Source: a bacterium
GTDB taxonomy: Bacteria; Elusimicrobiota; Elusimicrobia; UBA1565
DNA: 33,344 nt
Direction of reading: 5' to 3'
Assembly (NCBI GenBank): GCA_004322435.1
Contig: SCTT01000387.1
Coordinates: 1-33,344, forward strand
Part shown: positions 1-33,344 of the stretch, one piece after another
How positions within the stretch are numbered: the first letter of the stretch is position 1
Layout of the letters: each line of letters begins with the position of its first letter
Made by a program: the position numbers and the translations under genes
The notes under the pieces: model-generated
What the model saw: the letters and a program-made list of their open reading frames with translations, nothing else
The model's database searches: none
What the model was told of the DNA's origin: nothing

Positions 1-232
1 GGCCTTCCTTGGCGTACTGCCTGAGGAAGGCCCCGCCGCCGTCGACGAGTCCCTGCAGGGCTACCACGTGGACAATCGCGTCGTCATGTTCGCCAAGCCG
101 TACCTCTCGGCGGAGGAACGGAAGGCTTTTCTAGGGGAATTGGAGGGGGAGCTTAGGCGGCTGGGGGATGGGGACGAGAAGAAGGGGGCTGAGGTCGTGG
201 AGAAACGCGTGAAAGCCTTCTGGGGCCTTTAG
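1..232 (+). CDS. C-terminal fragment of an unrecognised protein
   Basis: An open frame enters from the left edge and ends at TAG 230-232, giving about 76 residues (codons begin at base 2). It is not in the ORF track because its start lies outside the window. The fragment is soluble-looking and charged, with an acidic and basic C-terminal helix (GELEGELRRLGDGDEKKGAE) ending VKAFWGL. I recognise no family. GC-rich codon use suits the bulk of the window rather than the following gene. It ends 46 bases before the next start, with no convincing terminator between. Confidence 0.6.
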   Translation, partial: AFLGVLPEEGPAAVDESLQGYHVDNRVVMFAKPYLSAEERKAFLGELEGELRRLGDGDEKKGAEVVEKRVKAFWGL

Positions 233-242
233 CGTCCTGCCC

Positions 243-271
243 TGGACAGAAAGTCACCCCCCAAACAATAC
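243..271 (+). promoter_or_regulatory. Putative promoter of the nuclease-helicase gene
   Basis: TGGACA (243-248), a 17-base spacer and CAATAC (266-271) form a moderate sigma70-like promoter. The -10 ends only 7 bases before the ATG at 279, so the transcript would be nearly leaderless. No Shine-Dalgarno sequence is visible before that ATG. Inference from spacing only. Confidence 0.4.
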
Positions 272-278
272 TCCCGAC

Positions 279-2198
279 ATGTCCACAGACTCGTGCGGTT
301 GGAACTCTGATTTTCAGGCCCTCGGAATGGAGAGTCCGCGCGTCATCCGCATTGCACTCGAAGACTTCGTTAGAAATGTCTCAGCGGAGCAACTTAAGGC
401 CTGGGATGAAGAGATCGATATTCTCCAGCGCGAGACGGGGCATTCTATCGTCAGGGATTCCGCAACTAGACTCTATACCGCGATTCTCGAATATCAACTT
501 CCCTTGGAGTCGCGTCGCCCTGACGTCATATTCCTCCAAAATGGATCTGTCGTCGTAGTCGAATTCAAATCCAAAGGGCGCGCTTCACGCGCCGACCTCG
601 ACCAAGTCGCCGCCTATGCTCGTGATCTCCGCTGCTATCACCGTGAATGTGCCAATCGCGTCGTTCATGCCATCCTCATCCCGACTCGACTGGATCGACC
701 GGGCCGCGAAATCGACGGTGTTCATGTCGCGCCGCCCCACAAACTCCCCGAACTAATCCTTCGCCTGGCAGCCCAAAGCGCTCCAACCATTACACCGGAG
801 CTTTTCTTGCGCGAGGATGCCTATTCCCCCTTACCAACACTGGTCAAGGCAGCCAGAGAGCTATTCCAATCAAAGACCGTGCGAAAGGTGTGGCGCGCCG
901 CGGCTTCCACCGATCCCGCCGTTGACGAAATCACAAGAATTGCCCACGAAGCGCATGCGACAAAGACGCGACGCCTCGTACTCCTAACGGGCGTCCCGGG
1001 GGCGGGAAAGACCCTCGTTGGCTTGCGGTTGGTCCACGCCAAGTTTCTCGACGATCTTGCCGTAGCTAGGGCCGATGGGAAACCCGCGTCACCGGCAGTT
1101 TTTCTCTCCGGCAATGCCCCGCTCGTGCAGGTCCTTCAGTATGAGCTTCGTAGTGCCGGAGGCGAAGGCCGCACCTTCGTCCGGGACGTTAAGAAGTACG
1201 TGTCGACCTATGCCGGCAGACCCAATCTGCGCCCCCCCGAACACCTCCTGGTCTTTGATGAAGCCCAAAGAGCGTGGGACGCGGAAAGGGTTGATGCCGG
1301 CCATCAAGGGGACAGCATCGCCACACGAGGTAAGTCAGAGCCTGAACACTTTGTGGAGTTTGCGGAGCGCATCCCGGATTGGTGCGTCATCGTCGGCCTC
1401 ATCGGAAGTGGCCAGGAAATCCACGTGGGCGAGGAGGGAGGGCTTGGCCAGTGGCGCAAGGCGGTCGAGCAATGCAAGGAGTCTGAGAAATGGGTCATCC
1501 ATGCCCCCCAACAACTAGATGCCATTTTCTCAGGAAGCTCTGCCAAAATCCAGCACCACGACTCTTTAAATCTGACAAAAGAAATCCGATACCACCTGAC
1601 AACCCATATCCATCAATACGTGGAGGGCCTCCTCGAGGGCGCGCCAAGTTCAGAGCTTAAAGAACTTGCGACACAACTTTCGGTTGCTGGTCATCGATTC
1701 CTGGTCACACGAAGCTTGGAGCTTGCCAAACAATACGTCCGAGATCGATACTTGGAGAATGCGGATGCTCGTTATGGTTTAGTTGCGTCGGCCAAAGACA
1801 AGCTTCTCGAAAACTGTGGGGTGCCAAACTCCTTCCAAGACACCAAGCTGCTTAAGGTCGGTCCCTGGTTTTCGGATGGGGAGGACAGCGCGCTTTCCTG
1901 CCGACGGCTCGACAAGGTCGTTACGGAATTCCAAGTACAAGGTCTCGAGTTGGATTGCGCCGTCTTGGCCTGGGGATCCGACTTTATATGGAACGGATCA
2001 AGGTGGTCGAATGATCTGGCGCGTGGATATAAAGACAAGAATGCCGTCAAAGACCCGTTCAAACTCCGTCTGAATTCTTACCGTGTTCTATTGACGCGGG
2101 GACGAGACGGAACAGTAATTTTTGTGCCTGAAGACGCCAGGCTGGACGCGACACATCAACGCTTGTTGGAATGCGGCATGATAGGATTGGAGACCTAA
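279..2198 (+). CDS. PD-(D/E)XK nuclease / DUF2075 helicase-like ATPase
   Basis: A 639-residue protein in two parts. The N-terminal third has a RecB-like nuclease signature: PD at 81-82, the core VVVEFKSK with E95 and K97, then Q109-x3-Y113. The rest is a DUF2075 (schlafen group 3-like) P-loop ATPase. It has Walker A GVPGAGKT (238-245), Walker B LLVFDEAQRAWD (about 323-334), and a C-terminal helicase motif with LLTRGRDGTVIFVP. Proteins of this class are predicted nucleic-acid translocases and are often found in defence loci; here the gene stands alone, with no methylase or partner. Many A/T-rich codons set it apart from its neighbours and suggest horizontal acquisition. Family call is firm, biological role inferred. 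Confidence 0.85.
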   Translation: MSTDSCGWNSDFQALGMESPRVIRIALEDFVRNVSAEQLKAWDEEIDILQRETGHSIVRDSATRLYTAILEYQLPLESRRPDVIFLQNGSVVVVEFKSKGRASRADLDQVAAYARDLRCYHRECANRVVHAILIPTRLDRPGREIDGVHVAPPHKLPELILRLAAQSAPTITPELFLREDAYSPLPTLVKAARELFQSKTVRKVWRAAASTDPAVDEITRIAHEAHATKTRRLVLLTGVPGAGKTLVGLRLVHAKFLDDLAVARADGKPASPAVFLSGNAPLVQVLQYELRSAGGEGRTFVRDVKKYVSTYAGRPNLRPPEHLLVFDEAQRAWDAERVDAGHQGDSIATRGKSEPEHFVEFAERIPDWCVIVGLIGSGQEIHVGEEGGLGQWRKAVEQCKESEKWVIHAPQQLDAIFSGSSAKIQHHDSLNLTKEIRYHLTTHIHQYVEGLLEGAPSSELKELATQLSVAGHRFLVTRSLELAKQYVRDRYLENADARYGLVASAKDKLLENCGVPNSFQDTKLLKVGPWFSDGEDSALSCRRLDKVVTEFQVQGLELDCAVLAWGSDFIWNGSRWSNDLARGYKDKNAVKDPFKLRLNSYRVLLTRGRDGTVIFVPEDARLDATHQRLLECGMIGLET

Positions 2199-2407
2199 TG
2201 TAGTTGTTTAAATTCTCCTTCTTTTTACAAGGCAATCTGTAAAATTGACCCTGGTCGTGCGGGTGTCTCCCGCAATCTGCGGCATCCCCTTCCTTTCGGG
2301 GCCCATGTTGGGGGGACCTCCATTACGAATTTTGCCGTGCCGTACCCCCCAAGGCCGTCCCCTCTCGTCGTAATACCCCCGTTGCACCAAATTCCTATCC
2401 TCTCCCC
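2199..2407. other. Intergenic stretch, no gene seen
   Basis: About 200 bases between the low-GC nuclease-helicase gene and the thermonuclease gene. The first 50 bases are A/T-rich, probably the trailing edge of the acquired segment. The rest has several G6/C6 runs (for example GTTGGGGGGACC and GTACCCCCC) that loosely recall the 47-bp elements further right but lack the GGGAAC-N17-CGTA core. TATCCT at 2396-2401, 6 bases before the next ATG, may be the -10 of the thermonuclease gene. The small ORFs here are not convincing. Confidence 0.4.
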
Positions 2408-2983
2408 ATGCAGCTCCTCCTCCTCACCCTCGCCCTCTCCGCCGCCGCCCACCCCGGGGGCGTCGACGCCGAAGGCTGCCACCGCGACAAGGCCGCCGGC
2501 ACGCGCCACTGCCACCCCGAGCGCGCTGGGACCCGGGCTCCGGTCAAACCCTCCCCGGTCAAAGAGCGTTTCTCCGGCCAAGTCGTCTCCGTCAAAGACG
2601 GCGACACCGTCGAGGTCCTCCGCGCCGGCAAGGCCGTCCGCATCCGCTTAGCCGAGATCGACGCCCCCGAGTCCCGCCAAGACTACGGCACGCAAGCCAA
2701 GAAGTTCCTCTCGAGCCTCGTCTTCGGAAAGACCGTCTCGGTGACCGTCACCGACACGGACCGCTATGGGCGCCTCGTCGCCCACCTCGAACTCGCCGAC
2801 GGACGCGACGCCAACAAGGAGCTGCTCAAGGCCGGCTGGGCGTGGTGGTACCGCCAATACTCCAAAGACGACGAGCTGGGCAGACTCCAGGACGAGGCGC
2901 GCGCCGCGCGGCGCGGCCTGTGGGCCGGCAGCGCCCCCGTCGAGCCGTGGCTGTTCCGGCGCAAGGCCGGCGGCCGAGTCTGA
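2408..2983 (+). CDS. Exported thermonuclease (SNase-like, YHYH-type N-terminus)
   Basis: A 191-residue staphylococcal-nuclease homologue. Residues 1-14 form a short signal peptide. Next comes a His/Cys-rich segment (GCHRDKAAGTRHCH, 23-36), often found ahead of SNase domains and possibly metal-binding. The SNase fold spans about 55-180 and keeps the catalytic set: DGDT (D64, D66), R80 and D85-E88 in RIRLAEIDAPE, and R122 in DRYGR. The family is Ca2+-dependent and cleaves DNA and RNA, here presumably in the periplasm or outside the cell. The ATG lies 6 bases after a TATCCT hexamer, suggesting a leaderless mRNA. It is followed after 21 bases by the tautomerase gene in the same direction, so the two are probably cotranscribed. 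Confidence 0.9.
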   Translation: MQLLLLTLALSAAAHPGGVDAEGCHRDKAAGTRHCHPERAGTRAPVKPSPVKERFSGQVVSVKDGDTVEVLRAGKAVRIRLAEIDAPESRQDYGTQAKKFLSSLVFGKTVSVTVTDTDRYGRLVAHLELADGRDANKELLKAGWAWWYRQYSKDDELGRLQDEARAARRGLWAGSAPVEPWLFRRKAGGRV

Positions 2984-3004
2984 ACAAAAGCCCAGGAGAC
3001 CCCC

Positions 3005-3205
3005 ATGCCCTTCATAAACCTCAAGATGACCCCCGGACCGACGCCCGAACAGAAGGCGCGCTTCATCGAGGCCGTCACGAAGCTGGCCGCCGAGGTGCTC
3101 GGCAAGAACCCCGCGACGACGCACGTCGTCATCGAAGAGGTGCCCGCCGACAGCTGGGGCATCGCCGGCGAGACGGTGGCCGCGCGCAAGAAGCGCGGCG
3201 CCTAG
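3005..3205 (+). CDS. 4-oxalocrotonate tautomerase family protein
   Basis: A 66-residue protein of the usual length for the family. It begins MPFINLKM, so the catalytic Pro becomes the N-terminus after Met removal. The later segment HVVIEEVPADSWGIAGE matches the conserved C-terminal half. These enzymes interconvert enol and keto acids (2-hydroxymuconate type) in aromatic breakdown, but many small paralogues have unknown substrates and nothing nearby indicates an aromatic pathway. A good Shine-Dalgarno (CAGGAG, about 10 bases upstream) fits translation as the second gene behind the thermonuclease. A small hairpin (CCTTCC-GTCGA-GGAAGG, 3219-3235) follows the stop and runs into the first copy of the dispersed element. 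Confidence 0.9.
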   Translation: MPFINLKMTPGPTPEQKARFIEAVTKLAAEVLGKNPATTHVVIEEVPADSWGIAGETVAARKKRGA

Positions 3206-3233
3206 AATCCGCCGCCGGCCTTCCGTCGAGGAA

Positions 3234-3280
3234 GGGAACTAATTCGGGGGGTAAAACGTACGTGTGGGTATGGGCTCCCC
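3234..3280 (+). repeat. Dispersed GGGAAC-N17-CGTA element, copy R1
   Basis: A 47-bp element whose layout is GGGAAC (3234-3239), an A/T stretch, a G6 run, CGTA (3257-3260), a purine-pyrimidine-alternating tract, and a closing CCCC. It matches copies at 4822, 6933 (minus) and 18160. The distance from GGGAAC to CGTA is exactly 17 in all four. It lies upstream of toxin-antitoxin pair 1, with 19 bases between its end and the -35 box. The core resembles an ECF-sigma promoter (-35 GGAAC, -10 CGTA), but conservation also covers the spacer and downstream bases. Confidence 0.85.
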
Positions 3281-3299
3281 AACAACTCAGCCGCCGCCA

Positions 3300-3328
3300 T
3301 TGACGACGAGTAGCTTTCACGCTACTCT
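3300..3328 (+). promoter_or_regulatory. Promoter and operator of toxin-antitoxin pair 1
   Basis: TTGACG (3300-3305), 17-base spacer, TACTCT (3323-3328). An inverted repeat GAGTAGC-TTTCAC-GCTACTC (3308-3327) fills the spacer and overlaps the -10. That is the expected place for autorepression by the antitoxin or the toxin-antitoxin complex. The -10 ends 13 bases before the GTG start, leaving little or no leader. Confidence 0.75.
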
Positions 3329-3341
3329 AGGGATGTGACCG

Positions 3342-3677
3342 GTGGAAGGCGGCGGGGTCGAGCTTCTCCTCTATCGGACCGCTTCCGGGGACTGTCCCGT
3401 CAGGGCTTGGCTGGAGTCCCTGGACGCGCAGGTCGAGGCGCTCGTCGCCAAGCGCTTTGACCGAGTCCGGCGGGGGCTATTCGGGGACACGAAACTCTTA
3501 GGGGGCGGTGTTTGGGAGCTCAAAATAGACGTCGGGCCGGGCTATCGAATCTACTACGGACTGGACGGCCCGCGGGTCGTCGTTCTTCTATGCGCCGGTC
3601 AAAAGGACGCGCAGGAAAGGGACATCGCAAGGGCGCGGGCGTACTGGGAGAGTCACCTGCGGCAGAAGGGTCTATGA
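3342..3677 (+). CDS. HigB/Gp49-like toxin, pair 1
   Basis: A 111-residue member of the phage-derived Gp49-like (DUF891, RelE superfamily) toxin family. Known members are ribosome-dependent mRNA endonucleases. The family signature is clear: CPVRAWLESLD near residue 20, then VWELKIDVGPGYRIYY, VVVLLCAGQKDAQERDI and a C-terminal helix. The start is GTG at 3342, chosen because the promoter ends at 3328 and no in-frame ATG fits; the nearby ATG at 3333 is followed at once by a stop. The stop overlaps the antitoxin start by 4 bases (ATGA), the usual coupling in toxin-first modules. The toxin resembles that of pair 2 more than that of pair 3. Confidence 0.9.
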   Translation: MEGGGVELLLYRTASGDCPVRAWLESLDAQVEALVAKRFDRVRRGLFGDTKLLGGGVWELKIDVGPGYRIYYGLDGPRVVVLLCAGQKDAQERDIARARAYWESHLRQKGL

Positions 3678-3967
3678 GCGGCACGGTCAGATATGAGGAT
3701 TATCTTCACGAGCGGCTCCGGAACCCGGAATTCGCCGTCCTGTATCTCAATGCGAGCTTGGATTCCGACGACGACGGCGACTTCCTGTTCGCCTTGGGCG
3801 AGGTGTCCCGGGCCAACGGCGGCGTGCGTCCGCTAGCCGGGAAGGCGGGGCTCAATCGCGAGCACCTGTTCCGCATGCTCTCGAAGACGGGAAACCCCGG
3901 GCTCCACAGCCTAAGGCAGATCCTCGATGCTCTGGGATTCCGTCTAGAGCTAAAGCGGGCGGCCTAA
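3674..3967 (+). CDS. HigA-like antitoxin (addiction module antidote), pair 1
   Basis: A 97-residue protein starting at the ATG that overlaps the toxin stop. The ORF track starts at 3512 inside the toxin frame, which I reject. It fits the 'probable addiction module antidote' family: an N-terminal YEDYLHERLRNPEFAVLYLN segment, then an XRE-type helix-turn-helix around AGKAGLNREHLFRMLSKTGNP, ending LRQILDALGFRLEL. It should neutralise the upstream toxin and repress the promoter through the 7-6-7 inverted repeat at 3308. It is convergent with the next gene, with 8 bases between stops. A GC-rich hairpin around 3955-3978 may stop transcription from both sides. Confidence 0.9.
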   Translation: MSGTVRYEDYLHERLRNPEFAVLYLNASLDSDDDGDFLFALGEVSRANGGVRPLAGKAGLNREHLFRMLSKTGNPGLHSLRQILDALGFRLELKRAA

Positions 3968-3975
3968 AGCCCGCC

Positions 3976-4728
3976 CTACATCCGCGCGCGCAGGTAGGCT
4001 TCCTCGGCCGGGTCCATGAAGGCGCTCAAATCCCCGCGGCGCCCGGCCTGCCATTCGATGTACACGAGCTCCACGCAGACGGCCCAGTACTCCCGGCCGG
4101 ACTTGGCGGCGTGGAGGTCCTCGCCGTGGCGGCGCGGCAGGCGCAGCGCGCCCAACAGCTGCCGCGCCCGCGGGGAGAGCGGCCGGCTGTCGTCGTCCTC
4201 GGGGCCGCGCGAGCGCCAGACCTCCACCCAGAACGCCGCCAGCGCGTCGCGGTAGGCGGGGGTGTCGTGGCGCAGGGCCATGAAGGCGTTGACCGTGCCG
4301 CGGTCGATGAACTCGAGCGTGTGAGCCAGCTCATGGGCGAGGATGGCGGCCATGTCCTTGCCGGCGGGGGCGTAGAGCGTGATGGCGCCGTCGCCGGCGC
4401 TCGTGCCGTCGGCGGGCGAGCTTGCGGGCAGGTCCTCCCAGACGAGCTTGGGCGGGCGGGCCGGGGCGACGAGCTTGGGCATGCGGCCGAGGAGGCCCGC
4501 CAGCGTCGAGAGCACCTCGCGGCGGCGCTCTTCGGGGCAGGGTTTGCCGGAGCAGGTGACGGATACGGTCTCGGGGGTGAGGCCGTAGGCGGCCAGCGCG
4601 GCGGTTTGGCGGGCGTCGCGCGCGGCGGCGAAGTCCGCCACGGCCGCGCGGGCGCGAGCGGCCGGGACGGCCATTTGGGCCCGCGCCGGAGAGGCGAGCA
4701 GGAACGGGAGCAGCCAGGCGGCCCTCAT
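3976..4728 (-). CDS. Exported putative zinc metallopeptidase-like protein
   Basis: About 250 residues from the ATG at 4728. The ORF track starts seven codons earlier, but MRAAWLLPFLLASPARAQ from the inner Met is a clean signal peptide (cleavage near ARA/Q). A TACCCT hexamer (4735-4740) lies six bases upstream of this ATG, suggesting leaderless expression. The mid-protein segment AAILAHELAHTLEF carries HExxH-like spacing (HELAH), the zinc-binding motif of gluzincin and metzincin peptidases. A later ELVYIEW could supply a glutamate ligand. No named family is recognised beyond that. It stands alone between two toxin-antitoxin pairs on the opposite strand, with no operon partner. Confidence 0.75.
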   Translation of the reverse strand: MRAAWLLPFLLASPARAQMAVPAARARAAVADFAAARDARQTAALAAYGLTPETVSVTCSGKPCPEERRREVLSTLAGLLGRMPKLVAPARPPKLVWEDLPASSPADGTSAGDGAITLYAPAGKDMAAILAHELAHTLEFIDRGTVNAFMALRHDTPAYRDALAAFWVEVWRSRGPEDDDSRPLSPRARQLLGALRLPRRHGEDLHAAKSGREYWAVCVELVYIEWQAGRRGDLSAFMDPAEEAYLRARM

Positions 4729-4821
4729 AGAGTCAGGGTAGCCGCCCAAGCCCCCGCGGGGCAGGGCCGTGCGGCCTAGGGGAAAACCGGCGTTGGGCCT
4801 ACCATCCGGACCCGAGGACGA

Positions 4822-4868
4822 GGGAACTAAAACGGGGGGTCAAGCGTACGTGTATGTATGAGCACCCC
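4822..4868 (+). repeat. Dispersed GGGAAC-N17-CGTA element, copy R2
   Basis: 47 bp, aligned end to end with R1: GGGAAC (4822-4827), AAAA, G6, TC, CGTA (4845-4848), then a 17-base strictly alternating purine-pyrimidine tract starting at GCGTACGTG, and closing CCCC. It ends 7 bases before the -35 box of toxin-antitoxin pair 2. Confidence 0.85.
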
Positions 4869-4875
4869 AAGGGGC

Positions 4876-4903
4876 TTGACGTATGTAACCTATAGGTTAT
4901 ACT
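4876..4903 (+). promoter_or_regulatory. Promoter and operator of toxin-antitoxin pair 2
   Basis: TTGACG (4876-4881), 16-base spacer, TATACT (4898-4903). A perfect 14-bp palindrome TAACCTATAGGTTA (4886-4899) covers the spacer and the first bases of the -10. The ATG follows 4 bases after the -10, so the toxin mRNA should be leaderless. The operator is unrelated in sequence to that of pair 1. Confidence 0.8.
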
Positions 4904-4907
4904 TGTT

Positions 4908-5234
4908 ATGAAGGCTCCCTTCGAGCTGCGGCGATACCGGGACTCCGATGGACGGTGCCCGTTTTCTGAATGGATTTCGGGTTTGGACGACCCGACGGCG
5001 GCGCGGGTGATGGCGTACGTCGACAGGATGAAGGGTGGGAATTTTGGGAAGTCCAAGCCGGTCGGAAGCGGCGTCTCGGAGCTCAAGATCGACTTCGGGC
5101 CGGGCTTCCGGGTGTATTACGTCCGGGACGGCGACGTCATCGTCGTGCTCCTCTGCGGCGGGAATAAGGGTTCGCAGGGAGCGGATATCCGGAAAGCGAT
5201 GGGATACGCGGCCGATTACAGGGATAGACTATGA
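4908..5234 (+). CDS. HigB/Gp49-like toxin, pair 2
   Basis: A 108-residue Gp49-like/RelE-superfamily toxin. It has CPFSEWISGLDD near the N-terminus, SELKIDFGPGFRVYY in the centre, and IVVLLCGGNKGSQGADIRKA near the C-terminus, matching toxin 1 segment for segment. The presumed activity is ribosome-associated mRNA cleavage, from family knowledge. The start is fixed by the promoter: the -10 ends at 4903 and MKAPFEL follows at once with no room for a ribosome-binding site. Its stop overlaps the antitoxin start by 4 bases. Confidence 0.9.
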   Translation: MKAPFELRRYRDSDGRCPFSEWISGLDDPTAARVMAYVDRMKGGNFGKSKPVGSGVSELKIDFGPGFRVYYVRDGDVIVVLLCGGNKGSQGADIRKAMGYAADYRDRL

Positions 5235-5545
5235 AACGCAAAGCGTCCTACGTTTCGCATGACGAGGAACAGATTCGCGAGTTCCGCGCGCGCCCGAAGC
5301 TCGCGTTGGAGTACCTCAACGCCGCCATCCAGGTGGCATTCGAGGAGAACGACTCCGAGCTCGTTCTCACGGCCCTGGCCACGGTGACGAAGGCCTACGG
5401 CATCAACCGTGTGGCCAAGGACGCCGACCTCAAGCGCGAAAGCCTGCACCGTATGCTCTCCCGGCGGGGAAACCCGGAGTGGAAGAGCATGTTCCGCGTG
5501 ATGAGGGCGCTTCATGTCCGCCCCAACATCGTCCCGGCCATTTAG
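5231..5545 (+). CDS. HigA-like antitoxin (addiction module antidote), pair 2
   Basis: A 104-residue antidote protein coupled to the toxin by an ATGA overlap. It shares the layout of antitoxin 1: an N-terminal region with RPKLALEYLNAAIQVAFEEND, then a helix-turn-helix around VAKDADLKRESLHRMLSRRGNPEW, then a final helix. It should bind the toxin and the TAACCTATAGGTTA operator. The two antitoxins are clearly related but diverged, so the pairs are probably old paralogues or independent arrivals rather than a recent tandem duplication. The next gene starts 54 bases on from its own promoter. Confidence 0.88.
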   Translation: MKRKASYVSHDEEQIREFRARPKLALEYLNAAIQVAFEENDSELVLTALATVTKAYGINRVAKDADLKRESLHRMLSRRGNPEWKSMFRVMRALHVRPNIVPAI

Positions 5546-5587
5546 GGGATGTAGGAGCCGGCAGGGCCGCGACGCGGGCCGCGGCGC

Positions 5588-5593
5588 TATAAT
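5588..5593 (+). promoter_or_regulatory. Consensus -10 box of the HAD hydrolase gene
   Basis: A perfect TATAAT in a very GC-rich setting, ending 6 bases before the ATG at 5600. No clear -35 is seen at the right distance. The spacing puts the transcription start at or next to the A of the ATG. Confidence 0.6.
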
Positions 5594-5599
5594 CCCGCT

Positions 5600-6253
5600 A
5601 TGACGCCCCCGAGGGCTTTCTTGTTCGACATGGACGGCGTCCTCTGCCACAACATGCCCGCCCACGAGGAAGCCTGGCGGCGCTTCTTCCGCGCCCGCGG
5701 CATCGAGATAGACTTAAAAGACTTCCGCGAGAACACCATGGGCCGCCCCACCCGCGAGGTCCTGCGCTATTACTTGAAGCGCGACGTGCCTCCCGCCGAG
5801 GCGGCGGCGCTGGCCCACGTCAAGGAAACCCTCTACCGCAGGCTCTACGGCCCCAAGCGCCGCGCGCTGCCCGGACTGCGCGCCCTGCTGCGGGAAGGCC
5901 GGCGCCGCGGCTGCCGCCTGGGCGTGGGCACGGGCTCCAAGGACGACAACGTGACGTTCATCTTAGACGGGATGAGCCTGCGCGCGAGCTTCGACGCGGT
6001 GGTCGACGGGGGGATGGTCAAGAAGGGCAAGCCCGACCCCGAGACCTGGCTCATCTTGGCCGACAAGCTCAAGACCCGCCCCAAAGACTGCGTCGTCTTC
6101 GAGGACTCGCTTCTGGGCGAGGAGGCCGCGCGCCGCGCCGGGATGGCGGTGGTGGGGGTCACGACCTCGCACCGGGCCCAGGAGTTCCGTCACGCGCGTC
6201 TGCGCGTGCGGGACTTTCGAAGACTGAGCGTCCGCCGGGCCCTAGCGGAATAA
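5600..6253 (+). CDS. HAD-superfamily hydrolase, beta-phosphoglucomutase/phosphatase-like
   Basis: A 217-residue HAD protein with all four motifs intact. Motif I is FLFDMDGVL (nucleophile D10, acid-base D12), motif II is GVGTGSKD (T111), motif III is KKGKPDP (K144), and motif IV is VVFEDS (D169). Residues about 16-85 form a helical C1 cap, and GKPDP plus FEDS are typical of the beta-PGM/GPH branch. It probably acts on a small sugar phosphate or similar phosphomonoester, or as a phosphosugar mutase; the substrate cannot be read from sequence. It is monocistronic, ending seven bases before the convergent stop of antitoxin 3. The start is chosen from the TATAAT box just upstream. Confidence 0.88.
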   Translation: MTPPRAFLFDMDGVLCHNMPAHEEAWRRFFRARGIEIDLKDFRENTMGRPTREVLRYYLKRDVPPAEAAALAHVKETLYRRLYGPKRRALPGLRALLREGRRRGCRLGVGTGSKDDNVTFILDGMSLRASFDAVVDGGMVKKGKPDPETWLILADKLKTRPKDCVVFEDSLLGEEAARRAGMAVVGVTTSHRAQEFRHARLRVRDFRRLSVRRALAE

Positions 6254-6260
6254 AGCCGGG

Positions 6261-6569
6261 TCAGCCGTGCGGCAATTCGGCCCGCAGCGCCTTGCAGACC
6301 TTCGCCACCAGGGCCAGGTTCGGGGCGACCTTCCCGGTCAGCAGGTTGTAGGTCGAGCGCCTGGGGATGTGGTGCCGCTTCTCGAGTTGGGTCTTGTTGA
6401 GGTGGCGCAGGCTGGCGGCCAGGACCTCCGCGGCGGAGTCGGCGTCGCCTTCTTCGAGGCATTCCATGAAGGTCTTGAAGACCAGTTCGCTGTTGGCCAG
6501 GGTCTTCGACGTGTCGTGGTCGAGGAGGCGGCCCTTGCCGGTCTTCTTGCGGTCAGTTCTCGAGGTCAT
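6261..6569 (-). CDS. Helix-turn-helix antitoxin, pair 3
   Basis: A 102-residue second gene of the third module. Its start lies 17 bases inside the toxin 3' end. The C-terminal half looks like an XRE-type DNA-binding domain (LNKTQLEKRHHIPRRSTYNLLTGK would span recognition helices, then NLALVAKVCKALRAEL). The N-terminal half is charged (TSRTDRKKTGKGRLLDHD) with a helix EGDADSAAEVLAAS. It is more distant from antitoxins 1 and 2 than they are from each other. It presumably represses the promoter through the perfect 10-2-10 inverted repeat at 6904-6925. An earlier internal start is possible. Confidence 0.82.
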   Translation of the reverse strand: MTSRTDRKKTGKGRLLDHDTSKTLANSELVFKTFMECLEEGDADSAAEVLAASLRHLNKTQLEKRHHIPRRSTYNLLTGKVAPNLALVAKVCKALRAELPHG

Positions 6570-6870
6570 GTTCGTACTCCGCCTTCAGGCGTCGCGCTTT
6601 GCGGATGTCGCCTTTCTGCGTGCCCTTGAAGCCTCCCCACAAGACGAGGACGTCGATCCCCTGGATGCGTTTGCGCGAGTAGTAAATGCGCATGCCGTTG
6701 GCCCATTTGAACTCCAGGAGCCCCTCGCCAAGGTCCCGCGAGGCGCCGAAATGGCCTTGTTTGGCCCGGTCCAGGCGGGCATCGACCCGCGTCCGTTCGG
6801 TCTCGGAGAGCTCGGAGTACCAGTCATGGAATTCGGGGGTCTTTTTGAGGACCAGGGAGGGCTCGCTCAT
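6553..6870 (-). CDS. HigB/RelE-like toxin, pair 3
   Basis: A 105-residue RelE/HigB-like toxin of the Gp49-like group. It has FHDWYSELSETERTRVDARLDRAK near the N-terminus, then LLEFKWANGMRIYYSRK and VLVLWGGFKGTQKGDIRKA, the same order as toxins 1 and 2 but with many substitutions. It carries more Lys and Arg in the second half, as in mRNA-binding toxins. Toxin-first order is shared with the other two modules. The predicted transcription start is about 25 bases upstream of the ATG, so unlike the other two this mRNA has a short leader (AGGAAG is present but rather far away). Confidence 0.88.
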   Translation of the reverse strand: MSEPSLVLKKTPEFHDWYSELSETERTRVDARLDRAKQGHFGASRDLGEGLLEFKWANGMRIYYSRKRIQGIDVLVLWGGFKGTQKGDIRKARRLKAEYEHDLEN

Positions 6871-6903
6871 GGCACGCTCGAGCCGGAGCTTCCTGGTTCA
6901 ATG

Positions 6904-6932
6904 AGTGTGCCATAAATGGCACACTTTGTCAA
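6904..6932 (-). promoter_or_regulatory. Promoter and operator of toxin-antitoxin pair 3
   Basis: Read on the minus strand: a consensus TTGACA (6932-6927), 17-base spacer, CACACT (6909-6904) as a weak -10. A perfect inverted repeat AGTGTGCCAT-AA-ATGGCACACT (6904-6925) covers spacer and -10, a strong candidate for the antitoxin operator. The TTGACA directly abuts the dispersed element R3. Confidence 0.8.
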
Positions 6933-6983
6933 GGGGTTCGGCTCCATACCTACACGTACGCACGACCCCCTGAAAAAGTTCCC
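6933..6983 (-). repeat. Dispersed GGGAAC-N17-CGTA element, copy R3
   Basis: A 51-bp copy on the minus strand, pointing toward toxin 3 just as R1 and R2 point toward their toxins. GGGAAC is at 6983-6978 and CGTA at 6960-6957, again 17 apart. Between them are TTTTTC, a G5 run and TC; after them GTGTAGGTATGGAGC. Four extra bases before the closing CCCC make it longer than R1 and R2. Confidence 0.85.
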
Positions 6984-7009
6984 TTCTACGTCGGAGGCGG
7001 CAACAATGA

Positions 7010-7042
7010 GAAGAGGCGGTCACATGCCGTGACCGCCTCTTC
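7010..7042 (-). terminator. Hairpin terminator after the exported nuclease operon
   Basis: GAAGAGGCGGTCAC, loop ATGCC, GTGACCGCCTCTTC: a perfect 14-bp stem with a 5-base loop, beginning 19 bases after the stop of the 920-residue protein. There is no long T-run on the minus side (CTCATTG follows). It is either a weak intrinsic terminator or an mRNA 3' end protector. Confidence 0.8.
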
Positions 7043-7061
7043 CTCGCCTTGCGGGGCTGCG

Positions 7062-9824
7062 TTACTTCTTGGTGGTCTTGGCCGCGCGGGGCGCGGTCTT
7101 CTTGGCGGCCTTGGCCTTCGCCTTCTCGGCCTTCGCGGCTTCCCGGGCGGCCTTGGCGGCGGCGCGCTCGGCCTTCTTGGCCGCGGCGGCGACCTTGGCC
7201 TCTTCGCGGGCGATGGTCTCGGGGGTCTTGATGCCGCGGCGCTTGCGCATGCCGTTCATCATGTTGGTCATCAGGCTTTCGAAGGGCAGGCGGTCGAACT
7301 CGCCGATGGTGACGCCCTGCATGCCGCGCGGGTAGATGAACCCGAGCGAGCGCCGCACGACGGGCTCGAAGACGCCCAAGACCGAGTAGGGCGCGGCCAA
7401 GGTTTGCCACATGGTCCGGGAGAAGAAGTCGTAGAGCAGGACCTGGACGTCCTTGAGCATGTGCTGCAGGGCGGGCGTCTGGCCGGTCTTAAAGTCCCCG
7501 ATCATGACGTCGAGGCCCTTGTCGGTGCGGCGCGCCAAGACGAGGTCGTAGAGGCCGCGGAAGATGTCGCGGTGGGTGGGCTCGCCGGCCTTGTTGTAGC
7601 GCTCGACGACCATGAGGTTCGGCAGCTCGGTGCCGAGCGAGATGGGGTAGAGCCGCACGGCCTCCTGGAGCTCCAAGTACATGGTCTGCATGCGGGCGTC
7701 CATCGAGTCGCGGTACCCGAGCGCCGACTCGCGGGCCTTGGACATCAGGTGCACCGTCTGCTCGATGCTCTCCTTGTCCCAGATCTGGTGGGCCTTGGCC
7801 TGGAGCTCGGCGTAGGGCGGCAGGACGCCGGTCTTGTTGTAGACCTGCATCGCCCAGTCGAAGGCGGTGTGGGCGACGTGGCCCAGGAGCATGTAGATGT
7901 TCGTGCCGTTGCCGCCCGACTCGTAGAAGCGCTTCTGCTTGAAGGCCTTGATGGAGGAGGCCGACGCCACGAAGTCGCCCACGCGGTTCTCGCGGTAGGC
8001 GCCGAGCATGGCCGCGAGCGCGGTCTCGGCCTTGTCGGCCGCGGCGGTGGCCGTCATCTCTTGGGCGGCGTGGATGGAGCCCGGCATCGCGGCTTGGATG
8101 GAGGGCGACTCGGTGACGGTGACGATCTGCTCGGGGTTGGCGTAGATGCCCTGCTCGACCTCGAGCTGCTCGCGCAGCCAGCCCATCGCGTCCTCTAAAG
8201 TGCCGGGCCGCACGCGCACCGTGCCGTCCGCGTTGACGGTCACGGCGAAGGCGGTGGAGGGCAGGCCGAAGCGGACGATGTTGCGCTCGAGGGCGGTCTT
8301 CAAAGCCTCGGCCGTGACGCCCTTCTTGGGGCGCATCGTGAGGCCGTAGGCCTTGTCCTCGACCACGGCGCCTTCGGGAGCGGCGGCCGCGGCCCCGGTG
8401 CGGAGGATGGCCAGCTGGTGCGGCGCGAAGGTGCGCGAGGCCAGGAGCTTCGGGAAGGCGCCCGAGTAGCCGTAGAGGGTGTTGCCGTCGTTCGAGAGGG
8501 TCAGGAGCTTCCAGCGCACCACGTCGTCGCGCTGCTGGAGCGTGACGCCCTTCTCGATCATCTTCTCGACGTCTTCCTGGGGCTTGTCGGTGAGGAGCAC
8601 GAACGTGACGCCCGACTTCTCGAGCTTGCCCATGTCTTCGAGGATGTCGAAGGAGAGCTTGTCGCCCATGCCGCGCAGGTCGATGAGGACGACGCGGGGG
8701 AGCATGCGGGCCAGGGCCTTTAAGGACTCGGGGACGGTGACGGGGTTGCGGGGGCGGACCGTCGCGGTGGGCTCGACGCCGTTCTCGGGGAGGTGCTGGG
8801 CCTGGCGGTAGGGCAGGTAGTGGAGGACGCGGACCTCGCTGTCCAAGCCGATGACCTTCGGCGCGTTGGCGTTGCGGGAGGCCTTGAAGCGGATCTCGGC
8901 CAAGAGGCGCTGGCGGAGCTTCGCGACCAAGGCGGCCTCGGTCATGCCGCTCTCGAGGCGCGCGATGCTCGCGCCGTAGTAGGCCTTCAGGTCGCGCAGG
9001 TCCAAGTCCTTGATCTTCTTCGTGTCGGCCTCGGTGATGCGGGTCACGAAGAGCATCTTGCCGCCCGACACGACGCGGACCGGGAGCTCCTTCTGGTACT
9101 TGCCCCAGAACCAGGCGCTGCCCTTGTTGTTGATGATGCGGATGGAGGCCGAGACCTGGGAGTTGTAGAGCTTGTTCTTGGCGGCCTTGCCCACCCAGAG
9201 GTCCAAGGTCTCTTCGGCGCCGTTGGCGGCGAAGTCGGCGGCGTCCCGGGCCGTGGCCTCGGGGGCCTCGGTGGAGTCGTCGTCGGAGTTCTTGGGGGCG
9301 GCGACGCCGTTGACGGTCCCGGCGTTCAGGCGGCTCGTGTCGAAGAGGGAGCCGAGCTTCGCATCCATCTGCCCCGGCCGGGACGGGGTCGCGAAGAGGC
9401 GGCCGACGGCCTGCTCGACGACGGCGGAGCGGGCGGCGGCGCCCTCATAGGAGGCGGGCATGCCCTTGGCCGCGGCTTCCTGGGCCGCGGGGAGGGCGCG
9501 GACGTCCGCCGCGGTGAAGACCGCGGACGGCGCGGCCGCGGCGCGGGCGGCCTGGACGGGGAGGGCCGTTGCGGCGGAGCCCCGAGAGGTCACGGCGGCC
9601 GTGGGGAGCGCGGACGGGGCGGACAGGGTCAAGGACGGCGCGGCGACGGCGCCCGACAAGGACAGCGTCGGGGCGAGGGCGGCCGGGGCCAGCGGCGCGG
9701 CGACGGTCCGAGCGCCCACCGGCGCGTGGGTCGTCGGCATGCGCAGCTGGGCGAAGGCGGGCACGCCGTTGGAGGCCGCCAGCGCGGCGGAGAGCAGGAT
9801 GCGAAGCGCTTTGTTGCAGCTCAT
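7062..9824 (-). CDS. Giant exported protein with HAD-like and RecB-like PD-(D/E)XK nuclease domains
   Basis: 920 residues. A signal peptide (1-25) ends PAFA/QLR, followed by about 75 residues of Ala/Pro/Ser linker, two short GRLF and GSLFDTS motifs (141-164) and a region of unknown fold (200-360). About 375-480 looks like a degenerate HAD core (PRVVLIDLRGMGD, then GVTFVLLTDKP). The C-terminal domain (about 640-810) has the RecB-family nuclease pattern: GHVAH (H652), GLYDLV (D760), IGDFKTG (D777 and K779) and Q794-x3-Y798. The tail (about 868-920) is Lys/Ala-rich and positively charged. It is translationally coupled to the upstream gene by an ATGA overlap. Domain calls are by eye; the nuclease call is the stronger. 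I know of no described protein with this architecture; the role is unknown. Confidence 0.75.
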   Translation of the reverse strand: MSCNKALRILLSAALAASNGVPAFAQLRMPTTHAPVGARTVAAPLAPAALAPTLSLSGAVAAPSLTLSAPSALPTAAVTSRGSAATALPVQAARAAAAPSAVFTAADVRALPAAQEAAAKGMPASYEGAAARSAVVEQAVGRLFATPSRPGQMDAKLGSLFDTSRLNAGTVNGVAAPKNSDDDSTEAPEATARDAADFAANGAEETLDLWVGKAAKNKLYNSQVSASIRIINNKGSAWFWGKYQKELPVRVVSGGKMLFVTRITEADTKKIKDLDLRDLKAYYGASIARLESGMTEAALVAKLRQRLLAEIRFKASRNANAPKVIGLDSEVRVLHYLPYRQAQHLPENGVEPTATVRPRNPVTVPESLKALARMLPRVVLIDLRGMGDKLSFDILEDMGKLEKSGVTFVLLTDKPQEDVEKMIEKGVTLQQRDDVVRWKLLTLSNDGNTLYGYSGAFPKLLASRTFAPHQLAILRTGAAAAAPEGAVVEDKAYGLTMRPKKGVTAEALKTALERNIVRFGLPSTAFAVTVNADGTVRVRPGTLEDAMGWLREQLEVEQGIYANPEQIVTVTESPSIQAAMPGSIHAAQEMTATAAADKAETALAAMLGAYRENRVGDFVASASSIKAFKQKRFYESGGNGTNIYMLLGHVAHTAFDWAMQVYNKTGVLPPYAELQAKAHQIWDKESIEQTVHLMSKARESALGYRDSMDARMQTMYLELQEAVRLYPISLGTELPNLMVVERYNKAGEPTHRDIFRGLYDLVLARRTDKGLDVMIGDFKTGQTPALQHMLKDVQVLLYDFFSRTMWQTLAAPYSVLGVFEPVVRRSLGFIYPRGMQGVTIGEFDRLPFESLMTNMMNGMRKRRGIKTPETIAREEAKVAAAAKKAERAAAKAAREAAKAEKAKAKAAKKTAPRAAKTTKK

Positions 9825-12800
9825 GACTTGCCCCCCGTCTTGGTCGTGGTTTTGGCTTTAGCGACCGTCTTAGGCTCGGCTTTCTTCTTCTTGAGGTCTT
9901 CGGGCTTGGCCTCTTCGACCTCGGCCTGGTAGTGCTCCTGGAACTCCTTGTCGGCGCGCATGCGCTCGATGGTGTTGGCGATCTCGCGCACGATGGGGCC
10001 CTGGCGGAGCTTGCCGTTCGGGAGCACTTGGAAGAAGTCGTTGGGGTTGAAGTACAGGTCGAGGCCGCCGTCCTTGTACTCGAAGCGCACGTGGAGCTTG
10101 GCGATCTTCGGGCCCTCGGCCCAGCCGTCGTGCCAGACTCCGTCGGGCCCGGGCTGGGAGAAGCCGACGAGCATCGCCATCGCCAAGGTCCGGGCGTAGA
10201 CGCTGTCGCCGTCGCCCTCGAAGGGCTGCTTGCCGGTGCGGTGCGCGTACACGGTCAGGACGCGGCCTTCGGGCGTGTCGTGCTTCATGAGCCGCGGCAG
10301 GCGGGTCATGACCCGGTAGAGGGTGTTGCCCGCGACGAAGGGCACGGTGATGAGGCTGTGCCCGTCGGTCGTGAGGCCGGCCAGGTTGTGCATGATGTCG
10401 GCGGCCGCTTCCGAGTAGTGCTCGAACATGCGGTTGTAGGTCTCGCGGAAGATGGTGAGGGCCCGCTCGAGGTAGCCGCCCGAGCGCTCCTTCCAGCCCG
10501 CCTCCTGCATCAAGGCGGCCTGCTTGCGGCTGATGAAGACCCCGTGCTGGACGGGCTTCTGCCACATCTGGCGCAGGAGCTTCTCGCCCTGGGTCAAGGT
10601 GGTCAGGCGGTCCTGGCCGCGCCAGACGTTCTCGATCAAGGCGGGCATCAGGCGGTAGAACAGGCTGCCGGTGAACATGCCCATCGGGCCGGTGTAGCCC
10701 TTGTCCGCGCCCCACGTGCCGCCGCCGGCCTTGGCGTCGGCGCCGGGGCCCGGGCGCTCGCCCGAGCGGCGCAGGAGCATGGGAGCCCAGTACTCGTCCC
10801 ACTGGCGGATCTCGCCGAGTTTGACGCCGACGGGCTTGCGGGTCAGGTCGCCCAGCACCACGCCGATCTGCTTTGAGATGTCGGCGTCGCCGGCGGCGGG
10901 GCGGAAGGTGACGCCCTTGGGCCAGGCGGTGGAGAGCTTGAAGGAGCGGTTCGAGTCGCCCAGGACCAAGAAGGTCATGGGGTTGGCGAGGAGCTCCTCT
11001 CCCTTAAAGCGGGTGTCCAGGGCCTCGAACACGCGCTCCAAGGACATGCGCAGGGGCATCGAGCGCACCCACAGCAGGCGCGGGTTCTCGGGGTGGGGCT
11101 GCATGGTGTAGCTCAGCCCCGCCTTCGTCATCGCGCCGTTAAAGCGGCGAGCGACGGTCTTCTTCATCTCCGCGAGCTCGGCGGCCGTCACCGACTCGGG
11201 CAGGGCCAAGGTATAGGTGAAGGCGGAGGCTTCGCTGGGGGCCGCCTGCTCGACGGGGGCGCCGAGCTTCAAGGCCGCCGTGATGTCGGCCGAGGCCTTC
11301 TTGAAGGTCGCCAGCGCCTCGGGGGTGAAGGCGTCCGAGTCGGCCAGGTACGCCTTGGGGTCCTTGGCGTGGGAGTGCAGCGCGATGCGGGCGCCGTTGT
11401 AGCTGACGACGATGGGCGGGTTCTTCTGGCTGACCTTCAGGCGCGAGAGGAGGATCTCGTCGGCCGAGCCGGGGCCCATGTGGGGCCGCGCGGTCATGAA
11501 GACCACGTGCGCGCCGCGGTCGATGACCTTCTGGATGTAGGCGACGGTGGTCTCGGAGGCGGGGCCTTCGAAGACGTCCTCGATGAAGACCACGCGGGGG
11601 GCGGCGGTGACGCCCTCGATGTTCGAGCCGTCCTCGAGCACGGCCTGGGGGAGGTCGGCCGGGAAGCGCAGCGGGCCGACCAGCACGCCGGACTCGGCGG
11701 CCGGGGCGGGCAAAGAGCGGGAGGCGTCGGCGGCGCCCATGAACGTCTTGCCGGCCGGCCGGCCGGCGGGGTGGTACTGGGCGAAGAGGGCGCGCACGCC
11801 GCCGCCCTTCACCGACCACTCGTCGCCGCCCCAGGTCGGGGTCACGGCGCGCTTGCCGGCCTTCTTCAGGGACTTCTGGTAGGCGGCGTCGTTCTGCTCG
11901 CGCTCGACGGCGTTGACCAAGGCCAAGGTCTCGGGGCCCTGGCTGACGGTCCCGTCGGACTCGATGGCCAGGAGCTCTTCGGGGGTGAAGTCGTAGGTGC
12001 GGCTGCGCTTCAAGTATTCCACGTTGACCGAGATGCGGGCGATGACGGGGCCGCCCACCGACTGCTGGTGCCACTTGAGGTCCGTGCCCTTGCGGCCGTA
12101 GGCGCGCAAGGTGGCCAGGGCCACCGCGCGGGCGTTGGCGGCGTCGCCTTCGGTGGCTTCCTCGCGGCCGAAGCGGTAGACGGTGGCCGAGAGCTCGCGG
12201 CCGCGGGCGGAGTTCAGCTTCATCACGCGGTCGACCGACACGCCGAGGACGAACCGGCGGCCGGTGAAGGGCGAGCGCAGGGGGACGTTCGTGAAGACCG
12301 AGCCCTCGGTCATGAGGTTGGCGCGGATCTCGTCTTTGGCCAGCGCGTAGTCGCCGACCTCGCGGTTCCAGAAGTTCGAGACGAAGGTGCGGGCGTGGCG
12401 CAGGTACTCGCCCGAGGCCTCTTTGCCCTTGCGGGCGCGGAAGGAGTCGAAGCCCTTCTCGCCGGTCTTGCCGGCCCAGCGGCGGTCGAGCTCTTCCAGG
12501 AGCAGCTTCTGCGAGTAGTACTTGTTGCCGGCCTGGGCGGCGTCGATGTAGAAGTCCGTCATCAGCGTGTGGAGGACCTTCCAGGTGTAGAGGCCGAACT
12601 GGCCCATGCCGGAGGACTTGGCCTTAGACGAGTCGGCGAACTGGGGCTTCCAGAAGTCGATGTGGCTGCGCAGGTCCGTCATGGAGACTTCGGCGGCGGG
12701 CAGGTTCCACTCGCCGGCGACGGCGGCGATGGCGTCCGTGAGGGAGGCGGCGCCCTCGGGGTTCGCGAGCGCGGCGCCCCGGAAGGGGCCCGGGACGGCG

Positions 12801-14059
12801 GCGGGCGCGGCGGAGATGGTGGACAGGAGCCCCGAGCCGACGAGCAGCTGGGTCTGACGGCCCTCGAGGCCGGGGAAGCGGGTCTCGAGCGCCGCGCCGA
12901 TGCGGCCCAAAGCCATGGTGTGGGTCATCGAGCGGATGACGCCGGCGCGGGGGTCGACGGGGTCGGCCTGCATGCGGTAGGGCAGGCCCGAGGACTTCAT
13001 CGACGCGTTGAACTTCGTGATGAAGGCCTTACGGGTGCCCTCGAGGCTCTCGGCGGGGACGGAGGCGGGGAGCTTGAGCGTGTGGGAGAAGGCGGAGGAC
13101 GCGTCGGCTTGGGCCTCACCGGAGACGCGCAGCGAGGACAGGGCCTTCGCGGCGGCGGCCGAGAAGCGCTCGAGCTCGCGGGCCTCGAAGGCGCCGGCTT
13201 CGCTAGCCGTCGTCCAAGCGCCGCCGGCTTCGACGAAGGAGATGCGCGCGCCGCCGTCCGAGGCGACGGTGATGGGGTTGCCCTCGCGGGGCGTGAGGCG
13301 CGAGAGCAGGACTTCCTCGGCCGAGCCCGTGCCGCGGCTCGGGCGGTCGGTCAAGAAGACGATGTGCACGCCCCGGTCGATGAGGGCCTGCAGGCGCTGG
13401 ACGTCGGACTCGTGGGCGTTGCCGTAGAACGCGTCGTGGACGACCAAGGTGCGCGGGAGGTGGGTGACGATGTCGCTGCCGTCTTTTAAAGCGCGGAAGC
13501 TCAGCTCCGAGCGCAGGCCCGCGTCGGGGCCGGCGGGCTCGCCGCCGCCGGGCGTGACCGCGTCGCCGCCGCCGTTGCCGGCGCCGTTTCCGCCGTCGAA
13601 GGCTTTCCGGCTGCGGCCCGCGACGTCGTTGCCCTTGGCGGGCTTCGAGACGGCGTTGGCGAACTCGCCGGCCGACTGGAGGAGCGTCTCGCCCTTGGCG
13701 GGTGCGGCGGAAGCCGCCTCGGCCTTCGCGGGCAGGATGGAGGGGATGACGGCGGCCGGGCGCGCGACGACGGCGGCTTCGACCCTCACCCTTCCCTCTC
13801 CCGCTCGCGGGAGAGGGCTAGGGAGAGGGGCGGCCGGCGCGGAGAGGGTGGGCGTCACGGAGGGCCCGGAAACACGAATCCCGCCGGGGAGGGCGGGATT
13901 CATCGAGGGGGCGAAGGTGGGCGCCGCAAGCGGCGCGACGGCACGGACGGGAACCGCGGCGGGCGCGGCCCCCGCCCTAAGCTGGGCGAAGGCGGGCGCG
14001 CTGCCCGTGAAGAGATGACAACAGGCGACGAAAAGGGCGAGAGACGCTTTTGGCGTCAT
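9821..14059 (-). CDS. Giant exported protein, tandem HAD-like / nuclease-like repeat units
   Basis: About 1412 residues from the ATG at 14059, chosen for GAGGAA just upstream and because a normal signal peptide (MTPKASLALFVACCHL..PAFA/QLR) then starts the protein. The ORF track adds 12 residues from 14095. After an Ala/Pro linker, the protein appears to consist of two copies of one unit (about 190-730 and 790-1385). Each has a HAD-like segment (RTLVVHDAFYGN..VHIVFLTDRP; RVVFIEDVFEGP..AHVVFMTARP), a cap-like segment, and a region matching the nuclease part of the downstream 920-residue protein. The nuclease D-x-K and Q-x3-Y residues are not preserved in either copy. It ends in a Lys-rich tail. 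One palindromic repeat is embedded in frame near the N-terminus. First gene of the operon; function unknown. Confidence 0.7.
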   Translation of the reverse strand: MTPKASLALFVACCHLFTGSAPAFAQLRAGAAPAAVPVRAVAPLAAPTFAPSMNPALPGGIRVSGPSVTPTLSAPAAPLPSPLPRAGEGRVRVEAAVVARPAAVIPSILPAKAEAASAAPAKGETLLQSAGEFANAVSKPAKGNDVAGRSRKAFDGGNGAGNGGGDAVTPGGGEPAGPDAGLRSELSFRALKDGSDIVTHLPRTLVVHDAFYGNAHESDVQRLQALIDRGVHIVFLTDRPSRGTGSAEEVLLSRLTPREGNPITVASDGGARISFVEAGGAWTTASEAGAFEARELERFSAAAAKALSSLRVSGEAQADASSAFSHTLKLPASVPAESLEGTRKAFITKFNASMKSSGLPYRMQADPVDPRAGVIRSMTHTMALGRIGAALETRFPGLEGRQTQLLVGSGLLSTISAAPAAVPGPFRGAALANPEGAASLTDAIAAVAGEWNLPAAEVSMTDLRSHIDFWKPQFADSSKAKSSGMGQFGLYTWKVLHTLMTDFYIDAAQAGNKYYSQKLLLEELDRRWAGKTGEKGFDSFRARKGKEASGEYLRHARTFVSNFWNREVGDYALAKDEIRANLMTEGSVFTNVPLRSPFTGRRFVLGVSVDRVMKLNSARGRELSATVYRFGREEATEGDAANARAVALATLRAYGRKGTDLKWHQQSVGGPVIARISVNVEYLKRSRTYDFTPEELLAIESDGTVSQGPETLALVNAVEREQNDAAYQKSLKKAGKRAVTPTWGGDEWSVKGGGVRALFAQYHPAGRPAGKTFMGAADASRSLPAPAAESGVLVGPLRFPADLPQAVLEDGSNIEGVTAAPRVVFIEDVFEGPASETTVAYIQKVIDRGAHVVFMTARPHMGPGSADEILLSRLKVSQKNPPIVVSYNGARIALHSHAKDPKAYLADSDAFTPEALATFKKASADITAALKLGAPVEQAAPSEASAFTYTLALPESVTAAELAEMKKTVARRFNGAMTKAGLSYTMQPHPENPRLLWVRSMPLRMSLERVFEALDTRFKGEELLANPMTFLVLGDSNRSFKLSTAWPKGVTFRPAAGDADISKQIGVVLGDLTRKPVGVKLGEIRQWDEYWAPMLLRRSGERPGPGADAKAGGGTWGADKGYTGPMGMFTGSLFYRLMPALIENVWRGQDRLTTLTQGEKLLRQMWQKPVQHGVFISRKQAALMQEAGWKERSGGYLERALTIFRETYNRMFEHYSEAAADIMHNLAGLTTDGHSLITVPFVAGNTLYRVMTRLPRLMKHDTPEGRVLTVYAHRTGKQPFEGDGDSVYARTLAMAMLVGFSQPGPDGVWHDGWAEGPKIAKLHVRFEYKDGGLDLYFNPNDFFQVLPNGKLRQGPIVREIANTIERMRADKEFQEHYQAEVEEAKPEDLKKKKAEPKTVAKAKTTTKTGGKS
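13783..13830. repeat. GC-rich palindromic repeat A, inside a coding region
   Basis: CCCTCACCCTTCCCTCTCCC, GCTCGC centre, then GGGAGAGGGCTAGGGAGAGGG. It is a member of the CCCTCTCCCGC/GCGGGAGAGGG dispersed palindrome family. On the coding (minus) strand it encodes APLPSPLPRAGEGRVRV in the linker of the giant exported protein. Confidence 0.9.
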
Positions 14060-14396
14060 GAATTCCTCGGTCCGTTTGACCACGGTCAACTTCATTCCGT
14101 AGCCCGATTGTAGCCAGGCCCCTCGAAAAGCCCCTGGGTCAACGGGGGTCCAAAGGCGCGGGTATAAGCCCTAGGCCGGCCTGGGCCCCCGGGCCTAAGT
14201 GCGGGGATGTGAAGGCAAGTTCGTCTTTGGGGGGGCGGCGGGGCTCCTATATAGAGGAAGGGGGGAAGAAACAGCCGTCATCTGACGTATTGAGCATTGA
14301 AAAAGAAACAATTTGATACCATACTAAGGCGTGGCGGCCGTGTCGTCGACGGCCGACGAGGATTCGTCTTCCCCCACGCAAAAGGGGAATAACTTT
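14060..14396. promoter_or_regulatory. Divergent intergenic region between the exported operon and clpC
   Basis: It holds the promoters of both directions. On the minus strand TACAAT (14112-14107) is a good -10 for the exported operon. A 6-2-6 inverted repeat TTGACC-AC-GGTCAA (14076-14089) sits just after the predicted start of that transcript and could be an operator. The middle (14160-14240) is G/C-rich with several possible small hairpins. No small gene is supported, and no CIRCE or CtsR-type heat-shock operator is seen ahead of clpC. Confidence 0.5.
14297..14325 (+). promoter_or_regulatory. clpC promoter
   Basis: TTGAAA (14297-14302), 17-base spacer, CATACT (14320-14325) within a short A/T-rich island. 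The predicted start near 14332 leaves a leader of about 65 bases with an AAGGGG ribosome-binding site before the ATG at 14397. Confidence 0.7.
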
Positions 14397-16883
<2,487 letters not shown>

Positions 16884-16929
16884 CCCGCAGCCGGGCCCCT
16901 CGCTCTTAGCTCGAGCGGGGGACCGGCTG

Positions 16930-17991
16930 TTGGCGGTCCTTTCGTGGACGCCGTCCCGGGCGCTCGGCCTGCCGCTGGCCGCGCTGGCGGCGGCCGTCCC
17001 GGCCTTCTACGCCATGCGCTCGCCGGGCGGGGTGCTGCTGCAGGAGCCGAAGACGGCCGTCCACCCGGCCGCTCCGGCCGCCGCGATGGGCCTCCCGGTC
17101 GCGGCGCTCGCGCCGGCGGGGACCGCGCCGACGGCGGGTCCCGACAGCTCGGACCCCTTCAAGGCCTCTTTCGACGCGATGACGGCGGAGCTCCAGCGCA
17201 CCGCCTCCTCCTCGCGCTGGCGCACGGCCCTGTACGTCAAGGACCTCCAGCGCGGCTACGAGTGGACCTACCACGCCGAGGACCTCTTCCCGGCGGCCAG
17301 CCTCATCAAGCTGCCCATCATGGTGGGCGTCTTCGAGAAGATCCAGCGCGGCCAGCTCTCGCTCTACTCCAAGCTCAAGCTCCGGCGCACGACGCGCATG
17401 GGCGGCTCGGGCAGCCTCAAGTGGCAGCGCGACGGCACGCAGTACACCGTGCGCTACCTCCTCGAGAAGCTCATCAAGGAGTCGGACAACACCGCGATGC
17501 TCTTGCTCCTCGACGAGGTCGGCATCGGGTTCTTGCAGCAGTACTTCCCGCAGATGGGCCTCGTCTATACCGAGATCAACTCGGACGGGCTGCGCCTGGA
17601 CTCGGGCGGGGTGCGCGCCGAGAACTACACCACCGCCCGCGAGATGGGCGCGGTCCTCGAGCGCATCTACCGCGGCGAGCTCGTCAACGGCTTCGCCTCG
17701 GAGCTGATGCTCGATATCCTCAAGAGAAAGCGCGCCCGCTCGCGCCTGGCCAAGTACCTGCCCCCGGGCTGGCAGATCGCGCATAAGACGGGCCTCCTGC
17801 GCCGCTCCTGCCATGACGCCAGCATCGTCTTCTCCCCCAACGGCGACTACGTGCTCGTGGTCCTGACCGGGCGCGTGGACAGCTACCCCGCCGCCAAGGA
17901 CTTCATCGCGCGCCTCGGGAAGACCACCTACCGCACCTACCGCGGCGACGACGGCCTCTTCGCCCGGGCCGGCGCGGGCGTCGCGCGCTGA
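16930..17991 (+). CDS. Membrane-anchored class A beta-lactamase-like serine hydrolase
   Basis: About 353 residues from a TTG at 16930. The ORF track begins at another TTG inside clpC; I prefer the later one because GGGGGA lies just upstream and the clpC overlap disappears, but the start is uncertain. An N-terminal hydrophobic segment (ALGLPLAALAAAVPAFYA) anchors or exports it, followed by an Ala/Pro linker. The catalytic domain shows the three penicillin-recognising motifs: SLIK (SxxK, 124-127), SDN (185-187) and HKTG (KTG, 286-288). It may be a beta-lactamase or a peptidoglycan-acting enzyme; the Glu166 region of true class A enzymes is not obvious to me. The next gene overlaps its stop (TGATG). 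Confidence 0.85.
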   Translation: MAVLSWTPSRALGLPLAALAAAVPAFYAMRSPGGVLLQEPKTAVHPAAPAAAMGLPVAALAPAGTAPTAGPDSSDPFKASFDAMTAELQRTASSSRWRTALYVKDLQRGYEWTYHAEDLFPAASLIKLPIMVGVFEKIQRGQLSLYSKLKLRRTTRMGGSGSLKWQRDGTQYTVRYLLEKLIKESDNTAMLLLLDEVGIGFLQQYFPQMGLVYTEINSDGLRLDSGGVRAENYTTAREMGAVLERIYRGELVNGFASELMLDILKRKRARSRLAKYLPPGWQIAHKTGLLRRSCHDASIVFSPNGDYVLVVLTGRVDSYPAAKDFIARLGKTTYRTYRGDDGLFARAGAGVAR

Positions 17992-18503
17992 TGCGCGCGG
18001 CCCTGCTGGCCGTCCTCCTGGCCGCCCCGGCCGCCCTGCGGGCCGCCGCCGACGCCCCCGCCGTCCAGCGCTACTTGGAAAGCCTCAAGCTCGGCGACAA
18101 AATCGAGCACGTGCGCATCGTCTATCCCCCCGTCCCGGACAAGGATTGGTCCAAGTCTCGGGAACCTTTTGGGGGGGTCGAGCGTATACGTATACAGAGG
18201 GGCCAGGCGAAGTACCTGCCCGAAGCGGTGGAGGCCATGACCTTGGGCTTCCGGCGCGGGCGCCTGGTGACTCTGGAGGTCCTGTACGGACGCGAGTTCT
18301 CGAAGAAGAAGCCGCTCGAGCGCCTGGTCTCGGATCTGTCCCTCGAGTACGGCGAGCCGCGGCGCCAAGGGGAGTCCTACTTCTGGTGGGACGACGCCAC
18401 GGTCCTCACGGCTTCCCAGACCCTCCAGCCCCACCCCTCCGGCAAGGGCGACGAGCTCCTCAGCACCCTGTCCGTCATGGACCGGGCCTACTTCCGACCC
18501 TAA
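17991..18503 (+). CDS. Small exported protein of unknown function, carries an embedded repeat element
   Basis: A 170-residue protein starting at an ATG that overlaps the previous stop, so translation is probably coupled to the serine hydrolase. Residues 1-20 are a signal peptide (MRAALLAVLLAAPAALRAAA). The remainder is a small alpha/beta-looking domain with LEVLYGREFSKKKPLERLV and a Trp-rich YFWWDD strand. I recognise no family. Bases 18160-18202 are a copy of the dispersed GGGAAC-N17-CGTA element, read through in frame as REPFGGVERIRIQRG. It lies next to DKDWSKS and probably lengthens a loop. The gene remains open despite it. Confidence 0.75.
   Translation: MRAALLAVLLAAPAALRAAADAPAVQRYLESLKLGDKIEHVRIVYPPVPDKDWSKSREPFGGVERIRIQRGQAKYLPEAVEAMTLGFRRGRLVTLEVLYGREFSKKKPLERLVSDLSLEYGEPRRQGESYFWWDDATVLTASQTLQPHPSGKGDELLSTLSVMDRAYFRP
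18160..18202 (+). repeat. Dispersed GGGAAC-N17-CGTA element, copy R4 (inside a gene)
   Basis: A 43-bp copy: GGGAAC (18160-18165), CTTTT, G7, TC, CGTA (18183-18186), then the palindrome GTATACGTATAC and AGAGGGG. The 17-base spacing matches R1-R3. It is the only copy not next to a toxin-antitoxin pair, and it is inside an open reading frame. Confidence 0.75.
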
Positions 18504-18509
18504 AAGGAA

Positions 18510-18597
18510 CCCTCACCCCGGCCCTCTCCCGCAAGCGGGAGAGGGAGTTCGACCTCATTGCCCTCTCCCGCTTGCGGGAGAGGGGAGGGTGAGGGGA
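18510..18597. repeat. Paired GC-rich palindromes B between the 170-residue gene and recA
   Basis: Two CCCTCTCCCGC/GCGGGAGAGGG hairpins (18522-18545 and 18561-18584) lie about 15 bases apart. The whole block is flanked by CCCTCACCCC and GGGTGAGGGG, so it can also fold as one large cruciform. It lies just past the previous stop and just before the recA promoter. It could act as a 3' end stabiliser or weak terminator. There is no T-run. Confidence 0.9.
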
Positions 18598-18605
18598 TTT
18601 AGGTC

Positions 18606-18633
18606 TTGCAAAGTTACTGTACATTTGTATAAT
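18606..18633 (+). promoter_or_regulatory. recA promoter
   Basis: TTGCAA (18606-18611), 16-base spacer, consensus TATAAT (18628-18633). The predicted start near 18640 leaves a leader of about 32 bases with an AGAGGGA ribosome-binding site. TACTGTACA in the spacer matches one half of a proteobacterial LexA box, but the other half is poor, so SOS control is not shown. Confidence 0.75.
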
Positions 18634-18671
18634 AGAAGGCCGTGAAGGTCGCAACGAGAGAGGGACACTTC

Positions 18672-19754
18672 ATGACAGCACACGGTGACGTGAACGGGAA
18701 GGGCAAGGCGCTGGAGCTCGCGCTCCAGCAGATCGAGAAGGCGTACGGGCGCGAGGCCATCATGCGCCTGGGCGACAAGACGGCGGCCAAGGTCGCGACC
18801 ATCTCCACGGGAGCCCTCTCTCTGGACCTGGCGCTCGGCATCGGCGGCATCCCGCGCGGGCGCATCATCGAGATCTACGGCCCCGAGTCCTCGGGCAAGA
18901 CCACGTTGGCGCTCCAGGTCGTGGCCCAGGCCCAGAAGGCCGGCGGCCAGGCCGCCTACATCGACGCCGAGCACGCGATGGACCCCGCCTACGCCAAGGC
19001 CCTGGGCGTCGACACCGACAACCTGCTCATCACCCAGCCGGACTCGGGCGAGCAGGCGCTCGAGATCACCGAGAAGCTGGTGCGCTCGGGGGCGCTCGAC
19101 ATCATCGTCGTCGACTCGGTGGCGGCGCTCGTGCCGCAGGCCGAGATCGAAGGCGAGATGGGCGACTCCCACATGGGCCTGCAGGCGCGGCTCATGAGCC
19201 AGGCGCTGCGCAAGCTCACCTCGACCATCTCGCGCACGTCGACGACGCTCATCTTCATAAACCAAATACGCCACAAGATCGGGGTGATGTTCGGCAACCC
19301 CGAGACCACGACCGGGGGACTCGCGCTCAAGTTCTACGCCTCGGTGCGCCTGGACATCCGGCGCGTCGAGAACCTCAAGCAGGGCGAGGTCATCTACGGC
19401 GCCCGCTGCCGCGTCAAGGTCGTCAAGAACAAGCTGGCCCCGCCCTACCGCCAGGCGATGTTCGACATGATCCACGGCTACGGCATCTCGAAGGAGGGCT
19501 GCCTCGTCGACATGGGCGCCGAGTCCGGCATCATCGAGAAGTCGGGTTCGTGGTTCATCTACAACGGCGAGCGCATCGGCCAGGGCCGCGAGAACGCGAA
19601 GGCGACCCTGCGCGACAACCTGGTCCTCGCCGAGGCCGTCGAGAAGGCCCTGCGCGAGAAGTTCCTCGTGGTTCCCGGCGCGGCCGGGCCGGCCGTCGAG
19701 GACGCCGCCGAAGAGGACGTCGAGCCGGTCAAGGCCGGCAAGAAGTCCAAGTAG
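18672..19754 (+). CDS. recA: RecA recombinase
   Basis: 360 residues from the ATG at 18672. The ORF track begins ten codons earlier at a GTG, but AGAGGGA is well placed for the ATG. Hallmarks are [15 protein letters not shown] at the N-terminus, Walker A GPESSGKT (70-77), [22 protein letters not shown] (Walker B), [19 protein letters not shown] (loop 2 region) and a short acidic C-terminus. It forms ATP-dependent filaments on single-stranded DNA for strand exchange and SOS signalling. A tyrosine recombinase gene follows three bases after the stop, so the two are probably cotranscribed. Confidence 0.98.
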
Positions 19755-19757
19755 GCC

Positions 19758-20699
19758 ATGCCTGAGGAGAGCGAGGGGCGTCCCGACGAACCGGGGCGCC
19801 CCTCGCGTCCTTCCGATTCGGACTGGCTTCTCTCCGAGTTCAACCGCCACCTGGCCTTGGAGCGCGGGCTCGCCAAGAACACCGTCGCCGCGTACCTCTC
19901 GGACCTGCGCCATTTCCTGGCCTGGCTGGGCGCCCGCGACGCCCTTAAGGCCGACCCCGCGCTCTTAGACGACTACCTCTGGCACGCGAAGTCGGAGGGG
20001 GGGCTCTCCCCAGCGTCCTTGTTCCGCCGCATGGAGTCCTTGCGCTCGTTCTACCGCTTCCAGGCCGCCGAGGAGCGCATCGCCCTAGACCCCACCCGCG
20101 ACTTCCGCGCCCCGCGCCTGCCCCAGCGCCTGCCGGACGTGTTGAGCGAAGACGAGATGGAGCGCCTGCTCACCGCCCCCGACGGCGGCACCGTCCACGG
20201 CCTGCGCGCGAAGGTGATGCTCGAGCTCCTCTACGCGACCGGCATCCGCGCCTCGGAGCTGTTGGCCTTGAAGCCCGAGTACGTGAACCTGGCCGAGGGT
20301 TGGGTGCGGGTCATGGGCAAGGGCTCCAAGGAACGCCTCGTGCCCATGCACGAGCGCGCGGTGCGGGCCCTGTCGCGCTGGCTCAAAGTGCGCGAGGAGC
20401 GCTTTGGGCCCAAGTCCCACGGCCCGCAGGTCTTCTTGGGCCGCGGCGGCAAGGCCCTGTCGCGGCCCCAGCTCTGGCGCGACCTGGCGGCCCTGGCCAA
20501 GCGGGCGAATCTGGGCCGGCCCGTCCACCCGCACCTCTTCCGCCATACCTTCGCCACCCACCTCGTGCGCGGCGGGGCCGACGCCCGGAGCGTGCAGGAG
20601 ATGCTCGGCCACGCGAGCCTGCAGACGACCCAGATTTACACCCACTTGGACCGCGGGGCCTTGAAGCGCGCGCACCAGAAGCACCACCCGCGCGGTTAG
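19758..20699 (+). CDS. XerD-like tyrosine recombinase
   Basis: A 313-residue tyrosine recombinase of XerC/XerD length. The N-terminal SAM-like core-binding domain (about 22-115) includes LAKNTVAAYLSDLRHFLAWL. The catalytic domain keeps R164 (TGIRASELL), the beta-hairpin lysine in GKGSKERLVP, H259-x2-R262 (HLFRHTFATH), H285 (LGHASLQTT) and nucleophile Y294 (QIYTH). It is expected to resolve chromosome dimers at a dif site with a partner. Only one such gene is present, so XerC versus XerD versus a single-recombinase system cannot be decided; the catalytic residues lean to XerD. A disordered 20-residue N-terminal extension (EESEGRPDEPGRPSRP) is unusual. Confidence 0.92.
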   Translation: MPEESEGRPDEPGRPSRPSDSDWLLSEFNRHLALERGLAKNTVAAYLSDLRHFLAWLGARDALKADPALLDDYLWHAKSEGGLSPASLFRRMESLRSFYRFQAAEERIALDPTRDFRAPRLPQRLPDVLSEDEMERLLTAPDGGTVHGLRAKVMLELLYATGIRASELLALKPEYVNLAEGWVRVMGKGSKERLVPMHERAVRALSRWLKVREERFGPKSHGPQVFLGRGGKALSRPQLWRDLAALAKRANLGRPVHPHLFRHTFATHLVRGGADARSVQEMLGHASLQTTQIYTHLDRGALKRAHQKHHPRG

Positions 20700-20701
20700 T
20701 T

Positions 20702-20707
20702 TATACT
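20702..20707 (+). promoter_or_regulatory. -10 box of the exported 208-residue gene
   Basis: TATACT ending 7 bases before the ATG at 20715, just after the recombinase stop. No clear -35. Implies a separate, leaderless transcript for the next gene. Confidence 0.5.
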
Positions 20708-20714
20708 GTCCTTC

Positions 20715-21341
20715 ATGGACGCCCTGCTGCTCGCCGCATTGCTGGCGCTCTCGCCCGCCGCCTCCGCCGCCAAGCCCAAGGCCGCGGCCGCCGCGAAGGA
20801 AGCCCCGCCCGCCAACGACGACGAGAAGCTGGTGGACTACTTCACGAAGTCGGACACCTCCGACTTGGACCCCAAGGCCATCCCGCGCTTCATGGAGCTC
20901 GACCTCTCGAAGATGTCGCCCGGCCGCCGGGCGGCCGCCCAGGGAAAGCGGCTAGAGCTCAAGGCGCTGCGGAAGTCCATGGAGTCCAAGACCAAGCCTC
21001 CCATCCGCCGCGCGGGCCAGGACCCCCTTCAGGAGTGCGGGGTCGAGGAGGGGACGGCCCAGCAGGCCAAGGTGATGGCGACCATCGGCTTCATGCCGGT
21101 GACCCAAGACGAGGTGCAGTTCCTCGTCCAACGCACCAAGTGCACCGAGTGCGAGCTTTCCGAGGAGTTCACCTACACGCGCTTGATCGTCCCCGGCGAC
21201 AAGGCCAAGAAGATCCCCGCCGAGAAGCACATGTTCGTGCACGCGAAGGACCCGCTGATGGCGCTCGTGTCCCAATACCGCGCCGGCGGCAAGGGCGGGA
21301 CGGACTTCTTCTCCGTGGGCTTCTTCGGCGCCTGCCGTTAG
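20715..21341 (+). CDS. Exported protein of unknown function with three conserved-looking cysteines
   Basis: 208 residues with a signal peptide (MDALLLAALLALSPAASA), then a Lys/Ala linker (KPKAAAAAKEA). The middle is charged with a predicted helix LSKMSPGRRAAAQGKRLELK. Cysteines occur in LQECGVEE, in RTKCTECELSEE (CxxC) and at the last-but-one position (GACR), so disulphides or metal binding are possible after export. No family recognised. Its stop overlaps by three bases the stop of the convergent thioredoxin-fold gene. Confidence 0.75.
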   Translation: MDALLLAALLALSPAASAAKPKAAAAAKEAPPANDDEKLVDYFTKSDTSDLDPKAIPRFMELDLSKMSPGRRAAAQGKRLELKALRKSMESKTKPPIRRAGQDPLQECGVEEGTAQQAKVMATIGFMPVTQDEVQFLVQRTKCTECELSEEFTYTRLIVPGDKAKKIPAEKHMFVHAKDPLMALVSQYRAGGKGGTDFFSVGFFGACR

Positions 21342-22471
21342 CCTTCGGGCGGCGCCAGAGCCTTCCGGACGTCGGCGCGCTCCCGGAGCGGCAGACGGGG
21401 GATATCGAGGGCCGCCCGGGCCTTGAGTTCCGCGGCGAGCGCGGCCGCACCGCCCTGCTCGGCTAGCCGAATGAGGTTGGTCCAGACCGAGCCGGACGCG
21501 TCCATCCCTATGACGAGCTCGCAGACGGCCCGCGCCTCGGGCTCGCGTCCCGCGGTGAAGAGCCGCTCGAGCAGCCGGCCGGCGGCGGCGCGCAGGCGCG
21601 CGCGCTCCGCGAAGGTGTCGAAACGACCGACCGAGGGCGCCCCGGGGAGCAGGTGACGGGCGATCTGCCGCTCCAGGGCCGGGACGTCCGAAGGGTCGCC
21701 CCATCGGTATCCCACATGCCGCAGCTCGGTCAGGCGGATGTGCTCGGCATGCTTCCCTAAGAGCCGCCGGGCCGGCCCGCCTTCGGCGCCCTCGTAGACC
21801 TCGTGGATGCGCCGCCGGTCGCGCAGCGCGCAGCACAGGGAGACGAAGTCGTCGGCATCGTCGTCGTTGGCGCCCACGCCGAGCAGAAGCCGCTCTTCGG
21901 CCCGCTCGCGCAGCGACCGCAGGTAGTCGAGCGCGGGGGGATGGACCCAGCCGAGGCGGGCGACGGCCTCGGCGAAGAAATACAGGCCGACGCAGTTCGG
22001 GCAGGCGACGTTCTTGCGGGAGTCGACGGCGCGGCGCAGGGTGTCGAGCGCCTCGTCGCGCCGCCCCCGCTCGGCCAGGAGTTCGGCCAGCCGGGTCAGC
22101 TCGAAGGGGTCGTCGTGGGACGCGGCCTCGAAGGCGTCGGCGAGGATGTCCTTGCCCTCGGCGGCGGACTTGAGGATCCTCAGGGCCGCGCGCGGGTCCT
22201 CGAAGGCGTCGAGGCGCGCCAGTTCGGCGCCGCCGCGGCCGAAGACCAGGGCGCCCGGGAGTTCCTGGACGGCGTAGCGGTCGATAAGGTCCGGCTCGCG
22301 CTCGGCGTCGACCGAGACGAAGGCGGCCTCGCTTTCGAGCCAGGCGCGTACGTCCGCGTCGGCGAGGATCTCGGTCTCGAACTGACGGGACAGGATGCAG
22401 CGCGGGCGATGGAGGAAGACCACCACGACGCGCCCGCGGGCGCGGGCCAGGGCTTGCGCGACCGGATCCAT
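21338..22471 (-). CDS. Thioredoxin-fold protein without the N-terminal CXXC, with helical repeats
   Basis: 377 residues, no signal peptide. Residues about 10-100 look like a thioredoxin/DUF255-type fold (RVVVVFLHRPRC, FVSVDAEREPDLIDRYAVQELPGALVF with the cis-Pro region at 72). The active-site CXXC is reduced to a single C25 in HRPRC, so redox activity of the usual kind is unlikely. Residues about 110-375 are helical and may be TPR-like (RLAELLAERGRRDEALDTLRRA). A separate CPNC (157-160) sits between helices and could bind metal. A TATCGT hexamer lies seven bases before the ATG, again leaderless-like. Function unknown, possibly a scaffold. Confidence 0.7.
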   Translation of the reverse strand: MDPVAQALARARGRVVVVFLHRPRCILSRQFETEILADADVRAWLESEAAFVSVDAEREPDLIDRYAVQELPGALVFGRGGAELARLDAFEDPRAALRILKSAAEGKDILADAFEAASHDDPFELTRLAELLAERGRRDEALDTLRRAVDSRKNVACPNCVGLYFFAEAVARLGWVHPPALDYLRSLRERAEERLLLGVGANDDDADDFVSLCCALRDRRRIHEVYEGAEGGPARRLLGKHAEHIRLTELRHVGYRWGDPSDVPALERQIARHLLPGAPSVGRFDTFAERARLRAAAGRLLERLFTAGREPEARAVCELVIGMDASGSVWTNLIRLAEQGGAAALAAELKARAALDIPRLPLRERADVRKALAPPEG

Positions 22472-22533
22472 GCCCCAAACGATAGCCGGGCCCCGTTAAG
22501 GCTCAAGGGCCCGGCGGTAAGGCGAAGGTAAGG

Positions 22534-23877
22534 CTAGGCCTTCTCGACGACCAGGGCCCCGCCCATCCCGCCGCCCGCGCAGGCGGCGATCATGCCGAGC
22601 TTCCCGCGCGGATTCTCCTGCAGCGCGCCCAGGAGGTTCAGGAGTAGGCGCGTGCCGGTGGCGCCGAGCGGGTGTCCGAGCGCCAGCGTCCCGCCGTTGG
22701 GGTTCATCGCGCCGGCCTTGAACTTGGCCTCCCAGTCGTGCCCGAAGCGCTCCTTGCCGAGCTTGAAGATGGAGAGCACCGTCGCCGCGAAGGGCTCGTG
22801 GAGCTCGATCTGGTCTAAGTCCTCGAACTTCGCCCCGGCGTGCTTTAAGGCCACCGGAGCCGCCAGCGCGGGCGAGACGCCCATGTGCGCCGGGTCGTTG
22901 CCGTAGAAGCCCCAGCCTTTGAGCTCGGCCAAGATGGGGAGCTTCAAGGCCTTCGCGCGGGCTTCGGTCGCGACGATGACCGCCGCGGCGCCGTCCGAGC
23001 GCCCGCAGGAGTTGAACAGCGTGACCGTCGCCTTGGCGTCGTCGGCCGGGACCTTGCCGCCCATGTGCTGGGCGTTGTCGCGGTAGAAGTCCTTGATGGT
23101 GTAGCCGGGGCGGTCGAAGGCCAGCGGCGCCTTGGCGAACTTCGCCGGCTTCTCGACCAAGTCCTCGCGCAGGAAGGGGTACTCGTCGGCCTCGAGGCCC
23201 GCGTCGCCCTCTTTGACCGCGAAGACGTGGCCCTTGTAGAACCCCCGCTTCCAGCCGGCCAGCGTGCGCTTGAAGCTCTCGTGCGCGTAGGCGTCCTGCG
23301 CCTCGCGGCCCACGCCGTACATCTGGGCGGCGATCTCGGCGGTGACGGCCATGTTGATGCCGCGCACGGGGTCGGTGAGGCCCTGCTCGATGGAGTCGAC
23401 GACGGCGACGTCGGGGGAGGCGAGCACCTCGGCCCACTTCTCCTTGACCGTCGCCAAGGAGCGCAGCTCCTTGGCGGCGCGCGAGCCGGCGATGGAGTAG
23501 GGCAGGCGGCTCATCACCTCGACGCCGCCGGCCACGTAGAGCTCGCCGTCGCCGGCGAGGATGAAGCGGGCGGCCATCGCGACGGCCTCGATGGAGGAGA
23601 TGCAGTTGTTCTGCACGGTGACGGCCTGGGCCCGCTCGGGGAGGCCGGCGCGCAGGAGCGTCACGCGGGCGAGGTTCGGGGCCTGGAAGTCCTGGCCGAC
23701 CCAGCCGGCGATGAGGCCGTCGACCTCGCCCTTGGGCACGCCGACGCGGGACACGGTCTCGGTGACCGCGCGGGTCATCAGGTCGTCGGCGCGGATGCCG
23801 GCCAGCGAGCGGGCGATGTGGCCGATGGGCGTGCGCCAGCCGCCGCAGAGGACGATCTTGTGGGAGTGGGCGTTCAT
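22534..23877 (-). CDS. Thiolase (acetyl-CoA acyltransferase), FadI-like
   Basis: A 447-residue thiolase. The nucleophilic Cys is C92 in TVQNNCISS. The catalytic His is in NPNGGTLALGHPLGATG, and the second Cys is C433 in AACAGGGMG; LHEPFA supplies the oxyanion-hole region. The length and NNC form fit the longer trifunctional-type beta-subunits (FadI/FadA-like) that cleave 3-ketoacyl-CoA; the reverse condensation is also possible. A proper AGGAG lies before the ATG at 23877, unlike the leaderless genes nearby. It stands apart from the second thiolase at 30546, which is shorter and more AtoB-like. It has no obvious operon partner. Confidence 0.93.
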   Translation of the reverse strand: MNAHSHKIVLCGGWRTPIGHIARSLAGIRADDLMTRAVTETVSRVGVPKGEVDGLIAGWVGQDFQAPNLARVTLLRAGLPERAQAVTVQNNCISSIEAVAMAARFILAGDGELYVAGGVEVMSRLPYSIAGSRAAKELRSLATVKEKWAEVLASPDVAVVDSIEQGLTDPVRGINMAVTAEIAAQMYGVGREAQDAYAHESFKRTLAGWKRGFYKGHVFAVKEGDAGLEADEYPFLREDLVEKPAKFAKAPLAFDRPGYTIKDFYRDNAQHMGGKVPADDAKATVTLFNSCGRSDGAAAVIVATEARAKALKLPILAELKGWGFYGNDPAHMGVSPALAAPVALKHAGAKFEDLDQIELHEPFAATVLSIFKLGKERFGHDWEAKFKAGAMNPNGGTLALGHPLGATGTRLLLNLLGALQENPRGKLGMIAACAGGGMGGALVVEKA

Positions 23878-23946
23878 GGGAGTCTCCTGGAAGGGTGCTC
23901 CCCGATTATAGGCAACGGAAACGCCGGATGCTACCCGGCGCCGCCG

Positions 23947-26625
23947 CTACTTCGCGCCGAGCTGGACCGTGACGGTGACGACGCCGCCGGAGCGGTAGAC
24001 CTGGAGCTGCAGAGGCGAGGTCGGGATCTTCTCCTTGAGCGCCTGGTGCAGGGCGCCGAGCGCCTCCGCGGGGTCGCCGGCGACGGAGGCGCCGTCGATG
24101 CCGATGATGACGTCGCCGTGGCGCAGGCCCGCGGCCATCGCCGGGCTCGCGTCGCGCACGGCGTCCACGGTCAGGCCCATGTCGGCGTTGCCGCCGGTCC
24201 TCTCGAAGACGGCGCCCAGCCACGCCGCGGAGATGTTCCCCACCTTCGCGTACTGGTCGAGCGCGATCTGCACGTCGGCGGCGGTGATGGAGTAGGAGAT
24301 GCCGTCGAAGCCGCCGGATTCCGTCATGATCATCGAGTTGACGCCGACGACCTCGCCTTGCATGTTGAAGAGCGGCCCGCCCGAGTTGCCCGGGTTGACC
24401 GAGGCGTCGTGCTGGATGTAGTTCACGTAGCCGTTCGAGCGGAACTGCGTGCCGCTGACGATGCCGCGGGTCACCGTGAAGGGCAGCGCGCGGGGGTAGC
24501 CCATCGCGACGATCTCCTGGCCCTCGGCCAGGGCTTTGGAATCCCCCAAGGCCACCGTCGGCCAGCCGAACGGGTTCGGCGGCAGCTGCACGAGCGCCAG
24601 GTCCTTGGCGGCGTTGAAGCCCACGACCTTCGCGGGGACCTCGCGGCCGTTGGCGAAGCGGATCTTGACGAACGGCGTGAAGTTCGTGGCCAGCGGGTCT
24701 TCCTTATGGCCGCCCTGCGAGACGACGTGGGCGTTGGTGACGAGGAGCCCCTCTTTGGTGACGATGAAGCCCGAGCCCATCCCGTTGGGGGTGCGCACCA
24801 TCACGACCGCGGGCTTGTTGTTCTTGACCATCTGCTCGGCGGTGATGGCGGGCTTGGCGACGGCCGCGCCGGGCGTCGTGAGGGCGCCGGCCGGCAGGCC
24901 CATGGCCTTGGCGACCTGGTCCATCAGCGCCTTGGCGGCGGCCTCGGGGTTCGCGGCCGGGGCCGGCGCCGTGACGGCGGGCGCGGCGGCCGGGGCGACC
25001 TCGGCGGGGTTATAGCGCGGGGTCAGCGTCGCGAAGGCGCCGACGAGCAGGGCGGGCATCAGCAGCACGCCCAGCCAGCGCCGAGCCTTGGCCCAGCCCG
25101 AGAGCGGCGCGCGGACGACGCCGCGCGCGGCGTCCGCGGCGGCCTGCTTGTCCTTCTTCCAGCTCCGGTACTGGTACCAGGCGAAGGCCGCGCCGAAGAT
25201 GCCGAGCGTGATGGCCGTCAACGACGCCATCTGCGAGAGCACCAGCGCGGGGACCAGCACGCCCACGGCGATGGAGAGGGCGTTGTAGCCGAAGTGGGCC
25301 ATGACCGGGGCGGTCAGGCCGCGGCTGCGGTAGGCGACCCAGGCGAGCCCCAGGCCCAGCGCGAAGTGGACGGCCATCGTCGCCGGGTTGACGCCCCAGG
25401 CGGCGAAGTGGGCGGCGGCGAAGGAGAAGGCCGACGTGACCGAGGCGATGGTGAAGGCCTTGCCGGAGACCTTCGCGGCCTGGCGCAGGCCCCACTGGAC
25501 GGCGGAGCGCAGCCCGAAGAGGTCGGGGACCTTGTCGAGGAAGGCCGAGACGCCGTTGGCGGCGGGGCGGATGGCGGCCAAGAGGGCGAAGGTGATGCCG
25601 AAGCTCAGGAGCCGGTAGGAGACTTCCTCCATCAAGGCGGCCTGCGGCAGGACGAGGCCGAAGAGGGCCAAAGGCGCCGAGGTCGCCAGTTCGCCGATGG
25701 CGGAGGGGCCGAGGTTCGTCAGCATCTCGACGCGCCCGAAGGCGCCGAGCATCCCGTGGGGGATGAACGAGGCCCAGGGGAAGGCGGCCAAGGGCGCGGT
25801 CACGACCGAGAGGAGGGAGGAGACGCCGAAGAGGGTCAGCGACCACTTGGCGCCGTAGGCGGCGTCGCGGGCGACGCGCCGGGCCAGGCGCCCGAGGCGG
25901 GTCTCGCCGCCGGTCGCGCGCAGGGCCTTGGGGCCGCCGAACTCGTCGGGGGTGTAGGGGGTGTCGACCGCGGCGGCCGGCGGGGAGCGGCCCCAGCGCT
26001 CGGCGGTGGCGGCCGGCAGGAGGGCTCCCAGCGGGGCCCGGGCGATGGCGCGCTTGAGGATCCGCGAGCCGGCCGTGAAGGGGGTGGTCAGCGCGGCGGG
26101 CATCTTGACCGCGTTGGCGGCCTCGGAGCGCGCGGAGTTCTCGAAGAGGCGGCCGACGGAGGCGGACGCCGCCCCGGCGTCCATGCGGGAGAGGGGCGCG
26201 GCCGAGGTCTCGGCGACGAACCCGCGGGCCTGGCCGAGGGCCGTCACCGGCGCCTGGGCGGCGGGCGCCGCGGCCCTCACCCTGCCCTCTCCCGCTTGCG
26301 GGAGAGGGTTAGGGAGAGGGACGGCCACGGCGGCCTGCGCCGCGACCGGCATCTGGACGGTGAGGGTGACGGCGGCGGAGGGGGCGGCCGAGGGCAAGGT
26401 CGGCGCGGCCAGGCGGGGCGCGGTCAGGGCGGGGGAGCCGGGCAGCGAGAGGGAAAGGCCGGGGGCTCCCGTCAGGGCGGGGGCAGAAGGCGCGACGACG
26501 GCGGGAGCCAGGCGGACCCCGGCGGTCGGGGCGGAGGGCAGCGCCATGCGCTGGGCGAGGGCGGGGTCGGGCAGCAGTCCCGCGACGAGGGCGGCGCACA
26601 ACGCGATGGCCAGGTTCCGTTTCAT
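23947..26625 (-). CDS. Exported fusion of CPBP intramembrane protease, HtrA serine protease and PDZ domain
   Basis: 892 residues. A signal peptide ends PALA/QRM (about 24), then an Ala/Pro linker with an embedded palindromic repeat (PLPNPLPQAGEGRVR) and a VGRLFENS motif (157-164). About 255-485 is a polytopic CPBP (CAAX-like) domain with the glutamate pair and Arg EEVSYR (E333, E334, R338), H407 in AAHFAAWG and H444-x3-N448. About 600-790 is a trypsin-fold HtrA/DegP domain with the full triad: H633 (TNAHVV), D675 (KDLALV), S748 (GNSGGP). A PDZ domain follows (about 800-890). All key residues of both proteases are present. A TAACCT box lies six bases before the ATG. Such a double protease could couple membrane cleavage with periplasmic quality control; that role is inference. 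Confidence 0.88.
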   Translation of the reverse strand: MKRNLAIALCAALVAGLLPDPALAQRMALPSAPTAGVRLAPAVVAPSAPALTGAPGLSLSLPGSPALTAPRLAAPTLPSAAPSAAVTLTVQMPVAAQAAVAVPLPNPLPQAGEGRVRAAAPAAQAPVTALGQARGFVAETSAAPLSRMDAGAASASVGRLFENSARSEAANAVKMPAALTTPFTAGSRILKRAIARAPLGALLPAATAERWGRSPPAAAVDTPYTPDEFGGPKALRATGGETRLGRLARRVARDAAYGAKWSLTLFGVSSLLSVVTAPLAAFPWASFIPHGMLGAFGRVEMLTNLGPSAIGELATSAPLALFGLVLPQAALMEEVSYRLLSFGITFALLAAIRPAANGVSAFLDKVPDLFGLRSAVQWGLRQAAKVSGKAFTIASVTSAFSFAAAHFAAWGVNPATMAVHFALGLGLAWVAYRSRGLTAPVMAHFGYNALSIAVGVLVPALVLSQMASLTAITLGIFGAAFAWYQYRSWKKDKQAAADAARGVVRAPLSGWAKARRWLGVLLMPALLVGAFATLTPRYNPAEVAPAAAPAVTAPAPAANPEAAAKALMDQVAKAMGLPAGALTTPGAAVAKPAITAEQMVKNNKPAVVMVRTPNGMGSGFIVTKEGLLVTNAHVVSQGGHKEDPLATNFTPFVKIRFANGREVPAKVVGFNAAKDLALVQLPPNPFGWPTVALGDSKALAEGQEIVAMGYPRALPFTVTRGIVSGTQFRSNGYVNYIQHDASVNPGNSGGPLFNMQGEVVGVNSMIMTESGGFDGISYSITAADVQIALDQYAKVGNISAAWLGAVFERTGGNADMGLTVDAVRDASPAMAAGLRHGDVIIGIDGASVAGDPAEALGALHQALKEKIPTSPLQLQVYRSGGVVTVTVQLGAK
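26274..26320. repeat. GC-rich palindromic repeat C, inside a coding region
   Basis: CCCTCACCCTGCCCTCTCCC, GCTTGC centre, GGGAGAGGGTTAGGGAGAGGG. On the coding (minus) strand it reads VPLPNPLPQAGEGRVRA in the N-terminal linker of the double-protease protein. It has the same orientation and frame as copies A and D. Confidence 0.9.
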
Positions 26626-26730
26626 AGGGATAGGTTAGCCGGGACGGGGGTCCCGTATGAGGGCCCTCTAGGGCCGGTTTCGGGCGTCATTAGGCCCCCG
26701 GACGGGGCCCCAAAGGGCCTATTCCTTAAG

Positions 26731-26739
26731 TGTTATCAT
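26731..26739 (+). promoter_or_regulatory. Extended -10 promoter of the glycosyltransferase operon
   Basis: TGTTATCAT is an extended -10 (TGn plus TATCAT). It ends eight bases before the GTG at 26748. It supports that GTG as the start and a leaderless transcript for the operon. Confidence 0.55.
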
Positions 26740-26747
26740 GGGTCACC

Positions 26748-28127
26748 GTGGCCAACCTCGTCTTCATAGGAAGCCATCTGGGCTATCCCATGGACCGCAC
26801 CCCCCTGGGGGGCGGGGCCATGGTGGGGCTGGAGCTGGCCAAGCGGTGGGGGGTCTTGGCCGGACGCCGGGGCGTGCGCCTGGTCCTGTTGGGCTCGGGC
26901 CCGGAATCCCCTCTCCCGAACCCTCTCCCGCTCGCGGGAGAGGGCAGGGTGAGGGTTCCCGAGTACGTCCAGCTCCCCGAGGCCGGGGGAGACCCCCGCC
27001 TCACGAAGCTCTCGGAGCTCGACTACGCGCGCTTCTGCCGGGAGTTCGAGGCGGCCACCACGGCCTGGGTGCTCGAGCGCCGCGCCGAGCTGCCGCCGGC
27101 CGAGACGACGGTCGTCGTCAACGACATCTCGGAGAGCCCCGATGTGGAGCGGCTCTCCAGGGCGGGCTACCGGGTCGTGTCCGTCTGGCACGTGGACGTC
27201 GTCGAGTTCTTCAACCGCATCTATCTAGGCGGCGTGTTCCGCCCGGAGCTCTGGACCCGCGCCTACGCGCGCCTGGCGCGCTGGGGCCTCGAAGGCGGGA
27301 CGCCGGACGTCTTGCGCCTCGTCTTTGACAAGCAGCGCCGCGCGGTGCGCTGGTCGGATCTGATGGTGCTGCCCTCCCGCCAGATGGCCGACACCGTCGC
27401 GCGCTGCTACGACGGGGACTCGGGCGCGCCGCTGGCGCCGCGGACCTTGGTGCTCCCCTGGGGCGGCCTGGGCGAGGCCTGCGACGAGCCCGCCGCCGCC
27501 GCGGAAGCCGCGCGCCTGCGCGCGCACTACCAGCTCAAGCCCGAGACGGCGGTCGTGATGACCTTAAGCCGCATCTCCCCCGAGAAGGGCCTGCACCTGC
27601 TGCTCGAGGGCCTGCGCCTCCTGGAGGACGCGCCGTTCGGGCGGGGCCTCGACGTCGCGGCCTTCGTCTGCGGCGAGCCGGCCTTCATGCGCGGCGAGGC
27701 CTACGCGCGCCGGGTGCGCCGGGCCGCCGACCGCCTGCGGCGTTTCCGGGCGTTCTTCCCGGGCTACCTCGACAAGACGACCAAGCCCGCGTACTTCAAG
27801 CTGGCCGACCTCTTCGTGTCGCCGTCGGTGCACGAGAGCTACGGCCTGACGGTCGTCGAAGGGCTGCAGGCGGGGCTGCCGGTGCTGGCCTCGGACCATT
27901 ACGGCGTGGCCGAGACCCTGCGCCCCGACTACGGCCGCACGGTGCGCTACGACGACGCGGCGCTGCGGCCGCGGCGTCTGGCCGAGGCGCTGGGCGAGCT
28001 CCTCTCGGACCGTCCCGCCCTGCGGCGCATGGGCGCCCGGGCCAAGGAGGCCGCCCAGGGGATGGACTTCGGCGCGACGGCGGAGCGCCTGCTCGAGGCG
28101 GCGCTCCCCGCGAGGACGGCCCGATGA
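26748..28127 (+). CDS. Glycosyltransferase family 4-like protein
   Basis: About 459 residues from the GTG at 26748, preferred to the GTG at 26730 because that one overlaps the -10 box and ANLVFIGSHLGYPMD is a natural first beta-strand. It shows the GT-B layout: an N-terminal acceptor domain, then VMTLSRISPEKGLHLLLEGL and SPSVHESYGLTVVEGLQAG with the E-x7-E donor-binding motif, then LPVLASDHYGVAE. It should transfer an activated sugar to a lipid or cell-envelope acceptor. A palindromic repeat (PLPNPLPLAGEGRVR) is inserted in frame near residue 60, between two strands of the N-terminal domain. It heads an operon with overlapping genes. Confidence 0.88.
   Translation: MANLVFIGSHLGYPMDRTPLGGGAMVGLELAKRWGVLAGRRGVRLVLLGSGPESPLPNPLPLAGEGRVRVPEYVQLPEAGGDPRLTKLSELDYARFCREFEAATTAWVLERRAELPPAETTVVVNDISESPDVERLSRAGYRVVSVWHVDVVEFFNRIYLGGVFRPELWTRAYARLARWGLEGGTPDVLRLVFDKQRRAVRWSDLMVLPSRQMADTVARCYDGDSGAPLAPRTLVLPWGGLGEACDEPAAAAEAARLRAHYQLKPETAVVMTLSRISPEKGLHLLLEGLRLLEDAPFGRGLDVAAFVCGEPAFMRGEAYARRVRRAADRLRRFRAFFPGYLDKTTKPAYFKLADLFVSPSVHESYGLTVVEGLQAGLPVLASDHYGVAETLRPDYGRTVRYDDAALRPRRLAEALGELLSDRPALRRMGARAKEAAQGMDFGATAERLLEAALPARTAR
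26908..26955. repeat. GC-rich palindromic repeat D, inside a coding region
   Basis: CCCCTCTCCCGAACCCTCTCCC, GCTCGC centre, GGGAGAGGGCAGGGTGAGGG. The coding strand reads SPLPNPLPLAGEGRVRV inside the glycosyltransferase, the same frame as copies A and C although the host protein is a conserved cytosolic enzyme. Confidence 0.9.
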
Positions 28128-28540
28128 GGCCGGGGCTGCGGCGCGGCGCGCGCATCGAGCTGACCTTCCTCGTCGAGAGCTGGATGAAGCCCCACCTCGA
28201 GGGCCTCGTCAAGCACCCGCTCTACGCGACCTGGGCGATGGTCTACCACATGGAGACCGTCTCGCGCGCTCTGTTGGCTCCCTATCTCGAGCAGCACGAG
28301 GAGGCCGTCGGCGGGGCGGTGCTGGTCAAGCACCTCGCGCCGGCCGGCGTGCGCGCGCGCGTGCGCGTGAGCGCGACCTTGGCCCGCACGCGCGGCAGCA
28401 AGGTCTGGACGCGCCTCGAAGCCTTCTGCAAGGGCCGCAAGATCGGCGAGGGCTCGCATCTTCAGGTCGTGATGCCGCGCGAGCGCTTCGCCCGGCTCAT
28501 CCGCGAGGCGCGCGCCGGGGGGCGCCACGGCCATGGCTGA
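28124..28540 (+). CDS. FlK-like hotdog thioesterase
   Basis: A 138-residue protein with an ATGA overlap with the glycosyltransferase. It fits the hotdog-fold thioesterase family related to fluoroacetyl-CoA thioesterase: a helix with ATWAMVYHMETVSRALLAPYL, then AVGGAVLVKHLAPAGVRARV, strands TLARTRGSKVWTRLEAFCKG and IGEGSHLQVVM. The Glu of the helix and the His of VKHLAP occupy the usual catalytic places. It would hydrolyse a short or modified acyl-CoA. Together with the downstream hydroxyacyl-CoA dehydrogenase and thiolase it suggests acyl-CoA processing. Substrate not predictable. Confidence 0.8.
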   Translation: MRPGLRRGARIELTFLVESWMKPHLEGLVKHPLYATWAMVYHMETVSRALLAPYLEQHEEAVGGAVLVKHLAPAGVRARVRVSATLARTRGSKVWTRLEAFCKGRKIGEGSHLQVVMPRERFARLIREARAGGRHGHG

Positions 28541-29108
28541 GGACGTCCTGGAAGGCCGGCGGCTCGTGCTGCGCGCGCTGACGGACGCGGACGCGCCGGC
28601 GCTGCTCGAGGCCGTCACGGCCTCGCGCGACGCGCTGCACCGGCGCCTGGGCTGGGCCGCCGCGGACGCCACGCTCGCCGGCGAGGCCGCCTTCGTCGCC
28701 GCCGCGCGCGCGGCCGGGGCGGCCGGGGCGTCGGCGACCTGGGGGCTCTTCGAGGCCAAGGGCGGCGCGCTGGCCGGCGTCGCCGCGCTCAAGGAGCTGG
28801 GGCCCGCCGAGCGGGGCCACGCGCGCCTGGCGCTGTGGGTCCGGACCGGCCGCACCGACCGCGGCTTCGCCACCGAGGCCGGCAAGCTCGTCGTCGACCA
28901 CGCCTTCCGGCGCCTGGAACTCCGGCGGCTCTCGGCCCGGCTCGACCCGGCCAACCGCGCGTTCCGGCGGGTCTTAAAGAAGCTGGGCTTCCGCTACGAG
29001 GGCTGTCTGCGCGCCGACAAGCGCTTGAACGGCCGCTGGATCGACCAGGAGTGCTGGGGGATGCTGCGCGAGGACCGGGCGCCCGCCAAAGGGGGCAAGA
29101 AGGCGTGA
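28533..29108 (+). CDS. GNAT-family N-acetyltransferase, RimJ/RimL-like
   Basis: A 191-residue acetyltransferase overlapping the thioesterase gene by 8 bases. It has the RimJ/RimL-type order: LEGRRLVLRALTDADAPALL at the start, then ARLALWVRTGRTDRGFATEAG (acetyl-CoA-binding region), LRRLSARLDPANRAFRRVLKKLGFRYEG and ECWGMLRED at the end. It probably acetylates an amino group on a protein N-terminus or small molecule. Its presence in a lipid-metabolism operon is unexplained. Ala-rich segments (ARAAGAAGASATWG) reflect the genome composition. Confidence 0.88.
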   Translation: MAEDVLEGRRLVLRALTDADAPALLEAVTASRDALHRRLGWAAADATLAGEAAFVAAARAAGAAGASATWGLFEAKGGALAGVAALKELGPAERGHARLALWVRTGRTDRGFATEAGKLVVDHAFRRLELRRLSARLDPANRAFRRVLKKLGFRYEGCLRADKRLNGRWIDQECWGMLREDRAPAKGGKKA

Positions 29109-29497
29109 GCGCCAAGCCCGCGGCCAAGAAGCCCCGCATCCTCGTCGCCGACGACGACAAGGAGGTGCGCTCGTTTTTGACGGACGCGCTGACCGAGCTC
29201 GGCTACGAGGTGACGGCCGTGGCCGACGGCGAGGCCCTCTACCGCAGCGCGACGGCCTCGCCCCCGGACCTCATTATCTCGGACTTGGACATGCCGGGCT
29301 TGACCGGGGGCACGGCGGAGGCCCTGCTGCGCGCCAGCGACAAGACCCGCGACGTCCCCATCATCTTCATCACCGGGCAAGGAGAGGACCGCCAGGCGCG
29401 CCTCGTCGAGTTCCGGCCGGGGCTGCACCTCATCCGCAAGCCCATCAAGCTCCTCGAGCTGGCCGCGACGGTGGCCGAGCACCTGCCCCTGCCATGA
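29105..29497 (+). CDS. Stand-alone response-regulator receiver domain
   Basis: 130 residues from the GTG at 29105, which overlaps the previous stop (GTGA). The ORF track's earlier start lies in a shadow frame of the acetyltransferase. It is a single receiver domain with all conserved residues: D16-D18 (ADDDKE), phospho-acceptor D60 (LIISDLDMPG), T90 (IFITG) and K112 (IRKPI). No output domain. It would act through protein contact, as CheY-like or Spo0F-like proteins do. No histidine kinase is in the window. It sits between an acetyltransferase and a fatty-acid dehydrogenase, all overlapping. Confidence 0.9.
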   Translation: MSAKPAAKKPRILVADDDKEVRSFLTDALTELGYEVTAVADGEALYRSATASPPDLIISDLDMPGLTGGTAEALLRASDKTRDVPIIFITGQGEDRQARLVEFRPGLHLIRKPIKLLELAATVAEHLPLP

Positions 29498-30549
29498 CCG
29501 GCCTCACGCACGTCGGCATCGTCGGGGCCTCGGGCGTGGGCCCGCCGCTCGCGCAGGCCTGCCTGCAGGCCGGGATGTCGGTCGTCCTCATCGACGACAC
29601 CGACGAGGTGCTCTCGCAGGCCGAGACCCAGGTGCTGCGGGGCCTGCAGCGCGCCGAGCAGCCCGGGGCGTTCTCCTTGATGCGCAAGGCGACGCGCCTC
29701 GAACGCCTCGAGGGCTGCGACCTGGTCGTCGAGTGCGGGTCCGAGACCCCGCAGGCCAAGCAGGACCTGCTGCGCCGCATCGACTCCTACGCCGAGCGCT
29801 CGGCCGTCATCGCCGTCGAGACCGACGCCCTGCCCGTATCCTTCACCGCCCGCTACGTCGAGAACCCCGAGCGCGTGGTGGGCGTCCACGTGCCCCCGCC
29901 CGCGACCATCGGCCGCCTGGTGGAGGTCATCGGCTATGAGCACGCCTCCGAAGGCTCCATCGCGCGCGCGTTGGCCTGGGTCGAGCGCCTGGGCAAGACG
30001 GCGGTGCGCACGCGCGACAAGGCGGGCTTCATTGTCAACCGCCTCCAGCGCGCCTGGATGGTCGCCGCGCTGCGCGTCCTCGAGGAGGGCGGCGGCACGC
30101 CGGCGACCTTGGACGCCGCGCTGCGCGCCGAGGGGGGCTTCCCCGCCGGACCCTTCGAGCTGATGGACTCGCGCGGGCTGGCCGAGGACTACTCCATCGG
30201 CGAGACCATCTACGAGCTCCTGGGGCGCCCCGAGCGCCTCAAGCCCGCCGTCGTCCACCAGCAGCTCGTCGGCCGGGGCTGCCGCGGCCGGCGCAACAGC
30301 CGCGGCTTCTACGCCTACGGCGAGAACGCCCCCGGGACGGTGAACCTCCTCGTCGGCGAGCTCCTGCCGGGGCTCGGCCAAAGGCCCGTCCCCGCGGCCG
30401 CCGTCGCGCGCGCCGCCCGCGCCGCGGCCCGCGCCGAGGCGCAAGCCATCGTCGACGACGGCGTCGCCGGGCCGCAGGACGTGGACGTCGCCGCGCGCCT
30501 GGGCCTGTTCTGGCCGAAGGGGCCGTTTGAATGGAAGGAGGCCGCATGA
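29494..30549 (+). CDS. 3-hydroxyacyl-CoA dehydrogenase
   Basis: 351 residues, ATGA overlap with the receiver. The N-terminal Rossmann domain starts [19 protein letters not shown] with strand VVLIDD, and DLVVECGSE marks the second half. The catalytic His/Glu pair appears as GVHVPPP and RLVEVI, and AGFIVNRLQ fits the NAD-domain end. The C-terminal domain ([14 protein letters not shown]) completes a FadB2/HbdA-like enzyme with an extra C-terminal half-domain ([13 protein letters not shown]). It oxidises L-3-hydroxyacyl-CoA to 3-ketoacyl-CoA with NAD+, or the reverse. HVPPP in place of the common HFFNP is a departure. Its product is the substrate of the next gene's thiolase. Confidence 0.9.
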
Positions 30550-31754
30550 CGCGCCGCGTGGTCGTGGTCGAAGCCGTGCGCACGCCGGTGGGGAAGCTCG
30601 GGGGGGCGCTCTCGGCGGTCCGTCCCGACGACCTGGCCGCGCTGGCCATCAAGGCGCTCTTGGCGCGCGTCCCGCAGGTCAAGGCCGAGGACGTCGCCGA
30701 CGTGTACCTGGGCTGTGCCAACCAGGCCGGCGAGGACAACCGGAACGTCGCGCGGATGGCGGCGCTCCTGGCGGGCCTGCCGCAGTCGGTGCCCGGCTGC
30801 ACGGTGAACCGCCTGTGCGCCTCGGGCCTCGAGGCCGTCAACGCCGCCGCCCGGTGCATCTTGGCCGGCGAGGGCGACGTGTACGTCGCCGGCGGCGTCG
30901 AGAGCATGAGCCGCGCCCCCTGGGCTTTTCCGAAGCCGGCGACGGGCTTCCCGTTCGGCAACGTCACCGCCTACGACACCGCGCTCGGCTGGCGCTTCCC
31001 CAACCCCAAGCTCGAGGCCCTCTTCCCGCTCGAGCCGATGGGCGAGACCGCCGAGAACATCGCCGAGCGCTTCCCCATCCCGCGCGAGGCCCAGGACGCC
31101 TTCGCGCTCGAGAGCCACCGGCGCGCCGTGGCCGCCGGCGAGGGCCCCTTGAAAGAAGAGATCGTCCCGGTCCCGGTCCCCACGAAGAAGGACCCCGGCG
31201 CCGTCGTGGACCGCGACGAGCAGCCGCGTAAGGACACGACCTTGGAGAAGCTGGGGACGCTCAAGGCGGCCTTCCGCAAAGGCGGCACCGTCACGGCCGG
31301 CAACTCCTCGTCCTTAAACGACGGCGCGGCGGCGGTGCTCCTGATGGAGGCGGGCAAGGCCAAGGCCCTGGGCCTCAAGCCCTACGCCGTCTGGCGCGGC
31401 GCGGCTTCGGCGGCCCTCGACCCCCGCGTGATGGGGCTGGGGCCCGTGTACGCGACGCGGCGGCTCCTGGGACGGCTGGGCCTTCAGACGTCGGATTTGG
31501 ACTTAGTCGAGATCAACGAGGCCTTCGCCGTGCAGGCGCTGGCCTGCGCGCGCGAGCTGGGCGTCCCGCCGGAGCGCCTCAACGTCAACGGCGGGGCCAT
31601 CGCCATCGGCCATCCGCTGGGCATGAGCGGGGCGCGGCTGGTGACGACCTTGGTGCGGGAGATGCGCCGGCGGGGCGCCAAGCGGGGCCTGGCTTCGCTT
31701 TGCATCGGCGTCGGCCAGGGCCTGAGCGCCGTCTTCGAACTGCCCGATGCTTAA
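30546..31754 (+). CDS. Thiolase, acetyl-CoA acetyltransferase type
   Basis: 402 residues from the ATG at 30546, which has a perfect AAGGAGG and overlaps the previous stop; the ORF track's earlier start is rejected. Catalytic residues: C91 in VNRLCASG, H356 in [17 protein letters not shown], and C386 in SLCIGVGQG. The length fits AtoB/PaaJ-type thiolases. It either condenses acetyl-CoA units or cleaves 3-ketoacyl-CoA. With the dehydrogenase just upstream and the thioesterase three genes up, the operon can carry out the last steps of beta-oxidation or its reverse. No enoyl-CoA hydratase or acyl-CoA dehydrogenase is present. Confidence 0.95.
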
Positions 31755-31765
31755 CATTTCAGCTA

Positions 31766-31794
31766 TTGCCTCGAGGCGGGAGCGCGGTTAAACT
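31766..31794 (+). promoter_or_regulatory. Promoter of the Pro-rich receiver protein
   Basis: TTGCCT (31766-31771), 17-base spacer, TAAACT (31789-31794). The ATG follows 11 bases after the -10, leaving a leader of about five bases. No ribosome-binding site is visible. Confidence 0.6.
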
Positions 31795-31805
31795 AGATTT
31801 TCAAC

Positions 31806-32744
31806 ATGGCTACGCTGCAGCAGATCCTGGCCTACCTTCAGCAGTATCGGAACAAGTATCCGATGCCCACGCTCAAGGCCGGCCTCTTGAAGCAGGGGGT
31901 CCCCGAGGCGCTCATCGACCAGGCCATCGCCTCGATGGGGGCTCCCGGGGCGCCGCCCGCCCCCGGGGCGCCGCCCGCGCCCCAGCAGCCGGGCGTGCCG
32001 CAGCAGCGAACGCCCATTCCCGGCCAGCCGGCTCAGCCGGCGCAGCCCGGCCAGCCGCCGGCCCAGCGCCCCCCGCAGCCCACGCAGTCCTTCCCGTTCC
32101 GGACCCCGACCCAGATCGGCGTCCCCATCCAGCGCCCGCCGGTGCCGGGCCAGCCGGGAGTGCCCGTCCCGGGACAGCCCGGCATCCCGCAGCCCCGGAC
32201 CCCCGTCCCGGGCCAGCCTCCCGTGCCTGTCCCCGGCCAGCCGGTCCAGCGCCCGCCCGTGCCCGCTCCCGGACAACCTCCCGCGCCGGTCCAGCCTCCG
32301 CCCGCCGCGAAGCCGCCGCCCCCCGCCACCGCGCCCCCGGCCGCCAAGCCCGGGCGCACGTACGTCCTCGTCGTCGACGACGACCAGCTGATCCGCGACA
32401 TGCTCGTCACCAAGCTCGAGGGCGCGGGCTACCGCGTCACCTGCGCCGAGGACGCCGCGCAGTCCGTGATCCAGGCCGAGGGCATGAAGCTCTCTTTGAT
32501 CGTCTCCGACATCGAGATGCCCGGCTTCGGCACGGGCGTCGACGCCTTAAAGAAGCTGCGCGCCTCGAACTTCGTGCGCAAGGACATGCCGGTCATCTTC
32601 GTCACCGGCATGCCGCCGCACGAGGCCCAGAAGATCGTCCCTAAAAACGACCCCTACCTGCGGCTCATGCACAAGCCCGTGGACTGGCGCCTGATGCGCC
32701 AGTACATCAAGGAGCTGACCGGCATGGACCAAGACTTGGGCTGA
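31806..32744 (+). CDS. Receiver-domain protein with a long Pro/Gln-rich linker
   Basis: 312 residues in three parts. Residues 1-45 form a small helical motif (LAYLQQYRNKYPMPTLKAGLLKQGVPEALIDQAI), possibly a protein-binding two-helix unit. Residues 46-182 are a low-complexity linker in which PGQP recurs many times. Residues about 185-308 are a receiver domain with DDD (191-193), phospho-acceptor D235 (IVSDIEMPG), T267 (FVTG) and K290 (MHKPV). There is no DNA-binding output, so it may tether phosphorylation to a partner held by the N-terminal helices. It overlaps the next regulator gene by one base (TGATG), so they are likely one unit. Confidence 0.88.
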   Translation: MATLQQILAYLQQYRNKYPMPTLKAGLLKQGVPEALIDQAIASMGAPGAPPAPGAPPAPQQPGVPQQRTPIPGQPAQPAQPGQPPAQRPPQPTQSFPFRTPTQIGVPIQRPPVPGQPGVPVPGQPGIPQPRTPVPGQPPVPVPGQPVQRPPVPAPGQPPAPVQPPPAAKPPPPATAPPAAKPGRTYVLVVDDDQLIRDMLVTKLEGAGYRVTCAEDAAQSVIQAEGMKLSLIVSDIEMPGFGTGVDALKKLRASNFVRKDMPVIFVTGMPPHEAQKIVPKNDPYLRLMHKPVDWRLMRQYIKELTGMDQDLG

Positions 32745-33331
32745 TGTCCCAACTCGTCTTCTGGATTGCGTCCTCCGACCCCGTCCGCGCGCGCCGCTGG
32801 GAGACTTTGATGACGCGCGAGGGCTGGACGGTGGCGCTCCTCGCGGACCCCGCCGCGCTCGCCGCCGACGTCGCCCGCCAGCGCTTCGGGCTGGTGCTGG
32901 CCGACTGGGGCGTTCTGCGTCCGCGCCCGGAGGAGGCCCTGGCCCGGGTCAAGGCGGCCTCGAGCGGCGTCTCCATCATCCTCATCGCCGGCCCCGAGAC
33001 CGGCCCCGAGAAGGTCATCGCGGCGCTCGAGGCGGGCTGCGACGACTCCTTCCCCGACGACATCGACGAGCGGCTGCTCTTGGCCAAGGTCAAGGCCCAC
33101 CTGCGCCGCATCCTGCCGAACCTGGCCTCGGCGCTCGACGTCCTGAAATCGCCCGGCGGCGAGCTCAAGGTGGACCGCTCGAAGCTCGAGGCCTACGTGA
33201 AGGGGACGCGCACGCGCTGGGCGACGGTGCCGGGCCTGACGCGCACCGAGTTCGAGTTCCTGGCGCTGTTCTTGCAGCAGCCCGGCAAGGTGCTCGAGCG
33301 CGGCTACATCCTCGAGACGGTCTGGAAGGGG
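32744..33331 (+). CDS. OmpR-type response regulator with atypical receiver, truncated at the contig end
   Basis: About 196 residues are visible, starting at the ATG that overlaps the previous stop. The ORF track misses it because it runs off the end. The N-terminal domain is receiver-like but degenerate: it begins LVFWIASSDPVRARRW with one acidic residue, has VLADWG (D54) at the phospho-acceptor place, and GCDDSFPDDID where YLxKPF would be, so the conserved Lys is absent. The C-terminal part is a winged-helix Trans_reg_C domain (LTRTEFEFLALFLQQPGKVLERGYILETVW). It probably binds DNA without ordinary phosphorylation. The real sequence stops at 33331; the rest is adapter. Confidence 0.85.
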
Positions 33332-33344
33332 AGATCGGAAGAGC
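33332..33344 (+). other. Illumina adapter remnant at the contig end
   Basis: The final 13 bases are AGATCGGAAGAGC, identical to the start of the standard Illumina TruSeq adapter. They sit exactly at the end and break the winged-helix domain. This is sequencing artefact, not genome. Confidence 0.93.

Follow-up and report, generated by a model that had tools for sequence, protein, structure and literature searches.

A horizontally acquired PDC-S41 nuclease-helicase in an Elusimicrobia genome as a candidate restriction factor

A gene close to one end of an Elusimicrobia contig encodes a PD-(D/E)XK nuclease and an SF1 helicase in a single polypeptide and belongs to the candidate defence family PDC-S41. 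We consider it probable that this protein is a horizontally acquired restriction factor directed against invaders, a motor-nuclease acting on foreign DNA for which the choice of target is modular within the family. The stretch of DNA analyzed here (the window) has 33,344 bases and is an entire contig of a MAG of 4.04 Mb in 578 contigs. The features discussed are collected in Table 1.

The original prediction had described a PD-(D/E)XK domain fused to a DUF2075 ATPase, and both halves were recovered. A Pfam scan of the 639-residue protein placed PF09848 on residues 232-617 (E = 4.7e-60), the sole match to this model reported in the assembly. PF09848 is the former DUF2075, now named Schlafen group 3 (SLFN-g3) DNA/RNA helicase. 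The helicase motifs include a Walker A motif, GVPGAGKT, ending at residue 245, the Walker B motif DEAQR (327-331), GxGQEI (376-381), QGLE (554-557) and YRVLLTRGR (601-609). No Pfam model matched the N-terminal part of the protein, which was identified by its catalytic residues and its fold. In an alignment of 66 homologues, R80, D82, E95, K97 and Q109 are invariant (66/66), D82, E95 and K97 forming the D...(D/E)xK triad, and E71 is kept in all 64 homologues that have a residue at that column. The Walker residues of the motor are likewise invariant across the 66 proteins. An AF2 model of the full protein (pLDDT 91.8, pTM 0.90) and a model of residues 1-189 (pLDDT 95) were compared with known structures using Foldseek. 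The N-terminal domain matched the PD-(D/E)XK DNases Cdn1, Can2 and Card1, followed by McrC, Bax1 and DdmD, the E-values starting at a modest 2e-4. The best PDB matches of the full model include SLFN11, RecD of RecBCD, SLFN14 and RecD2, and Dna2 was also among the matches; together with the Walker and SF1 motifs, this RecD-like fold places the motor among the SF1 SLFN-g3/DUF2075 helicases. Searching the PDB by sequence returned no relative of the protein. The ATG at position 279 is favoured as start over that at 327, because homologues have a common N-terminal GW motif upstream of M17.

Table 1. Features in and around the nuclease-helicase gene (positions in the window)
Feature	Position	Strand	Details
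3' end of upstream gene, cut by contig start	2-232	+	homologues in one same-family genome (G005)
Low-GC segment approximating the acquired DNA	about 240-2330		composition scan
Nuclease-helicase gene, PDC-S41 family	279-2198	+	ATG start, 639 aa, no internal stop
N-terminal PD-(D/E)XK nuclease domain (residues 1-189)	279-845	+	catalytic E71, D82, E95-F-K97, Q109
SF1 helicase (SLFN-g3/RecD-like)	972-2129	+	PF09848, conserved motifs, Foldseek
Exported SNase-type nuclease	2408-2983	+	PF00565, YHYH; resident composition
TA pair 1	3342-3967	+	RelE/ParE-type toxin 3342-3677, TIGR02683 8.6e-28; HI1420-type antitoxin to 3967, TIGR02684 2.8e-14
TA pair 2	4908-5545	+	TIGR02683 7.2e-31, TIGR02684 1.7e-16
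TA pair 3	6261-6870	-	toxin 6553-6870, TIGR02683 2.9e-18; antitoxin 6261-6569, TIGR02684 3.2e-08

The protein matches the PADLOC single-gene candidate PDC-S41 (PDLC05014) at 5.3e-129, with residues 32-627 of 639 aligned to profile positions 31-634 of 657. Since the match is full-length, we regard the protein as a new member of an already catalogued candidate family. The domain order is the same and no meaningful difference was seen, although the window copy is divergent, with about 30% identity to a Gram-positive-rich branch and 50-57% to its own clade. PF09848/DUF2075 proteins as a whole have the motor domain in common, PDC-S41 being the subset fused to PD-(D/E)XK; PF09848 matches were found in 11 of 14 control genomes, in six of them above the cut-off. 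The PDC families were derived by 'guilt-by-embedding', and most of them lack validation (PMC12988326). A literature search found no paper naming PDC-S41, no experimental or phage test of it, and nothing on DUF2075 or COG3410 in defence. The family emerges as a widespread and mobile defence candidate in bacteria and archaea.

In composition the gene differs strongly from its neighbours, in agreement with the lower GC and different codon use that had been predicted. Its GC content is 0.557, compared with 0.61-0.77 in the other called genes of the window, and its GC3 is 0.595, compared with 0.75-0.98 (most above 0.88). Measured against the remainder of the window, its synonymous codon use stands out at z = 32, whereas every other gene stays at or below 8.1. 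The edges of the low-GC segment were scanned for repeats (direct or inverted), tRNAs, integrases and RNA families, and none was found. None of the other loci in a set of 86 homologue loci has a GC offset as negative as that of the window gene (-0.141), and where locus GC exceeds 58% the homologue lies below its surroundings in 25 of 29 cases. The distribution is patchy, homologues being present in 7 of 57 genomes in and around the order and in 24 of 341 genomes of the phylum (E <= 1e-20). In a tree of 66 proteins, the sister of the window protein is L070, the only other close Elusimicrobia copy, from another family of the same order. This pair lies inside a clade of 12 proteins (SH-aLRT 98) that mixes about eight phyla and also holds Planctomycetota, Chloroflexota, Acidobacteriota, Armatimonadota, Actinomycetota, Latescibacterota and Myxococcota. 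Across the whole tree, 33 changes of phylum label are required where 17 would be the minimum, and further relatives were found on plasmids and in a few viral records. Composition, patchiness and the cross-phylum tree thus support well the acquired origin that the original prediction proposed. Universal conservation with normal composition and no defence neighbours, the pattern it had named as refuting its reading, is not what was found.

At the L070 locus, the closest homologue of the window gene lies head-to-head, at a distance of 137 bases, with an equally low-GC gene for a 1063-residue protein (L070:6658-9849, minus strand) that carries AAA_11/AAA_12 and a second SLFN-g3-like helicase stretch. 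The two genes were possibly acquired as a pair.

Defence genes surround the relatives of the window gene. Genes were called around 17 Elusimicrobiota relatives, and the nearest 146 neighbours were scanned with PADLOC at a cut-off of 1e-10. These neighbours matched 254 PADLOC families, compared with 17 for a control set of 149 proteins drawn from arbitrary contigs in these genomes; the figures count families and not genes, and as one protein can match many models the ratio is overstated. Defence enrichment around orthologues, one of the checks named in the original prediction, was seen in these family counts. According to Pfam, the neighbours include seven YhcG/DUF1016 nucleases, five ORF6N proteins, three AbiEii proteins, three N6/N4 methylases, DpnI and DpnII. 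Around 28 named relatives, 139 neighbours matched 210 PADLOC models, among them Type I and IIG restriction-modification (R-M), DpdF and PsyrTA, and the relative on an Exiguobacterium plasmid is placed between HsdRSM (Type I R-M) and McrBC. Full-length PDC-S41 membership and these defence-rich surroundings lend good support to the predicted defence role of the nuclease-helicase. At three Clostridia-like loci, a small XRE-type HTH gene, controller-like, was observed 2-22 bases upstream of PDC-S41 (L112:125-328, L114:9681-9890, L122:9685-9897).

Some relatives carry readers of modified DNA. In a Chloroflexi protein (L108:7615-9720) a SAD_SRA domain (5.9e-48) is N-terminal in the same polypeptide, and an SRA-like domain takes the same place in an actinobacterial protein (L094:7905-10298). 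Type IV proteins combining SRA-like and HNH domains adjoin PDC-S41 at L091 (11885-12685), L113 (9074-9925) and L121, and at L075, where the homologue is 52% identical to the window protein, an SRA-like-only protein (11929-12654) is encoded 39 bases downstream. Other loci have a DUF3427-HNH protein (L102, 11749-12675), a SauUSI-like PLD-helicase-DUF3427 protein (L107) or GmrSD (L109) beside PDC-S41. In total a Type IV element, the plasmid McrBC included, is fused or nearby at about 10 of 97 PDC-S41 loci, and reader fusion or adjacency was seen in unrelated phyla. Eleven further actinobacterial loci, one of them 73% identical to L094, showed no SRA-like domain within about 1.5 kb. A general SRA fusion for PDC-S41 was consequently rejected. 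As readers occur at a minority of loci and are missing from these eleven, we view them as sporadic add-ons to a core enzyme that needs none.

A second recurrent companion is a NUDIX protein, listed by PADLOC as PDC-S07. It adjoins PDC-S41 on the same strand at five loci, with gaps of -19 to 75 bases (L071:11977-12378, L097:9493-9879, L102:9508-9939, L144:11857-12243, L093:8110-8496), and at L129 (4541-6892) it is fused to the nuclease-helicase. PDC-S41 and PDC-S07, catalogued separately as single-gene candidates, thus appear from their gene arrangements to work together. SauUSI homologues, too, have been noted to have MutT homologues as neighbours (PMC7641849), which fits a modification-dependent theme. 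NUDIX as a required partner was rejected for the window, where none is present. To our knowledge, the links of PDC-S41 with modified-DNA readers and Type IV enzymes (SRA, SRA-HNH, DUF3427-HNH, SauUSI-like, GmrSD, McrBC) and with PDC-S07 are new. Tentatively, PDC-S41, PDC-S07 and the SRA/DUF3427/PUA-like readers could be parts of a single modular class of restriction systems, dependent on NTP and directed by modification, with a constant motor-nuclease, a swappable reader or NUDIX part, and the window copy as a stripped-down form. We regard the connection between PDC-S41, PDC-S07 and modified-base readers as the most valuable lead of this work, drawn from the relatives and not from the window. 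The reader fusions and the NUDIX-nuclease-helicase fusion make restriction of phages with modified DNA, with specificity set by the reader, testable. If true, a Schlafen-helicase-based branch would be added to Type IV restriction and two catalogue entries would merge.

In the window itself, no reader domain was found in the 639-residue protein or in the genes to its right, and the contig begins 278 bases upstream. The modified-base reader in the protein or operon that marks Type IV enzymes is accordingly present in some relatives and absent from the window as visible. The window copy is a bare orphan form, without a recognised reader, partner or confirmed second defence system in view, and is of interest mainly as a natural reader-less form, in which recognition would fall to the motor-nuclease alone.

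In the mechanism that we propose, the SF1 motor, similar to those of RecD and Schlafen, would be loaded onto foreign DNA, presumably that of phages, and would translocate using NTP, whereupon the tethered PD-(D/E)XK domain would cut this DNA. Target choice would be modular across the family: some relatives may use a reader of the modified-cytosine type (SRA or DUF3427/PUA-like), either as a fused domain or as the product of an adjacent gene, and would then be modification-dependent restriction enzymes resembling Type IV. For the window copy, the presumed target is a DNA end or structure, or else a modification contacted via an unrecognised surface. Such a design has parallels. SauUSI-type Type IV enzymes (PLD nuclease, DEAD helicase, DUF3427) also combine nuclease and helicase in one polypeptide, and their DUF3427-type reader and MutT/NUDIX neighbour occur with PDC-S41 relatives too; the window protein differs in having PD-(D/E)XK instead of PLD, an SF1 SLFN/RecD-like helicase and no reader. 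McrBC and Gabija-type systems similarly couple an NTPase motor to a nuclease, and the McrC domain is among the fold matches, but the window protein is encoded by one gene and uses an SF1 helicase instead of an AAA+ GTPase or a GajAB pair.

The helicase family and fold are shared with the Schlafen group 3 proteins SLFN11 and SLFN14. As RNA-acting SLFN proteins are among the closest motor folds, RNA is a possible substrate. An RNA-directed abortive defence like that of vertebrate Schlafen group 3 proteins could be imagined on this basis, with the helicase as a sensor of nucleic acid and the nuclease cleaving tRNA or other RNA, so that translation stops in infected cells. We consider this unlikely, because the Schlafen RNase core is absent (Pfam gave no AlbA_2-type match in the 639-residue protein) and the nuclease, a PD-(D/E)XK domain, resembles the DNases Can2, Card1, Cdn1 and McrC. 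Moreover, RecD and RecD2 match the motor similarly well, and the accessory domains fused in relatives are readers of modified DNA. A paper on BREX and Schlafen (PMC12839542) concerns Schlafen RNases and not the PDC-S41 helicase.

The matches to RecD, RecD2 and Dna2, and an architecture suited to end resection, would also be consistent with a housekeeping or mobile-element-borne helicase-nuclease for repair or recombination, processing ends in the manner of RecBCD or Dna2 outside defence. Mobility and defence company make this role improbable: the gene is foreign in composition, occurs in few genomes of the phylum and has crossed between phyla, and R-M, Type IV and TA genes recur beside its relatives. 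Equally, the gene might be a decayed passenger, intact in sequence and neither expressed nor functional in its host. Its codon use shows no amelioration, it is an orphan without a partner, and a PDC-S41 gene in the congener G002 is truncated. However, all catalytic and ATPase motifs are intact in an uninterrupted frame of 639 residues, and the protein is 57% identical to another intact Elusimicrobia copy, so we give this reading little credence and retain a functional restriction factor as the preferred one.

The original prediction also placed the gene beside three toxin-antitoxin pairs and suggested that positions 1-7000 could be a small defence-type island. The pairs are real: each combines TIGR02683 and TIGR02684 matches (Table 1), and the 4.04 Mb assembly has no TIGR02683 toxins besides their three HigB/RelE-type ones, which lie together in 3.5 kb. 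The island is borne out in part. By codon use the helicase gene is strongly foreign, and two of the three toxin genes are foreign to a moderate degree, whereas the genes lying between these (SNase, tautomerase, the 3976-4749 gene and a HAD gene) have resident codon use. Apart from PDC-S41, positions 1-7000 yielded no known defence system, and the three TA pairs are the only defence genes clustered around the nuclease-helicase in a view that ends at the contig start. In the congener G002 the block at 7-17 kb is syntenic (74-97% identity), and the flank orthologous to positions 1-7000 holds a HAD gene that is truncated or degraded, and a PIN-domain gene, while the helicase and HigB-type pairs are both missing; because of this we interpret the region as a turnover spot, at which TA and defence genes come and go, and not as a contiguous island. 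That the three pairs act jointly with the helicase-nuclease is very improbable, since the intervening genes are resident, TIGR02683 toxins occur widely in the order whether or not PDC-S41 is present (31 of 54 genomes) and no such TA cluster recurs among PDC-S41 neighbours, despite the concentration of these toxins beside the gene and a copy of TA pair 2 (82-85% protein identity) about 7 kb from the truncated, different PDC-S41 gene of G002 (L063, G002:C28).

At that G002 locus, two YhcG-like genes and one ORF6N-like gene, named by eye from the sequence, lie between or nearby, and SbcCD-like genes are also present. The SNase was rejected as a system component: it is exported, has resident composition, and its orthologue in the congener (75% identical) stands at another locus without the helicase. 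An SNase also adjoins two other PDC-S41 loci, L042 and L035. Beyond the TA pairs, the minus-strand gene at 7062-9824 encodes a 920-residue protein whose N-terminus looks signal-like and whose C-terminal part gives a PDDEXK_1 nuclease-like match (4e-05); a RecB/AddB-like domain would be unexpected in an exported protein. This gene is kept in congeners (76% and 57%), in tandem with the gene for a 1424-residue protein (9821-14095, minus strand), which has no Pfam match and is found next to it in three relatives. The 1424-residue protein shows signs of internal similarity, and its parts cross-match different parts of its orthologues.
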